Assembly (NCBI GenBank): GCA_003278345.1
Contig: QCFH01000011.1
Location: forward strand, 1 to 53,049
Length of the DNA: 53,049 nucleotides
Origin: Prochlorococcus sp. AG-363-C02
Lineage (GTDB): Bacteria; Cyanobacteriota; Cyanobacteriia; PCC-6307; Cyanobiaceae
Direction of reading: 5' to 3'
Position numbers and translations under genes: made by a program. This document shows, piece by piece, positions 1 to 53,049 of the stretch (its first letter is position 1; every line of letters begins with the position of its first letter). Under the pieces are notes generated by a model. That model saw nothing but the letters and a program-made list of their open reading frames with translations, made no database searches and was not told the DNA's origin.

Positions 1-1
1 T

Positions 2-733
2 TTACTTGATTTCCAGGAATCTATTGAAAATAGTTTTTGTTGCGGGGCTTCTGTCGATCTTTTACTTATTGGTCTTGATACAGATACCGATGCAATTAGG
101 GTACATGTACCAGACTCTCAAAATCATAATTACCTTGAGCAATGGATTTGTGCAGCTGAGGTGTATGAGGAGACAAAGAATCTACCGGTTGATAAAGCGA
201 TGTCTAAAATTTCTGAAAGAATAAATTTAAGTTCTTCTGGTCATATAAATCCTGGAATGGTTGAATTTATCCGCAGATTAATAGTTAACAATATTTCTCA
301 GATAGATTATGTACGTCAATTTCATAATGGTTCATATCCAGATGCAGGACATGCTGAACGGTTCATAGGTGTAGGTATTGGATTTAAAGAAGTTCATTTG
401 AGAAACCTTACTTACTTTGCTCATTTAGATACTGTTGAAGAAGGTTCCCCTGATTTGGATGTAGGAATAAAAATTTTTAAGGGTTTAAATGTTTCTAGAG
501 ATCTACCAATACCAATTGTTATTAGATTTGATTATTCAGGAAAAGTTCCTGGTGCAAGAGAAAGGGCGCTTTCTGATTGTAAGAGAGTAAATACTGCTAT
601 CTCTTTACGTTATCGATATTTGGTAGATAAAGGTTTCTTGCATACATGCCTTACTATTAGAGATCGTGATAAAAAGGACTCTGCAGAAGTTGTAGGGTCT
701 TCTCTCGATCCTGTCCTTCAGGAGGAACATTGA
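2..733 (+). CDS. csoSCA: Carboxysome shell-associated carbonic anhydrase CsoSCA, C-terminal part (5' end outside window)
   Basis: Reading frame 2 is open from the first bases, so this is the 3' part of a longer gene. The residues GLDTDTDAIRVHVPD and the preceding CCG match my memory of the catalytic and following domain of CsoSCA (CsoS3), the beta-class-like carbonic anhydrase that converts bicarbonate to CO2 inside the alpha-carboxysome. The Cys pair and the His of VHVPD are plausible zinc-site residues but I cannot align them here. The final ~190 residues form the degenerate C-terminal domain. The gene is followed after one base by csoS4A, the usual cso operon order. An ATG at 161 is internal, not the start. 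Confidence 0.9.
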   Translation, partial: LLDFQESIENSFCCGASVDLLLIGLDTDTDAIRVHVPDSQNHNYLEQWICAAEVYEETKNLPVDKAMSKISERINLSSSGHINPGMVEFIRRLIVNNISQIDYVRQFHNGSYPDAGHAERFIGVGIGFKEVHLRNLTYFAHLDTVEEGSPDLDVGIKIFKGLNVSRDLPIPIVIRFDYSGKVPGARERALSDCKRVNTAISLRYRYLVDKGFLHTCLTIRDRDKKDSAEVVGSSLDPVLQEEH

Positions 734-734
734 C

Positions 735-1010
735 ATGCTGATTTGCAAGGTGGTAAAGCCACTTGTTTCAACAAACCGTATACCTGGCTTTGAGCATAAG
801 CATCTGCAGGTTGTTTTGGATGGTAGTTCTAAAAAAGTTGCTGTAGATGCTGTTGGCTGTAAGCCTGATGATTGGGTTATTTGTGTTGGAAGTTCTGCGG
901 CTAGAGAAGCAGCTGGTAGCAAGTCCTATCCGAGCGATTTGACTATCGTTGGAATTATTGACCATTGGGATCCAGAGTCTCCAGGTGGGTTGCCTCTAGG
1001 GAACAAATAA
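735..1010 (+). CDS. csoS4A: Carboxysome vertex protein CsoS4A
   Basis: This 91-residue protein is a CcmL/EutN-family pentamer that caps the vertices of the alpha-carboxysome shell. Visible family features are the start MLICKVVKPLVSTNRIPGFEH, the central VAVDAVGCKPDDWVICVGSSAAR pore-loop region (read in two parts) and the C-terminal DLTIVGIIDHW strand. It starts one base after the csoSCA stop and is followed at two bases by its paralogue csoS4B, so translation is probably coupled. Length is normal for the family. Confidence 0.93.
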   Translation: MLICKVVKPLVSTNRIPGFEHKHLQVVLDGSSKKVAVDAVGCKPDDWVICVGSSAAREAAGSKSYPSDLTIVGIIDHWDPESPGGLPLGNK

Positions 1011-1012
1011 TA

Positions 1013-1264
1013 ATGGAAATCATGCAAGTTAAAGGCCGTTTGGTATGCACTCAACGAGTTAGTGGGTTGGGTCATATGCACTTGCGTATTCTTCGAAATA
1101 ATAAAGGTAAGGATTTAGTTGCAGTTGATCCAGTAGGAGCGCGTGAAGGTAATTGGGTTTTTACGGCGAGTGGTTCTGCAGCAAGATTTGCTTGTCCAGA
1201 CTCATCAATTCAAACAGATTTGACTATTGGAGGGATAATTGATTTTTGGATTCCTGATACCTAA
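1013..1264 (+). CDS. csoS4B: Carboxysome vertex protein CsoS4B
   Basis: An 83-residue second CcmL/EutN pentamer, about half identical to CsoS4A by eye, with the same GNWVFTASGSAARFA and DLTIGGIIDFW segments. I chose the ATG at 1013 (MEIMQVKGRLVC), two bases after the csoS4A stop, because family members begin at this point; the frame is open further upstream but that overlaps csoS4A. Together CsoS4A and CsoS4B close the icosahedral shell and limit leakage of CO2. Confidence 0.92.
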   Translation: MEIMQVKGRLVCTQRVSGLGHMHLRILRNNKGKDLVAVDPVGAREGNWVFTASGSAARFACPDSSIQTDLTIGGIIDFWIPDT

Positions 1265-1298
1265 TTAGGTTATTTGCAGACCATTAAACTTTTTTTAA

Positions 1299-1802
1299 AT
1301 GACTTCATCTTCTTCCTCAAAACCTAAAACTAGTCAATCTTCTAAAGATGGAGATCCTTCTACACAAATAGTAGATGTTGTATCGGAATCTGTTTCATCT
1401 AAAAGAGCTCCTAATAAAGAAAAAAACTCTAAAAGCACTTCAGGGATAGGTGGAGGACCCACCAAAAAGGACTTTATAGCCAGTTCTTCTTCAATTAAGG
1501 AAGGCTTCAATGGGATAGCGTTAGGAATGATTGAAACGCGTGGAATGGTCCCTGCTATAGAAGCTGCAGATGCAATGACAAAGGCAGCTGAGGTTAGCTT
1601 GATTTCTAGAGAATTTGTTGGAGGAGGCTATGTGAGTGTTTTAGTGCGTGGTGAGACTGGAGCTGTAAATGCATCTGTTAGAGCAGGAGCTGATGCTTGT
1701 GAGAGGGTAGGGGATGGATTGGTTGCGGCTCATATAATTGCAAGGCCACATTTAGAAGTTGAACCTGTCCTTCAGCAAACTAGAGCAAAAAGGCGTCTTT
1801 AA
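1299..1802 (+). CDS. csoS1E: Carboxysome shell BMC-domain protein with N-terminal extension (CsoS1E type)
   Basis: The C-terminal ~100 residues are a single BMC hexamer domain (GIALGMIETRGMVPAIEAAD at the start of the fold, then VRAGADACERVGDGL and IIARPH). The first ~65 residues are a Ser/Lys-rich, low-complexity and probably disordered extension that CsoS1A lacks. This layout fits CsoS1E, a minor shell protein of many marine cyanobacteria though absent from some high-light Prochlorococcus. It lies 34 bases after csoS4B in the same operon. Assignment to CsoS1E rather than another CsoS1 paralogue rests on the extension and position. Confidence 0.85.
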   Translation: MTSSSSSKPKTSQSSKDGDPSTQIVDVVSESVSSKRAPNKEKNSKSTSGIGGGPTKKDFIASSSSIKEGFNGIALGMIETRGMVPAIEAADAMTKAAEVSLISREFVGGGYVSVLVRGETGAVNASVRAGADACERVGDGLVAAHIIARPHLEVEPVLQQTRAKRRL

Positions 1803-1865
1803 AATTTACTTGATTCAGCATTTTTTCTAGTCTAACTTTACCTATATAATTGAAATTTATTATTT

Positions 1866-2117
1866 ATGCATAAATGGAATAAGAGGTCTCGACCTGAGAG
1901 ACTTGAAAGAAGATTCGAGTTTTCTTCCTATGAACTGACAAGAGATTTTCTTGATAAATTGGGTGAGCTTTGTGAAACTAGAAAAAGATTTCCAGATATT
2001 AGTTTTGGCAAGAATTATGTAAACTTAACTTTGCGACCAGATGGTGAAGAAAAGGATTCTGAATTAACAGAATTAGATGATGGATTTGCTTTAGATATAG
2101 ACCATTTATACAATTAA
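1866..2117 (+). CDS. Alpha-carboxysome RuBisCO assembly factor acRAF (pterin dehydratase-like)
   Basis: This 83-residue protein has the pterin-4a-carbinolamine dehydratase fold signature (FEFSSYELTRDFLDKLGEL, RFPDISFGKNYVNLTL) but sits at the end of the cso cluster, the position of acRAF. Known acRAF proteins are PCD-like chaperones that promote assembly of form IA RuBisCO; the catalytic His pair of true dehydratases is not evident here, which favours the chaperone role. It lies 63 bases after csoS1E, with an AT-rich interval that could hold its own promoter. Confidence 0.75.
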   Translation: MHKWNKRSRPERLERRFEFSSYELTRDFLDKLGELCETRKRFPDISFGKNYVNLTLRPDGEEKDSELTELDDGFALDIDHLYN

Positions 2118-2121
2118 AGTA

Positions 2122-2343
2122 TCATTTGCCTTCTGCAATATCCCGCTTGATTAGGGCCATTAAATAAGCTGGGGCCTTGTATCGGCCTGGAAGGCAACGA
2201 TTAAGAGTTGCCAAATGACTCCAGCAGACAGTCCTTTGAATCTGTTCCGTTGAACTACCCTGTTCAAGAAGACGCCTCAAGGCTTTGCAATAGAGGGGGT
2301 AGCCAGCCTCTAGCTCTCCGATTGTCAGCTTTGCTGTGGACAT
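2122..2343 (-). CDS. Small conserved cyanobacterial protein (DUF3136-like)
   Basis: This 73-residue protein begins MSTAKLTIGELEAGYPLYCK and ends RDIAEGK, matching my memory of the DUF3136 family found next to cso genes in marine cyanobacteria. The frame is open 11 codons further upstream (ATG at 2376), but the family begins at MSTAKL, so 2343 is chosen. It is predicted soluble and helical with a conserved PGRYKAP segment. It converges on acRAF with only four bases between stops. No function is known to me. Confidence 0.65.
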   Translation of the reverse strand: MSTAKLTIGELEAGYPLYCKALRRLLEQGSSTEQIQRTVCWSHLATLNRCLPGRYKAPAYLMALIKRDIAEGK

Positions 2344-2431
2344 AATTTGTCCCAGGTCAAAACTTAATCTAGACAATCGTGCGACCAGCGTGCAAATCCA
2401 AAGGGAAGGAGTTATCGGAATGTTTTAATTT

Positions 2432-2830
2432 TCAGCCAAGCCAAGCAACACAATCTATCTCTACCAGACTTCCTTTAGGCAGGGCTGACACCTCAATACA
2501 AGCTCTTGCAGGGCAGATTTCGTTTTGAAAAAAGTCAGAATAAATTTTGTTTACTTTGTTGAAGTCATTTAAATTTACTAAGTAAATCGTAGTCTTAATT
2601 ACATTTGAAGCATTTGCTCCTCCTTCCTTTAGAACGGCTAAAAGGTTTTTTAATACTTGTTTTGTTTCTTCTTCTACATTCCCCTCTCCAACCATAAGTC
2701 CTGAAGAAGGATCTAATGGAATTTGTCCAGAACAGTAAATCCAGCCTCCTGCCATAATTGCTTGTTCATATGGACCCACTGGAGAAGGTGCTAATTTTGT
2801 TTGAAGTGCTTTTTTAGATAATGAAGTCAT
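2432..2830 (-). CDS. ridA: RidA/YjgF family reactive enamine/imine deaminase
   Basis: A 132-residue protein, the normal RidA length. Family marks are APSPVGPYEQAI near the N-terminus, GGWIYCSGQIPLDP, the active-site arginine region CPARACIEVSALPKG and the C-terminal VEIDCVAW. RidA hydrolyses reactive 2-aminoacrylate-type imines formed by PLP enzymes and so protects branched-chain amino-acid and other metabolism. It is on the minus strand, downstream of gloB in the same direction with 52 bases between, so the two may share a transcript. Confidence 0.93.
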   Translation of the reverse strand: MTSLSKKALQTKLAPSPVGPYEQAIMAGGWIYCSGQIPLDPSSGLMVGEGNVEEETKQVLKNLLAVLKEGGANASNVIKTTIYLVNLNDFNKVNKIYSDFFQNEICPARACIEVSALPKGSLVEIDCVAWLG

Positions 2831-2882
2831 AAGGAATGAAATACATAAGAAATTATTTTATTAATTAATCTCTTTTAAATCT

Positions 2883-3644
2883 CTATCTTTTCCAGTTGTC
2901 TTTATGGAAGCGTAACTCAGAAAACTCTTTTGAAGTTTTAGCTCGAATGAATAAATTAGAGTTTCTTTCTTCAGAAAGTTTGCTTGGAATAGTTAATAAC
3001 CCTTTGGCTCTCTTGACACTTACTTCTTTTAACCTTTCTTTTATATTTGGATCTTGAGGGTAAATTGATAGCGCCCATTCAAGATTAGATTCAGTGTATT
3101 CGTGAGCACAATATATTTTGGTATTGTCTGGGAGGGATTTTATTTTCTTTAATGAATCAAACATTTGCTTAGGGGTGCCTCCTAATAGACGCCCACATCC
3201 TGCTCCAAATAAAGTATCTCCACAAAAAAGTACAGGGTCAGGACCTCTGTTAGTAGAACTATGCAACAAATAAGACAAATGATATTTAGTATGGCCAGGT
3301 ACGCTTATTACTTTGACTAGCTCATTTAAAATAACTAAGTTTTCATTACCTATAACTGAGCAGGTTTGAAAAGGGATACGATTGATATCTCCTTTAGCAG
3401 CTATTACGGAGGCAGATGGCCACTCTCTTAGAATCTTTTCAGTGCCTCCAATATGATCTTCATGATGATGAGTTTGCAAAATGCAATTGAGTTTAATTCG
3501 ATTCTCTTTAAGCCAGCTTATTACTGGTTGAGAAATAGCAGGATCCACAACAACTGCTTCATTATTTTTGACCCAAATCCAAATAATGTTGTCCTTTAGT
3601 ACGGGGATAGGATGAATAATGAAATTTTGCTTTTCTATTTTCAT
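2883..3644 (-). CDS. gloB: Hydroxyacylglutathione hydrolase (glyoxalase II)
   Basis: A 253-residue metallo-beta-lactamase-fold enzyme. The binuclear metal motif THHHEDHIGG is at residues ~58-67, followed by VPGHT, an FCGDTLFGAGCGRL loop and the C-terminal ligand HEYTESNLEWA, all typical of GloB. It hydrolyses S-D-lactoylglutathione to D-lactate and glutathione, completing methylglyoxal detoxification in the cytoplasm. It is divergent from hisG (48 bases between starts), so the short intergenic region should hold both promoters. Confidence 0.94.
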   Translation of the reverse strand: MKIEKQNFIIHPIPVLKDNIIWIWVKNNEAVVVDPAISQPVISWLKENRIKLNCILQTHHHEDHIGGTEKILREWPSASVIAAKGDINRIPFQTCSVIGNENLVILNELVKVISVPGHTKYHLSYLLHSSTNRGPDPVLFCGDTLFGAGCGRLLGGTPKQMFDSLKKIKSLPDNTKIYCAHEYTESNLEWALSIYPQDPNIKERLKEVSVKRAKGLLTIPSKLSEERNSNLFIRAKTSKEFSELRFHKDNWKR

Positions 3645-3691
3645 ACTCTTAAAACTAGCTCCAATAGTTAAAAGTTCTGATTGATTGACCT

Positions 3692-4345
3692 ATGATTACT
3701 GTTGCATTAGCCAAAGGTGCCTTATTAAAGGACTCTGTTGCAAGATTCGCTAAAGCGGGATTGGACTTTTCATCAATCCTTGATCCTCAGAACCGTCTCT
3801 TGATGGTTCCTTCATTATGTGGGCGAGCCAGGGCACTTCTTGTTAGGAACGGAGATGTGCCTGTATATGTTGCATATGGACAAGCTCAATTGGGAATTGT
3901 GGGATTTGACGTTCTTAATGAAAAGCAAATGCCAGTGGCGAATTTGATGGATTTAGGTTTTGGTGGATGCCGCATGTCTGTAGCAGTAAAAGAAACTAGT
4001 GGTTATAAGAGTGCAATTGAATTGCCTCATCATTGTAGGGTTGCTAGCAAATTTACAAGTTGTGCAAGACGTTTTTTTGATGAAATTGACCTCCCAGTTG
4101 AATTGGTTCATTTGACTGGATCAGTTGAACTTGGCCCATTAACCGGAATTGCAGAAGCAATAGTTGATCTCGTTGCAACAGGTAGGACTCTTCGTGAAAA
4201 TGGTTTAGTAGAAATAGAGCAACTCTTTTATTCGACAGCTAGGTTGATAGGCCATCCTCTTTCCTTAAGGTTGGATAATGGATTAATTCAAAATATTATT
4301 GAAACTTTGCAATCTCAGGAATACTCTTCTTCTCATAAAAACTAA
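3692..4345 (+). CDS. hisG: ATP phosphoribosyltransferase, short form
   Basis: A 217-residue HisG catalytic subunit for the first step of histidine synthesis, joining ATP and PRPP. It begins [16 protein letters not shown] and has the PRPP-binding segment [18 protein letters not shown]. It lacks the C-terminal regulatory ACT-like domain of long HisG, so it is expected to need HisZ as regulatory partner, as in other cyanobacteria. Its stop codon is followed directly by the ATG of the ABC transporter, suggesting co-transcription. HisIE is encoded elsewhere in the window at about 20.3 kb. Confidence 0.95.
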
Positions 4346-6148
4346 ATGTTTTCAAAAGATTTATATAGGATTCGACGCCTAGGCAGTTACTTAAAAAAGG
4401 ATAAAAAGAGACTCTTAGCAATTCTCTTTTTGCTTCTCCCACTCTCTTTTGCAGGGGCAGTTCAGCCTTTATTAGTTGGACAATCTATTAGCGTTTTAAA
4501 AGGAGAGCCAACTTTGCTTTGGCTTAGTAATTTTTCAGTAAGTCAAGCCATGAGGCTTTTGATATCATGTTTACTTTTTTCTGTTCTTTTAAGACTAGCT
4601 CTTCAGGGCTATCAGTCTTATAGCATTCAATCGGTGGGACAAAGTTTAACGGCAAGAATTAGAAGGGATCTTTTTGCTCATGCAATGAATCTTTCTTTGA
4701 GATTCCACGATTCAATGCCTGTTGGTAAGTTGTTGACAAGATTGACAAGTGATGTAGATGCCTTATCCGAAGTCTTTGGAAGTGGAGCTGTTGGAGTGCT
4801 TACTGATGCAGTGACTTTGGTGGTAATTTCAATAACAATGCTTCTAATTGATTTAAAATTAGGGTCATTACTTTTGCTAACACAAATACCCGTAACTTTT
4901 TTAATTCTTTGGTTACAAAAAAGATATAGGAGAGCTAATTATCGTGTTAGAGAAGAACTATCAGAACTTAATGCAGATTTTCAGGAAAATTTACAAGGTA
5001 TAGAAGTTGTTCAAATGTTTAGAAGAGAAATTGTTAATTCTAGACGTTTTAATAAGACAGGAATGAATTATCAAAATTCAGTTAATAGTATAATTTTTTA
5101 TGATAGTAGTATCTCAGCATTTATTGAATGGGTTTCTTTAGCTGTAGTAGCTATGGTGATAGCTTTGGGTGGTTTGTTTGTTACACAAGGCTCAATGGGA
5201 CTTGGTACTCTGACAGCATTTATACTTTACTCTCAGAGACTTTTTGAGCCTTTGAGGCAGCTTGCAGAAAGATTTACGCAAATTCAAGGAGGATTGACTG
5301 CAGTTGAAAGAATTGGCGAATTGTTAGATAAAAATATAGAAATATTAGATATAGAAAAAAAAGATAAATATCACAGCAAAAAAGTAAATACTTCTTCTAT
5401 TTCTTCGAAATCCGGAGAAATTATATTTGATAATGTAAGCTTTGCTTATAGAGAAGATGAGCCAATAATTAGTAATCTTAGTTTTAAGATATCTCCTGGA
5501 GAACATGTAGCTCTTGTTGGACCTACTGGATCAGGTAAAACAACCTTAATTCGTTTATTAAGCAGGCTATATGAACCACAAGAAGGTCAAATATTAATTG
5601 ATGGGGTTAATATAAAAGAAATACCTTTAGGAAGATTAAGAAGGCAAATCGGTGTAGTGCTCCAAGATACCTTCCTCTTTAGTGGGAATATCGCAGATAA
5701 TTTACGACTTGATGCATCTATTACTGATGAAGAACTCAATGATATATGTTCCGATTTGGGTCTTGATTCTTTACTGAAAAGATTTCCAGACGGATTAAAT
5801 ACTATTTTGCGAGAGAGGGGTGGTAATATTTCCTCCGGTGAAAGACAGTTGCTTTCTGTTGCCCGTATGGCGATTCGTAATCCAAATATTTTAATAATGG
5901 ATGAGGCAACAGCTTTTATGGATCCTTCAACGGAGGCATCTTTACAAAGAGATTTAGATAAACTTCTTGAGAAAAGGACTGCGTTGGTTATTGCTCATCG
6001 GCTTGCAACCATTGAATCTTCAGATCGAATTTTAGTTCTCAAAAAAGGAAAGCTTATAGAGCAAGGAACTCATTATGAGTTACTTAATAAAGATGGACTC
6101 TATTCGCAATTAGCTAAATTGCAAGAAAAAGGACTTTCTAAGTTCTAA
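4346..6148 (+). CDS. ABC exporter half-transporter (MsbA/MDR type)
   Basis: A 600-residue fused TMD-NBD protein. The first ~320 residues hold about six membrane segments (LLAILFLLLPLSFAGAV, AVTLVVISITMLLIDL, WVSLAVVAMVIALGGLFV); the NBD has Walker A GPTGSGKTT, Q-loop LQDTFLF, signature SSGERQL, Walker B ILIMDEAT and the switch IAHRLAT. It probably forms a homodimer exporting lipids or drugs. No N-terminal C39 peptidase domain is present, so it is not the dedicated exporter for the double-glycine peptides found near the right end. It directly abuts hisG. Confidence 0.92.
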   Translation: MFSKDLYRIRRLGSYLKKDKKRLLAILFLLLPLSFAGAVQPLLVGQSISVLKGEPTLLWLSNFSVSQAMRLLISCLLFSVLLRLALQGYQSYSIQSVGQSLTARIRRDLFAHAMNLSLRFHDSMPVGKLLTRLTSDVDALSEVFGSGAVGVLTDAVTLVVISITMLLIDLKLGSLLLLTQIPVTFLILWLQKRYRRANYRVREELSELNADFQENLQGIEVVQMFRREIVNSRRFNKTGMNYQNSVNSIIFYDSSISAFIEWVSLAVVAMVIALGGLFVTQGSMGLGTLTAFILYSQRLFEPLRQLAERFTQIQGGLTAVERIGELLDKNIEILDIEKKDKYHSKKVNTSSISSKSGEIIFDNVSFAYREDEPIISNLSFKISPGEHVALVGPTGSGKTTLIRLLSRLYEPQEGQILIDGVNIKEIPLGRLRRQIGVVLQDTFLFSGNIADNLRLDASITDEELNDICSDLGLDSLLKRFPDGLNTILRERGGNISSGERQLLSVARMAIRNPNILIMDEATAFMDPSTEASLQRDLDKLLEKRTALVIAHRLATIESSDRILVLKKGKLIEQGTHYELLNKDGLYSQLAKLQEKGLSKF

Positions 6149-6161
6149 TTTAATTATGTAA

Positions 6162-6704
6162 ATGATTAGAAAACTTGGTAAAAACAAAATAAATATATCT
6201 GATTGGGCACGAAATCAATTTCAAGATGAGAATTTGCAAGATATGTATGGATTAAATGCATCTAAGTGTAATTCTAAAAATGATAAATTTAATTTTATTT
6301 TTAGCCAAGAAAGGCCTCTTGATTTTATTGAACTAGAGCAGTTATTGCAATCTGTTGGGTGGAGTAGAAGACCAATGAGAAGGGTTAAAAAAGCATTAGA
6401 TAATAGTTTGTTAACAGTGGGGTTATGGCAACATGATCCAAAGTTTCCTCGATTAGTGGGATTTGCAAGATGTACAGGAGATGGGTTGCTTCATGCAACC
6501 GTATGGGACGTAGCTATTCATCCTGTATACCAAGGATTCGGATTAGGTAAAGAGCTCATGTTATACGTTCTAGGAAGCCTCAAAAGAAAAGGAATTGAAA
6601 AAGTTTATTTATTTGCAGACCCAGGAGTGGTGGCTTTTTACAAAAGCCAAGGATGGCAATTAGAACCCAAGGGTAGTAAGTGTGCTTTTTGGTATGCGAA
6701 TTGA
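6162..6704 (+). CDS. GNAT family N-acetyltransferase (Ycf52-like)
   Basis: A 180-residue protein with a C-terminal GNAT domain. The acetyl-CoA loop is visible as VWDVAIHPVYQGFGLGKELM and the end of the fold as VYLFADPGVVAFYKSQGW. The N-terminal ~50 residues are a charged extension. It resembles the Ycf52/NAT-like acetyltransferases of cyanobacteria and plastids. It follows the ABC exporter by 13 bases. The substrate (protein or small molecule) cannot be told from sequence. Confidence 0.82.
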   Translation: MIRKLGKNKINISDWARNQFQDENLQDMYGLNASKCNSKNDKFNFIFSQERPLDFIELEQLLQSVGWSRRPMRRVKKALDNSLLTVGLWQHDPKFPRLVGFARCTGDGLLHATVWDVAIHPVYQGFGLGKELMLYVLGSLKRKGIEKVYLFADPGVVAFYKSQGWQLEPKGSKCAFWYAN

Positions 6705-6721
6705 TTAAAAAAGGTTTCCCC

Positions 6722-7432
6722 TTAATCTTTTGAATAGTATTTATTAGCTAAATATCTAATGCTTTTACCATTCTTCCATTGACGCCTTAGTATTGCATTT
6801 TTAATTGCAATACTAAGGATATTATTATTTTCATATTTCCTTGCACTTGTTTCTATATCAACTCCCAAGGCTTTTATTGAATTGCTTTTATTTAGTCTTA
6901 AAACTATATCAAGATCTTCCATTAAAGCTATTTCTTTGTAACCTCCTATTTTTGAATAAAGATCTTTACTTATTAGTAAACCTTGATCTCCATATGGTCT
7001 TAAAAGCAAATTACTTCTAATGAAAATAGCTAATTGCAACATTAACCAAATAAACCCTTTTTTGCTAACTTTGAAATTAAAAAACCAAGCATATTTTTTT
7101 TGATCATTATCATTAATAATTTGATTCACCTTGGATTCCCATTTGAGATTTAATCTAGAGTCTGCATGTACAAAAAACAGCCATTCTCCTTTTGCTTCAT
7201 TTGCTCCTGCATGAAGTTGCTTCCCCCTATTAGCTTCTTGTAAACTTATAATTTTGGCACAACCTAGCTTCGCTATTAATTGAGTCAAATCTTTACTTCC
7301 TCCGTCTACAATAATTAATTCAAATTCAAAAGAGCATAAGTTAAAATCTGCCAATAGCAGGGGCAAGAAATCTGCTTCATTAAGTGTTGGTATAATAATG
7401 CTAAGTTTCATAGTTAAGTTTACTTTTGCCAT
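6722..7432 (-). CDS. Family 2 glycosyltransferase (TIGR04283 type)
   Basis: A 236-residue GT-A fold enzyme: LSIIIPTLNEADFLPLLLAD at the nucleotide-sugar site, IIVDGGSKDLT with the first Asp, and FVHADSRLN as the DxD-like region. A hydrophobic stretch GFIWLMLQLAIFI near the middle suggests membrane contact. It overlaps the preceding DUF2064 gene by 13 bases on the same strand, the normal pairing of these two families, so they probably act in one glycan or lipid pathway. ATGs also occur a few codons downstream (MKLSIIIP) and would remove the overlap; that start is a fair alternative. Confidence 0.85.
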   Translation of the reverse strand: MAKVNLTMKLSIIIPTLNEADFLPLLLADFNLCSFEFELIIVDGGSKDLTQLIAKLGCAKIISLQEANRGKQLHAGANEAKGEWLFFVHADSRLNLKWESKVNQIINDNDQKKYAWFFNFKVSKKGFIWLMLQLAIFIRSNLLLRPYGDQGLLISKDLYSKIGGYKEIALMEDLDIVLRLNKSNSIKALGVDIETSARKYENNNILSIAIKNAILRRQWKNGKSIRYLANKYYSKD

Positions 7433-8064
7433 GAAATTAAGTCTGAAATAAGATCAATATCATTTTTTTCATTAATAAGCTTATATTTTACTCCTCTTTT
7501 TTTAGCTCTTTTAATAGTTTCTTCTAGAACACAATCTTCTCCCCAATTAATTCCACTAAAAGGCCAATACATATAAGGAGTAATAATATCTTTGGAAAAG
7601 CCAATTAACCAATAGCCACCATCTAATGATGGCCCAATTACTAATTTATTCTTATTCAAAGAATCAAGTGCTAAATCTATATCAGTTGTGCAAATATTTG
7701 CTAAATCTGTACCTATAAGTATTACATCTCTTGCTTTATTAGAGATCTTTTGCTTGCCTCTTTGCATAAAGGTAACTTGTCTTTTCATTCTGACTCCTAG
7801 ATTTCCTGATCCTTGAGAACAAGCTTTTTGAATGCAATAATTTTTAGCCCAAGATGCTATTTTCTTTTTTCCAATACCATCTACAGCTAATTTTATCTCT
7901 ATTGATCCTGTGGCCTGGAGATCCTTTGATACTTCAATTGTATGAGAGGTGAGCATTTGTTGTATTTTTGCAGCTCGGAATCCTCCAATTTCCTTGGCAA
8001 GCCTTGTCTTGCATCTATTTGCTGCAGGCCATCTAGTCATTAAAATAAGAAGAGGCTTAAGCAT
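7420..8064 (-). CDS. DUF2064/TIGR04282 glycosyltransferase-like protein
   Basis: A 214-residue nucleotidyltransferase/GT-A-like protein. It starts with the TRWPAANRCKTRLAKEIG segment (family form: R.P..G..KTRL) and has DVILIGTDLANICTTDIDLA and LVIGPSLDGGYWLIG, all hallmarks of this family. The family is routinely encoded beside TIGR04283 GT2 enzymes, as here. It is divergent from dnaA with a 251-bp intergenic region. The precise sugar or acceptor is unknown. Confidence 0.85.
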   Translation of the reverse strand: MLKPLLILMTRWPAANRCKTRLAKEIGGFRAAKIQQMLTSHTIEVSKDLQATGSIEIKLAVDGIGKKKIASWAKNYCIQKACSQGSGNLGVRMKRQVTFMQRGKQKISNKARDVILIGTDLANICTTDIDLALDSLNKNKLVIGPSLDGGYWLIGFSKDIITPYMYWPFSGINWGEDCVLEETIKRAKKRGVKYKLINEKNDIDLISDLISWQK

Positions 8065-8315
8065 GGCTTTTAAGAAAGAACTTTGAAATTGGTTCTAAAT
8101 AAAATGCTGAGAACCTAATCTTTATTATGATTTATCTAATTTTAATAAGCTTTTTTACCATTGATATTTTTGGACATTCCCCATAATCCTTTATTTGACT
8201 TGAAGTAAGAGGGAAATTAGAAGAGAATGAAAAACCTTATTTTCAAATTAAATAATGCCTTATTTAGCAACAGGTCCTAGATTCTAAAACCAATAGTAAA
8301 AGGTGGTACTAGCTA

Positions 8316-9695
8316 ATGAGTGAAGAGTCTTGGGCAAAGGTTCAAAGTTGCCTAAGGAAAAATTTAAGTAAGCCTTCCTATGAGACTTGGATACGTCCTA
8401 CTGAGTTCAGTGCTTTCAAGAATGGAGAGTTGACATTGCAGGCTCCAAACAGCTTCTCAAGTGCATGGTTAAAAAATAATTACGCTCAAACAATTCAGGA
8501 GACAGCCGAGGAAATTTTTGGACAGCCTGTAAAAGTGACAGTTACGGTAAAAGATTCTAAGGACGAAAACTTTCCTTTATCTGAACCTGTGCAATCTCCC
8601 CTCATGGGCTCTTCAAATGCAGTTCAGGCACTTTCTGAAAAAATTAACTTGTCGAAAAAGTCAAAATCATTATTGAATTTAAGATATGTGTTTAATAGGT
8701 TTGTAGTTGGTCCAAATAGTCGCATGGCTCATGCTGCGGCAATGGCTGTAGCTGAAGCGCCTGGAAGGGAGTTCAACCCTCTTTTTATATGCGGGGGCGT
8801 TGGCTTAGGGAAAACACATTTAATGCAAGCAATTGGCCATTATCGACTTGAAATAGATCCTGCTGCAAAGGTGTCTTATGTTTCTACGGAAACTTTTACA
8901 AATGATTTAATTCTTGCGATTAGACAGGATCGTATGCAATCTTTTAGAGATAAATATAGAGCTGCTGATTTAATACTTGTTGATGATATTCAATTCCTTG
9001 AGGGAAAGGAATATACCCAAGAAGAGTTTTTTCACACTTTTAATGCTTTGCATGATGCTGGGAGCCAAATTGTCCTCGCAAGTGATAGGCCTCCAAGCCA
9101 GATACCTCGTCTTCAGGAAAGGTTGATGTCTAGATTCTCTATGGGATTAATTGCTGATGTACAAGCACCTGATTTGGAAACTCGAATGGCTATTTTGCAA
9201 AAGAAAGCTGAACAAGAACGAATTGGATTGCCTAGAGATTTAATTCAATTTATTGCTGGACGATTTACTTCAAATATTCGTGAGCTTGAAGGAGCTTTGA
9301 CCAGGGCTATTGCTTTTGCTTCAATAACTGGCCTCCCTATGACAGTGGATTCAATTGCTCCAATGCTTGACCCAAATGGTCAAGGCGTTCAAGTGTCTCC
9401 TAAGCAAGTGATGGAAAAAGTGTCTGAGGTCTTTCAAGTTACATCTGATGAAATGAGAAGCTCAAGTAGGAGACGTCCTGTAAGTCAAGCAAGACAAGTA
9501 GGCATGTATTTGATGCGTCAAGGAACAAGTTTAAGTTTGCCTAGAATTGGAGATGAGTTTGGTGGTAAAGATCACACAACGGTTATGTATGCAATAGAGC
9601 AAGTAGAAAAGAAGCTTTCTAGTGATCCTAAAGTGGCGAGTCAGGTACAGAAGATTAGAGATCTACTGCAGATAGATTCACGGAGTAAGCGTTAA
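8316..9695 (+). CDS. dnaA: Chromosomal replication initiator DnaA
   Basis: A 459-residue DnaA. Domain I covers residues ~1-80; the AAA+ domain starts near [19 protein letters not shown] with Walker [11 protein letters not shown], Walker [10 protein letters not shown] and the initiator-specific region; domain IV carries the signature [16 protein letters not shown] that binds DnaA boxes. It starts the chromosome replication complex at oriC. I see no TTATCCACA-type boxes in the 250 bases upstream and no dnaN next to it, in keeping with dnaA being away from the origin in many cyanobacteria. Confidence 0.98.
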
Positions 9696-9724
9696 AAGGT
9701 AAGAAAATTCTCTTGAATTTAATT

Positions 9725-10966
9725 TTAAGACTTTTGAAAATATATTGGGTTTTGGTCAAATCTGTTGTTTTTTGAAATAGGAGGCCCTTGCTTATTACTG
9801 TCAAGGTTAGCTGTATACTCTAAGGCTTGCCTCAACTCTCTAGCTGATAGCAAAGGCATGTCTCTAGGAACTGAGATCCTGTCTTTCAAATATCTTAAGC
9901 CAACAGCAGTTCCTTTATTTGGAATACATTCTTTATGAGAAATCATCCTACTAAGAGCCGCTCTTAATGGCTGATCAAATAACTCTGATTGTAAAGGATT
10001 AACATGTTTTATTACTTCTCGATGTTTTAGGACCCTTCCTAGTGCAATTGCCGCCGGTGATTCTATTGAGGAAGGTTGGTATGTTGTTTCATCTTTGCCC
10101 AGGCCTATCCCTAAATTAATTCTATTTTCAATCTTTTCCTGATTTGGTATCGGATCTTTCCAGCAACCACCCATTTGAGGGGGTAGATCATGAGCGTGTG
10201 TATGAAAATCTCCTTGAGTTCCTCTATATTCACTTGTTCCCTCAAGTGAAGAAAACCATTTATCTATATTTGGAAATTCTTTCCTGATTCTGAATCCCTT
10301 GTAGTAGGACAAAGATGCATTCATTCTTTCTAAATATGGTATAAAGATAATGTCAGCACTTCCTGGGCAAGAGTTTGTTGAATTTGTAGAAACTGGATCT
10401 ATCCATAAAGAGTTTTGTTTAGAGAGCCTATTGTCTAGTTCCTCTGCTATTTGCTTGAATTGGGATTCTCTTTTTTTAGATTGCCATTTGTTTAAAGATG
10501 GGTTGCATAGCCATATACACCAGGCTCTAAAAAGTTTTCTTTCTAGATGTCTTAAGTTAATTGTCTCAGGTTCTTCTAATGGCGCTCCTAATGGACCAAA
10601 AGCTTTCTCTAGCCTTGTAAGTATTTGGTCGCTTTCGGTTATGACTTCTTTGTCAAGTTCTATCGCGGGAAAAATCCCTGAAGGAACTTTTTTTAAATAC
10701 CAATCTTCTTTCTCTCCATAGCAGCGCATGGTGGCTTTTTTAATTTGATAAGGAATCTTTTTCCATTCAAGCCAAAGCCAAACCTTTTGGCAGTAAGGGC
10801 ACCAGGCATGATTATCACGATATAAAGTTACTCTTACATCCTTTTGATTATTGCCAAAAAGCCTTAGTAAAGAGTATGCATTAGTTGAACCATGAACAAG
10901 ATTGTTTTGGTTAGAAGAATATTTGGAAAGTTCTTCCCAAGTTAGTGCTTCTATGGCTTCTTTCAT
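9725..10966 (-). CDS. Glutathione S-transferase-like protein
   Basis: A 413-residue protein with an N-terminal thioredoxin-fold GST domain: YRDNHAWCPYCQKVWLWLEW holds a CPYC glutaredoxin-like motif, followed by the cis-Pro segment GIFPAIELD and ESDQIL. The helical GST domain follows and a ~120-residue extra C-terminal part has no feature I recognise. It is divergent from gor (glutathione reductase), with 47 bases between, which supports a role in glutathione-dependent redox or conjugation chemistry. Confidence 0.82.
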   Translation of the reverse strand: MKEAIEALTWEELSKYSSNQNNLVHGSTNAYSLLRLFGNNQKDVRVTLYRDNHAWCPYCQKVWLWLEWKKIPYQIKKATMRCYGEKEDWYLKKVPSGIFPAIELDKEVITESDQILTRLEKAFGPLGAPLEEPETINLRHLERKLFRAWCIWLCNPSLNKWQSKKRESQFKQIAEELDNRLSKQNSLWIDPVSTNSTNSCPGSADIIFIPYLERMNASLSYYKGFRIRKEFPNIDKWFSSLEGTSEYRGTQGDFHTHAHDLPPQMGGCWKDPIPNQEKIENRINLGIGLGKDETTYQPSSIESPAAIALGRVLKHREVIKHVNPLQSELFDQPLRAALSRMISHKECIPNKGTAVGLRYLKDRISVPRDMPLLSARELRQALEYTANLDSNKQGPPISKNNRFDQNPIYFQKS

Positions 10967-11013
10967 GGATGCGTAGGAGAATTAAGGTAAGTAAGTAAAT
11001 AAAGGAGCTGAAC

Positions 11014-12375
11014 TTGGACTATTGTTTTGATCTAATTGTATTAGGTGCTGGTTCCGGTGGGTTGGCAGCGGCAAAAAAAGCAGCCAGTCATGGAGCCAGA
11101 GTGGCGGTTGTAGAAGGAGATCGTGTTGGGGGAACATGTGTAATTAGAGGCTGTGTACCCAAAAAATTATTGGTTTATGGCTCTCAATACGGTGATTATT
11201 TACGCAATGCTTCAGGTTTTGGGGTGCAAATAAAACAAGCAAAAATAGAATCATCAATATTATTGGAGAATATTAGAAGAGAGGTTGATCGCTTAAATAA
11301 ATTACATATAAGCTTGCTTTCTAAAGCAAATGTTGAATTAATCAAAGGTTGGGGGAAAGTATCTGATCCGAATACTGTTCAAGTGAAAGAATCAGATTTT
11401 TCTAGCAAGACTATTGAATTGTCTACTAAAAATATTTTAATAGCTGTGGGAGGGCGTCCAGTTAGGCCTAAAATACCTGGTGCATCATTGGGTTGGGTAA
11501 GTGATGATTTATTCTTACAAGAAAGATTCCCAGATAATGTGGTTGTAGTCGGTGCAGGCTTTATAGCTTGTGAAATTGCTTGTATATTGAATGGCCTAGG
11601 GGTTTCGGTAAAACAACTTGTGAGGGGGACTCACTTGCTAAAGAACTTTGATAAAGAAATTTCTTTTTTGCTTCAAAATACGATGAAAAAGAAAGGAATA
11701 GATATTCAATATCAATGTGAAGTTAAATCACTAGAGGGTAAAAAAGGTGATTTGATTTTACATAAGACCGAAGGTGATCATATTAAAACTGAGGCAGTAT
11801 TATTTGCTACTGGTAGAGAGCCCTTTCTTGAAGGGTTGGATTTAGATAAGGCTGGAATAAAAGTAGGTAAGAATAAAATAATAGTTGATGAAAGGAATAA
11901 AACAAATATTGCAAATATTTTTGCGGTTGGTGATGTTACTAATAGAGTTAATCTCACTCCAGTAGCAATTGAAGAAGGTAGAGTTCTTGCTGAAAACCTT
12001 TTTGGCAATCAAAAAAAATTTGTGGATTATGAAAATATTCCAAAAGCAGTATTTTCCCAGCCTGAGATTGCCTTTGTAGGATTTACAGAAGAAGAAGCTA
12101 TCGCAAAATTTGGGAAGGAGAATATTGAAATTTGCAGGTCAAAATTTAAACCCATGTCTAGCATGCTGCCAAAAGTTGATGAGCAATGTCTCCTAAAACT
12201 TATAATAAATAAGGTCAATAATAAGGTTTTAGGATGCCATATGCTGGGATATAATGCCTCAGAGATAATACAAATGGCATCAATTGCAGTAAGAATGGGA
12301 GCTACTAAATATGATTTTGATAAAACAATGGCCTTGCACCCAACTATTGCAGAAGAGTTTGTTACTATGAGATAA
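11014..12375 (+). CDS. gor: Glutathione reductase
   Basis: A 453-residue flavoprotein disulphide reductase. The FAD-binding LIVLGAGSGGLAAAKKAAS is at the N-terminus, the redox-active disulphide in GGTCVIRGCVPKKL, the NADPH site VVVGAGFIACEIACI mid-protein, FAVGDVTNRVNLTPVA, and the C-terminal active-site His in ALHPTIAEEF. It reduces GSSG with NADPH. The start is a TTG at 11014 placed eight bases after AAAGGAGCT, a good ribosome binding site. It sits back to back with the GST-like gene. Confidence 0.93.
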   Translation: MDYCFDLIVLGAGSGGLAAAKKAASHGARVAVVEGDRVGGTCVIRGCVPKKLLVYGSQYGDYLRNASGFGVQIKQAKIESSILLENIRREVDRLNKLHISLLSKANVELIKGWGKVSDPNTVQVKESDFSSKTIELSTKNILIAVGGRPVRPKIPGASLGWVSDDLFLQERFPDNVVVVGAGFIACEIACILNGLGVSVKQLVRGTHLLKNFDKEISFLLQNTMKKKGIDIQYQCEVKSLEGKKGDLILHKTEGDHIKTEAVLFATGREPFLEGLDLDKAGIKVGKNKIIVDERNKTNIANIFAVGDVTNRVNLTPVAIEEGRVLAENLFGNQKKFVDYENIPKAVFSQPEIAFVGFTEEEAIAKFGKENIEICRSKFKPMSSMLPKVDEQCLLKLIINKVNNKVLGCHMLGYNASEIIQMASIAVRMGATKYDFDKTMALHPTIAEEFVTMR

Positions 12376-12383
12376 TCATTAAT

Positions 12384-13472
12384 TTAATTATGTTTTAACT
12401 TCCAGTATAAAATAGCTTGATAACTTAAAACTATTGTGGAAATAGGAAGAATAAAAAATAAAAATACTGAATGAAATTGTGACTGGAATTCGGGTATTGT
12501 ATATGGAATAATTTGATCTGCTAAATATATCAAATAAAGTCCTAGTAAGACTCCCCCTTCATATCTACTTATTTTACCCTTTGTCCAAAAAATTGGCATA
12601 CATGCTAAAACTGTTAAGATCATTATAGGGAAATCTTTTTGAATTAATATTTCTTCTACCTTTATACCTTTATTCCCTGCAAAAACAGCACATCCTCCCA
12701 GAACTAGAAGTTGATTAAGTAGACTACTTCCAACAACATTACCAATCGCGAGATCTGTTTTTCCTTTTAAAGATGCAACTATAGATGTTATCAATTCTGG
12801 TAACGAAGTTCCAACTGAAACAATTGTCAAACCGATTATTACTTCACTCCATCCATATAAACTTGCTATTGACTTTGCTCCGCTAATTAGAAGATTAGAA
12901 CCAACAGACAGAACTATTATTCCTAAAATTATTTTACAAATAGTACCGAACCATTTATTTGGAACAGAATTAATATGTACCTCTGGCTCTGCATCTTGAA
13001 TCTCATCAGGTTCTTCTCTTGCAGTTCTGATTTCCCACATAGTATTAATTGCAAGAGCTATTAGTAATGCTACGCCTGATTGCCAGCTAAGAATTCCAGA
13101 CGATGCCATTCCCCAGACTGCCGCTGAAACCGCTAGCAATAGAGGTACATCTCTTCTGACTAGGCGACTTTTTACTTTTAATGGCACTATCAATGCACTA
13201 CTACCTAATACAACTAAAACATTAAAAATATTGCTACCAACTACATTGCCCACTGCAATTGCATCGGAATTCCTAATATACGATCCAACACTTACAAATA
13301 GCTCTGGTGAACTAGTGCCAAGGGATACTATGGTTAAACCAATGACGAGTTGGGGTACCCCAAGAATTAAAGCCAGTGTTGAGGCACCCTGAACAAATAG
13401 TTCTCCGCCTACAAAAAGTATGACTATTCCAAGAAAAATTTCTAGGAATAGTTGTACATGAAGTATTGACAT
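12384..13472 (-). CDS. CaCA family calcium(sodium)/cation antiporter
   Basis: A 362-residue membrane protein with two repeats of the Na/Ca exchanger domain. The alpha-repeat motifs are visible as VSLGTSSPELFVS followed by GNVVGSNIFNVL, and VSVGTSLPELITS followed by GNVVGSSLLNQL. About ten hydrophobic segments and an acidic central loop (EEPDEIQDAEPEV) fit the family. It should extrude Ca2+ or Na+ at the plasma membrane in exchange for protons or sodium. It converges with gor, eight bases between stops. Confidence 0.9.
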   Translation of the reverse strand: MSILHVQLFLEIFLGIVILFVGGELFVQGASTLALILGVPQLVIGLTIVSLGTSSPELFVSVGSYIRNSDAIAVGNVVGSNIFNVLVVLGSSALIVPLKVKSRLVRRDVPLLLAVSAAVWGMASSGILSWQSGVALLIALAINTMWEIRTAREEPDEIQDAEPEVHINSVPNKWFGTICKIILGIIVLSVGSNLLISGAKSIASLYGWSEVIIGLTIVSVGTSLPELITSIVASLKGKTDLAIGNVVGSSLLNQLLVLGGCAVFAGNKGIKVEEILIQKDFPIMILTVLACMPIFWTKGKISRYEGGVLLGLYLIYLADQIIPYTIPEFQSQFHSVFLFFILPISTIVLSYQAILYWKLKHN

Positions 13473-13610
13473 AATTGAATGATACTAAATACTGTTGTTG
13501 AGTTTGCTGTAATCACTTAAACTGGTAATTAAACTATTTTCTAAAATCGAATCCTCAGGTTGTTTTTAGGATAATAGAGGCTAAATCAAAACAAGTAGGT
13601 ACTGATTCTT

Positions 13611-14681
13611 TTGCAGATCTCTCAAGAAAAAATAAGTTTACGACAACCAGATGACTGGCATTTGCATCTAAGAGATGGAGGAGTTTTAAAAGCAGTAGTT
13701 GCTCCAACAGCAAGGGTATTTCGTCGTGCTGTTGTAATGCCCAATTTGCAACCCCCAATAACTAGTCTTCAGGATGTTGTTGATTATCGCAAAAGGATTG
13801 AAAGTGTGATCCCTAAAGAATTGGCATTTACTCCTCTCATGACTCTTTATTTAACCGATAACCTCTCGCCGGAAATACTCAAGGAAGGTTATAGCGAAGG
13901 AATTATTTTTGCAGTCAAGTTGTACCCTGCTAATTCAACTACTAATTCAGCTTCTGGCGTCTCTGACTTGGAGAACATTTATTCTACGTTTGAGACTATT
14001 GAAGAGATAGGGTTGCCATTACTTATTCATGGTGAGGTCACTGACCCAGATGTGGACGTTTTTGATAGAGAAGCTGTTTTTATTGATCGTCACCTTGACC
14101 CTTTGCTTCAAAGATTCCCTAATATTCGAGTAGTTTTAGAGCACATTACAACTGATAATGCTGTTCAATATGTTCAGTCAAGTAATTCCAAATTGGGAGC
14201 AACTATAACTCCTCATCATTTGCATATAAATAGAAATGCAATGTTCCTGAATGGATTCAGGAGTGACTTTTATTGTTTGCCTGTTGTTAAAAGAGAGCAT
14301 CACCGAATTTCATTGAGACGTGCAGCAACTAGTGGACAACCTTGCTTCTTTCTTGGGACTGATTCGGCTCCTCATCTTAGAGGGTTTAAAGAAAGCGCTT
14401 GTGGGTGTGCAGGTATTTTTAATGCTTTAAATGCAATTGAAAGTTATGCACAGGTTTTTGAGGAAGAAGGTGCACTAGATCGCCTAGAAGCTTTTTCAAG
14501 TGAATTTGGTCCAGCTTTTTATGGTGTGCCCTTTAATAAAGGCACAATTTCTATGGTGAGATCTTCTCAAACTGTTCCTGAGAAGTTTAATGTGTACAAA
14601 ACAGAGAATGAATTCGAATATGTAGTCCCATTTCATGCAGGTGAACAATTGAACTGGTGTTTTGAATCTACAAGCTATTAG
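13611..14681 (+). CDS. pyrC: Dihydroorotase
   Basis: A 356-residue type II dihydroorotase. Metal ligands are visible as DDWHLHLRDG, the carboxylated lysine in FAVKLYPA, LIHGEV, EHITT and the catalytic Asp in GTDSAPH. It cyclises carbamoyl aspartate in pyrimidine synthesis. The start is a TTG at 13611 giving MQISQEKISLRQPDDWH, which matches the family N-terminus; no better ATG lies in frame. It is divergent from the antiporter gene with 138 bp between. Confidence 0.93.
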   Translation: MQISQEKISLRQPDDWHLHLRDGGVLKAVVAPTARVFRRAVVMPNLQPPITSLQDVVDYRKRIESVIPKELAFTPLMTLYLTDNLSPEILKEGYSEGIIFAVKLYPANSTTNSASGVSDLENIYSTFETIEEIGLPLLIHGEVTDPDVDVFDREAVFIDRHLDPLLQRFPNIRVVLEHITTDNAVQYVQSSNSKLGATITPHHLHINRNAMFLNGFRSDFYCLPVVKREHHRISLRRAATSGQPCFFLGTDSAPHLRGFKESACGCAGIFNALNAIESYAQVFEEEGALDRLEAFSSEFGPAFYGVPFNKGTISMVRSSQTVPEKFNVYKTENEFEYVVPFHAGEQLNWCFESTSY

Positions 14682-14870
14682 CTTAATAATCATGTTGTCG
14701 CTTTTACTCAAATCGACTGTGATTAGGCTAGAGATATTTTTATTGAAAATATTTTCAATATTGCAGTTTGATTTACATAAGAGATGTCAGAATAACTTGT
14801 CAAAAAGCAGAAATTTTTTTTAGTGGGCTTAGTATATTACTTAGTCCTTACTCCATCTAGGGCTAAATAT

Positions 14871-14956
14871 GCGAGTGTGGTGGAATTGGTAGACACACAG
14901 GACTTAAAATCCTGAGACCAGCAATGGTCGTGAGGGTTCAAGTCCCTCCACTCGCA
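14871..14956 (+). tRNA. tRNA-Leu (anticodon TAA)
   Basis: An 86-base class II tRNA. The acceptor stem GCGAGTG pairs with CACTCGC at the end, the anticodon loop is CTTAAAA within the GGA/TCC stem, a long variable arm follows (GAGACCAGCAATGGTCGTGA) and the T arm is GGGTTCAAGTCCC. CCA is not encoded. Confidence 0.97.
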
Positions 14957-15200
14957 TTAATAATTTCTTGCTTTTTAAGAACGCATAAATTTGAATTTGT
15001 ATATTTTAAAAATATTTGACTAATTTAAAAAATTAATAATTGCTTACTTGAACAATGAAATTCCCTGTTTGATATTCTTGTCATTAGCATCTGATGCCCT
15101 TAAGAAGTTTTCATAAAGCCTTTACTTGAAAATCTTCAGGCATTTCCGTGATGTTGATATTAGAATTGTGTAGATGATCTGCCTGGAGCTTATCCTCTTC

Positions 15201-15437
15201 ATGGTTAACGGTTTACTTGAAAATAATTTTATTGTTCTAGGGACGTATCTGTTTCTTGGTTCACTATATTTGGTGGTAATACCATTATTTCTTTTTTTCT
15301 GGATGAATACACGATGGCAGTTTATGGGTAAATATGAAAGATTATTGGTGTACAGTGTTGTCTTCCTTTTCTTCCCAGGGTTTATTCTCTTTGCACCTTT
15401 TTTAAATTTACGGATGCATGGTCAGGGAGATTTGTAA
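15201..15437 (+). CDS. ndhL: NAD(P)H-quinone oxidoreductase subunit L
   Basis: A 78-residue protein with two membrane segments ([20 protein letters not shown] and [19 protein letters not shown]) and the conserved C-terminus [14 protein letters not shown]. This matches NdhL, a cyanobacteria-specific subunit of thylakoid NDH-1 needed for cyclic electron flow and respiration. The frame is open to an ATG at 15174, but 15201 (MVNGLLENN) gives the family length. It is followed after three bases by the DUF3007 gene. Confidence 0.85.
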
Positions 15438-15440
15438 ACA

Positions 15441-15773
15441 TTGACTAAAGCTAATGTTCTTCAATTAGGTTTATTGCTTTTCTTTTTAGTAGGAATTATT
15501 TATGGATCTCTACAAGTATTTGGTTTAAACCCTGATAAAGCAGGCATAGCATCTGAAGGTCTGCTTCTTTTATTAGTATTGGCTTGGGTTGCTAGTTATT
15601 TCTTTAGAGTCGTATCGGGTAAAATGACTTTTATGGAACAACGCAAACGATATCTCGAAGAATATAAGCAGATTACTGATAGAGAAGTTGAAAAGAAATT
15701 TGATTCAATGTCTAATGATGAGAAAGCTTCTTTAATTCAACAGCTTCAGGTTGAAAAAAATAATAATAAATAA
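15441..15773 (+). CDS. DUF3007 family membrane protein
   Basis: A 110-residue protein with two membrane helices (VLQLGLLLFFLVGIIYGSLQ and SEGLLLLLVLAWVASYFF) and a charged, helical tail (FMEQRKRYLEEYKQITDREVEKK). It is the DUF3007 family that commonly follows ndhL in cyanobacteria and plants. The start is TTG at 15441, three bases after the ndhL stop, implying translational coupling. A role in NDH-1 or thylakoid function is inference from position only. Confidence 0.75.
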   Translation: MTKANVLQLGLLLFFLVGIIYGSLQVFGLNPDKAGIASEGLLLLLVLAWVASYFFRVVSGKMTFMEQRKRYLEEYKQITDREVEKKFDSMSNDEKASLIQQLQVEKNNNK

Positions 15774-15849
15774 ACTTTCTAAAAAATAATGTCTTTTGTT
15801 TATAGATTGGCTATGGGAAATTTACGTTAATTAATTTTTAGTATTTTTT

Positions 15850-16650
15850 ATGAAGGACTCACCATTATCTAGATCATTTGCGCAATCTAAACAAGAAGGA
15901 AGAATAGCTTTAATGCCTTTTATAATGGCAGGAGATCCAGACTTAAATACATCAGCTGATATTTTGTTAAAACTTCAAGAAAAGGGTGCAGATATTATTG
16001 AATTAGGAATTCCCTATAGTGATCCTCTTGCTGATGGCCCTGTAATACAACTTGCAGCTTCTCGCGCTCTTTCCTCAAGAACTTCTCCTAAAGCTGTCTT
16101 TGAAATGTTATCTAATCTAAAAGAACAATTAACTGTGCCAATAATACTTTTTACATATACTAACCCTTTGCTTAATATAGGAATGAAAAATTTTTGTGAT
16201 CAAGCTGCAAATGCAGGAGCTGCTGGCCTCATTGTTCCAGACCTTCCATTAGAAGAAGCTGATAATCTCTCTCAAATTGCATCAGATAGGGGACTTGATT
16301 TGGTGCTATTAGTTGCACCAACTACTCCAGTAGAACGTATGAAAAGGATTTCCGAAAAAAGTAGAGGTTTTACTTATCTAGTAAGCGTAACTGGTGTAAC
16401 GGGTGAACGTATTGATTTAGAGAATCGTGTTGAATTGCTTGTTAGTAAATTGAAGCAATTTAGCCCTAATCCTGTTGCAGTTGGATTTGGTATTTCTGAC
16501 CCTAAACATGTAACTCAAGTTAGGGAATGGGGAGCTGATGGAGCAATTGTAGGAAGTGCTTTGGTTAAAAGGATAGGCACTGCTGCTATTGAAAATGCTG
16601 TTGAAGAATCAGGTCAATTCTTAAGTGAATTAAAAAAAGCAGCTGGATAA
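15850..16650 (+). CDS. trpA: Tryptophan synthase alpha subunit
   Basis: A 266-residue TIM-barrel protein. Active-site motifs [17 protein letters not shown] (catalytic Glu and Asp), [21 protein letters not shown] and the phosphate-binding GFGIS and [10 protein letters not shown] are all present. It cleaves indole-3-glycerol phosphate to indole, which passes to TrpB. It is 76 bases after the DUF3007 gene and followed by a hairpin terminator. Confidence 0.97.
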
Positions 16651-16686
16651 AATTAATGAAAATGAATAAATATCTAATTCATTAAA

Positions 16687-16720
16687 AAAGAAGCCCCATT
16701 TCTTACAGGGACTTCTTTTA
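16687..16720. terminator. Bidirectional terminator between trpA and cyAbrB
   Basis: AAGAAGCCCC pairs with GGGACTTCTT across an eleven-base loop (one A-C mismatch), with A-rich and T-rich flanks. It lies between two convergent genes and could serve both. Confidence 0.75.
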
Positions 16721-16771
16721 GTCAAGTTTTAAAATAATTATTATTAGTAAATAAATCTAAGTGATTCTGAT

Positions 16772-17131
16772 TTAACTTTCTTCATCTGCAGGTGAAAGTC
16801 TTATTTGCTTACGACCTAGTTTTATTTCAAATTCATCTCCAGCTTTTAGATCTAATAAAGCTGTATAAGCTTTACCTATTAAAAGATTTCCATTGCCTTG
16901 AACAGTTGCAACGTAACTAAGTTTTCTTCCTCCTTTACCAATTCCAGCAACACCAGTTTCTCCTAGACTTACACCTTTTGCTTCTAAAAGTGCTTCATAA
17001 AAGGCTGTGAAGTTTAGTCTTTCTCCACCACTTTTCTTGTTTGAGACATATCCACATGCACGAACAAGATCTGATTTGCTGACATCACCAAGCTCTTTGA
17101 CTTTGGCTAGCAGTTCGCTACCAGTTAGCAT
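16772..17131 (-). CDS. cyAbrB family transcriptional regulator
   Basis: A 119-residue protein with N-terminal MLTGSELLAKVKELGDVSKSD and a C-terminal swapped-hairpin region (GNLLIGKAYTALLDLKAGDEFEIKLGRKQI, read in parts) typical of cyanobacterial AbrB proteins. These are basic-tail DNA-binding regulators of carbon and nitrogen genes. It has its own promoter region (95 bp before the divergent YCII gene). Which cyAbrB paralogue this is cannot be told here. Confidence 0.85.
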   Translation of the reverse strand: MLTGSELLAKVKELGDVSKSDLVRACGYVSNKKSGGERLNFTAFYEALLEAKGVSLGETGVAGIGKGGRKLSYVATVQGNGNLLIGKAYTALLDLKAGDEFEIKLGRKQIRLSPADEES

Positions 17132-17225
17132 AGTTAAGTAATAAATTGATCAACATAAATAACATAGCAATTGGCATAGCAATTGTGCAATCATTTAGTG
17201 TAAGTTTTATTCGATTATTTATTCA

Positions 17226-17504
17226 TTGATGATGATGGATCATTTTGTTCTTTTCGGTACTTATTGTGAAAATGCTATTTCAAAACGAACACCTTTTCGT
17301 GAAGAGCATCTAACTAGGCTTAATAAACTAAAAGAGAAAGGTGTTCTCATTACTTTGGGTCCAACAAAATGTACAAGATATGTATTTGGAATTTTTCAAG
17401 CTACTAGTAGAGAAGAATTAAAGATTCTTTTAGAAGAAGACATTTACTGGAGAGAAGGTATATGGACTTCTTTAAATATTTATCCCTGGATCCAAGCATT
17501 ATGA
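17226..17504 (+). CDS. YCII-related domain protein
   Basis: A 92-residue protein of the YciI-like alpha+beta barrel family (HFVLFGTYCENA, REEHLTRLNKLKEKGVLITLGP with the family His and Gly, then EELKILLEED and WREGIW). The family includes small dimeric enzymes of uncertain substrate. Three ATGs in a row precede Asp-His; 17235 is an equally good start. Its 3' end overlaps the convergent cytochrome gene by 25 bases. Confidence 0.75.
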   Translation: MMMMDHFVLFGTYCENAISKRTPFREEHLTRLNKLKEKGVLITLGPTKCTRYVFGIFQATSREELKILLEEDIYWREGIWTSLNIYPWIQAL

Positions 17505-17866
17505 GCTTGATCCCATATCCAGTTCGCAACTATTTCATCTCCTTTTTCACCTAGAAGATCTTTATAGCCACTCATAGATCCTATTCCTTCTCTTGCTATT
17601 TTTGCAATTGCATCTGGTGTATCTATTCCATTTCTATCTAAATCTTTTTTCTTTAAGGTTTTATTTCTTCTAACTATATTGCCTCCTTTTATATGGCAAC
17701 CAGCACAGTGCTCAACAAATAGATTCTCACCATCACTTTTATCTAAAGAATATGCGCTTAAAGGAAACGTCAAGAGGGATATAATGATTACTCCAAATAA
17801 AAAATTAAAGGTAATAAATTTTATCGAATTGTTTGAATTGGGTCTAAATTTACTTTTTAATTCCAT
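17480..17866 (-). CDS. Class I c-type cytochrome (c6-like)
   Basis: A 128-residue exported cytochrome. An N-terminal signal sequence (FLFGVIIISLLTFPLSAYS) is followed by the heme-binding CAGCH at residues ~56-60 and the axial Met in GIGSMSGYKD, ending in the helix EIVANWIWDQA. The layout matches lumenal cytochrome c6 (PetJ) or a c6B/C paralogue; the insert KKKDLDRNGIDTPDA is typical. It would carry electrons from cytochrome b6f to PSI or oxidase. Confidence 0.82.
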   Translation of the reverse strand: MELKSKFRPNSNNSIKFITFNFLFGVIIISLLTFPLSAYSLDKSDGENLFVEHCAGCHIKGGNIVRRNKTLKKKDLDRNGIDTPDAIAKIAREGIGSMSGYKDLLGEKGDEIVANWIWDQAHNAWIQG

Positions 17867-17879
17867 TAGAATGAGTTTG

Positions 17880-18194
17880 TTATTTAGAACAGTCTTCTTG
17901 GATCTCTTCTAAAAGCAGATCTAATTGACTAAAAGGGTCTTTTGATAACTCATTGCTATTAATAATATAATTATTGGCTGACCATTTTTCTTCTATGGAA
18001 CAAAGTAGGCTAGCAAGTTTTGGTAAGCCACCAGTAGTATATTCTTTCTTAAGAACGTCAATCATTGCAGGCATTCTGTCTGAGCTTGCATTAAGAATAT
18101 TTCTTAGATCTTTTTGGGTTTTGCCTTTTTGTTTCAGCCAGTCTTTCAAGAAAAGAGTTAGCTCTAATTCAATTTTTTGGGTCCACTTTTCCAT
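17880..18194 (-). CDS. Conserved cyanobacterial hypothetical protein
   Basis: A 104-residue protein beginning MEKWTQKIELELTLFLKDWL. The frame is open to 18218, but that start would overlap the upstream DUF1232 gene; 18194 leaves a four-base gap and is chosen. The segment KTQKDLRNILNASSDRMPAM looks like a helix-turn-helix of the lambda-repressor kind, though weakly. The rest is helical and acidic. It lies between a YkvA-family gene and a cytochrome gene in the same direction. I do not recognise a function. Confidence 0.6.
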   Translation of the reverse strand: MEKWTQKIELELTLFLKDWLKQKGKTQKDLRNILNASSDRMPAMIDVLKKEYTTGGLPKLASLLCSIEEKWSANNYIINSNELSKDPFSQLDLLLEEIQEDCSK

Positions 18195-18198
18195 TGTT

Positions 18199-18564
18199 TT
18201 ATATCGGGAACCATGCATCTAATTTTCTACGAGCTCTTAATCGTATTTCAGGAGTCATGTGTTGACTCCAAAGGCTTATTACGGCGGTAAGAGCAACAAG
18301 ATCATCACTAAAGCCTGCAACAGGAATAATGTCTGGCATCAAATCAATTGGCATTATTAAGTATGTAAGTGCTGCAATTAATGAAACTCTTGCTTGAGCT
18401 GGTGTTGAGGGATCAAGTACCATTTCAAATGCCTCTAGTGCTGGCTGAGCAATAGTTCTTCCGGCTTTTATCAAGACTTTCCTAAAAGCACTTTCATCAA
18501 TAACCGAACTATCTATTACTTCTGCTTCGTACACTTTTTCTTTTGATTTATTTTGTGAGGACAT
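18199..18564 (-). CDS. YkvA/DUF1232 family membrane-associated protein
   Basis: A 121-residue protein with the DUF1232 core: ARVSLIAALTYLIMPIDLMP followed by DIIPVAGFSDDLVAL, the family hallmark (a membrane hairpin with PxDLIPD and G.xDDL). The C-terminal RARRKLDAWF is basic. DUF1232 proteins are small membrane proteins of unknown function. It lies directly downstream of the sigma factor gene (30 bases), so they may be co-transcribed. Confidence 0.8.
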   Translation of the reverse strand: MSSQNKSKEKVYEAEVIDSSVIDESAFRKVLIKAGRTIAQPALEAFEMVLDPSTPAQARVSLIAALTYLIMPIDLMPDIIPVAGFSDDLVALTAVISLWSQHMTPEIRLRARRKLDAWFPI

Positions 18565-18594
18565 TTTTAACTCCTTAGTATTCCTTCTAAAGGG

Positions 18595-19545
18595 TTATTT
18601 AGGTAAATGTTCTTGAACTTCTTGAAAATTATTCTCCACCAAACCATCTTTAAGACCTGTTTTTCTAAGCTTTCGGAGAGCTCTATGAACTACTTGTCTA
18701 CAGTATTCTCTACTGCAGTTCATATGCCTTGCAACTTCTGCAAGAGTTCTCCATTCGTTAGTACCATCAAGACCAAAACGAAGACTGACAATGGTCCTCT
18801 CCTTCTCGGTTAGATTTGCTTTATTTAGCAATGACCAAGCCGAATCATTGCGTTCAGCTAATTCTGCTAGTTCCATAGGAGGCATTTCATCACTTGGTAG
18901 AACATCACCAAGTTCAGATGGATCTACTTTTGATTGAATTACTCCTTGAAGGCTGACAGTTATGCTTCTCATTTCACATTGAAGTAGTTCTCCTATTTCT
19001 TCTTTATCCATATTTAATTTTTTAGCCAATTGATCTGTTGAAGGAGCAGTTCCATTTTCCTGCATTATTTGTGACTTGGCTGCTCTAAGCTTTGTCAATT
19101 TCTCATTTATATTTACAGGTATCCTTATCGTTCTGCTTTGTGTTGACAATGCTCTATTTAATCCTTGCCTAATCCACCAATAAGCATAAGTTGAAAATCT
19201 ATGTCCTCTAGTTGGGTCATACTTCTCGACAGCGCGGGTAAGGCCTAAAGTTCCTTCTTGTATTAGGTCTAATAGTTCAAGTCCTTTTCCTTGATACTTT
19301 TTAGCTAAATTAACTACAAGCCTTAGGTTTGCCGTTATCATTTGATTTTTTGCTTTTTCACCTAATTTGATAGTTTTCTTCTCTGCATCCGTATAATTGC
19401 CTTTTGATTTTTTTGCTGTATCACTATCACTACGTTCAGTAAGAGCTATCATTGCTTGAACTTGCCTACCCATAGTGAGCTCTTGTTCAGGTGTAAGTAA
19501 TGGATGACGCCCTATCTCTACAAGAAAGTCACTTAATGAACTCAC
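18595..19545 (-). CDS. Group 2 RNA polymerase sigma factor (RpoD family)
   Basis: A 316-residue sigma-70 protein without the long N-terminal region 1.1. Region 1.2 is [16 protein letters not shown], region 2 includes [37 protein letters not shown] and [14 protein letters not shown], region 3 follows, and region 4 has [16 protein letters not shown] and the [22 protein letters not shown]. It is a cyanobacterial group 2 (non-essential, condition-responsive) sigma factor rather than SigA, because of its length. Region 4's Cys-rich helix is unusual. Confidence 0.9.
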
Positions 19546-19744
19546 GATTTAAACCTCCTATCAAAATTATATGTAGTTAGAAAGTATTAACTTTCCTGCG
19601 ATGTGATGAAGAGTTCAGAATTCATATTCATATTGTATTTAATTCCTTTATTCTGAATATTTCTTTCTAGTTAGCCATAAAAATGCCCTAGTTATTACGG
19701 AAATGACATTTTTTAGCTAGTGTCAACTCGTATTTTTTTTTAAT

Positions 19745-20236
19745 ATGGCCTTCCTAGAAATGTTAGAACCATCGCCTTTTAAAGGTGCAGTAGTTGCATA
19801 TATTCATTACTTATGTATTATTCTTTGCTTTGGGGCACTGCTTTTTGAGAGATTGAGGTTGAAAGTCGATTTAAATAGAAATGATGCTATTGCAATTATT
19901 ATTGCCGATATAATTTACGGTTTAGCAGGATTGATGCTTATAATTACAGGAATTCTTAGAGTTAGATACTTTGGACAAGGTTCGGAATTCTATACACACA
20001 ATCCTTTGTTTTGGTTTAAAATTGCTTCTTATGTAGCAGTTGGCTTACTTTCTTTATATCCAACTATTTCATATATTTTATGGGCTATTCCTATTAGCAA
20101 AAATAACTTGCCCAGTCTTACTTCTAAATTAGTATCAAGATTTAGAATGATAATTAATGTTGAGCTAGTAGGATTTTTACTGATACCATTAATAGCTACT
20201 TTAATGGCTCGAGGAATTGGTCTGAGTGCCATTTAA
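19745..20236 (+). CDS. DUF2214 family integral membrane protein
   Basis: A 163-residue protein with four predicted membrane helices (AVVAYIHYLCIILCFGALLF, IIIADIIYGLAGLMLIITGI, WFKIASYVAVGLLSLYPTI, ELVGFLLIPLIATLMARGI). The His in YIHYL and the RYFGQG.EFY..NPLFW segment match the DUF2214 family of cyanobacteria. Function unknown; the histidines may bind heme or metal (inference). It is preceded by a T-rich run and no clear Shine-Dalgarno sequence. Confidence 0.75.
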   Translation: MAFLEMLEPSPFKGAVVAYIHYLCIILCFGALLFERLRLKVDLNRNDAIAIIIADIIYGLAGLMLIITGILRVRYFGQGSEFYTHNPLFWFKIASYVAVGLLSLYPTISYILWAIPISKNNLPSLTSKLVSRFRMIINVELVGFLLIPLIATLMARGIGLSAI

Positions 20237-20284
20237 GCAGTTCATAGCTTTTGAGCTTAAACTATAAATAAAAAGTAAATATAT

Positions 20285-20968
20285 TTACGATGTCCTTTGA
20301 TTTTTGGGTGATCTTCTTTTGTTGAGCACTTTCAATACATCCCTCCAATCTACATTATGAAATCGAAGAGCAACTTGTAAGTGAAAAATTAGATCGGCAG
20401 CTTCATTGGAAATTGATTCTTTATCTTTGTCTTTGCATGCCATTACAACTTCTGCTGCTTCTTCTCCAATCTTTTTAAGAATTTTATTATCACCTCCTTC
20501 TAAAAGACTATTTGTGTAGCTTCCATCTTGAGGATTTTTAGCTCGATCTTTTATGGTCTCAAATAGTTCGCTACATGCATCTGCTGGAGGTGGTAGGAAA
20601 ATAGATTCCTCTTCTTTTGTTTGAGGAGATAATTGGTTGCCTTTGAAGAAGCAACTTCTGGCTCCTTTATGGCATGAAATAGAGCCAATTTGCTCGATTG
20701 ATAAAAGTATTGTATCCGAATCACAATCTAACCTTATTGATTTAAGTCTTTGAGTATGACCACTTGTTTGACCTTTATGCCAAAGTTCTTTGCGAGATCT
20801 ACTCCAATAATGGACTTGCCCAGTCCTTAATGTTTCTTTTAATGATAATTTGTTCATCCAAGCCATCATCAGGATGGCTCCATCAAGCCAGTCTTGCGCA
20901 ATTGCTGGTACAAGACCTTTTTCGTTAAAACGAATTTTTTCTATGAATTCTTGGTTGATTTGCGTCAT
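20285..20968 (-). CDS. hisIE: Bifunctional phosphoribosyl-AMP cyclohydrolase / phosphoribosyl-ATP pyrophosphatase
   Basis: A 227-residue fusion for histidine synthesis steps 2 and 3. The HisI half has VHYWSRSRKELWHKG and the zinc motif LDCDSDTILL with CHKGARSCFF. The HisE half has the metal-binding EEAAEVVMACKD and NEAADLIFHLQVAL. Length and order (HisI then HisE) are normal. It converges with the membrane protein gene at 19.7-20.2 kb. Confidence 0.96.
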   Translation of the reverse strand: MTQINQEFIEKIRFNEKGLVPAIAQDWLDGAILMMAWMNKLSLKETLRTGQVHYWSRSRKELWHKGQTSGHTQRLKSIRLDCDSDTILLSIEQIGSISCHKGARSCFFKGNQLSPQTKEEESIFLPPPADACSELFETIKDRAKNPQDGSYTNSLLEGGDNKILKKIGEEAAEVVMACKDKDKESISNEAADLIFHLQVALRFHNVDWRDVLKVLNKRRSPKNQRTS

Positions 20969-21034
20969 ACCCTTAATCTATAAAAGAAATTTTGAAAGTG
21001 AACATTTTCAGTTGTTTCCCTAAAAATTACATAG

Positions 21035-21508
21035 ATGTCCCATCAAACTACATGTTTTAGCTGCAGTAAGCATTTTGAAGGTTATCCCTGTTGCCATAGA
21101 CAGTGGAAACATGCTGGCCATTGTAGTTTTGTTCATGGATATAGCAGAAGCTTTACCTTTTGGTTTAAAGCTAAGACATTAGATGAAAATGGCTTTGTTG
21201 TTGATTTTTCAAGATTTGAAGTCTTAGAAAAAAAGCTGAAAGAACACTTTGACCATACTTTCCTTGTGAATAAAGATGACCCTTTAATGTCTCAATGGAA
21301 AGAATTACATTCAAAGAAGGCTTTAGATCTTCGTGTAATGGAAAATGTAGGGATGGAATCAACAGCAGCGCTTGTTTGGGGTTGGGCAAATTCCATCTTG
21401 AATAAGAGGGACTTGGGTAGAACATGTTGTTATCGAGTAAAAGCAAGTGAAAATAATTTTAATTCTGCTTATTTTGAGTTAATTCCGGATTGGTTTTATT
21501 CTGTTTGA
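21035..21508 (+). CDS. 6-pyruvoyl-tetrahydropterin synthase / QueD family protein
   Basis: A 157-residue T-fold enzyme. The metal-binding histidines are in WKHAGHCSFVHGYSRSF, and the active-site DH in EHFDHTFLVNKDDP, with the late Glu in ENVGMESTAALV. In marine cyanobacteria such proteins make pterins (for cyanopterin) or the queuosine precursor; the sequence alone does not decide. It is unusually rich in Cys near the N-terminus (CFSCS, CCH), which may be a further metal site. Confidence 0.82.
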   Translation: MSHQTTCFSCSKHFEGYPCCHRQWKHAGHCSFVHGYSRSFTFWFKAKTLDENGFVVDFSRFEVLEKKLKEHFDHTFLVNKDDPLMSQWKELHSKKALDLRVMENVGMESTAALVWGWANSILNKRDLGRTCCYRVKASENNFNSAYFELIPDWFYSV

Positions 21509-21578
21509 ACAATCTTCTACAACAGTACTCAAGTATATTTTCAGAAGTGTAAAAAAGCCGTTTATGATATTTTTAGCT

Positions 21579-23144
21579 TTAATCAGGTAACTCCCAAGGG
21601 TTTAAGCCTAAATCAGCACCTATCTTATGAGCACATGCGAAACCACTGAAGGCTACTGCATTTAGGCCTTGTCCAGGGAAGCACGAATCACCAACGCAGT
21701 AAAGTTTTTTGATGGCTGTACTATTAAAAGGCATTGGTAAGAGACCGGGAAGACGCATTGCAGGAATAGGACCATAGCTACCATTGTGTCGACCTAGAAA
21801 CCTTCGATGACTTTTTGGTGTGCCAATTTCTTTATGAGAAATAGAAGTTGATAATCCCGGAAAAATTCTTTCTATTTTGGATACGAGACGGTCACAAGCA
21901 ATTTTTTTCTTTTCTTCATAGTTTGCTGGATTTAATGTATTCCATTCATTTATTGAAGAAGGCGTAAATGCGTGAATGATATGATGTCCTTGGGGAGCGA
22001 GAGATTTGTCTAATAAAGTTGGAATAGAGATGAAAATAACACCTTGCTCTTCCTCCATTTCAATCCAATCATTCAGGATTAAATGATGGCAATGAGAATT
22101 CTTTGGGATGCAACTTTCTTTTACACCTAGATGAATAGATAGAAAAGAAGGAGATGGTTTATATCTATTCATCCATTTTTTTTCACTTGAAGGCGTATTC
22201 TTTTCGTTTATTAATGGTTCTTTTACACCCTCCCCTCCAAAGGTATCCCATCGGGTTGCATTAGATATTATTGTTCGAGCATATAACTTTTCGCCGGTTG
22301 CCAGCTTTACACCAATAGCTTTTTTTCCATCTAAGAGGATCTTAGTAACTCTTGATTTAAAAGAAATCTCGCCACCATGCTCTTCTAATCCTTTAACTAA
22401 TTTTTGTGCTATAACTCCTACACCTCCTTTTGGATAGTTAATACCTCCTGCATGACGATCTGAGAAAACCATTCCTGCGTTAATCATAGGAGTTTTATCT
22501 GCGGGCATGACAGACCAACAAAAACATTCAATATCGATAAATTTTAATAAACTTGGATCTTTGATATAACGTCTAGCAACATCTCCAACATTAAATGGTA
22601 ACCAACGAGCAAGACCTAAACACGATAATGGTGATTTGAAAAATACTTTTGCTAAGTAAACTGGATCTTCAATTGAAAGGAGAGGCATTGAGTCAAGACA
22701 ATTAAATACATCCCAGCAAATTTTGTAAAAAGATTTTATGCCTGATTTTTCATGAGGGAAAAGTAAAGTTAAGTTCGAAATGAATTGATCAAAATCTCGG
22801 CTTACTATGACTTCTTTATCATTAGGCAAATGATATACAAGTTGTGCTGGATCGGGAATTGTTTCACACTCCTGACCTATATCTGCAAGAGCTCTTGTTA
22901 ATAGGTTGGTATAACCTTTCTTTCCAAAACCAAATATCATTGAAGCCCCTACATCAAAGGTGTAGTCTCCTCTAAAGAAAGCTCCACTACTGCCTCCGGG
23001 GATAATATATCTTTCAAGTACCAATACTTTTGCTCCTTTTGCAGCAAGTTGAGTTGCTGTTACTAAGCCTCCAATTCCTGAGCCAATAACAATTGAGTCC
23101 CAGTAATTTTTGTTTGTTTTGGAGTTCATTTTCTCTAATGACAT
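21579..23144 (-). CDS. crtH: Carotenoid cis-trans isomerase (CrtISO)
   Basis: A 521-residue FAD protein of the phytoene desaturase superfamily. The dinucleotide motif is SIVIGSGIGGLVTATQLAAKG, followed by LERYIIPGGSSGAFFRGDYTFD and, at the C-terminus, YCVGDSCFPGQGLNAVAFSG. These fit CrtH, which converts poly-cis-lycopene to all-trans. The start MSLEKMNSKTNK at 23144 lies 17 bases downstream of trmFO, in the same direction, so the two may be co-transcribed. Confidence 0.88.
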   Translation of the reverse strand: MSLEKMNSKTNKNYWDSIVIGSGIGGLVTATQLAAKGAKVLVLERYIIPGGSSGAFFRGDYTFDVGASMIFGFGKKGYTNLLTRALADIGQECETIPDPAQLVYHLPNDKEVIVSRDFDQFISNLTLLFPHEKSGIKSFYKICWDVFNCLDSMPLLSIEDPVYLAKVFFKSPLSCLGLARWLPFNVGDVARRYIKDPSLLKFIDIECFCWSVMPADKTPMINAGMVFSDRHAGGINYPKGGVGVIAQKLVKGLEEHGGEISFKSRVTKILLDGKKAIGVKLATGEKLYARTIISNATRWDTFGGEGVKEPLINEKNTPSSEKKWMNRYKPSPSFLSIHLGVKESCIPKNSHCHHLILNDWIEMEEEQGVIFISIPTLLDKSLAPQGHHIIHAFTPSSINEWNTLNPANYEEKKKIACDRLVSKIERIFPGLSTSISHKEIGTPKSHRRFLGRHNGSYGPIPAMRLPGLLPMPFNSTAIKKLYCVGDSCFPGQGLNAVAFSGFACAHKIGADLGLNPWELPD

Positions 23145-23161
23145 TATTTTTATAAAGCGAA

Positions 23162-24547
23162 TTAATTTGATTCTTGAATGGAACTTTGAGTGATTTGGAT
23201 ATCTTGTAAGGCTCTATCACGATAAGCTCCATATCGGCAACGTTTGTCACGTATTCGTCGACTCAGTTCAGGTAAAATACCAAAATTTGGAGGCATGGGT
23301 TGGAATGAATTTTTATGCTTTGAGATTAGATCTAAGTCAATATCGCTTATAAAATTAATTAGTGAACCTATCATAGTTGTATTTGGTAAGACTATAGGCT
23401 TGCGATTCATTGCCAATAAGGCTGCATTCGTTCCAGCAAGCCATCCTCCTGCTACAGCCGCGACATAGCCTTCGGTGCCCGTTATTTGTCCTGCTGCAAA
23501 TAACTTAGACCTTTTTCTAAATTGAAGAGTTGGGTGCAGTAATTTGGGTGACTCTAGAAATGTATTTCTATGCATAACACCGAAACGAATGAAGTCTACA
23601 TTTTGCAAGCCTGGGATTAATTTGAAAATTCTTTTCTGCTCTCCCCATTTGAGATTTGTTTGAAAACCCACAAGATTCCAAAGTCTTCCTCTTTTATCTT
23701 CTTTTCGAAGCTGTGCAATGGCATAAGCTCTTTTTGTTTTTCTTACTTCTTTATCGTTCAGGTCACCCCATCTTGGATCCCATAGCCCAATTGGCTTAAG
23801 TGGGCCATATCTCATAGTGTCTTCTCCTCTTCGTGCCAGCTCTTCGATAGGAAGACAACCTTCAAAAAAACTTGCAGACTCCTTTTCAAAATCCTTAAGT
23901 TCTGCTTGTTCAGCAGATATCAATTCGGATCTAAATCTTAGATATTGCTCTTTATTCATAGGACAATTTATGTAGTCAGCTTCTCCTTTGTCATATCTAC
24001 TTGCCTTGAAAGCAAACGAGAAGTCTATATTTTCGCCTTCAATTATTGGACTGGCGGCATCAAAAAAATGACATTCTTTTATTCCAGTAAAATATTTAAT
24101 ATCCTCAGCTAAATTTTCACTTGTAAGTGGACCTGTTGCAATAACAGTGATTTGATCTTCTTCTGGAAGTTTCTTTAATTCATTTCTTTCTATTTTTATA
24201 AGAGGATGTTCACTAAGCTTTTCAGTAATTGACTTGCTAAAAATACTTCTATCTACAGCTAAAGCACCACCTGCAGGAATAGAACAATTGTCAGCGGTTT
24301 TTATTACAAAGGAATTTAATCTTCGAAGTTCTTCTTGAAGTAGTCCTGAGGCTCTATCACTGCTAAGAGAACCAAAACTATTGCTGCAAACTAGTTCTGC
24401 AAAATTGCCAGAATGATGGGCAGGGGACCTTTTGAGAGGTCTCATTTCTATAAGCCTTACTGGTAAACCTCTGTTGGCAATTTGCCAAGCTGCCTCTGCC
24501 CCAGCCAAACCTGCGCCAATAACTAACAAAGGTGTTGTTGGACTCAA
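23162..24547 (-). CDS. trmFO: Methylenetetrahydrofolate-tRNA-(uracil-5-)-methyltransferase TrmFO
   Basis: A 461-residue folate/FAD enzyme that makes m5U54 in the T-loop of tRNAs. Hallmarks are [19 protein letters not shown], the [10 protein letters not shown] segment with its catalytic Cys, [11 protein letters not shown], and [16 protein letters not shown] near the C-terminus. Length is normal. It is followed closely by crtH. Confidence 0.95.
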
Positions 24548-24577
24548 AAATTTAAGTTTTAGAGATGGATCTAGATC

Positions 24578-24700
24578 TTAGAAAGGATTGTCTTTGCCAA
24601 ATTGGCGATTCCACTGCTCTCTAGCTGGTTGTTGAATATTAAAAACGACCCAAGTCACTGCAGCAAGGATTGGAAGAGTGATAATTATAAGGTTGAGCAT
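24578..24700 (-). CDS. psbY: Small single-helix photosystem II protein, PsbY-like
   Basis: A 40-residue protein: one membrane helix ([18 protein letters not shown]) then a polar tail [14 protein letters not shown]. The PILAA..W.VFNI pattern matches PsbY, a small PSII subunit near cytochrome b559. It lies 30 bases upstream of trmFO in the same direction. Alternative: another single-helix thylakoid protein; the assignment rests on a short pattern. Confidence 0.6.
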
Positions 24701-24902
24701 AGTTAATGTATATTTCGTCGTGATTGTACAGAAAAGCGGGCGATTTTAGAAGTTTTTAAGAGAAATAATTTATTCCAATGTTTAATTAAGGTAATTCAAA
24801 GCCAATTTTTGTCTTTTGAAATCAAGGTTTTAATAAAATGATTTTTCAAATCAAGATTCTCGCGTGACAACTTCCCTCTTGACCTTTAATGTTGCACAGA
24901 GC

Positions 24903-24974
24903 GGGTCGCTAGCTCAGTGGTAGAGCATCCGGCTTTTAACCGGCTGGTCCTGAGTTCGAATCTCAGGCGACCCA
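24903..24974 (+). tRNA. tRNA-Lys (anticodon TTT)
   Basis: A 72-base tRNA: acceptor GGGTCGC/GCGACCC, D arm GCTCAGTGGTAGAGC, anticodon loop CTTTTAA within CCGG/CCGG, T arm CTGAGTTCGAATCTCAG. The top pair of the anticodon stem is a mismatch. CCA not encoded. No element-like repeat of its 3' end was seen nearby. Confidence 0.96.
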
Positions 24975-25000
24975 TATTTTAAAAATAAAAAAAATCAAAT

Positions 25001-25363
25001 ATGAGGATTATCTTAAGCAGGATTTTTTTGTACACCTGTATTTTTCAAGCTTTAGAAAGTCCTCTAGTTCAAGCAGGTTTAAATCATTTTACTGAGATCG
25101 ATTCTTTTGGCAGATGGACTATTGAACAAAAATTTAATCCTGAAGATAACAAGATTGAGTGCAGAGCCTCAATGAAGGGATACGGAACTTGGTTTGGAGA
25201 AAGAATTAGACTGGATAAAAATGGAGAGGTTATCATTCCAAAAGATTTATTGTATGAAAAAAAAGATGAGATTTCCCTTTATTTGAATGAGGTCCGAAAC
25301 TCCTTATCCAATTGTGCTTCTGGTCTTTTGTATATCCGTAAAAAAGAGTTTCAGATCAATTAA
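25001..25363 (+). CDS. Small predicted secreted protein
   Basis: A 120-residue protein. A hydrophobic N-terminus (RIILSRIFLYTCIFQALESPLVQA) looks like a signal peptide with cleavage after VQA. The mature part has two Cys (KIECRAS, LSNCASG) that could form a disulphide, and an aromatic-rich region (RWTIEQKFNPEDN, GYGTWFGERI). I recognise it only as the kind of small exported protein conserved among marine cyanobacteria; function unknown. It begins 27 bases after tRNA-Lys. Confidence 0.65.
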   Translation: MRIILSRIFLYTCIFQALESPLVQAGLNHFTEIDSFGRWTIEQKFNPEDNKIECRASMKGYGTWFGERIRLDKNGEVIIPKDLLYEKKDEISLYLNEVRNSLSNCASGLLYIRKKEFQIN

Positions 25364-25716
25364 TTCCCATCTTGAAACAAACACAAATACTCGCTTGTCT
25401 TAGCCTTTTTTTGCTCAATTAGAAATGTCCTATACAAAATAACAAGTGAGAATTATTTTCATAGGTTTTGCTATTTCAGCAAATCTCTCGCTTTATTTTT
25501 GGTTCCTTCTTAATAAGCCTTTCCTCTAGAGGAATTTCTTTTTATTAGGAATCATGGTTTAAGTTCAGAAAAATTTTAATAGAAAAGAAAATGGTTTGAA
25601 TAATCAAACCCTCATTTTTCTTTAAGTATTGATAAAGGAAATTTCAGAGAGCAACTTTTTACTCTGATAGGCACCATTTAGCCTCATCCTGAAGAGGATG
25701 AATGTAAAAATAGTTT
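25364..25716. other. Intergenic stretch with two hairpins
   Basis: No coding sequence is evident. GGTTTGA-ATAA-TCAAACC at 25,593-25,610 followed by T-rich DNA looks like a terminator. CATCCT-GAAG-AGGATG at 25,684-25,699 is a small hairpin ending 17 bases before the next ATG and may affect its translation. Confidence 0.5.
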
Positions 25717-26031
25717 ATGCCTAAGAAATCTTCTTCTCTTTCAAAAGAAACCAGACCTTGGCTCTTACGCTGGTCAGAGCCAGAAAGTGTTCTGACAGTA
25801 ATACCTAAGTCAAAGACTAAACGCTTAGCAAAACAGGCCCAGTTGGCAAACGTTGATGCTGAGAGGGCTATTACTAGGGCATATCAACAAGAGCTCCTAA
25901 GAGCAAAAGCTATTAGTGAGGCAATGTATAAATCAGGAAAGGCCTTTAGATATAGTTTGGTTAGTTCTGGAAGGGAAGCACTTTTACGTCTCTCAGTGGC
26001 TCAGCGAAAAATCAAGGCTTGGTTCTCATGA
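25717..26031 (+). CDS. Conserved hypothetical basic protein
   Basis: A 104-residue basic, helical protein (PKSKTKRLAKQAQLANVDAE, RAYQQELLRAKAISEAMY, LSVAQRKIKAWFS). No membrane segment or known catalytic motif. It probably folds as a coiled or helical bundle; the composition suggests nucleic-acid or protein binding, but this is only inference. Its ATG follows a small hairpin. I do not recognise the family. Confidence 0.55.
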   Translation: MPKKSSSLSKETRPWLLRWSEPESVLTVIPKSKTKRLAKQAQLANVDAERAITRAYQQELLRAKAISEAMYKSGKAFRYSLVSSGREALLRLSVAQRKIKAWFS

Positions 26032-26133
26032 TTTTGCATATCGCATTCCTTTTTATTTAAAGAGAGTAGGTTTTTTATTCGGTAAAACTTTTCTTGCCTA
26101 TATTTAATAAACAAATATTTCTTATATTTAAAA

Positions 26134-26433
26134 ATGCAGCTTTATGTAGTTACTTGGAAGTTTGAGACTTCTGAGTATCAGGTCTTTGCAGGCGAAGCCT
26201 TGATAGAACATTCAGAAGGTAGTAATAGTAATGATATAGTTCCTGGTTATGAGCGAATAGCTTGGATACATACGCCACAGAATGGGACAGGTACTGTTAT
26301 TTGTAAAGCTGAAAGTGCGAGTATCTTATATAAGGTTTTCAACCCCTGGAGAGAGAAGTATGGAATGACATGGACATATACTCCTGGTTTATCAACTGAG
26401 GAGCTTGTAGAGCTAATAAAAGAAAAAAACTGA
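26134..26433 (+). CDS. DUF3303-like small protein
   Basis: A 99-residue alpha/beta protein starting MQLYVVTWKFETSEYQ and containing GTGTVICKAESASILYKVFN and a W.Y.PGLSTEELVELI tail. The pattern resembles DUF3303, a ferredoxin-like fold family of unknown function found in cyanobacteria. It converges with rpsU. No operon partner is apparent. Confidence 0.6.
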   Translation: MQLYVVTWKFETSEYQVFAGEALIEHSEGSNSNDIVPGYERIAWIHTPQNGTGTVICKAESASILYKVFNPWREKYGMTWTYTPGLSTEELVELIKEKN

Positions 26434-26471
26434 AATTTCTAATTTAATCCTCTGAGTTTTTAGATTCAGGT

Positions 26472-26651
26472 TTATTTGCGACGTCTTGTTCTGTTCTTTA
26501 AGCGTTGCTTGCGCTTATATTTCTCAACCGGAGTTTCGTGATGGCGAATACGCTTTAATTCATTAAAGATTCCAGCTTTTGAAACTTCTCGTTTGAATCT
26601 ACGAAGAGCAGATTCAACGCCTTCATTTTCGCCAACAATTACCTGAGTCAA
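26472..26651 (-). CDS. rpsU: 30S ribosomal protein bS21
   Basis: A 59-residue protein: [20 protein letters not shown], then [17 protein letters not shown] and a basic tail RTRRRK. It belongs to the small subunit and helps mRNA recruitment. The start is a TTG at 26,651 in the context TAGGAATTCTTTTGACTCAG; the frame is open further upstream (to 26,738) but all S21 proteins I know begin at this point, so the longer reading is rejected. Confidence 0.9.
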
Positions 26652-27341
26652 AAGAATTCCTAAAAAATTATATACAGTAAAAGAATATATCATTTTCAAT
26701 TCTCTTTTTTCTATAAAAAGCAAGGGTTTCATCTTCAAAGCCTTGCAAAATAAGAATTTCTATTCTTGTGATGGCCTTTACATAAATAACTTGCTTTTGG
26801 TAGGACCCATTTTTTAAAAGGGGGAATTCTTGATAAATCTAATGATTACTTTTAATGGGAGAGAGATTGTAGATTGTTTATTTAAAGCAGTTTTTGCACC
26901 TTAGAACGCTTTTTATTTGAGAAAAAAAGCCACCTATAAAGGTGGCTTTTTTCACGCTAATCTTAGTGTTTCCTAGTTTCCACTAATCAGAAACGTTCTC
27001 CTCGCATAGGCATTTTTACTCATTCATTTTCTTTTTGCAAGCTTTCTTAATAAAAAGTAGATTGCTTTTATTTAAGGACCGCTGTATTTACTTTTAAGGT
27101 ATTAAGTAGAAATTGTGTATCTTTCCTGAAAATAACTTTAGTAAATTTGTTTTGCTATTAGTTTCATTATTTTAATCTTTATAGTACTTCTTAAGCTATT
27201 TCTTGATGAAAAGTGTTCCACAAGCAGATTGGATTCCTTGAATTTTTAATTACTGAAAATGTACTTTGTGGATTAGGCAAAGATAAGGTAAGGGGTCTAT
27301 ATTTGATAATGATTATTATTAATTGATTTTTTAATAGAATT
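26652..27341. other. Gene-poor stretch upstream of rpsU
   Basis: About 690 bases without a credible coding sequence. It holds the strong hairpin at 26,929-26,946, AT-rich DNA, and the promoter region of rpsU. A small RNA upstream of the hairpin is possible, since a terminator here has no obvious gene to serve on either strand; I found no known RNA family. Confidence 0.4.
26922..26952. terminator. Strong bidirectional hairpin terminator
   Basis: A run of A, then GCCACCT-ATAA-AGGTGGC (perfect 7-bp stem) then TTTTTT. It works in either direction. It sits ~280 bases upstream of rpsU and ~390 bases before the next rightward gene. Confidence 0.85.
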
Positions 27342-27479
27342 ATGGGTTTACAAGATAAATTGATGATTGGATCACTGATCTTTCTTGGTCTTTCAGCTTT
27401 GTATTACGTATGGATTTGGTCTAGAGGTTTTCTTCTAGATAGAAGCTCTGGAGAAAAAGTCAAGCAACCCTGGGAATAA
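27342..27479 (+). CDS. 45-residue single-helix membrane protein
   Basis: ATG at 27,342 opens MGLQDKLMIGSLIFLGLSAL, continuing YYVWIWSRGF and a polar tail LLDRSSGEKVKQPWE. One membrane helix with a cytoplasm-like basic tail. Size and layout resemble tiny thylakoid or NDH-associated proteins. It lies 31 bases upstream of the next rightward gene. Function not recognised. Confidence 0.55.
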   Translation: MGLQDKLMIGSLIFLGLSALYYVWIWSRGFLLDRSSGEKVKQPWE

Positions 27480-27510
27480 AACCAATAGAATTGACTACTA
27501 AAGTCTAAAA

Positions 27511-27894
27511 ATGAACAGCTTATTATCTTTTCTTTTGAGTATTTTATTAGTTGTCCCCTCGCCTCCTGCTTTCGATTGTGATGGGAAGTTGCTTAATGCA
27601 ACTATTAGAAATAATTTAAATGGAGATTTTGCTCTTGTTGATGATCTTGAGAAGGTAGATGAGGGAGCTTTTGTTGTTCTTGATTGGGAAAAAATAAGCT
27701 TAATGCTTCCAGTTTCTTTTCAAAAAGGAGAGATCAGTTTTACAGATAAAAAATGGCTCTGGAGTTACCAAGATAATGAAAATGGTTTACATGAAGAAAC
27801 TCCAAGGTTTGCTCAGCGACTTCCAAGTGGTGAAATAGTTGAACATGATTGTAAATTAATGGAAAGATCTATTAGTAAGGAAAAATACGATTAA
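27511..27894 (+). CDS. Small predicted secreted protein
   Basis: A 127-residue protein with a signal-like N-terminus (NSLLSFLLSILLVVPSPPA) and two Cys (FDCDGK, EHDCKLM) placed at both ends of the mature part, so probably one disulphide. The middle is W-rich (VLDWEKIS, KKWLWSYQDNENG). I see no enzyme motif. It is probably exported to the periplasm or lumen; I do not recognise the family beyond marine cyanobacterial hypotheticals. Confidence 0.6.
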   Translation: MNSLLSFLLSILLVVPSPPAFDCDGKLLNATIRNNLNGDFALVDDLEKVDEGAFVVLDWEKISLMLPVSFQKGEISFTDKKWLWSYQDNENGLHEETPRFAQRLPSGEIVEHDCKLMERSISKEKYD

Positions 27895-27955
27895 CTTATG
27901 ATTTTTTATTGATAAATTAAATGTATAAGAGTAAATCTAATATGCTTTCAGCCAA

Positions 27956-28051
27956 TTAAGTTGAAAGCCTAGCTATCCATATAAATAATGCAAGGATAAC
28001 ACTAGCAATATATAAATAAGCAAGTAGATTGCCCCAGCTTTCTCTATTCAT
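27956..28051 (-). CDS. 31-residue single-helix membrane protein (tentative)
   Basis: Reading MNRESWGNLLAYLYIASVIL then ALFIWIARLST. One membrane helix after a short polar start. The size matches small photosystem or cytochrome b6f subunits, but the sequence is not one I know. No strong ribosome binding site; AGAAAAG lies upstream. Support is only the coherent hydrophobic pattern. Confidence 0.4.
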   Translation of the reverse strand: MNRESWGNLLAYLYIASVILALFIWIARLST

Positions 28052-28305
28052 CTTTTCTTTATTTTAAATCATGCTAATAATATCTTATTTGGCATAATAA
28101 TTTGCATTCTCCTTGATTTCTTTAACATCATTAGGCTGGTATGGTCAGGAATAATGATCACCCCTTTAGGTTGTGCTCTGACTGCTTTGTTGAGTTTTTA
28201 GCTTTAAGCATGGTCTGACTCTATTCACAAATATTGCATAGTTATTTATCTAATTACTTTATTTACAAAAAAAACACTTTAATTTTTGTTTACAAAAATA
28301 TCTAC

Positions 28306-28659
28306 TTATTTTGACTCATATGAAAAAGATAATTTATTTAAGTCAGCTTTTGTAAGATCGAAGTCATAGCAACTGTCTGCAATGTCTTCCAAAATTTGAG
28401 TCTTTATGTTGTTAACATTAACCTCTTCAATAAGAGGATTTTTGGAAAACTCTCCTTTAGTCTCACCAATTGAAAACTTTAATGCACCATCACTAGAAAT
28501 ACCAAAACCTGTGCTATTACAATATGTCTTAGAAAATTTTCTTGATACTTTACTTTCCAGCTTAGATAATTTCTGGTCAATAGTTTGTGATGCTTGAGCT
28601 GAAACTGCAAAGCAGAAAATAATGGCTGGAATAAATAAATAAATAAATAAGCGTTTCAT
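28306..28659 (-). CDS. Small predicted periplasmic protein
   Basis: A 117-residue protein with a clear signal peptide (KRLFIYLFIPAIIFCFAVSAQA) and a mature part with two Cys (TYCNSTGFGISSDGA, DSCYDFDLTKADLNKLSFSY). It is the last core gene before tRNA-Pro. Similar small exported proteins occur widely in Prochlorococcus; function unknown. Confidence 0.65.
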   Translation of the reverse strand: MKRLFIYLFIPAIIFCFAVSAQASQTIDQKLSKLESKVSRKFSKTYCNSTGFGISSDGALKFSIGETKGEFSKNPLIEEVNVNNIKTQILEDIADSCYDFDLTKADLNKLSFSYESK

Positions 28660-28959
28660 TGATTTGCTTAGGGTCTAACTCTAGTATATTTTCTCATGAT
28701 TATTCCTTTAATAGCAAATCTAATATCTTTAAATCGTAGTTTCCAGCAAAAAGATAATTTTTCTTGTTTTTTACTAGGCTTTTTGGATATAGATATAATT
28801 ACTTAGAACATATTCTAATGCTATGGAGGACAGATGTTAAGAGAAAATTTATATTGATAATTTTAACTTAGTTGTTATAGGTAAAAGTAATAGCACAATC
28901 ATGGTTATTGCCGAACTATTTGCCATAAAATACCTTTCTGATATTAGAATCAAACTAAA
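28660..28959. other. Intergenic stretch before tRNA-Pro
   Basis: About 300 AT-rich bases with no supported gene. It contains the promoter of the leftward exported-protein gene and that of tRNA-Pro. I see no repeat or hairpin of note. Confidence 0.4.
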
Positions 28960-29033
28960 CGGGGCGTGGCGCAGTTTGGTAGCGCGGGTGCTTTGGGAGC
29001 ACTAGGTCGCAGGTTCGAATCCTGTCGCCCCGA
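28960..29033 (+). tRNA. tRNA-Pro (anticodon TGG), integration site
   Basis: A 74-base tRNA: acceptor CGGGGCG/CGCCCCG, anticodon loop TTTGGGA in a GGTGC/GCACT stem, T arm CGCAGGTTCGAATCCTG. Its part from the anticodon stem to six bases beyond the 3' end is repeated at 47,904, marking the target of the mobile element. The tRNA stays intact because the element restores its 3' end. Confidence 0.97.
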
Positions 29034-29039
29034 CTAGGA
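28988..29039 (+). repeat. attL: left copy of the 52-bp attachment repeat
   Basis: From GTGCTTTGGGAGCACTAGG through CGACTAGGA, identical to 47,904-47,955. It covers the anticodon stem-loop, T arm and acceptor 3' strand of tRNA-Pro plus six bases. Same orientation as the other copy, as expected of site-specific integration. Confidence 0.95.
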
Positions 29040-29087
29040 GAACTCTTTATTTGCAATAGGTTTGGCTATAGTGTAGCTAAGCCTATT

Positions 29088-29126
29088 TTTTGTTGGCCCG
29101 TTTGAGCCAACAAATCGCCAACAAAT
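29088..29126 (+). repeat. Candidate arm-type recombinase sites, left end
   Basis: GAGCCAACAAATCGCCAACAAAT at 29,104-29,126 holds two copies of GCCAACAAAT 11 bp apart, and an inverted copy (TTTGTTGGC) lies at 29,088. The same 23-bp pair with one change is at 47,793-47,815 beside the integrase. Placement just inside both ends fits integrase arm sites. Confidence 0.65.
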
Positions 29127-29188
29127 GCTTAAATCCCTTGCTATAGCAGAAGTGCCTAGAGCACTGGGTCTTGGACGATTTTAAGAGT

Positions 29189-29542
29189 ATGGCTAGAGCA
29201 ACAAAAGCGGAATTAGAACTTCGAGTTGGAGAAGCTGCTGACATGTTGGTTCAAGGCCACAGCGCAACTGTTGCTACGACCCATGCGGCCGAAAAATATC
29301 AATTATCCAGGCGTCAAGCTAGAAGAATCACTGCTGCTGCATATGAATTGATTGTTCAAGACCTTGAAGAGGTGGACTTATCAAGACCACAAATGACAGC
29401 AAAACTAATTGTGAATCTTGAGCAAGCGATGCAAAAAGCCCTTTTACATAATCAATCATCAGCAGTTGCATCTTGTGCAAAACAAATAATCAACCTGTGC
29501 GGTTTGGCTGCTAATACTCCTTATAACAACAGAGCTAGGTAA
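29189..29542 (+). CDS. Small HTH protein, possibly a small-terminase-like (TerS) protein
   Basis: A 117-residue protein from ATG 29,189 (an in-frame TTG at 29,171 is less likely). Residues ~10-60 are helical with an HTH-like KYQLSRRQARRITAAAYELI, and the C-terminus is CAKQIINLCGLAANTPYNNR. Position as the first gene inside the element and general design resemble phage small terminase subunits, which satellites use to redirect packaging; this is inference. The sequence of its last ~13 codons plus downstream DNA is found again, inverted, at 40.6 kb. A hairpin terminator follows. Confidence 0.5.
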   Translation: MARATKAELELRVGEAADMLVQGHSATVATTHAAEKYQLSRRQARRITAAAYELIVQDLEEVDLSRPQMTAKLIVNLEQAMQKALLHNQSSAVASCAKQIINLCGLAANTPYNNRAR

Positions 29543-29563
29543 ATCTAAAAAAGGCACAAAAAA

Positions 29564-29587
29564 ACCTGCCCTTAGGCAGGTCCTTTT
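29564..29587. terminator. Hairpin terminator after the TerS-like gene
   Basis: ACCTGCC-CTTA-GGCAGGT, a perfect 7-bp stem preceded by seven A and followed by CCTTTT. It ends the rightward transcript and may also stop leftward ones. Confidence 0.7.
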
Positions 29588-29747
29588 GGGGATCTTCTGC
29601 AAGTGTTTCCAAGTTTCCACTGCTGGAGAATCCCATCTCCTCACAGGAGAAATATGTCACATCGGTTTTAGTAGAGCGAGAGATAATATAAAACTTACAC
29701 AACTGTCACATATGCCAGTTATAGAATTAAAGGTAATTAGGTACAAA

Positions 29748-29799
29748 AAAGGCGCCCTCAACGAGTAGCGCCTAACGACAATTGTGTGAGGAGTGTCGT
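29748..29799 (+). repeat. Paired hairpins repeated inverted at 40.6 kb
   Basis: First AGGCGC...GCGCCT (29,750-29,773, A-run on its left, so a terminator for leftward transcripts), then the palindrome ACGACA-ATTGTGTGAGGAG-TGTCGT at 29,775-29,799. The 40.6-kb copy has GCGACA/TGTCGC with an identical loop, a compensatory pair change. Lies in a 337-bp gene-free interval (29,543-29,879) that also has TGTCACAT twice. Confidence 0.7.
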
Positions 29800-29879
29800 A
29801 CTTCTTTTTTACTCCTTCTAGATTCTTTTGTCACTAATTTTGCAAATTTTATTTAATGGCTTAGTTTTTAAAATTTTTA

Positions 29880-30167
29880 TCAAGGTCTGCTCCTAGGGTT
29901 GGCTATTTTGCCATCAATAATATCTGCGAGTCTCTTGAAGTCGTTTTTATATCTAACTAGATCTTCTTTGCTTAGATTACTTATTAACAAGAGGAAACCT
30001 TCTTTAAACCCCCATTTTTCATCTTGTTCATCTTCATAGCCCTCTTTGACGTTGTCAAAGGCCAAATAAAGATCATTAAGTAATTGCCCTATCCTTTCAT
30101 ATTCTTGACATTCTTCCTCAGTATCAAAAACAGCTCCATCTTCAGATTGCCAAACTTTTTTAGCCAT
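29880..30167 (-). CDS. Acidic hypothetical protein of the element
   Basis: A 95-residue acidic protein beginning MAKKVWQSEDGAVFDTEEEC, with YERIGQLLNDLYLAFDNVKE and a C-terminal RYKNDFKRLADIIDGKI. The start WQSEDGAVFDTEEEC.EYE is like small phage proteins that carry a short zinc-free beta hairpin before a helical domain. It is leftward, downstream of the replication module but separated from it by an inverted repeat. No function recognised. Confidence 0.55.
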   Translation of the reverse strand: MAKKVWQSEDGAVFDTEEECQEYERIGQLLNDLYLAFDNVKEGYEDEQDEKWGFKEGFLLLISNLSKEDLVRYKNDFKRLADIIDGKIANPRSRP

Positions 30168-30259
30168 TAATAGAAAAATTAGTCATTCTCTTTCTAGCGG
30201 GTCTAGCTCAAGTCTTCATGAAGCATTCAAAGTATGGGTGTATATAAAATTCCTCTTTT

Positions 30260-30298
30260 TACCCTTTTTACGCTTATCAATAAAAGGTTGTAAGGGTA
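30260..30298. repeat. Inverted repeat TACCCTT...AAGGGTA downstream of the helicase gene
   Basis: TACCCTT at 30,260 and AAGGGTA at 30,292 are inverted, 25 bases apart, in AT-rich DNA. It could be a terminator of the replication operon or part of the element's origin; its place beside the helicase gene allows either. Confidence 0.35.
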
Positions 30299-30307
30299 AA
30301 TAGGGTC

Positions 30308-31540
30308 TTATGAGATATAGGAAGGCCAAAAGACTGAAATTTTGCCTCGTTTGGGATCAGAGAAGTTTTCTTTTTGAGCAAGTCCTTTGGCTACCAACTG
30401 TTCAAGCGTTGACTTTGCTTTGACTCTTGCATTGCCTCGATATTCGTCAGCCATCAAAACAGCCAACTGAGTCGCCTCAAGTTTTTCTTCTCTATCCCAA
30501 CTATCTCGCAAGAAACTCAATGCGAGTGCTTGTTTATCCACTAAGCCAGATTCAATTTTTTCTAGTTCTTTTTCTTTCTCAAGGTCGGCTACTGAACCAT
30601 GACTAATCCATTGACTTCGATCTACTTGCTCGATGACTTGCTCTACGGGTTTTGAGTTACGTCCTTCCGTTGAAAGCTTGATCCTTTGGTCAGTCTTGTC
30701 CTGTTCATTCAACAAATTGAGTTGGATGCACTGACTGGCAGCGGCGGGCAAAGCGTTGCCTCCTCTTGAAGCATTAGAGGCTCTTTCCTTTGATCGAGTC
30801 TTAGATGCGTGATGCAAAAGCACCACAGTTGCGTTCGTATGTTCAAGTGATTCAACCAAGTTATGCACTGGTTCCACTGCCTCGGGTAGACGTTCGTCTA
30901 GTCCTAAGGGACTAATGAGCTTTGCGAAAGCATCAGCAAAAACAAAAGGGTTTTCATGCTTGTCGGCCTCATTAACTATTCGCTCAATGCCTTCATCATC
31001 GAGTGCCAAATTGTCGCCTCTACTCCATAACTTCACGATGGGATCAACTAGTTCAAAGTGATCCTCTTTCTTTTTTCTCATCAATCCAGCGGGAACAAGA
31101 ATTTTGCTCCAATCACCGATGCTTTGATCGGGGCCAACAATAATCACTGGCGGACAAGAGCCATTGATTTTGTGTCCTAAGAACTCTCCCGATTCATACT
31201 TCCAAGCACTAATAAAGCCAGCAATCAAAGCCGACTTTCCCACTTTTGGAAGAGCTACTAAAAGGTTGAGAGTCCTTGCCGCTATCACGTCATCCCACGC
31301 CCAACTCTCTTCTGGGATGTATATCTCTTGGCCTGTTCCAAGACCATCAGATTTACCTTTTAGCCTTTGACGTGCGCTAGCCACTACGCCCAACAATTCC
31401 TTGTCGTTGAAATAAATTCCCTCTAGTTGAGCTTCATTCCTTAGCAAAGGCATGCGCTCATAATGAGGGATTTTTTCTGCGATTAATCGCTCGGCCGTTT
31501 GCCCTATCTTGCGAAGGGTCTTTGTAGTTTCAGCTTGCAT
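30308..31540 (-). CDS. RecA-like AAA helicase/ATPase (RepA type) of the element
   Basis: A 410-residue protein. Walker A is ALPKVGKSALIAGF at ~residues 94-107, a Walker B-like strand ends in PFVFADAFAKL, and VVLLHHASKTRSKERASNAS resembles the RepA/DnaB sensor loop, followed by a Q/N-rich strand (QCIQLNLLNEQD). The C-terminal ~80 residues are helical, perhaps a winged helix. This fits hexameric RepA-like replicative helicases of plasmids and integrative elements. Its start overlaps the end of the primase-like gene by 11 bases, so it is the last gene of that operon. Confidence 0.75.
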   Translation of the reverse strand: MQAETTKTLRKIGQTAERLIAEKIPHYERMPLLRNEAQLEGIYFNDKELLGVVASARQRLKGKSDGLGTGQEIYIPEESWAWDDVIAARTLNLLVALPKVGKSALIAGFISAWKYESGEFLGHKINGSCPPVIIVGPDQSIGDWSKILVPAGLMRKKKEDHFELVDPIVKLWSRGDNLALDDEGIERIVNEADKHENPFVFADAFAKLISPLGLDERLPEAVEPVHNLVESLEHTNATVVLLHHASKTRSKERASNASRGGNALPAAASQCIQLNLLNEQDKTDQRIKLSTEGRNSKPVEQVIEQVDRSQWISHGSVADLEKEKELEKIESGLVDKQALALSFLRDSWDREEKLEATQLAVLMADEYRGNARVKAKSTLEQLVAKGLAQKENFSDPKRGKISVFWPSYIS

Positions 31541-32429
31541 AAGCCCTTAGCAATTTTCCTTTGATCCTTCGATTTGGCTTTATTGGTCTATGGACTTTGA
31601 AGGTTAAGCACTCATCACCTTTGGATATACAGGCATAACCATCAACCACAGAACCAACCTCTAGACGACCATGTTTTTGTTCTGCACTGAAAGTGTTGCC
31701 AACCATGCAAAAGATCAGACCGTCAGAAGTCTCGTCGCACCAAAGCCGATTATTCCTTCCACAAATGGGACAAGGATTCAATCTTTTTGTTTTACCTGAG
31801 TAATGGATTGACTCCCTTAGAGGTTGCTTATATTCCTTGGCAAGCTTTAAAACAAAGTTCCAAATCTCATCGGATGGAGCTTTTAAATGTTCTGGCCCGT
31901 GGTTTGGAATACGAGAAGGCCAAAAGTAATTTCCTCCATCAGGGTGCTTACCGGTGATGATGACTTGTCTTTTATGAGTAAGAAAAACTTCAAGAGCTTC
32001 GCCTTTTGCAGTTTTGACCTTTGATTGAAATTCACCGTTTGGAAGTTGTTTTATTTGGTCAGGCGTTGGGGTGAACAATGCCTTCATTCTCCAAATGCCT
32101 TTTTCATCATCTCGGTGAATTTCCCAACTTTCTGTTATCCAGTTAATAGTTAGTTTTTTATAGGCATGCAGAAAAGCCGACTCTCCATCGAAGTCGAGAC
32201 AAAGGAGCTTTAAACCTGTTCTTATTCCGATAGATGTGCACTCAGGGAAGCTTAGGAGTTCGTCAATGCTGTAGCCATTAGTAGTTGGCCAATTTTTAAT
32301 AAGAGGAACTTTACCTAAGCATGGAATAAAGGCGAACTTATCAACCAACGGATCAAGCCGATGGGCTATTACGGGATCTAAAATTGAATTGGATGCTTTA
32401 GCCCCCCTTTGAAAGGTGGGCTTTTTCAT
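31530..32429 (-). CDS. Primase-polymerase-like replication protein with zinc finger
   Basis: A 299-residue protein. The N-terminal part looks like a prim-pol domain: FAFIPCLGKVPLIKNWPTT (family form: P...GKxPxxxxW), acidic pair in LLCLDFDGES, and VFLTHKRQVIITGKHPDGG with the typical catalytic His region. A zinc finger CPICGRNNRLWC...C follows near residue 217. Such proteins prime replication of mobile elements. It overlaps the small HTH gene upstream by four bases (ATGA) and the helicase gene downstream, so all are translated together. Confidence 0.72.
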   Translation of the reverse strand: MKKPTFQRGAKASNSILDPVIAHRLDPLVDKFAFIPCLGKVPLIKNWPTTNGYSIDELLSFPECTSIGIRTGLKLLCLDFDGESAFLHAYKKLTINWITESWEIHRDDEKGIWRMKALFTPTPDQIKQLPNGEFQSKVKTAKGEALEVFLTHKRQVIITGKHPDGGNYFWPSRIPNHGPEHLKAPSDEIWNFVLKLAKEYKQPLRESIHYSGKTKRLNPCPICGRNNRLWCDETSDGLIFCMVGNTFSAEQKHGRLEVGSVVDGYACISKGDECLTFKVHRPIKPNRRIKGKLLRAYAS

Positions 32430-32689
32430 GACTGTGAGACCTCCATCCCTCTAATGTTTGACAGTCGGTCTTGCTCCATTTCTGACGCAGCAGCGACCCC
32501 ACTTAAAACCTCTAGGCAAGCAGGGATGTTGTAGATGACATTTGAATTGATGTTGTCAGGAATAGTTCTTCGCCAACATTTACCAGGAGCGAGGGTTTTG
32601 TTTTTTCGTAAACGGAATAGGGATCGTTCTGATAGACACAGAATCTCTTCTGCTTCTCGGGTTTTAACCCACTCGACTTGATTAGACAT
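32426..32689 (-). CDS. Small HTH protein, excisionase/AlpA-like
   Basis: An 87-residue protein. VKTREAEEILCLSERSLFRLRKN is a MerR/excisionase-type winged HTH start, followed by CWRRTIPDNINSNVIYNIPA, the wing. Such proteins act as directionality factors or repressors in mobile elements. It overlaps the primase-like gene by four bases and follows the next small gene by six. It could control both excision and the replication operon. Confidence 0.65.
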   Translation of the reverse strand: MSNQVEWVKTREAEEILCLSERSLFRLRKNKTLAPGKCWRRTIPDNINSNVIYNIPACLEVLSGVAAASEMEQDRLSNIRGMEVSQS

Positions 32690-32695
32690 TAAGTT

Positions 32696-32878
32696 TTAAA
32701 GGGTAATCCCTTCTTCTTTCAGCACTGCGACAACTGACTTTGGGCATCTTTCTTTGATGCTTTTAAGAATCTCAGCATTACGCTCAGATTCCTTCATCAA
32801 GTTCTTAATGAACTCGACATTGTGAGCAATGCTCTCTGGATTTTTACCTTTTTTGGGTCTAAATCTTCGGTCAGCCAT
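32696..32878 (-). CDS. Small basic protein, first gene of the replication operon
   Basis: A 60-residue protein beginning MADRRFRPKKGKNPESIAHN. The frame is open to an ATG at 32,890, but 32,878 gives a more usual start. Basic N-terminus then an amphipathic helix (NAEILKSIKERCPKSVVAVL). Probably DNA-binding or a regulator (inference). It heads a four-gene leftward operon and is divergent from the J-domain gene. Confidence 0.55.
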   Translation of the reverse strand: MADRRFRPKKGKNPESIAHNVEFIKNLMKESERNAEILKSIKERCPKSVVAVLKEEGITL

Positions 32879-33125
32879 AACAAGCCTCAATCGGATTGGG
32901 GTGTGTCTATGGCTGTCAATTCCTTAAAAACTGACTTCAGGGGAGCCTTGCCTACTAGAGCAAGGGACAACCTTGGCGTTGTGGTCATCCTACATGTATT
33001 TAATGGATTTGACCTGTCAGAAACAAATAGAAAATGATTAATTTGTTGTTCAATCAGAAGCTTTTGGGTTTTGATTGATTTATGTTGAATTTTCTTCTTT
33101 AAGAATCTTTTCTCCTTAAATTGTT

Positions 33126-33680
33126 ATGGCAGCAAGGCGCAAGCGACTTACTAAGCCTGAAGTTGATGCATTAATAAGCGACTTAACTGCACGAGGAGAT
33201 ATTTCAGAAGAATTGTTATATGGGTTTGCAGAGAAAATTAATGGTGGCCCTTTTACTACTCCGAAGCCTAAGAAGCCAAAAACAATGACAATGGCGGCAG
33301 CAAAGAAGGCTGTCTTATCTCAATTTGGCTGTACAACGGTTACGGAATTAAGAAAGAATAAAACTTTCAGTATGGCGATGACTGGCGAAACAATTTCATT
33401 CAAGTCAAAAGCTGATTGGATGAAACTTTATAGAAGATGGGTTGGAGTGCCTGAAGAGGAGAGATCAAAAGAGGGGCCAACTTGTATTAATGGAATCGAT
33501 GTCCTAGAGAATTTTCGTCCATGGCATGTTTTTGGATTAGATAGCTCAACGGCAACAAAAGATGACGTAAAAAAAGCATATAAATCTTTGGCTAAAGTTC
33601 ATCACCCAGATTATGGCGGAGATCCAAGAGTCATGGATCGGCTAACAACGATGAGAGATTCAATTTTAGGTTTAATGTAA
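33126..33680 (+). CDS. Protein with C-terminal J domain
   Basis: A 184-residue protein. The last ~55 residues are a J domain: WHVFGLDSSTATKDDVKKAY, SLAKVHHPDYGGDP with the invariant HPD. The N-terminal ~125 residues are basic, with an unrecognised region (MTMAAAKKAVLSQFGCTTVTELRKN). J proteins recruit and stimulate Hsp70 (DnaK). It is the first gene of a tight rightward operon: its stop TAA shares a base with the ATG of the HNH gene. Phage and satellite J proteins are known to recruit host DnaK for replication or assembly, a possible role here. Confidence 0.75.
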   Translation: MAARRKRLTKPEVDALISDLTARGDISEELLYGFAEKINGGPFTTPKPKKPKTMTMAAAKKAVLSQFGCTTVTELRKNKTFSMAMTGETISFKSKADWMKLYRRWVGVPEEERSKEGPTCINGIDVLENFRPWHVFGLDSSTATKDDVKKAYKSLAKVHHPDYGGDPRVMDRLTTMRDSILGLM

Positions 33681-34750
33681 TGACAGAGGAAATTTCAAAA
33701 ACAGTTGGTAGCGATTTATTGAGTCACCAAGAAGTGGCGAAAATTCTCAATAAAACCACTACTAAACTTACGAATACAATTAAATATTTTGATGCCCATG
33801 AAGATGATGAATGGGAATTAATAGAAGGAGAACATTTTGAGTTTTTAATTAAAAGTGGTCCGATTCACCTTCGCCCGCGACGATTTACTGAAGAAGCCGT
33901 TGCTATATTGGCTCGTTTTTATGAAGAAAAGGGAGAAATAGATTTAGTTAATCTTGTTTTAGATGCCTTGTTTAGAAGACGTCTTAAGAGAAAGAAAATG
34001 CTTGTCTCAAGAAAAATCGTGAAGCAGTTTGTCTCGTCTGAAGTACCTCTAGAGATAATAGGAGAGTTCGCATTCGTAAATAGGAAAACTACTATTAATA
34101 TTCTCGAGACAAATGCAAAAGGGTTTAATAATAGTGAAAAACGCTTGACTAATTCTGGTTCTTTAGATGGTCAAGAAGGACTTGAACGTGGCAAAGATTA
34201 TATTCGTTCTGAGACAGAAGAAAGGATGTGGAGTCAAAGAGGAATCGCACGTCTCGCAATTGATATGTCTCAAAATTCAAAAATAAAGAAATCTCGTAAA
34301 GTTTGGGTAGAGACAGTTGGAGATGTCGTAGAGGATTGTTTTAAGCAAGAGATCAAAAGATTGGATGCTGCTTCAAATAGAATTGACAAGATAATTAGTA
34401 ATGCCAAGAAGTCTACAAATTACACATGCCAAGTTAGTGGAAAGAAAAAAACAAATGTTAATACTGTGGTATTAGAAGGGCATCATCTTTTTGACAAACA
34501 TACTCGACCAGATCTTTCTGATCTTCAAGAAAACATTTTAGTTGTAGAAAAACAAATACATAAACAATTTCATGCATGGAAAGGTGGTGAAAGTTGTGAG
34601 CCAAATGATTTTTTACAGTTTCTTTTGAAAGTAAGATTCGATCTAATTGATCCGGACAATTCATCTGCTTCTAGGAATAGATATCAAAAGCTTTTGAATA
34701 GGTTGGAAAAATTACAGAAAAACTATGAAAGAAATTATCTAACAAATTAA
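33680..34750 (+). CDS. HNH-type nuclease-like protein with N-terminal DNA-binding region
   Basis: A 356-residue protein. Near residues ~255-300 CQVSGKKKTNVNTVVLEGHH, then DLSDLQENILVVEKQIHKQF form an HNH-like betabeta-alpha-metal motif (HH...N...H), although only one clear Cys is present. The N-terminal ~90 residues (LSHQEVAKILNKTTTKLTNTIKY, RPRRFTEEAVAILARFYEE) look like a phage antirepressor/KilA-type winged helix. The middle is charged and helical. It is translationally coupled to the J-domain gene before it and to the 111-residue gene after it. Confidence 0.65.
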   Translation: MTEEISKTVGSDLLSHQEVAKILNKTTTKLTNTIKYFDAHEDDEWELIEGEHFEFLIKSGPIHLRPRRFTEEAVAILARFYEEKGEIDLVNLVLDALFRRRLKRKKMLVSRKIVKQFVSSEVPLEIIGEFAFVNRKTTINILETNAKGFNNSEKRLTNSGSLDGQEGLERGKDYIRSETEERMWSQRGIARLAIDMSQNSKIKKSRKVWVETVGDVVEDCFKQEIKRLDAASNRIDKIISNAKKSTNYTCQVSGKKKTNVNTVVLEGHHLFDKHTRPDLSDLQENILVVEKQIHKQFHAWKGGESCEPNDFLQFLLKVRFDLIDPDNSSASRNRYQKLLNRLEKLQKNYERNYLTN

Positions 34751-35085
34751 TGAAGATTAAATCAATCCCTAATGAAGAACTGGTTTTAGATAAGATCCCA
34801 GATCCTGATAGTCAATCTTCTGATTACCAAGAATTATGGGAAAGGTTTGCTCTAACAATGAATAGCTATGAAGTATGTGGAGATTTCAAAGCTTCTTCAG
34901 AGGCAAAGAGGAACGTATTGGAACAGCCAATGAATGCATCATTAACTGAACTTCGTTGTGCATTATTCTCCTTGCAACGCCAACAGCGTTGGAACTCTCC
35001 TTATTCAGATTTTGATAATAATAAAACAGTCATTCAACTGCTCAAATTAATTAGAGAGAAAGTTAAGGCAAGAGAACTTAAATGA
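34750..35085 (+). CDS. Hypothetical third gene of the J-domain/HNH operon
   Basis: A 111-residue protein, start shared by one base with the HNH gene's stop (TAATG). It is acidic at first (NEELVLDKIPDPDSQSSDYQ) and helical after that (ASLTELRCALFSLQRQQRWN, KTVIQLLKLIREKVKAREL). No known motif. Because its translation is coupled to the HNH protein it may be an inhibitor, immunity protein or subunit of that protein (inference). Confidence 0.55.
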   Translation: MKIKSIPNEELVLDKIPDPDSQSSDYQELWERFALTMNSYEVCGDFKASSEAKRNVLEQPMNASLTELRCALFSLQRQQRWNSPYSDFDNNKTVIQLLKLIREKVKARELK

Positions 35086-35128
35086 GATTTATTGCTTCCC
35101 TAATAAATTTTCTCTTTAAATTAAAGAA

Positions 35129-35263
35129 ATGAACCCATTTTTAATTGTTGCCATTGTCTTATCTGGAGCATTGATCCTTTATTTGATTTTCCTGGGAATA
35201 GCTTTTGCAGGTTCATCGCAAAACCTTAAAGCACAAGGGATAGAGAAGCAGGAGGGTGACTAA
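35129..35263 (+). CDS. 44-residue single-helix membrane protein
   Basis: MNPFLIVAIVLSGALILYLI then FLGIAFAGSSQNLKAQGIEK. One long membrane helix and a polar C-terminal tail. Its 3' end carries AGGAGGG, which serves as ribosome binding site for the next gene, so the two are coupled. Probably a small partner of the membrane-anchored GIY-YIG protein. Confidence 0.6.
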   Translation: MNPFLIVAIVLSGALILYLIFLGIAFAGSSQNLKAQGIEKQEGD

Positions 35264-35267
35264 AATA

Positions 35268-36353
35268 ATGCAACCTCAAGGGAATTTTGAAAGCAATGAA
35301 CAGAAATTAAAAAGGTCAGATTATTGGAATGGTTTAGAAGAAAAAAGGCAACAAAAGCTTCTTGACTATGTTTGCACTATAGATGCTTATTTAAAAGATT
35401 CTGCCTTATCTTCTATAAAAGATTTTGTAGAAGATGAAATAAAAAAAGTTGTAGCTCTTAAGCAACGCAAAAAAGAACATAAAGAAAAGTTAGAAGACTT
35501 TTTAACAGAAACTAACCTCAGTACGCAAGAAGCAACAAGAGAAAAAATCAGACTTGAAGCATTAGTAGAAGAAACTAAAATATTTGATGATAAATGCCTT
35601 CGTTTATTTAAAGATATTAGGAAAAATCATAGACTCAAGCCAAAAGATATTGATTTTTTACAAGAGCTATGTGAATTAGATAATATTGTTTTTGACAAAT
35701 ACTTTGAAGAAGTAAATGAACTGAACAATCCCTCGCTAAGTGTTCCTTATGTTTTTCATGAAGAACATAAAAATATTCATAAAGAACAAAAGAATAAGAT
35801 AGCTTCTGATGTTGATTATTCTAAGTGGATAAATTTATCTATGATAATTATATTTTCTTTTCTTGGGATAAGATTTATTATTGCGATTAAAGAAACTGTT
35901 GTTAATTATACTCCTAAAAACATAGAGCCATTCACATTAGGTCCCCTAACATTATCAATAGTTTTTCTAGTAATCATAGTATTATCAGCTTTTATAGCAT
36001 TTTCCTTTATCACATCAAAAGATGATGCTACATCGGAATCAAAGAAGGAGAGTAAAGAGACTTTATCTGATTATGAGGATGTGGAAATAGGGTGGGTTTA
36101 TCTAATTAAGAGCAAGGATCGATACAAAATTGGCCAGACTAAAGACTTGCTTCGTCGAATGAGAGAACTTAAAACTGCCGAAAGTAGTAATCACTTAATT
36201 TATGATGTAAAGTGCAAAAATTTTTTAGAACTAGAAAAAGAACTGCATGATCTATATGATGAATGTCGCTACCAAGGCTCAGAAATCTTCGATTTTAACT
36301 CCATACAATTAGACGAAGTTATAAAAATCATGAAAGAACGGTCGACGATTTAA
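35268..36353 (+). CDS. Membrane-anchored GIY-YIG (T5orf172-like) domain protein
   Basis: A 361-residue protein from ATG 35,268, 12 bases after AGGAGG (a GTG at 35,256 overlaps that site). Residues ~1-170 are charged coiled coil; two membrane helices follow (INLSMIIIFSFLGIRFIIAI, LGPLTLSIVFLVIIVLSAFI). The C-terminal ~90 residues are a GIY-YIG domain of the T5orf172/MUG113 kind: GWVYLIKSKDRYKIGQTKDL, the Arg in LRRMREL, and the late Glu in GSEIFDF. A nuclease tethered to the membrane is odd and could act on incoming DNA at the envelope (inference). It ends four bases inside a convergent methyltransferase gene. Confidence 0.72.
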   Translation: MQPQGNFESNEQKLKRSDYWNGLEEKRQQKLLDYVCTIDAYLKDSALSSIKDFVEDEIKKVVALKQRKKEHKEKLEDFLTETNLSTQEATREKIRLEALVEETKIFDDKCLRLFKDIRKNHRLKPKDIDFLQELCELDNIVFDKYFEEVNELNNPSLSVPYVFHEEHKNIHKEQKNKIASDVDYSKWINLSMIIIFSFLGIRFIIAIKETVVNYTPKNIEPFTLGPLTLSIVFLVIIVLSAFIAFSFITSKDDATSESKKESKETLSDYEDVEIGWVYLIKSKDRYKIGQTKDLLRRMRELKTAESSNHLIYDVKCKNFLELEKELHDLYDECRYQGSEIFDFNSIQLDEVIKIMKERSTI

Positions 36354-37012
36354 ATTTGTTTGTTTTTTAGGGTAATCACTTGATATTGAGATGTTGCTTT
36401 CTCGGATTCAACTGACTCATAGAAGACTTCAAAATACTCTTGTAATTTAGGAATCACAAAAGCTGCATCAGTATTCTGGAAAACACTTTGATCAAAGGTC
36501 TTGGCTAAATGAAACTTGCTTACTATTAATATGCTACCGCTTTTTTTGATGATTCTCTTGAACTCTTTTAAGTAGTCGTCTAAAGGATTAAGGAAATAAA
36601 TTACATTAATTAGAAGCAATTTATCAATACTATTTGTTTCAACTACATCACTTAAATCTTTTGCATCATTACCGATGATAGAAATATTTTGATCGCTAAA
36701 TTTTGAGTGAAGTACGTCTCTAAACTTTTTGCTTATTTCAATGGCATAGATCTTCCTAGGTGACCTTCTTATGATTTCTCTTAAAGCTTGTCCATTGCCA
36801 GAGCCTACTTCTACTACTACCTCACCCTTCTGAACGTCTAATTTTTTAACACTCCCCTCTACAACTTCCTGATTGTCGAACTGCATCACTTTTCTTGCGA
36901 TATATCCAATTAGGAAATCCTTAGGCTCCCTTAGATTTTTAGCCATTAATTTCGTATTTTTAATTCGCCTAAAAATGAAGAGCGTAAATTGATCTAAAAT
37001 ATTTTTTTTCAT
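36350..37012 (-). CDS. SAM-dependent class I methyltransferase
   Basis: A 220-residue protein. Motif I is GEVVVEVGSGNGQALREIIR, the acidic end of beta 2 is KIYAIEISKKF, motif III-IV region SIDKLLLINVIYFL. It resembles small-molecule or lipid methyltransferases rather than a DNA methylase (no NPPY/DPPY). ATG 37,012 follows the stop of the small gene by six bases; MAKNLREPKDFL at 36,946 is an alternative start similar to related methyltransferases. It is the last gene of a three-gene leftward operon. Confidence 0.78.
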   Translation of the reverse strand: MKKNILDQFTLFIFRRIKNTKLMAKNLREPKDFLIGYIARKVMQFDNQEVVEGSVKKLDVQKGEVVVEVGSGNGQALREIIRRSPRKIYAIEISKKFRDVLHSKFSDQNISIIGNDAKDLSDVVETNSIDKLLLINVIYFLNPLDDYLKEFKRIIKKSGSILIVSKFHLAKTFDQSVFQNTDAAFVIPKLQEYFEVFYESVESEKATSQYQVITLKNKQI

Positions 37013-37018
37013 TTTGCT

Positions 37019-37195
37019 TTATTGATCTTTACAACAAGCTTTTTCTTCGAGACTTTCCGCAATTCCTTTTAGAGTTTTTGCAATGTATTCATCAGGCCAT
37101 TTTTGTTCTGCTCTGATTTCCTCTACTGCAGTCATTACAGTCTCCCAGGCCGCTTGAACTTCATAAGGATCCTTAGGTGAGAATTGTTCAGCCAT
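37019..37195 (-). CDS. 58-residue acidic hypothetical protein
   Basis: MAEQFSPKDPYEVQAAWETV begins a helical acidic protein that ends EEKACCKDQ with adjacent Cys residues. Its ATG overlaps the end of the preceding 39-residue gene, and the methyltransferase follows by six bases. The segment PDEYIAKTLKGIAESLEE resembles the C-terminus of that upstream protein (PPQVIAEILRDYAERLDG), suggesting the two are related. Confidence 0.5.
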   Translation of the reverse strand: MAEQFSPKDPYEVQAAWETVMTAVEEIRAEQKWPDEYIAKTLKGIAESLEEKACCKDQ

Positions 37196-37307
37196 CTAGT
37201 CTCTCTGCATAATCTCGGAGGATTTCTGCAATTACTTGCGGTGGAATTTCTTCCTGAGCTTCCTTGCACAAGTCAAAGAACTGATCCATAAATTCTTTTC
37301 GTGTCAT
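37188..37307 (-). CDS. 39-residue acidic hypothetical protein
   Basis: MTRKEFMDQFFDLCKEAQEE then IPPQVIAEILRDYAERLDG. Helical, acidic. It overlaps the start of the 58-residue gene by eight bases. No known family; the coupled arrangement with two further genes is the main support for coding. Confidence 0.5.
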   Translation of the reverse strand: MTRKEFMDQFFDLCKEAQEEIPPQVIAEILRDYAERLDG

Positions 37308-37448
37308 TTGTCAAAAATAAATTCATTTCTTTCACCCTTATAGCTAAGTCTCAAGGAGAATTGTTCTAAGTGATTATTAATTGGGTTAGGAGTCATTATT
37401 CTTCTTCCTGATGTAGGTCACAATTGATTGATTTCTTTCACAAAAAGA

Positions 37449-37471
37449 CAAGGGGCCACCACAGCCCCTTG
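37449..37471. terminator. Hairpin terminator downstream of the coiled-coil gene
   Basis: CAAGGGGC and GCCCCTTG form a perfect 8-bp stem round a seven-base loop, with a TTTTTG run on the leftward side. It lies 63 bases after the stop of the leftward gene at 37.5 kb. Confidence 0.7.
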
Positions 37472-37533
37472 TCTTGTCCTCAGTGATCCCAATTATCCAG
37501 TATTAGTAATTTTTATGCTTTAACTGCTTCTTC

Positions 37534-37773
37534 CTAGGCTGGAGCTAGTGCTTTGAGCTCTTTCTTCAATTCAGTTTCACGTTCATCAAGGATTTTGATG
37601 CGTGATTGATAGTTAGCCTCAAGACGCTTGCGTGATTCCGTGAGGTTATCGAGTTCCTCTTGATGCTGTCTTTGCTTAAGTTCCTCTAGTTGACTATCAG
37701 AGACGACATAAACAGTCCGATGAGGAGTAAAGAAAGAATCAGAAAAGAAGCTATCAAAAAGTGACGTATACAT
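37534..37773 (-). CDS. Small coiled-coil protein
   Basis: A 79-residue protein from ATG 37,773 (open to 37,794). The N-terminus MYTSLFDSFFSDSFFTPHRT is Phe-rich, followed by VYVVSDSQLEELKQRQHQEE and a long heptad-type helix up to KKELKALAPA. The F-rich head plus coiled coil recalls short stress-induced proteins found in Prochlorococcus islands. Function unknown. A hairpin ACCGAA...TTCGGT lies upstream at 37,836-37,855. Confidence 0.55.
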   Translation of the reverse strand: MYTSLFDSFFSDSFFTPHRTVYVVSDSQLEELKQRQHQEELDNLTESRKRLEANYQSRIKILDERETELKKELKALAPA

Positions 37774-38051
37774 GGTGACTTTTGCGAAGTACATAACTAC
37801 TTTGCACCGAGTTGTTCTAATCTAGAAGGAGGTAAACCGAAATTTTCTATTCGGTGTCTACTACTCAGATCGGTTGCCACTACTATAATATTGGGTTTGC
37901 CGAAAGTAGGAATACCAGTCATCTAGACCACCGGCATTGATCTGCATAACGTTGATAGATTTGTGCATATCCTTAAGGTTCCTAAGGGATTTTTGCGAAA
38001 AGCTAATTACAAATCTGGATCTTCACTCGTATTAACTCCGTTGATTGATTG

Positions 38052-38255
38052 CTAGACATAAGCACTACCTTCTAGTTCTTGATCATTGACTTTATCTTCT
38101 TTGATGAGATTCCTCATTTTTTTTAAGAGTTTCACCTCTAACTCATAATCTCCACACCATAAGGCATATTTCCTTAACTCCTTAAGTTCACAAAAACTTA
38201 GTTTCTCCAATCCTTTTTCTTTATAGATGGATATGATTTCTTGAAGATTATCCAT
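38052..38255 (-). CDS. 67-residue hypothetical protein
   Basis: Begins MDNLQEIISIYKEKGLEKLS and contains FCELKELRKYALWCGDYELE. Helical, with a weak TPR-like or HTH-like pattern. No close neighbours in operon. Coding is supported by length and composition only. Confidence 0.45.
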   Translation of the reverse strand: MDNLQEIISIYKEKGLEKLSFCELKELRKYALWCGDYELEVKLLKKMRNLIKEDKVNDQELEGSAYV

Positions 38256-38677
38256 AAGTTTCAGTTAAACATCTGTCCCCAGTTGTCTTTGTGCTGCATT
38301 AACTCTTCAGCGGTTGGCCTATATCGTCTCATGGGGCCATCTTTTCGAGGGCTACCATCTTTTTGGTTCCTTTTTGATATTCAGAATGGTCATGTGCAAG
38401 CGTAGGACTCTTTATATCCCAACTAAAAAGGAAGGGAATTATGATGGAAAGGTTGATATTTAGTGGAATTTGACGATAAAAAAGAAATATTTAACTCTCA
38501 TGTAGAAAAGGCTACTAAAGAATATTTCACTGGAAAATTTGGTTAATTAAACACCTAATATTTTTAAATTAAATATGATGATTCTTATGTGAATAGTAAG
38601 AAAGTAATCTTTCTTTTTACTAGTAAATGTATGCATAGATACATGACAAATCATATCTAAGATGGTTGAATATAAAT
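38256..38677. other. Stretch with possible very short reading frames
   Basis: A leftward frame at 38,261-38,332 reads MRRYRPTAEELMQHKDNWGQ and is open somewhat further upstream without a clear start; it looks protein-like but is only 23 residues. A rightward GTG frame near 38,464 of 27 codons is weaker. No repeat or RNA gene seen. Confidence 0.35.
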
Positions 38678-38830
38678 ATGAGGATAGAAAAGAAAACTCT
38701 CACAAAGAGAGAAACCGAATTTAAAGGAGCCCAGAGAGGTTACGCAAAAATCAATGTTGTTGATGTTGCTATAGAGGCAAGTGGGCAAAGGAAGAGATAT
38801 CTTCGATCTCTAGTAGAGGAATGTTCTTAG
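38678..38830 (+). CDS. 50-residue basic hypothetical protein
   Basis: MRIEKKTLTKRETEFKGAQR, then INVVDVAIEASGQRKRYLRS. Basic and helical at the end. It has no strong ribosome binding site. It is the last rightward frame before the porin gene. Tentative; function unknown. Confidence 0.4.
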   Translation: MRIEKKTLTKRETEFKGAQRGYAKINVVDVAIEASGQRKRYLRSLVEECS

Positions 38831-39090
38831 TCTTAATCAGACAAAGGTAATATCTTTCAATTTGATATTTAGCTTTTAAAAACTAAAAAGAAGGATTTTC
38901 TGCTTTGGTTCGCATGAATCTAAGGGAACATAAAGGAGATCAAATTGAAGAGATAATCGTTCGAGGGCATCACATCTTCTCCTTTTCTTTTCAGCTCTTG
39001 ATGTGATGACCATGCCCCTTAAAGGCAATATCAATATCCCTATTAATCCAATTTTAACTACTTAATTCGTTGTTTTTTAATTGCTAATAA
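38831..39090. other. Intergenic stretch with long stem-loop
   Basis: CATCACATC at 38,968-38,976 pairs perfectly with GATGTGATG at 39,000-39,008, with GGG and CCC further out, forming a 9-bp stem with a 23-base pyrimidine-rich loop. The T-run needed for a terminator is absent. It may be an RNA element or a protein-binding site. No gene otherwise, apart from a doubtful 30-codon frame that overlaps it. Confidence 0.4.
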
Positions 39091-39124
39091 AAAGGAATGC
39101 TCTTTAGTAAGAGCACTCCTTTTT
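39091..39124. terminator. Bidirectional terminator after the porin gene
   Basis: AAAGGAATGCTCTT-TAGT-AAGAGCACTCCTTT, a long nearly perfect stem (one mismatch) with flanking A and T runs. It lies 34 bases after the leftward porin gene. Confidence 0.85.
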
Positions 39125-39157
39125 GTCAGATTCTTATGTCTAAAAGTACTTGTTAGA

Positions 39158-40411
39158 TTAGAACTTGAAAGTTGTTTTAACTACAGCTCCTAAATAATCG
39201 TCATGCCCAGTAGCTGCTCCATCACTTATATCCTGTGCACCGAAGATAGCAGGGGTGACAGTCATTCCATCATTAATCGAGACGTCATAATAGACTTCCC
39301 ATTGCAGACCAGACTTGGCTCCATCATCAGCACCGCCTCTTATTGAGCTAGCTATTGTTGGAGACATAACTGCTGCTGCAAGTTTGTTGCCATCTTGGAA
39401 TGCATCTTTCCAAGTTAAGCCAGCCATCCACATGCTCTGCTTTTCAGTTTCAGTACCAGTAGTTGTATTATCTACATCCATTTGATCTAGTCCGACCTGA
39501 ATAGAAGGAACAATTCCAGTTTCTTCTGGCTTCCAATAACCTCTTAGGCCTAATCCTCTAGAATCGCCTGTGGTAGTACCTCCTTGAGTACTTGAACTAT
39601 TTGCTGCCCAGTCTCTACAAGTAGTATCAGACCTGCATATGTTCTGAGCATAAGCTAGAGATACCTGCATCCTAGGAGAACCATAACCAACTTTAGACAG
39701 CCATTTCCCTTGTGACTCGTCAGTTAAAATTCCCCGAGTAGAATCGTCTCCACCGCTTGCAGCATAATTGGTAGCAACTTCCCATCTAAAATCAGATTTG
39801 CTTTCTGTAGGCTGAACCCAAGCAACGCCAAATCCAGGAGATGTACTAGAACCGTAAACAGGCCCGTTTCCACCTAAGTCAAAAGATTTTAGTAATGGCT
39901 TATAGATAGAAGGTTTACTAGCAACCATGGAGGAATTTTCAATCCTTGGACCAGCCCAAACTTTGAATTGCCCTACTGGGAATTCATACCAAATTTTGTC
40001 TACTTGGATAGCATTAGTACTATTATGAGCATCTTTAAGGTGAGTGTTATAAGCTGTGTTCTCCCATGGTGTATTAGCCATATCGCCTGCTTTTAAGCGT
40101 GTGTATAACTTATCTTCACCAGTAAAACTTGTTTTGATGTTGTACTGAACCACATAACCTGAAGTAAGCTTATCGCCCATATCAGCGCCAGCTACATCGT
40201 CATCTAGATTGATGGCACCAACGTTGAAAACAACTTTTCCGCTAAGTTTTGTAGTTGTCTCAAAATCGTCGAATTGACCAGCATAAAGGTCTTCGGCAAC
40301 AACATCTGAAGTTTTACCTTCATTAATGTTTAGCTCATTTGCAGTAGCAGCGACTGGTGCTATAAGACCAAGCGCAGCAGGTGCTATCAGCAATTGCTGA
40401 AAAAGTTTCAT
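39158..40411 (-). CDS. Outer-membrane porin (Prochlorococcus phosphate-cluster type)
   Basis: A 417-residue protein. Signal peptide MKLFQQLLIAPAALGLIAPV, cut near ATA-NEL. Many alternating beta strands follow (TTKLSGKVVFNVGAI, GQFKVWAGPRIENSS, TPAIFGAQDIS) and the C-terminus ends VVKTTFKF, with the terminal aromatic used for outer-membrane assembly. No SLH domain is seen between signal and barrel, unlike SomA/B. ATG 40,411 is chosen: GAGGA lies eight bases upstream. Porins stand beside pstS in known Prochlorococcus phosphate clusters, so it probably serves phosphate entry. Confidence 0.82.
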   Translation of the reverse strand: MKLFQQLLIAPAALGLIAPVAATANELNINEGKTSDVVAEDLYAGQFDDFETTTKLSGKVVFNVGAINLDDDVAGADMGDKLTSGYVVQYNIKTSFTGEDKLYTRLKAGDMANTPWENTAYNTHLKDAHNSTNAIQVDKIWYEFPVGQFKVWAGPRIENSSMVASKPSIYKPLLKSFDLGGNGPVYGSSTSPGFGVAWVQPTESKSDFRWEVATNYAASGGDDSTRGILTDESQGKWLSKVGYGSPRMQVSLAYAQNICRSDTTCRDWAANSSSTQGGTTTGDSRGLGLRGYWKPEETGIVPSIQVGLDQMDVDNTTTGTETEKQSMWMAGLTWKDAFQDGNKLAAAVMSPTIASSIRGGADDGAKSGLQWEVYYDVSINDGMTVTPAIFGAQDISDGAATGHDDYLGAVVKTTFKF

Positions 40412-40572
40412 TTTAGGATTCCTCACAGATAACCCAATAAGTGGGCAATTAAATAGTAAACAACTCTAGTCAAGTAAAAAGTATGTCTAAACACATGTGC
40501 TATGTATAATTTAATACCTCTAATAAAAAAAGAACTAATGACAAAACTCTCGAGATGTAGTAGAAAATAACT

Positions 40573-40690
40573 GCGACACTCCTCACACAATTGTCGCTAG
40601 GCGTTACTCTTTGAGGGCGCCTTTTTCATGCCTTTTTTGATTTATCTAGCTCTGTTGTTATAAGGAGTATTAGCAGCCAAACTGTCTGCA
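40573..40690 (-). repeat. Inverted partial copy of the element's left end
   Basis: Read leftward: the last ~13 codons of the TerS-like gene (encoding GLAANTPYNNRAR), then the AGGCG...CGCCT hairpin with T-run and the palindrome GCGACA-N13-TGTCGC. The same order occurs rightward at 29,495-29,799, except that the internal terminator and ~180 bases are missing here. Evidence of a second, degraded left end. Confidence 0.8.
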
Positions 40691-40771
40691 GATCCTTTAT
40701 GGTTAAAACTATTTGGTTGGGCTATTGAAAGACCTAAACCACTGCCTATACTTACGATAATTGTTCTGCAT

Positions 40772-40802
40772 AAAAAAAGAGAGTTGTAAAACTCTCTCTT
40801 AT
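40772..40802. terminator. Bidirectional hairpin terminator
   Basis: AGAGAGTT-GTAA-AACTCTCT, perfect 8-bp stem preceded by seven A. It lies just beyond the short leftward frame at 40.8 kb. Confidence 0.75.
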
Positions 40803-40814
40803 TAATTTGGTAAT

Positions 40815-40949
40815 TTAATCAAAAAACATTCCGTCTACTGAGAGCTTTCTTCTTGTCTCTGGTGAGCGATTTTGCTTCCAGTAGAAGATCATCCTAAAGG
40901 TAGGAGTTATTGGAAACAGTATCCAATCAATTAATGGTTTTTGTTTCAT
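40815..40949 (-). CDS. 44-residue basic hypothetical protein (tentative)
   Basis: MKQKPLIDWILFPITPTFRM then IFYWKQNRSPETRRKLSVDG. Hydrophobic first half, basic second half. It lies between two hairpin terminators, downstream of pstS. No ribosome binding site is visible; coding is uncertain. Confidence 0.35.
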   Translation of the reverse strand: MKQKPLIDWILFPITPTFRMIFYWKQNRSPETRRKLSVDGMFFD

Positions 40950-40960
40950 TGTTTTGATAA

Positions 40961-40988
40961 AAAGAGGAGTTACAAACCCCTCTTTTTA
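40961..40988. terminator. Terminator downstream of pstS
   Basis: AAAGAGGAGT-TACAA-ACCCCTCTTT with T-runs on both sides, one mismatch. It ends 32 bases after the pstS stop. Confidence 0.8.
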
Positions 40989-41019
40989 ATTTGGAAATTT
41001 AATAAAGCTTTTGCTTAAA

Positions 41020-42006
41020 TTACTTCCCAATCCTGTTGACAGCTGAACGAGATTTTTTAAGGATGTCTCCTTTAAGAGGAACGAAGCCTAAAGTTGGAGC
41101 TTTAGCTTGAGCCTTATCACTGAGAAGATAGTTTAGTGATTCTTGTATGGCTTTTGTTTTAGAGCCATTACCAGTCTCATAAGCAAGGATCCAAGTTAAA
41201 GTAGCAATTGGATATGCCCCTCTAGCTGTTGGATTCGGGTTTTTACCAGCTAAATTTCGATCCAGAGTGATACCATTTAGAGCCTTTGCACCAGCTTCTG
41301 TTGATGGCTTAAGAAATTCACCAGAAAGATTTTGCAAGGCAGCTGCTTGAATTACTCCTTTGATATATGACTGGTTTACATAACCTATCGTTCCTGGAGT
41401 GTTGCGAATTAATCCTGCAACTCCAGCATTTCCTTTGCCACCAATGCCAACAGGCCAATTAACTGATTTACCTGTTCCTAAAGTCCATGTATTAGAAAAA
41501 GCTTGCATTGAGTTAGTAAAAGCTTTCGTTGTGCCAGAACCGTCAGAACGGTGTGCCCAGGTTAGTTTGCCTGCAGGGCATCCAAGCTCACTCCAGTTTT
41601 GAATTTTTCCCATAGCAACACGAACTGCTTGCTCTTGGGTGAGCTTAAGGTCGCAATCGTAGTTGTAGCCAAAGGCAATGGTTCCTCCGACCATTGGAAT
41701 CTGAACAAGACCACGGGTTACTTTTGCAATGTCCTTTGCCTTCATTGGATCGTCAGAGGCTCCAAAGTCAACTGTTTCATCAATGAAAGCTTTACGCCCG
41801 GAACCAGAGCCAACTGCTTGATAGTTAACCCTAGGTCCATTCTTGTCAGCTAGATCAGCAAACCAACGTGTGTAGATCTTTGCTGGGAAAGAAGCACCTG
41901 CACCACTAAGACGTACATTGGAATTGTTTGATGAGCTGCAGGCTGAAATGCCAGCACCTAAAACAATCGCTGAGGAGAGAAGAAGAGCCTTCTTGGAGAA
42001 GGACAT
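41020..42006 (-). CDS. pstS: Phosphate ABC transporter substrate-binding protein
   Basis: A 328-residue lipoprotein-like binding protein. Signal MSFSKKALLLSSAIVLGAGI ends at a lipobox-like ISACSS. The phosphate-binding loops are GAGASFPAKIYTRWFADL, DFGASDDPMKAKD and AHRSDGSGTTKAFT, all typical of PstS. It binds phosphate for PstCAB, which is not in the window. The SphX/PstS split cannot be decided. Its promoter region holds ATCAA-N6-TTGAT, the same operator seen at arsR; no Pho box was recognised, and phoB/phoR are absent from the element. Confidence 0.93.
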   Translation of the reverse strand: MSFSKKALLLSSAIVLGAGISACSSSNNSNVRLSGAGASFPAKIYTRWFADLADKNGPRVNYQAVGSGSGRKAFIDETVDFGASDDPMKAKDIAKVTRGLVQIPMVGGTIAFGYNYDCDLKLTQEQAVRVAMGKIQNWSELGCPAGKLTWAHRSDGSGTTKAFTNSMQAFSNTWTLGTGKSVNWPVGIGGKGNAGVAGLIRNTPGTIGYVNQSYIKGVIQAAALQNLSGEFLKPSTEAGAKALNGITLDRNLAGKNPNPTARGAYPIATLTWILAYETGNGSKTKAIQESLNYLLSDKAQAKAPTLGFVPLKGDILKKSRSAVNRIGK

Positions 42007-42052
42007 ATTAAAAGCAAGAATTTCAATCTAACTCTAAACAATAAATATTGAT

Positions 42053-42074
42053 TTAATCAAGTATTCTTGATTAA
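42053..42074. promoter_or_regulatory. ArsR-type operator upstream of pstS
   Basis: TTAATCAAG-TATT-CTTGATTAA, a perfect 9+9 inverted repeat 47 bases before the pstS start codon. Its core ATCAA-N6-TTGAT equals the two repeats in the gap/arsR interval and the palindrome before ptrA. Confidence 0.75.
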
Positions 42075-42112
42075 TGTATTTCAAATACTGCCTTTTCAAG
42101 ACATACTGGCAG

Positions 42113-42307
42113 CTATTCAGAGGTACTTTCGTTCCGTATGTCCTCGAGTCTTATATCGCTTAACCCTTGTATTAATTGCCAAGCGCATTCGCCACTAACC
42201 ATGTGCCTGTCACAGAAATCCCTAACGACGCCATCAAGAATCACTGTAAGCTTCGCAGCTTGCTGTAAAAGCTCATCGGATTCTTTCCATTCCATAGAAC
42301 CATGCAT
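42113..42307 (-). CDS. 64-residue hypothetical protein of the phosphate/arsenate cluster
   Basis: Begins MHGSMEWKESDELLQQAAKL; a second in-frame ATG at 42,295 (MEWKESDE) is possible. A helical protein with two Cys (RDFCDRH, GECAWQ) and acidic tail. It is divergent from ptrA, and a perfect 28-bp palindrome with the ArsR-type core begins 11 bases upstream. Function unknown; similar small genes occur in Prochlorococcus phosphate clusters as I recall. Confidence 0.5.
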   Translation of the reverse strand: MHGSMEWKESDELLQQAAKLTVILDGVVRDFCDRHMVSGECAWQLIQGLSDIRLEDIRNESTSE

Positions 42308-42317
42308 AATGTGTATT

Positions 42318-42345
42318 CATCATATCAATAATTATTGATATGATG
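42318..42345. promoter_or_regulatory. Perfect 28-bp palindrome with ArsR-type core
   Basis: CATCATATCAATAA followed by its exact reverse complement. The centre is ATCAA-TAATTA-TTGAT. It lies between the divergent 64-residue gene and ptrA, so a bound regulator would block both. Confidence 0.8.
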
Positions 42346-42375
42346 ATATGGTCTTATAGAAATAGCCAGTAAAAA

Positions 42376-43026
42376 GTGGATTTAGCTAATGGCTCCGTTA
42401 TAGATAGGGCGGAGCTGGCTCTCCCTCAAAAGTCTCAAGAGTTTGGCTTATCGCAATTTTTGAGAACAAGCTTTGCTAGAACTAATATTGTTCGTATTTC
42501 CAAAGATAAACATATTCCTTGGATTAAAGGCAACATCTGGATTGTTGTTAATGGCTTTATTAAATTACGAGCGCTAAATGATAATGGTGAGGAATTAATT
42601 CTTGGTTTTCTTGGGCCAAACCATGTGTTTGGAGAGCCTATTTCTTTGATTGACGAATGCGACCCATATGCTTTGGCTGACTCTAAGCTACTTAGCTTGT
42701 CTGTTAAAGAAGCATATAAATCTCCATCTATGGCTATAGCGATTATGGAGTCGCTTTCATTACGCAATCGTTATACAGAATTGAATTTGGCTGTTTTAGT
42801 AGAAAAGAAGGTCGAAGAAAAGGTTAAAAGATTCCTTGAATTGATTGCTACTGAGTATGGCAAGCCATTGGATGGGGGATTGATGATTGAGTTCAAGATT
42901 ACTCACCAAGATATAGCTAATGCTATAGGTTCAACTCGTGTAACTGTTACAAGAATTTTGTCCAAACTACAGGAAGATTATTGGTTAACAAAAACAAATG
43001 GAGGTTTTTTTATTATTGCTTCTTAA
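42376..43026 (+). CDS. ptrA: CRP/FNR family regulator (PtrA-type)
   Basis: A 216-residue protein with an N-terminal cNMP-like beta barrel (IWIVVNGFIKLRALNDNGEE, LGFLGPNHVFGEPISLID) and C-terminal HTH (ITHQDIANAIGSTRVTVTRI). It resembles PtrA, the NtcA-like phosphate-cluster regulator of Prochlorococcus. The recognition helix has R-V-x-x-x-R as in NtcA, not R-E-x-x-x-R as in CRP, so it should prefer GTA-N8-TAC sites. The start is GTG 42,376; no Shine-Dalgarno sequence is obvious. Confidence 0.78.
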   Translation: MDLANGSVIDRAELALPQKSQEFGLSQFLRTSFARTNIVRISKDKHIPWIKGNIWIVVNGFIKLRALNDNGEELILGFLGPNHVFGEPISLIDECDPYALADSKLLSLSVKEAYKSPSMAIAIMESLSLRNRYTELNLAVLVEKKVEEKVKRFLELIATEYGKPLDGGLMIEFKITHQDIANAIGSTRVTVTRILSKLQEDYWLTKTNGGFFIIAS

Positions 43027-43110
43027 ATACATATTTGTTTTATCGAACGACTCTCTTTAGTAAATCTTGCGGTCACTTTCAATCACATAATGTCAGATTA
43101 AAAAGTAAAA

Positions 43111-44394
43111 TTAATCTTTTGGTATGAGAATTTTAGGCTTTTCAATAGCTATAGCACTTGAAACTGGTGGCAGTCGTAGACTTGTCAGAAATGAGATGAA
43201 TACAAATAAGCTTGAACACCATAAACAAACTTGCATTCCTACAGATGTATCTGACCCAAGCATAAATAGAACTCCAGACAAGAGGGTCCCAATCAGTCTC
43301 CCTGCAGCATTTGCCATGTAATAGAAGCCCACGTTTAGACTTACGTTTTCCTTATCTGTATAAGCAAGAACCATATATGAATGTATAGATGAGTTCATTG
43401 CAAAAATGAATCCAAATGTTATTAATCCAACTGTAATTGCTATTTCTGGATTGCTTTGTCGCCATAGTGCTATAGCTATTAGAGCTGGTATTGCAGTTAA
43501 GACAGCGCTCCAGAATTGAACAGAAGAAACTCCTGGACTAGTTTTATTTCCCCATAAATTTCTTAAAGAGGGTGCAAACGCTTGGATAAAGCCATAACCA
43601 ATAACCCACAATCCTAGGAACGCTCCAATCTCAGAAAAATTCCAATTTAGATACGTTTCAAGAAAAACAGGTAATGCTACGACGAACCATACGTCTCTTG
43701 CCCCAAAGAGAAAAAAACGTGCAAAAGAGAGGACATTGATCCCTTGAGATTTAGAAAATAAGTCTTTAAAGATTGGTTTGCTTTTCATCTTCCCTATATC
43801 TCCAGGTAGAATTAATGTCAATAAAAACGAAATACCTAAACCGATTGCCATAAATTCGACAGCTTGGTTAAAACCAAAACTGGTTAGCAAAAGTCCACCA
43901 AGAAAAAATCCAACTCCTTTGAGTGCATTTTTTGAACCAGTTAAGATAGCAACCCATTTGAATAATTGATTATTCCCACCATCTTCTTCAGAGGAATCTG
44001 GAACGACAGTTTTGATTGCACTTTTGGCACTCATCTTATTGAGATCTTTTGCTATACCACTAATCGCTTGAGCAACCATGACATAAATGACACTCAAAAG
44101 TTTCGACCAACTACTCGAAACTGGTATCAACATCAATAAGGCCACTATTTGTAAAAGAGTCCCGACCCATAGTGTTAGACGTAATCCATATCTTGCTCCA
44201 ATCCATCCACCATAGAGATTAGTGACGATGCCAAAGAACTCGTAAAAAAGGAATAAGAATGCGATTTCTAAGGTTGTATATCCAAGGCTATGAAAGTGAA
44301 AAATCACTAGCATCCTTAGAGCACCATCTGTAAGTGTGAATGCCCAATAGTTGGTCGTTACGATTCCATATTGCTGTAATGACGATAATCTCAT
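43111..44394 (-). CDS. arsJ: ArsJ organoarsenical efflux permease (MFS)
   Basis: A 427-residue protein with about twelve membrane helices. The N-terminal YWAFTLTDGALRMLVIFHFH, FLFLFYEFFGIVTNLYGGWI and GARYGL are the ArsJ signature. ArsJ exports 1-arseno-3-phosphoglycerate, the unstable product that GAPDH makes from arsenate, giving arsenate resistance. It lies 10 bases after the gap gene, the known pairing. Low-phosphate uptake systems bring in arsenate, which explains its presence with pstS. Confidence 0.9.
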   Translation of the reverse strand: MRLSSLQQYGIVTTNYWAFTLTDGALRMLVIFHFHSLGYTTLEIAFLFLFYEFFGIVTNLYGGWIGARYGLRLTLWVGTLLQIVALLMLIPVSSSWSKLLSVIYVMVAQAISGIAKDLNKMSAKSAIKTVVPDSSEEDGGNNQLFKWVAILTGSKNALKGVGFFLGGLLLTSFGFNQAVEFMAIGLGISFLLTLILPGDIGKMKSKPIFKDLFSKSQGINVLSFARFFLFGARDVWFVVALPVFLETYLNWNFSEIGAFLGLWVIGYGFIQAFAPSLRNLWGNKTSPGVSSVQFWSAVLTAIPALIAIALWRQSNPEIAITVGLITFGFIFAMNSSIHSYMVLAYTDKENVSLNVGFYYMANAAGRLIGTLLSGVLFMLGSDTSVGMQVCLWCSSLFVFISFLTSLRLPPVSSAIAIEKPKILIPKD

Positions 44395-44404
44395 GCTTGT
44401 ATTT

Positions 44405-45430
44405 TTATTCTTTTTCTAGCTTTATTACATGTGAAACGAGATCAGCCATTCGACAGCTATACCCCCATTCATTGTCATACCAAATATAGACTTTAAGTTG
44501 AGTTTTATTGATCACCATGGTTGATGGAGCATCAATGATTGAACTCCTCGAATCATTGACATAATCAATTGATACAAGGGGTTTTTCTTCGTAACCGAGT
44601 ATCCCTTTTAACGTTCCTTCTGAAGCTTCTTTGAACACATGATTGACTTCTTCTTGCGTTACCTCTTTCTCTAATTCAAATACAGCATCAGTTAAAGATC
44701 CATTGAGGAGAGGAACTCGAACTGCATGGCCATTTAATTTGCCTTGTAATTCTGGGAAAATCATCCCTATCGCTTTTGCTGAGCCTGTTGTTGTTGGTAT
44801 TAAACTTTGTGATCCACTTCTGGCTCTTCTTAAGTCTGGCTTAAATGAATCAACTATTACCTGTGTATTTGTTAGGTCATGGAGTGTTGTAATGCTTCCA
44901 TGCTTAATACCAAAGGCTCGATTAACGACCTTTACAACTGGAGCTAAACAATTAGTCGTGCAGGATGCAGCTGTTATTAAGTGATGTTTATTTGGTTTAT
45001 ATAAATCGTGGTTAATACCGTAGACGATATTCAGAGCATCCTCTCCCTGGATTTCACCTTTAACAGGACATGCAACGACAACTCTTTTCATCCCTAAAGT
45101 ATCGAAATAAGGATTTAATGTTTGAGGGGTTTTGAATTTTCCTGAGCATTCGAGAATTAGCTCTACCCCAGTCTTATCCCATGGAACTTTTGTGAAATCG
45201 CTTTCTTGAGAAAAAGATATTGAGTGCCCTTCTATAGATAGTTTGTTCTGGTCGGAACTTATTGATTTATCCCATCGGCCGTGAACAGAATCAAACTCAA
45301 GTAAATGTGCAGCTCCGCTTGCATCACCAAATGGGTCATTGATATGCGTAATCTCGATATTTTCTCTATCCCAGAGAGCTCTAAGAACAAGTCGTCCTAT
45401 ACGACCAAACCCATTAATACCAATGCGCAT
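44405..45430 (-). CDS. gap: Glyceraldehyde-3-phosphate dehydrogenase (ArsJ-linked)
   Basis: A 341-residue GAPDH. NAD site [18 protein letters not shown], active site [14 protein letters not shown] with the catalytic Cys, and C-terminal [14 protein letters not shown]. Five codons further upstream also fit the frame (45,445), but MRIGINGFG is the normal start. In the ars context it catalyses arsenolysis of glyceraldehyde-3-phosphate. It shares its promoter region with the divergent arsR, which holds two ArsR-type operators. Confidence 0.93.
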
Positions 45431-45465
45431 AACACTCCGCATCACAAAACGAATGCATAGTATAC

Positions 45466-45500
45466 ATCAAGAATAGTTGATCTATCAATCTCTGTTGATA
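45466..45500. promoter_or_regulatory. Two tandem ArsR-type operators between gap and arsR
   Basis: ATCAA-GAATAG-TTGAT at 45,466-45,481 and TATCAA-TCTCTG-TTGATA at 45,483-45,500. Both match ATCAA-N6-TTGAT and are spaced 18 bp centre to centre. They lie between divergent gap-arsJ and arsR and should repress both. Confidence 0.85.
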
Positions 45501-45551
45501 GTTATGATAATTCTTGTAAAATTAGAACATTACTCTGGGACTGATTAATTA

Positions 45552-45863
45552 ATGCGTTCAGCTGTCGCCAATGAAAAAGCAATAGATTTACTAAAAGCAT
45601 TAGCAGAACCTATCAGATTGGAAATAATTGAATCCTTGTCCAATGGAGAAAAATGTGTTTGTGACCTTATGCAAGAAACAGATCTAGCGCAATCCAAAAT
45701 TTCCTTTCACCTCAAGGTTCTTAAAGAGGCTGGGGTTATCACAGATAGGCAAAGTGGGCGCTGGGTTTATTACCAACTCGATATAAGAGCATTAAAGTCT
45801 TTGCAGAATTGGATCAAAAAACTAAGGAAAGGGTGCCTGAATGAAGCTTCTTCTTGTGAATAA
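45552..45863 (+). CDS. arsR: ArsR family arsenic-responsive repressor
   Basis: A 103-residue winged-helix protein. KALAEPIRLEIIESLSNGEK leads to the metal-binding CVCDLMQETDLAQSKISFHL (CVC motif in the DNA-binding helix), then VLKEAGVITDRQSGRWVYY. Further Cys lie at the C-terminus (GCLNEASSCE). As(III) binding should release it from DNA. The ATCAA-N6-TTGAT sites in this region are the natural targets. Confidence 0.93.
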   Translation: MRSAVANEKAIDLLKALAEPIRLEIIESLSNGEKCVCDLMQETDLAQSKISFHLKVLKEAGVITDRQSGRWVYYQLDIRALKSLQNWIKKLRKGCLNEASSCE

Positions 45864-46058
45864 ATCAAAAAGCATTCCTTAGAAGCTTCCATCCACACAT
45901 TACAATATCGCCGAGATCCCCTGGCATCACAAGAACCTAACTACTGGCTAATGAAAAGTGAACCTGTAAGCATATAGATGGATTAGAAAGAATACAAGAA
46001 ATCCCTTACGAGTAAAATACTCGCAATCTATTCATGCAAGTTCCCAAGTAAAAAACAA

Positions 46059-46436
46059 ATGAGTGAAGAAATTACAGCGGAGTATGCCAAAAAAGCTCAG
46101 AAAGATGCTGAATGGGCTTACAGCAATGCAATGGAAAAGTTTTACTACTCAATGTTGGAGGTTGTTTTCTTAAGAATCAAAAGTCATCTCAGTCCACAGG
46201 GGTTAAAGAAAGTCATAGAGATGGATGAGAAAAGGAACAACAATGAAAACCTTGGCGTTGAATTTAGCCAGAAAACTTGGGCAATTTTAGCTGAATCTTG
46301 GGCAGGAGCAGAAGGTCTAGCTATGACAAAAATCGCTGATCTGTATGGACTAGAGGTAGCTGATTTAGATATATCTAAAATTGAGAGACTTAATGAAAAA
46401 CCTGACACTCCAAAATGTGAGCCAACTAATAGATAA
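46059..46436 (+). CDS. Hypothetical protein of the element
   Basis: A 125-residue helical protein starting MSEEITAEYAKKAQKDAEWA. Tyr- and Trp-rich helices (EKFYYSMLEVVFLRIKSHLS, KTWAILAESWAGAEGLAMTK) but no catalytic motif or membrane helix. It lies alone between arsR and the integrase gene, converging with the latter. No family recognised. Confidence 0.55.
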   Translation: MSEEITAEYAKKAQKDAEWAYSNAMEKFYYSMLEVVFLRIKSHLSPQGLKKVIEMDEKRNNNENLGVEFSQKTWAILAESWAGAEGLAMTKIADLYGLEVADLDISKIERLNEKPDTPKCEPTNR

Positions 46437-46554
46437 GAGAAGAAAGAATATCCAGACAGTCCTGATTTATAGACTGAAGACTTGAGCTGGATCAGCTAGA
46501 AAGTCATTGGCTGTGCTTTCCATTTATTTAGCCTTCAAGAGTTTCATATCTTAA

Positions 46555-47802
46555 TTATGCCAAAGACCTCTCTCTTGCAGTCTTAAAAGCATTGGTAGTA
46601 GTTGATTCTTTTGAATAAGGATAATTTCTATGGTGCGCTTCTATTGAATGACCCATGCTTAGAGATGCACTGCCAGAATCAATCAATCTGAGATGGCAAC
46701 GAAGCGCATAGTAATGCCTAAATGAATAGCAGGTTATATTTGCTCCTTGAGTCTTCTGCATTAAAGCTTTTAAGTCTTTCCAGCTTTGTCGACGTTTCAA
46801 ATAAGTACCAGCTGCTTCACCATCAACTTTCTCAGGCAGAGGCAGAAGATTTCCTCTAAATCTTTCCAATAGGTTCCATTTGATTTCCTTCCCATCTCGA
46901 TCAATTAACGGTAGAGGCTCAATTCGTCTTGGGGCTGTTGCCCCATTACCAGCCTTTTTTATATAAGTGCAATGCCAATAATGTTCTTTCTCTATTCGAT
47001 CAAATCGAACTTGAATGTAATTAATTTCTATTGGTCTTAGACCTAGCTCTGCCATTAAACAGAAACAGTTAAACCATCTAGTAGCGGCTTCAGCATCAAC
47101 TTTATAAGGACTATCAGTTGGCAGTGTTTCGAGGAAATCGAGTATTTGCTGATCACTTTCAAACGGTTCTGCTTTCTGGCTGACGATGTCTTTTGGCTTT
47201 GCTTTTCCTATATGTTGACTTAAATCTGCTGGGGGAGTCCATATGTCTGAAATACCTACTCTACTTACTGCATGATCTAAAAATTGTTTGATTGCTCTAG
47301 TTCGATGCTTACGAGATACACTTCCAGGTTTCCAATCTTTTACGCATATATCGATTAAGTCTTCCGGGTTGGCAGGCGGATTTTTTTGGCTCATTATTTC
47401 TACAACCATTTCACATGGTGGAAGGTATTGCTTGTTGAAAGTCGCTTCACTAATGGCAGTACCGAAATTAATTTTTTGATCTTTAAAGCTTTTCAGGATT
47501 TTTGACCAATCTTTTGGTTTCTTAGGTGCTTTACAAGCAGCCAGATCAGCTGCAGCTCTCAACGAATGACCTTTTTTGAGATGAACAAAGATATTTCTTA
47601 CTCGTGCATATGCATCCCCCCAGTTTTCTTCAGTCCATTTGAAAGGCAAGATGACAGATTCGGATTTATGACCTTTTCTTCTTCGACGGAGTTCGACCAT
47701 TCCGCGCTTGGATTTATTCGTGGTTAGGCCACTCTCAGGACTTAGATCCTTAATTTGTTTTCTTGCTATAGGTTCCCAGTCGTTATTCAAAAGAGCCAAC
47801 AA
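46555..47802 (-). CDS. Tyrosine recombinase (integrase) of the element
   Basis: A 415-residue protein. The C-terminal catalytic domain has box I ELGLRPIEINYIQ with the first Arg, CYSFRHYYALRCHLR for the HxxR region (Tyr instead of the usual first His), and LSMGHSIEAHHRNYPY with the His and the nucleophilic Tyr. The N-terminal half includes a SAM-like core-binding domain (TRAIKQFLDHAVSR). It is a TTG start at 47,802; the frame stays open upstream. The arm-type repeat overlaps the start. It belongs to the recombinases that integrate tycheposons at tRNA genes. Confidence 0.88.
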   Translation of the reverse strand: MLALLNNDWEPIARKQIKDLSPESGLTTNKSKRGMVELRRRRKGHKSESVILPFKWTEENWGDAYARVRNIFVHLKKGHSLRAAADLAACKAPKKPKDWSKILKSFKDQKINFGTAISEATFNKQYLPPCEMVVEIMSQKNPPANPEDLIDICVKDWKPGSVSRKHRTRAIKQFLDHAVSRVGISDIWTPPADLSQHIGKAKPKDIVSQKAEPFESDQQILDFLETLPTDSPYKVDAEAATRWFNCFCLMAELGLRPIEINYIQVRFDRIEKEHYWHCTYIKKAGNGATAPRRIEPLPLIDRDGKEIKWNLLERFRGNLLPLPEKVDGEAAGTYLKRRQSWKDLKALMQKTQGANITCYSFRHYYALRCHLRLIDSGSASLSMGHSIEAHHRNYPYSKESTTTNAFKTARERSLA

Positions 47803-47815
47803 ATAGCCAACAAAT
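47793..47815 (+). repeat. Candidate arm-type recombinase sites, right end
   Basis: GAGCCAACAAATAGCCAACAAAT, the left-end pair with one base changed and in the same orientation. It overlaps the first codons of the integrase gene, so bound integrase could also repress its own gene. Confidence 0.65.
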
Positions 47816-47903
47816 ACAGCATAATCTGACCAGACAGAAAATGTCAGACCCTGTCATATCAATTGGTATGGCTGCTGACCAAGTGCCTTAAAGGACTAAA
47901 AAA

Positions 47904-47955
47904 GTGCTTTGGGAGCACTAGGTCGCAGGTTCGAATCCTGTCGCCCCGACTAGGA
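47904..47955 (+). repeat. attR: right copy of the 52-bp attachment repeat
   Basis: Identical to 28,988-29,039. It holds only the 3' half of tRNA-Pro and cannot fold into a full tRNA. It defines the right boundary of the element. Confidence 0.95.
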
Positions 47956-47974
47956 TCTCAAGGAATAACAAAAA

Positions 47975-48038
47975 CACTTGTGTGCAAATTGTGTGCAAGT
48001 GCCCCCTGTATTTGCAGGGGTTTTTCTTTTTTGCACAC
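47975..48038. repeat. Second set of tandem short repeats beside attR, around a hairpin
   Basis: GTGTGCAA occurs at 47,981 and 47,991 (10 bp apart) and inverted (TTGCACAC) at 48,031. The layout copies that of the GCCAACAAAT pairs but with another word, as expected for arm sites of a different integrase. Confidence 0.45.
48003..48030 (+). terminator. Hairpin terminator next to attR
   Basis: CCCCTG-TATTTG-CAGGGG, perfect 6-bp stem followed by TTTTTCTTTT. Before integration it would have ended the tRNA-Pro transcript. Confidence 0.75.
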
Positions 48039-48172
48039 GTATTCGGTCACCCTATTTGCTTTTAACAAAAACTTTGTTGCTTCCTAGTTTTCTCTCTTTA
48101 ATATGGGGACATAGCGGACAGCGTTTACTACGCTCAAGCATCAGCTTTCTGGAAGGTAGTTAGCCCCCAGCC

Positions 48173-48409
48173 ATGGGGCGAAGCGTTCATCAAAGGAAGG
48201 TTCATAAAACGGCATTATCCAATGAACCCTCTATGTCAAAAACGAATAACAAATACAAAAATTATCCTCAACGAATGGTTGTCAATGGCCGCCACGTTGA
48301 ACTTGGAAGCGTGGAAGAGATTCTCTGTCATTGCGATTGGTCTTGGCATCGGTATTTAGAGAAACTGGTTAATTTTCCAGAAGCTCCAAATCCTTTCCAG
48401 ACGTTTTGA
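48173..48409 (+). CDS. Hypothetical protein right of attR
   Basis: A 78-residue frame; ATG at 48,233 (MSKTNNKYKNYPQRMVVNGR) may be the true start. RHVELGSVEEILCHCDWSWH has two Cys and several aromatic residues. Its last codons run into the capsid-protein remnant, so the 3' end may have been created by that junction. Function unknown. Confidence 0.4.
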   Translation: MGRSVHQRKVHKTALSNEPSMSKTNNKYKNYPQRMVVNGRHVELGSVEEILCHCDWSWHRYLEKLVNFPEAPNPFQTF

Positions 48410-48647
48410 AGTTACTAACAACATCCCTAGCAACTTAAGCAAAGGATCAGGTTCAAACTTATCTGCAATCCTTTACGGCAACTTCAATGATCTACTCATT
48501 GGAATGTGGGGTGGACTTGAAATTCTTGTCGATCCTTACACCGATTTTGCTAAAGGAACTACAGGAGTTCGTGCACTTCAAACCATTGATATAGCTGTTC
48601 GTCATGCAGAAAGTTTCGCTGCAATGAAAGACGCTATCGCTGCCTAA
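48405..48647 (+). pseudogene. Remnant of an HK97-type major capsid protein (C-terminus)
   Basis: In one frame ending at TAA 48,647 it reads FEVTNNIPSNLSKGSGSNLS, AILYGNFNDLLIGMWGGLEI, LVDPYTDFAKGTTGVRALQT and VRHAESFAAMKDAIAA. This is the P-domain/E-strand C-terminus of HK97-fold capsid proteins (family pattern: GDFSQ..IG.W.G.ei.vdpy....g...r...r.D..v.h..af). There is no start codon or N-terminal part, so about 80 residues of a ~350-residue gene remain. Confidence 0.8.
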
Positions 48648-48864
48648 TTAATAGCGGGTTGGCTCTGGTACTTAGCAGGGGTGCTAGGTGGTCAGCCAGA
48701 TCTAGCCCGTTTCCTTTCACGCTTCGATGGCTGTCATCTCCATTGAGTAAGTCGTGTCTCTGCCGCTTTCAGTCACCGTCCTGATGTAAGTTGCATAGTT
48801 TTTCACTAAATAGACAGCAGCTAATAATTCAACTATGAAGAAAGTAGTTGCTACAAGCAGTATC

Positions 48865-49062
48865 ATGTCAGAAGAAAAAATCAACCAAGAACTATCTGAT
48901 GACGAACTAAAGAATGTAGCTGGAGGCTTTTCGGAATTATCGGATTACACCACAATCGGTGAGCAGTTTAAGGGCAGGAAAAAACAACCAGGGAAAGGTT
49001 CAATTTCGGAAGATAAAAACAATGAACAGAATTATACTGATTCTGGAAGAATTACCTATTAA
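48865..49062 (+). CDS. Double-glycine leader peptide, unit 1
   Basis: A 65-residue precursor from ATG 48,865 (open to 48,835; chosen because two other units start identically). The leader MSEEKINQELSDDELKNV ends AGG, a C39-type double-glycine cleavage site. The core is FSELSDYTTIGEQFKGRKKQ followed by a polar Asn/Ser-rich tail. No Cys, so it is not a lanthipeptide. The core block GEQFKGRKKQ recurs as GEAFKGRKKQ in unit 2 directly downstream. Confidence 0.7.
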   Translation: MSEEKINQELSDDELKNVAGGFSELSDYTTIGEQFKGRKKQPGKGSISEDKNNEQNYTDSGRITY

Positions 49063-49116
49063 TGAGTTCAGATTTGCATTGCTTTCTGCAATCCACTAAC
49101 AATTTGCTATTAAAAA

Positions 49117-49329
49117 ATGTCAGAAGAAAAAATCAACCAAGAACTATCAGATAACGAACTAAAGGATGTAGATGGGGGTCATAACTGGAAAGTACAGGAG
49201 GGGGAGGCTTTTAAGGGCCGTAAGAAACAACTTCAAAAAAACTCAATTAATAAGAAGAAGTTTCAATCTTTAAAAGAAAAAAAAGCACAGATTGGTTCTG
49301 AACACTGGTCAGAACCTGCAGCAGATTAA
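49117..49329 (+). CDS. Double-glycine leader peptide, unit 2
   Basis: A 70-residue precursor with leader MSEEKINQELSDNELKDV then DGG. The core HNWKVQEGEAFKGRKKQLQK is basic and related to unit 1. It lies 54 bases after unit 1; the leader DNA is almost identical in the two, so they arose by duplication. No terminator is obvious downstream. Confidence 0.7.
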   Translation: MSEEKINQELSDNELKDVDGGHNWKVQEGEAFKGRKKQLQKNSINKKKFQSLKEKKAQIGSEHWSEPAAD

Positions 49330-49447
49330 CCAACAGGTTCTTCCAAAGCTTTCCCTGTGGGTCGTCCGAAGGCTCGAAAATCAGCTAGTGACAGCGATCT
49401 CAGCTAGGCACATTTAGGAGCATTTAACAAAGAAGAAGGAGACTTAG

Positions 49448-49807
49448 ATGGAAGCAGTCAACATCACAGAAGCAAGCTCCAGACTTGGGTATAAGAGCCG
49501 TACAGTGCTTAATAGATTTATCTCTAATGGTTGGTTAAATGACTTTTTAGTCGTTAATAAATTAGGAAAAAAGCGTTTAAAGATGGAAGGGTTGAAAGAG
49601 CATGTAGAGAGTCTTATTCAACCAAGATCGACAAGTATTCAGTTCAGGCAAAAACCAAAGATTGATATAGATACTTGGTTAAGGATGGGTGAAGCGGCAA
49701 ATGCTATCTGCCAAGAAATGGGATGGGTCATTAGTAGTCCTAAGACTGCTGCCGAATGGTCATTAATTTATGAAGCTATGGAGAAAGCAAGAGAAGGCAA
49801 TCAGTAA
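49448..49807 (+). CDS. Small HTH protein (excisionase-like)
   Basis: A 119-residue protein preceded by GAAGGAGA, a strong ribosome binding site. ITEASSRLGYKSRTVLNRFI is a MerR/excisionase-type HTH; the C-terminal part (WLRMGEAANAICQEMGWVIS) is a second helical region. A shorter relative lies at 50,497. Such genes accompany integrases in this kind of element, and the remnant of an integrase lies between the two. It may still be functional. Confidence 0.55.
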   Translation: MEAVNITEASSRLGYKSRTVLNRFISNGWLNDFLVVNKLGKKRLKMEGLKEHVESLIQPRSTSIQFRQKPKIDIDTWLRMGEAANAICQEMGWVISSPKTAAEWSLIYEAMEKAREGNQ

Positions 49808-49818
49808 GATACGCCATC

Positions 49819-49843
49819 AAAAAACCCCGCCGAAGCAGGGCTT
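49819..49843 (-). terminator. Terminator of peptide unit 3
   Basis: Leftward: GCCCTGC-TTCG-GCGGGGT then a run of T. UUCG tetraloop. Similar hairpins follow units 7, 8 and 9. Confidence 0.8.
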
Positions 49844-49888
49844 TATTACTAGCTCAAGGCTTGGAAATACTAACCAATAGGTCAAATA

Positions 49889-50119
49889 TCAAAACCGAAC
49901 CGACCCGTCGCCGAATTGGTCCAATATCAAAACCGCGTCGACCCTTCGAGCTACAGGTCCAATATCAAAACCGCGTCTCGAATTGCTAATTGGTCCAACA
50001 TCAAAACCACGTGGTCTGTAATTAGGGTGAATGATTTGTTTAAAACCATCAAGTTTGGCAAAAACACCCCCACCGGAAAATGCAGCTAATTGGTCAAGAG
50101 TGAGTTCAGTGGTGTTCAT
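49889..50119 (-). CDS. Double-glycine leader peptide with tandem RGFD(I/V)GP repeats, unit 3
   Basis: A 76-residue precursor from ATG 50,119. Leader MNTTELTLDQLAAF ends SGGG; core VFAKLDGFKQIIHPNYRPRG then FDVGPISNSRRGFDIGPVAR. The DNA holds four repeats of the word read as CAAAACC on the plus strand at spacings 36, 38 and 38, so only units one and two are in frame and the later two are shifted. The upstream in-frame ATG (50,173) lies in the shared 5' leader and is rejected: in two sister units that stretch is out of frame. Own promoter and terminator. Confidence 0.65.
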   Translation of the reverse strand: MNTTELTLDQLAAFSGGGVFAKLDGFKQIIHPNYRPRGFDVGPISNSRRGFDIGPVARRVDAVLILDQFGDGSVRF

Positions 50120-50230
50120 TTTATTAGAGAGTTGTGAGGGATTAATCCCTTCGATGTATTTACTATCTCTCAAACAAAAGAAAACTATATTGATCTAGTT
50201 CAATGACAACTGTGAGGTTGGTCACAAACG
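50120..50230 (-). promoter_or_regulatory. Shared promoter/5' leader of peptide unit 3 with CRP-type site
   Basis: TGTGA-GGTTGG-TCACA at 50,211-50,226, then 21 bases to a leftward -10-like TATAGT (50,184-50,189). Centre to hexamer is 29 bases, i.e. -41.5 if the hexamer is the -10. The 5' leader holds GAAGGGATT-AATCCCTC, a palindrome, about 30 bases before ATG. Confidence 0.75.
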
Positions 50231-50236
50231 TAAAAA

Positions 50237-50422
50237 AGTGATCAGCAAATCTTAGATTTCCTTGAAACGCTGCCAACCGATGGTTCTTATAAAGTTGATG
50301 CTGAAGCTGCTACTAATTGGTTTAACTGCTTTTGCTTGATGGGCGAGCTAGGTCTACGACCAATTGAAGTGAATCACTTACAGGTTTTATTCGATTCAAT
50401 TAAGAAAGAAGATTATTATATA
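50237..50422 (+). pseudogene. Remnant of a tyrosine recombinase
   Basis: In one frame it reads SDQQILDFLETLPTDGSYKV, DAEAATNWFNCFCLMGELGL, RPIEVNHLQVLFDSIKKEDY, which matches residues ~215-275 of the intact integrase at 46.6-47.8 kb almost residue for residue, but on the opposite strand. A stop lies just upstream and the rest of the gene is missing. It shows a former related element. Confidence 0.92.
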
Positions 50423-50496
50423 AAAAGGCTACTAATAGCGTATGAAAGGATCTCATCCTTATGGGATGAAGGGTTAGTGTTCATTAGTTTGTAGAA

Positions 50497-50733
50497 ATGC
50501 ATTTAGTGCTGTTGGAGAGCCAACAAGCTCTGCCTATTGGATATTACAGTCGATCAACTCTTTATAAAGTTAGGCGTGATGGCTGGTTAAAGCCTTATGA
50601 AGTCAGTATTGAAGGCAAAACTTACCCTGACATGCACCCAAGAGGTCACTCTCAATTAGATGTATACCTCAAAGGAATCTTGCAATGGAGGCCAAGTAAT
50701 CCGATTAGCAAGATGAGCTATGTGGACGTGTAA
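50497..50733 (+). CDS. Short HTH-like protein (excisionase relative, perhaps decayed)
   Basis: A 78-residue frame. LPIGYYSRSTLYKVRRDGWL is similar to YKSRTVLNRFISNGWLNDFL in the 119-residue HTH protein at 49,448, and KTYPDMHPRGHSQLDVYLKG forms a wing-like region. It follows the integrase remnant at 75 bases. It may be a truncated or intact small DNA-binding protein. Confidence 0.45.
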   Translation: MHLVLLESQQALPIGYYSRSTLYKVRRDGWLKPYEVSIEGKTYPDMHPRGHSQLDVYLKGILQWRPSNPISKMSYVDV

Positions 50734-50823
50734 GTTTATTGTCTACAAGTTTGAGAGGTTGACGCTAGATAAAAATCGAGCCCTCAGACGACCCATATAA
50801 AAGGCTCTAAGAAGAACCTATTT

Positions 50824-51009
50824 TCAACTTTCTAAAAGAGGAGCTATGATCCACCTTTCACCACCTCTTGCGTATACGCCAAATGCATTTTTGGCTCTAT
50901 AGATAATGTAAGCCTTTCCCCATTGGTTATATTCTCCAATTGTAGAAATGATTACGGTTGATTCAATTTGAAAAGAATCAGGATCTCTAAGTAATTTTTT
51001 TAATTGACT
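50824..51009 (-). pseudogene. Fragment of a small conserved protein (C-terminal domain)
   Basis: An open frame without start reads LRDPDSFQIESTVIISTIGE, YNQWGKAYIIYRAKNAFGVY and ARGGERWIIAP before its stop at 50,824. DPDSFQ and YRAKNAFG are the marks of a small exported-protein domain common in bacteria. Upstream the frame runs into the terminator of peptide unit 4, so the N-terminus was lost when the peptide unit arrived or rearranged. Confidence 0.55.
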
Positions 51010-51036
51010 AAAAAAGGAGCCTTTTAAGACTCCTTC
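51010..51036 (-). terminator. Terminator of peptide unit 4
   Basis: Leftward: AAGGAG...CTCCTT stem (AAGGAGTCTTAAAAGGCTCC) followed by TTTTTT. Differs in sequence from the UUCG-type hairpins of other units. Confidence 0.75.
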
Positions 51037-51061
51037 TTAATTAAATCTACCTTTGTGAAAG

Positions 51062-51265
51062 TTATATCTTATTCTCTACGTTAACATTCTCTTTTTTATC
51101 TTCTTTTATATCTAAATAAGGAGGTAAAACTATCGGTAAGATCACACTAGAAGGCAATACAATGCATCCACCTAGCGTAACCCCGCCATTAATGCTTTCA
51201 AGCTCATGATTTTCGAGTTCTTGATCAAGAAATGCTGTGTTATTCTGAAGTTCAGGATTTTTCAT
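51062..51265 (-). CDS. Double-glycine leader peptide, unit 4
   Basis: A 67-residue precursor: leader MKNPELQNNTAFLDQELENH then ELESINGG; core VTLGGCIVLPSSVILPIVLP with PYLDIKEDKKENVNVENKI. The core is hydrophobic and Pro-rich with one Cys, then a charged tail. It has the shared CRP-type promoter and its own terminator. It may also be read from a promoter divergent to unit 5. Confidence 0.7.
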   Translation of the reverse strand: MKNPELQNNTAFLDQELENHELESINGGVTLGGCIVLPSSVILPIVLPPYLDIKEDKKENVNVENKI

Positions 51266-51377
51266 TGTTTTTAGATGGTTGTGAGGGTTGAATCCCTTCG
51301 ATGTACTTACTATCTCTCAAATAAAAGAAGACTGTAATGATCTGCTTCAATGACAACTGTGAGGTTGTTCACAAGTT
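51266..51377 (-). promoter_or_regulatory. Shared promoter/5' leader of peptide unit 4 with CRP-type site
   Basis: TGTGA-GGTTGT-TCACA at 51,358-51,373, followed leftward by TACAGT in the same place as in unit 3. The ~110-bp block matches those before units 3, 7 and 8. Confidence 0.75.
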
Positions 51378-51453
51378 ATATTTCAAGTTTTTACTTCTCT
51401 CAGAGTACAACAATAACCACTGCTAGAAAGAAAAAAGTATAGAGAGGAATCTC

Positions 51454-51624
51454 TTGCCAGAAGAAGAACTAAATCAAGAGCTCTCAAGCGATGAGTTAAA
51501 AGATGCTGTGGGCGGTATGACGGCACTCGGAGGTCTTGCGGCATTATTTAGGCAAAGAGGGAATTTTAGAAAAAATACTCAAGTTCCTAATTTTATACCC
51601 GATGGTAGGAATGACGGAAAATAA
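51454..51624 (+). CDS. Double-glycine leader peptide, unit 5 (TTG start)
   Basis: A 56-residue precursor read from TTG 51,454 after AGAGAGGAAT. Leader (M)PEEELNQELSSDELKDA then VGG; core MTALGGLAALFRQRGNFRKN and TQVPNFIPDGRNDGK. It is the only unit with an Ala/Leu-rich then basic core. It is divergent from unit 4 and the CRP-type site lies ~90 bases upstream. Missed by ATG-based gene calling. Confidence 0.6.
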   Translation: MPEEELNQELSSDELKDAVGGMTALGGLAALFRQRGNFRKNTQVPNFIPDGRNDGK

Positions 51625-51800
51625 ATCCGATCGTAATTTGATTCTCTAATTTGTTTTTAGAAAAAAGAGAAGGTTGCTAATTTTTAGTTGTTAGTGAAAG
51701 TCACCCTTTTATCCCCTAGGGACGAGGTGATTACTTGTGCTTGCGAGTTGGTCGATCAGCAAGAAGGGGAAAGTTGTAAGCGTTTCATTTCACATGCCTT

Positions 51801-52034
51801 TTAAATATTTGGATCTATAGGTAATCCTAAGGCTGGTCTGGAGCTAGCGTCATCAGACCCTATCCTCTTTTTAACTTCTCCTTCTTCCGCGCTAAGGACT
51901 GCACCACCAGGTACAAAAGGTGCGGCTAAATTATTGGTTTTTATTTGACCAACACGGATTCTGGTACTTGCGCCCCCAGCAACATCTTTCAGTTCGTCAT
52001 CAGATAGTTCTTGGTTGATTTTTTCTTCTGACAT
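51801..52034 (-). CDS. Double-glycine leader peptide, unit 6
   Basis: A 77-residue precursor. Leader MSEEKINQELSDDELKDV then AGG, same as units 1 and 2 nearly base for base; core ASTRIRVGQIKTNNLAAPFV followed by PGGAVLSAEEGEVKKRIGSD. A second GG (PGG) lies inside the core. Lacks the shared CRP-type promoter. The leader identity with units 1-2, which lie on the other strand 3 kb away, indicates recent duplication and inversion. Confidence 0.7.
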   Translation of the reverse strand: MSEEKINQELSDDELKDVAGGASTRIRVGQIKTNNLAAPFVPGGAVLSAEEGEVKKRIGSDDASSRPALGLPIDPNI

Positions 52035-52095
52035 GTTTGTTCTCAGATTGACATCTTATATATAACAGAGATATGACGTGGCAAAAGAGATCGTT

Positions 52096-52121
52096 AAAAA
52101 AGCCCTGCCGAAGCAAGGCTT
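52096..52121 (-). terminator. Terminator of peptide unit 7
   Basis: AGCCCTGC-CGAA-GCAAGGCT (plus strand), i.e. a leftward UUCG-loop hairpin with T-run. One mismatch. Confidence 0.8.
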
Positions 52122-52194
52122 GATTTCGTAAACATTATAATAAAAGCCTTTAATGGCTATCTAGAAAAAGATTTTCCCTTAGAAGCTCCAAACC

Positions 52195-52380
52195 TTATGT
52201 TTGTTGCTGCTTTTGCAACCAACTTACATTTCTACCTTGCTTGAAACTAGTACTTAGCAAAGATACTTGATTCGACTTTTGATCAAAATGAGTGCCAGAT
52301 TTGAAGCCATCAAATTTAACAAAAATAGCTCCGCCATTAACTTCAGATAGTTGATCAAGAGTTAGTTCGTTCTTGTTCAT
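52195..52380 (-). CDS. Double-glycine leader peptide, unit 7
   Basis: A 61-residue precursor from ATG 52,380. Leader MNKNELTLDQLSEV then NGG; core AIFVKFDGFKSGTHFDQKSN and a Ser/Gln-rich end. Leader and first core block (xFxKxDGFK) match unit 3, but the RGFDIGP repeats are absent. The longer frame to 52,464 runs through the shared 5' leader and is rejected for the same reason as in unit 3. Confidence 0.65.
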   Translation of the reverse strand: MNKNELTLDQLSEVNGGAIFVKFDGFKSGTHFDQKSNQVSLLSTSFKQGRNVSWLQKQQQT

Positions 52381-52491
52381 TTTTTTAGATAGTTGTGAGG
52401 GGTGAATCCCTTCGATGTACTTACTATCTCTCAAATAAAAGAAGACTGTAATGATCAGCTTCAATGGTAACTGTGAAGTTAGTCACAAGCT
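52381..52491 (-). promoter_or_regulatory. Shared promoter/5' leader of peptide unit 7 with CRP-type site
   Basis: TGTGA-AGTTAG-TCACA at 52,472-52,487, then 21 bases to TACAGT leftward. Nearly identical to the unit 4 copy. Confidence 0.75.
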
Positions 52492-52504
52492 GAATACACC
52501 ATAA

Positions 52505-52530
52505 AGAAGCCCCACTTAAGTAGGGCTTCT
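52505..52530 (-). terminator. Terminator of peptide unit 8
   Basis: AGAAGCCC-CACTTAAGTA-GGGCTTCT, an 8-bp stem whose loop itself contains ACTTAAGT. T-rich on the leftward side (TTTATGG), weaker run. Confidence 0.65.
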
Positions 52531-52557
52531 GAAGTGAAATAAAGTTTGTTATTCCTA

Positions 52558-52746
52558 TTAATCATCATCCGTTACACTTTTTGCAAGTTTAGATCCGACA
52601 TAAGCAATACCACCAATTGCCAAAATTGGTGCAGTATAAGGACTACTAGCTAAAGCTATCGCGTAATTCCAAAAGCCTCCATTAATAGTTGCTAATTCAT
52701 CCACGTTTAACTCTTGATCTTGGATGTGAGTGTTTTGTTCAGTCAT
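52558..52746 (-). CDS. Double-glycine leader peptide, unit 8 (bacteriocin-like core)
   Basis: A 62-residue precursor: leader MTEQNTHIQDQELNVDELAT then INGG; core FWNYAIALASSPYTAPILAI, GGIAYVGSKLAKSVTDDD. The core is hydrophobic with Gly/Ala, like class II bacteriocins, with an acidic C-terminus. No Cys. Own shared-type promoter and terminator. Confidence 0.7.
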   Translation of the reverse strand: MTEQNTHIQDQELNVDELATINGGFWNYAIALASSPYTAPILAIGGIAYVGSKLAKSVTDDD

Positions 52747-52859
52747 TGGTTTGAGATAGTTGTGAGGGTTGAATCCCTTCGATGTATTTACTATCTCTCT
52801 AATCCAAGGTTGTTGTATTGATCTAATTCAATGGCAACTGTGAAGTTAATCACAAGCTG
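52747..52859 (-). promoter_or_regulatory. Shared promoter/5' leader of peptide unit 8 with CRP-type site
   Basis: TGTGA-AGTTAA-TCACA at 52,839-52,854, 21 bases to TACAAC leftward. The 5' leader matches the other copies, with a small divergent patch downstream of the -10. Confidence 0.72.
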
Positions 52860-52870
52860 AATATGCCATC

Positions 52871-52895
52871 AAAAAGCCCCGCCGAAGCAGGGCTT
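52871..52895 (-). terminator. Terminator of peptide unit 9
   Basis: AAGCCCCGC-CGAA-GCAGGGCTT on the plus strand; leftward UUCG-loop hairpin followed by T-run. Nearly the same as the unit 3 terminator. Confidence 0.8.
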
Positions 52896-52923
52896 GATTT
52901 ACCAGGTCATCGCTGGAGGAATA

Positions 52924-53049
52924 CTAACCAATTGCTTTAATATCAAAACCACGTCTACCAACAGGTCCAATATGAAAACCACGTCTTCCAGAGCTATAGA
53001 TAGATAAAGGTAGGCGTTCAGTACATGTTTCTCCATTTGGTCCTTGAGC
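52924..53049 (-). CDS. Peptide with RGF(D/H)I repeats, unit 9, C-terminal part (start outside window)
   Basis: The visible frame reads AQGPNGETCTERLPLSIYSS, GRRGFHIGPVGRRGFDIKAI and G before TAG 52,926. The GRRGF(H/D)I unit occurs twice, ten residues apart, in frame, and is the same motif as in unit 3. The leader lies beyond the edge. One Cys (ETCTE). Terminator follows. Confidence 0.6.
   Translation of the reverse strand, partial: AQGPNGETCTERLPLSIYSSGRRGFHIGPVGRRGFDIKAIG

Follow-up and report, generated by a model that had tools for sequence, protein, structure and literature searches.

The window analysed here, the 53,049 nucleotides of contig QCFH01000011.1 from Prochlorococcus sp. AG-363-C02 (C11), ends in a row of small genes for peptides with double-glycine (GG) leaders. 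This raises the question of what such seemingly orphan peptides are and how they would be exported and regulated. As argued below, they appear to belong to a secretion system that is regulated.

Peptide genes, leaders and cores

The GG-leader array on C11 is real and comprises eight complete genes plus a ninth truncated at the contig edge (Table 1); six frames, five of them complete, run leftward and three rightward. A previous sequence-only reading had counted nine small genes, eight of them with visible leaders, which holds; u9 keeps its C-terminal part only. That reading had also treated the absence of a processing enzyme as a property of the array, but it is an artefact: the enzyme is missing from the window because C11 ends there. 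A profile built from 20 leaders (A3) was run over the genome and its relatives and finds 21 places in this genome (eight on C11, ten on contig C23 and three on contig C3, one of the latter degenerate), whereas 12 of the 13 further genomes of the genus give no match; the array is thus not a product of chance. The draft genome holds 20 complete GG-type genes, all on these three contigs, with the degenerate frame C3:3544-3663 left out of the count. Two leaders counted as GG-type actually end in GS (c1999 in this genome, g1B in the relative G010). A single leader match in G038 (E 0.006, within an 876-aa frame) was treated as chance and left out, as was a match in G050, which lies outside the family; in the relative G041, 26 of 29 rows were counted, the doubtful L141 6978, L140 572 and L196 752 being omitted.

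Table 1. Features of the array and its surroundings in the window.
Feature	Position	Strand	Description
Integrase-like gene	46555..47802	-	adjoins tRNA-end repeat; weak matches: PHROG 216 integrase E=7.8e-4, XerD model E=0.11
tRNA-Pro 3'-end copy, att-like	47904..47955	+	52-nt exact; adjoins array; original at 28988-29039
u1	48865..49062	+	type A leader; profile 43.9 bits; bacteriocin_sig model 16.8 bits (cut-off 15.7)
u2	49117..49329	+	type A leader; profile 40.4 bits
u3	49889..50119	-	type B leader; CCRG-2 model 20.3 bits (cut-off 24)
u3 CRP box	50211..50226	-	perfect; TATAGT starts 21 nt past box
Integrase remnant within array	50237..50419	+	80% aa identity to residues 216-276
u4	51062..51265	-	type C leader, hydrophobic core; cerein-7B model 18.6 bits (cut-off 21.5)
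u4 CRP box	51358..51373	-	perfect; TACAGT at +21; lies 80 nt ahead of divergent u5 as well
u5	51454..51624	+	type A-like leader; TTG start; divergent from u4
u6	51801..52034	-	type A leader; profile 45.1 bits
u7	52195..52380	-	type B leader; CCRG-2 model NF033456 24.5 bits (cut-off 24)
148-nt promoter/5'UTR module, query copy	52381..52528	-	other window copies 50120-50227, 51268-51375, 52750-52895
u7 CRP box	52472..52487	-	perfect; TACAGT at +21
u8	52558..52746	-	type C leader, hydrophobic core; class IIb lactobin A/cerein 7B model 26.2 bits (cut-off 21.5)
u8 CRP box	52839..52854	-	perfect; TACAAC at +21, not TAN3T
u9	52924..53049	-	precursor C-terminal part only; RGFDIGP-like repeats; leader beyond contig edge

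The leaders fall into three types, A (u1, u2, u5, u6), B (u3, u7) and C (u4, u8). The near-identity seen earlier among the leaders of u1, u2 and u6 is borne out at 89-92% in DNA, as is the common leader of u3 and u7, which are of one type, with upstream DNA 80% identical over 189 nt. The cores, described as unlike, do differ overall, although u1 and u2 have FKGRKKQ in common and u3 and u9 RGFDIGP-like repeats; the repeats of u3 leave the frame at its 3' end, and the tail RRGFDIKAIG of u9 is also found in the precursors at C23:3225 and C3:4466. Leader type partly tracks core type, mean core hydropathy being above zero in three of four type C precursors and below zero in all nine type A precursors of this genome. 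The CCRG-2 model (NF033456, cut-off 24 bits), named after co-culture-responsive genes, is passed by u7 alone among the 20 own precursors; c3225 (23.4), c4927 (23.0), c5286 and d4466 (22.9 each) and u3 stay below it, and two of the five G010 precursors scanned, a set without g3A, match it. The class IIb lactobin A/cerein 7B model (TIGR03949) is passed by two of the 20, u8 and c1647 (26.2 bits each), and failed by u4 and c1999 (16.1 bits). No NCBIfam model matches u5.

The combinatorial comparison with prochlorosins drawn earlier is not supported. In a system of that kind one leader would serve many cores and a promiscuous modifying enzyme would be encoded elsewhere. The near-identical type A leaders with their differing cores would suit such combinatorial RiPP substrates, some leader models named for RiPPs are matched, mostly with scores under the cut-off, and CCRG-2 peptides have been called structurally related to prochlorosins (PMC8120280, in part). 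However, we consider this highly improbable. The leaders are short and not of the Nif11 kind, as had been noticed (best score in the window 15.5 bits, cut-off 32.3), and the eight complete window cores contain one Cys in total, in keeping with their earlier description as nearly Cys-free. The LanC-like domain PF05147, the sole LanM-related domain searched, has no match in the 77%-complete genome, and lanthionine chemistry is again not indicated. Moreover, no modification enzyme was found among the 11 non-precursor C23 and C3 proteins scanned, a subset of the frames, and leader type sorts in part with core type.

Selection on the cores themselves is not borne out, and core conservation is weak. 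For the closest homologues (c3225, d4466, g2B) dN/dS is 0.50, 0.91 and 0.89, that is, near-neutral; three looser core pairs give 0.33, 0.36 and 0.49, with high dS and poor alignment, and over 46 shared codons the differences show no third-position bias. These near-neutral cores, together with the degenerate copy on C3, the out-of-frame repeats of u3 and the integrase remnant inside the array, could point to a decaying, non-functional duplicate. Against this, type B leaders pooled over 11 genes show 0.53 differences per synonymous and 0.21 per non-synonymous site, a 46-residue block has 5 or 7 residue differences from G010, and the distance from promoter box to start (see below) is conserved in G010 and more loosely so in G041; decay is therefore very unlikely in our view.

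Exporter and cAMP genes on the other contigs

It had been proposed that the peptides are exported by a C39 transporter encoded elsewhere, and the only C39 match of the genome is indeed an NHLP exporter on C23; secretion through the GG leaders is likewise supported as a prediction. Besides this exporter, contigs C23 and C3 encode a CHASE2 cyclase, an enzyme resembling cAMP phosphodiesterases, a Crp regulator and an export partner of the cNMP-binding kind. The peptidase-ABC protein (TIGR03796, NHLM_micro_ABC1) scores 987.3 bits (cut-off 853.3), the HlyD protein (TIGR03794, NHLM_micro_HlyD) 215.7 (156.2) and the export partner (cyc_nuc_ocin) 325.2 (161.05). The second ABC protein (TIGR03797, cut-off 709.4) is split by the contig gap, with profile positions 420-686 on C23 (441.9 bits) and those up to 228 on C3 (69.1 bits). 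The Crp HTH, CHASE2 and cyclase domains were identified on proteins of the two contigs. We infer that C11 joins C23, although the terminal 300 nt of C11, C23 and C3 have no common stretch of at least 18 nt.

A ShlB-type TpsB and a CHAT surface-type protein lie in the same stretch as the cAMP and export genes, which would suit surface or matrix peptides that promote aggregation, by analogy with EbfG1-4 and the C39 transporter PteB of Synechococcus elongatus. GG peptides with a C39 exporter are a known cyanobacterial arrangement, and it is by arrangement that the two are likened; the EbfG peptides differ in being four, in a single operon governed by an extracellular inhibitor (PMC9981879, in part). 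Passage of the class IIb bacteriocin model by two of the 20 own precursors speaks against such a role, which we regard as unlikely.

The cAMP genes and the arrays occur together in relatives. G041 has the same gene set on one contig; G010 (81%-complete assembly) has GG genes, Crp and the cyclase, but its sole C39 match is weak (984 aa, 24.8 bits). Cyclase and Crp are found together in two of 14 genomes of the genus, exactly the two with GG arrays (chance probability 1/91), and in seven of 49 genomes of the family, covering all three with arrays (0.0019); the other four have Crp and cyclase without arrays. Carriage on viral contigs is not borne out: 12 pattern matches came from a scan with the precursor at C23:3225, and not one could be confirmed.

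CRP boxes upstream of the peptide genes

A CRP box (TGTGA-N6-TCACA with one mismatch allowed) lies 91-95 nt upstream of the start in ten of the 11 own type B and C genes, eight boxes being perfect; c4927B has none. In G010 the box is found at 91-96 nt in all five genes (four perfect), and boxes with their spacing from starts recur in three genera. Genome-wide there are ten perfect boxes, eight at GG genes and two inside open frames, and the reversed-pattern control gives two matches. None of the type A genes (nine own, one in G010) has a box at this distance, although two are 80-81 nt away from the box of a neighbouring gene and, for c708A, a site with one mismatch stands at 50 nt. Inspection by eye of ten upstream stretches revealed no box common to type A promoters. 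Upstream of the exporter genes (C3 and C23), no box turns up with one mismatch allowed. In G041, of a third genus, seven of eight perfect boxes in 114.5 kb precede GG genes, five at 92-106 nt and two at 156 nt, a count that is biased because the stretches were picked for leader or box matches; of the 26 GG genes in these stretches, only eight are preceded by a box at 160 nt or less. Box plus CATTGAA (at most two mismatches) occurs five times in G041, once each in G015, G036 and G038 and in none of the other 17 of 21 family genomes searched, with 0-1 matches per genome for the reversed control. In the 11 loci of named exporter-bearing relatives (L058-L068), perfect boxes are absent, and the six sites with one mismatch fall in L059, L061 and L063.

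The boxes sit in a 148-nt module found at 11 places in the genome, all upstream of a GG gene and one degenerate. It is possible that the boxes are common through recent promoter duplication, or that another Crp/Fnr protein uses them. The own module copies are 69-93% identical and hence non-independent, the window has a Crp/Fnr-like gene at 42376-43026 (named by eye), and the fit of the -10 element is partial: a TAN3T hexamer stands 21 nt past the box in five of ten own boxed genes (u3, u4, u7, c1999, c5286), the remainder having TACAAC or TACAGC, and in none of five in G010. Nevertheless, G010 has perfect boxes despite 74% module identity, G041 also has boxes before GG genes, and the Crp of the C23 and C3 set tracks the arrays in the genus, which makes these explanations rather improbable.

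A hairpin in the 5'UTR is not claimed as a conserved RNA because its consensus fold is weak (-4.1 kcal/mol) and its outer stem fails in G010. Rfam yielded a partial tRNA and sRNA matches at chance level, none of which reached threshold. The sigma-70 scan, with five sites against 11.3 in shuffles, was left out of the argument; terminator-like sites numbered ten against 3.8.

A probable cAMP-controlled peptide island and known systems

The array is probably part of one mobile island that also encodes the exporter and the cAMP-sensing switch. Copies of the tRNA-Pro end flank the neighbouring element, and a third on the separate contig C3 (45 of 46 nt, C3:7503-7548), with the orientation of the window copy at 47904-47955, suggests that the peptide island is a tandem element. 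The integrase-like gene has no Pfam match. Whether a transferable, tRNA-Pro-borne island holds the whole circuit (sensor cyclase, cAMP breakdown, Crp, about 20 peptide genes, roughly half of them boxed, and exporter) is in our judgement evenly balanced. Such an island would equip a streamlined picocyanobacterium with an inducible arsenal, or language, of peptides that is absent from most other members of its genus.

On balance, the array likely serves as the output side of a peptide-secretion island under cAMP control. The exporter scores, the placement of boxes and module at GG genes, and the co-occurrence of arrays with cyclase and Crp favour this reading; against it stand the partial -10 fit, the unboxed type A, c4927B and exporter genes, the scarcity of boxes in the G041 stretches and in the named exporter-bearing relatives, the weak C39 match of G010, the weak core conservation, the contig ends without overlap, and the four family genomes with Crp and cyclase but no array. 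The membrane CHASE2 adenylate cyclase would form cAMP upon an external cue and the CpdA-like phosphodiesterase would degrade it. Crp, with cAMP as its presumed ligand, would bind the boxes before type B and C genes, probably at about -41.5 (class II activation), and recruit RNA polymerase. The leaders would then be bound by the exporter's C39 domain, with cleavage predicted after GG, and the cNMP-binding partner may couple cAMP to export. The output would be a mixture of hydrophobic bacteriocin-like, basic and RGFDIGP-repeat peptides, most likely for antagonism of, or signalling to, neighbouring cells. If so, some of these streamlined cells couple cAMP signalling to the secretion of peptides, and this signalling moves between genomes as an island. 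CRP-box promoters, co-carried cAMP machinery and tRNA-end repeats are new relative to the sequence-only reading, and no report of CRP control of GG peptides was found in the literature searched, as far as its excerpts reach.

The leader families (CCRG-2, cerein-7B-like) and the NHLP exporter are known. CCRG-2 peptides are reported as secreted small peptides of Prochlorococcus and Synechococcus with a similarly short leader ending in GG, unlike the present set in that only u7 passes their model; CRP control is not described in the excerpt of that paper (PMC8120280, in part). Several putative bacteriocin clusters mined from Prochlorococcus genomes likewise combine GG precursors with C39 exporters, and the available text mentions neither cAMP nor CRP (PMC3140520, in part). 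The three-gene exporter of peptidase-ABC, HlyD and second ABC proteins is that of NHLP/NHLM systems (PMC2887384, in part), whereas none of the own precursors matches the NHLP models or reaches the cut-off of the Nif11 models. The box is identical to that of predicted cyanobacterial CRP regulons, where a TAN3T -10 follows it at about 22 bp; the 12 crp-bearing genomes of that study include MIT9313 and MIT9303, MIT9211 and CCMP1375 are among its 29 genomes and absent from the table of 12, and the word bacteriocin does not occur in the portion available (PMC2633013, in part). For the Synechococcus island module Syn_GI122, GG peptides and an exporter go unmentioned in the excerpt (PMC7522525, in part). 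Although its own recombinase match is weak, the putative island would resemble tycheposons, which are tRNA-bounded, recombinase-bearing cargo islands (PMC10872708, in part).

Distribution and divergence of the GG-leader genes

At its right end the window carries eight complete double-glycine (GG) leader genes (u1-u8) and a ninth truncated by the contig end, and the nine-gene array described in the sequence-only reading is thus present. Three leader types occur there: A (u1, u2, u5, u6), B (u3, u7) and C (u4, u8). Searching 79 genomes altogether with a profile built from 20 leaders gave 21 places in the own genome (1.42 Mb, 77% complete): eight on this contig (C11), ten on contig C23 and three on contig C3, one of the last degenerate. 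One of the leaders, that of c1999, terminates in GS. Multiple matches were limited to this genome, to G010 (five matches) and to G041, which belongs to another genus of the same family; G050 and G038 had a single match apiece, that of G038 probably due to chance. Among relatives, recurrence of the leaders is seen in G010 and G041, with no match in 12 of the 13 other congeners.

It had also been proposed that leaders are conserved while cores diverge. In the type B leaders (11 genes pooled) there were 0.53 differences per synonymous and 0.21 per non-synonymous site, the closest full-length homologues gave dN/dS of 0.50, 0.91 and 0.89, and a 46-residue block common to G010 had 5 or 7 residue changes, with no third-codon-position bias in its differences. 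This fits leaders that are kept and cores that would change fast; substitution data, including dN/dS, are alone no proof of translation.

Some genes have peculiarities of their own (Table). The repeats of u3 drift out of frame along the gene, the last copies lying in another frame or beyond the stop. The motif WLQKQQQ, near the tail, is common to u7 and a precursor of another species, which hints at a possible exchange of core segments. One 5'UTR on C23 contains a hairpin and the stretch folds at -52.6 kcal/mol, versus -7.4 to -15.8 for the other 14 folded 5'UTR copies.

CRP boxes upstream of type B and C genes

About 146 nt of upstream DNA is common to u3, u4, u7 and u8. Searched in the genus, it was found at 11 places in the own genome, all preceding a GG gene (one degenerate), and at two in G010. 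This module includes TGTGA-N6-TCACA, which the available text of PMC2633013 reports as the CRP consensus for cyanobacteria. The own genome has ten perfect boxes versus two with the pattern read backwards; eight of the ten are at GG genes and two within open frames. G010 has five (four at GG genes), and the other twelve congeners 0-4 each (reversed pattern 0-2). With at most one mismatch, the window has seven boxes versus 1.62 expected, a number reached by none of 100 shuffles. A box combined with CATTGAA (at most two mismatches) occurs at five sites in G041 and at one each in G015, G036 and G038; 17 other family genomes gave none.

With at most one mismatch, the box lies 91-95 nt before the start in 10 of the 11 own type B/C genes (eight perfect), and in the eleventh, c4927B, the start follows the end of a boxed gene by 152 nt. 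In G010 the distance is 91-96 nt in all five B/C genes (four perfect). No type A gene (nine own, one in G010) has a box at such a distance; u5 and c2189A are 80-81 nt from a neighbouring gene's box, and for c708A there is a site with one mismatch at 50 nt. In 114.5 kb of selected G041 stretches, seven of the eight perfect boxes precede GG genes; the distance is 92-106 nt for five of them and 156 nt for the other two, one of which sits between two divergent GG genes. The eighth does not lie at a GG gene. Such a box is found at 8 of the 26 GG genes of these stretches, the other 18 being without. The CRP box is therefore a recurrent feature of one subset of GG genes, not of all.

In class II CRP promoters the box centre is near -41.5, the position that a hexamer starting 21 nt after the box would give. 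The hexamer so placed matches TAN3T in five of the ten own boxed genes (u3, u4, u7, c1999, c5286), has TACAAC or TACAGC in the other five, and matches TAN3T in none of the five boxed B/C genes of G010. A box-to-TAN3T distance of about 22 bp is given in the available text of PMC2633013.

Exporter, putative cAMP machinery and proposed tRNA-Pro island

A C39 transporter of the kind predicted to be encoded outside the window was found on C23, where the single C39 match of the draft genome sits in an NHLP peptidase-ABC gene (987.3 bits, cut-off 853.3). It adjoins an NHLP HlyD gene (215.7 bits, cut-off 156.2), and next comes a second NHLP ABC, of which C23 has the C-terminal part, truncated by the contig end; the N-terminal part of that ABC is truncated by the C3 end. 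Since both pieces align to G041 on the same strand and in frame with each other, 582 nt apart, probably just a short gap separates C23 from C3. Moreover, because the C11 end and the opposite C23 end are both inside GG arrays, and searches of the genome found GG genes on no further contig, we infer a putative C11-C23 join; no overlap between these ends was found in this incomplete assembly.

Named relatives of the exporter are from Prochlorococcus and Synechococcus. It occurs at 64% identity in the Prochlorococcus single cells AG-410-A05, AG-363-K07 and AG-412-I05 (loci L059, L060, L067), each with a Gly/Pro-rich GG-leader gene nearby (Table); no perfect CRP box was found in these three exporter loci.

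C23 also encodes a Crp that has a cNMP-binding and an HTH domain, together with a CHASE2-cyclase, a ShlB-type TpsB, a CHAT protein and a phosphodiesterase resembling a cAMP-specific enzyme (101.5 bits, below the cut-off of 225), and C3 has a cyc_nuc_ocin gene (325.2 bits, cut-off 161.05). The cyclase can be aligned with adenylate cyclases of solved structure. Crp aligns to cyclic-nucleotide-binding proteins and, because these include PKG as well as CRP, cGMP may be an alternative ligand. Of the 14 genomes of the genus, two have both the cyclase and this Crp, and these are the two array genomes (chance of pairing 1/91); in the family both occur in 7 of 49, among them all three array genomes (0.0019). 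These odds ignore relatedness and include several incomplete genomes. G018, G022, G042 and G047 have cyclase and Crp, but no array match. In G041, one contig carries within ~28 kb the cNMP partner, both ABCs, HlyD, cyclase, CHAT protein, TpsB, Crp and a second cNMP gene. In G010, Crp neighbours GG genes, and a different contig carries the CHAT-cyclase pair; NHLP-type C39 was not found there, only a weak 984-aa C39 match (24.8 bits).

The 3' end of a tRNA-Pro gene is duplicated beside the array and again on C3, where its orientation is that expected for the order C11, C23, C3; the G010 cyclase contig carries a 40-nt copy (92.5% identity). The ~19-kb element between the first two copies has AAA_25 and T5orf172 genes, Prim-Pol (primase) and DnaJ matches below threshold and, by eye from translations, phosphate-binding-protein-like, porin-like, Crp/Fnr-like, transporter, GAPDH-like and ArsR-like genes. 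An integrase-like gene, with weak recombinase assignment, lies between the first two copies, and an integrase remnant inside the GG array. In our reading, two tRNA-Pro elements lie in tandem here, and the peptide genes would be on the second.

Coordinates of features in the window and in related loci
Feature	Location	Remarks
tRNA-Pro	window 28960-29034	
~19-kb element	window 28988-47955	bounded by exact 52-nt tRNA-Pro repeats
tRNA-Pro 3'-end copy	window 47904-47955	exact over 52 nt, adjoining array
Third tRNA-Pro-end copy	C3:7503-7548	45/46 nt
Cyano-1 RNA match	window 29585-29650	above threshold, just past tRNA-Pro
u3 repeats	window 49876-50012	38 nt, coding RGFDIGP
Precursor with WLQKQQQ	L138 8185-8403	
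GG gene with 5'UTR hairpin	C23 (L023) 1375-1647	
5'UTR hairpin	C23 (L023) ~1650-1705	26 bp
Perfect boxes within open frames	C10:33840, C22:9261	
Gly/Pro-rich GG-leader frame	L059 8062-8391	leader profile E 0.63
Gly/Pro-rich GG-leader frame	L060 12168-12782	leader profile E 1.4
Gly/Pro-rich GG-leader frame	L067 13173-13715	leader profile E 2.7e-5, only clear profile match of the three

Comparison with known systems

The NHLP exporter and the kinds of precursor are already known: scores above the model cut-off came from u7 with CCRG-2, from u1 with bacteriocin_sig, and from u8 and c1647 with cerein-7B. Genome mining had brought out GG clusters in Prochlorococcus genomes by 2011, according to the available text of PMC3140520. 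No report tying CRP to GG peptides was found in a literature search that covered mainly freely available papers. A Synechococcus island module combining CHAT, cyclase and CRP is described in PMC7522525, the available text of which does not mention GG peptides.
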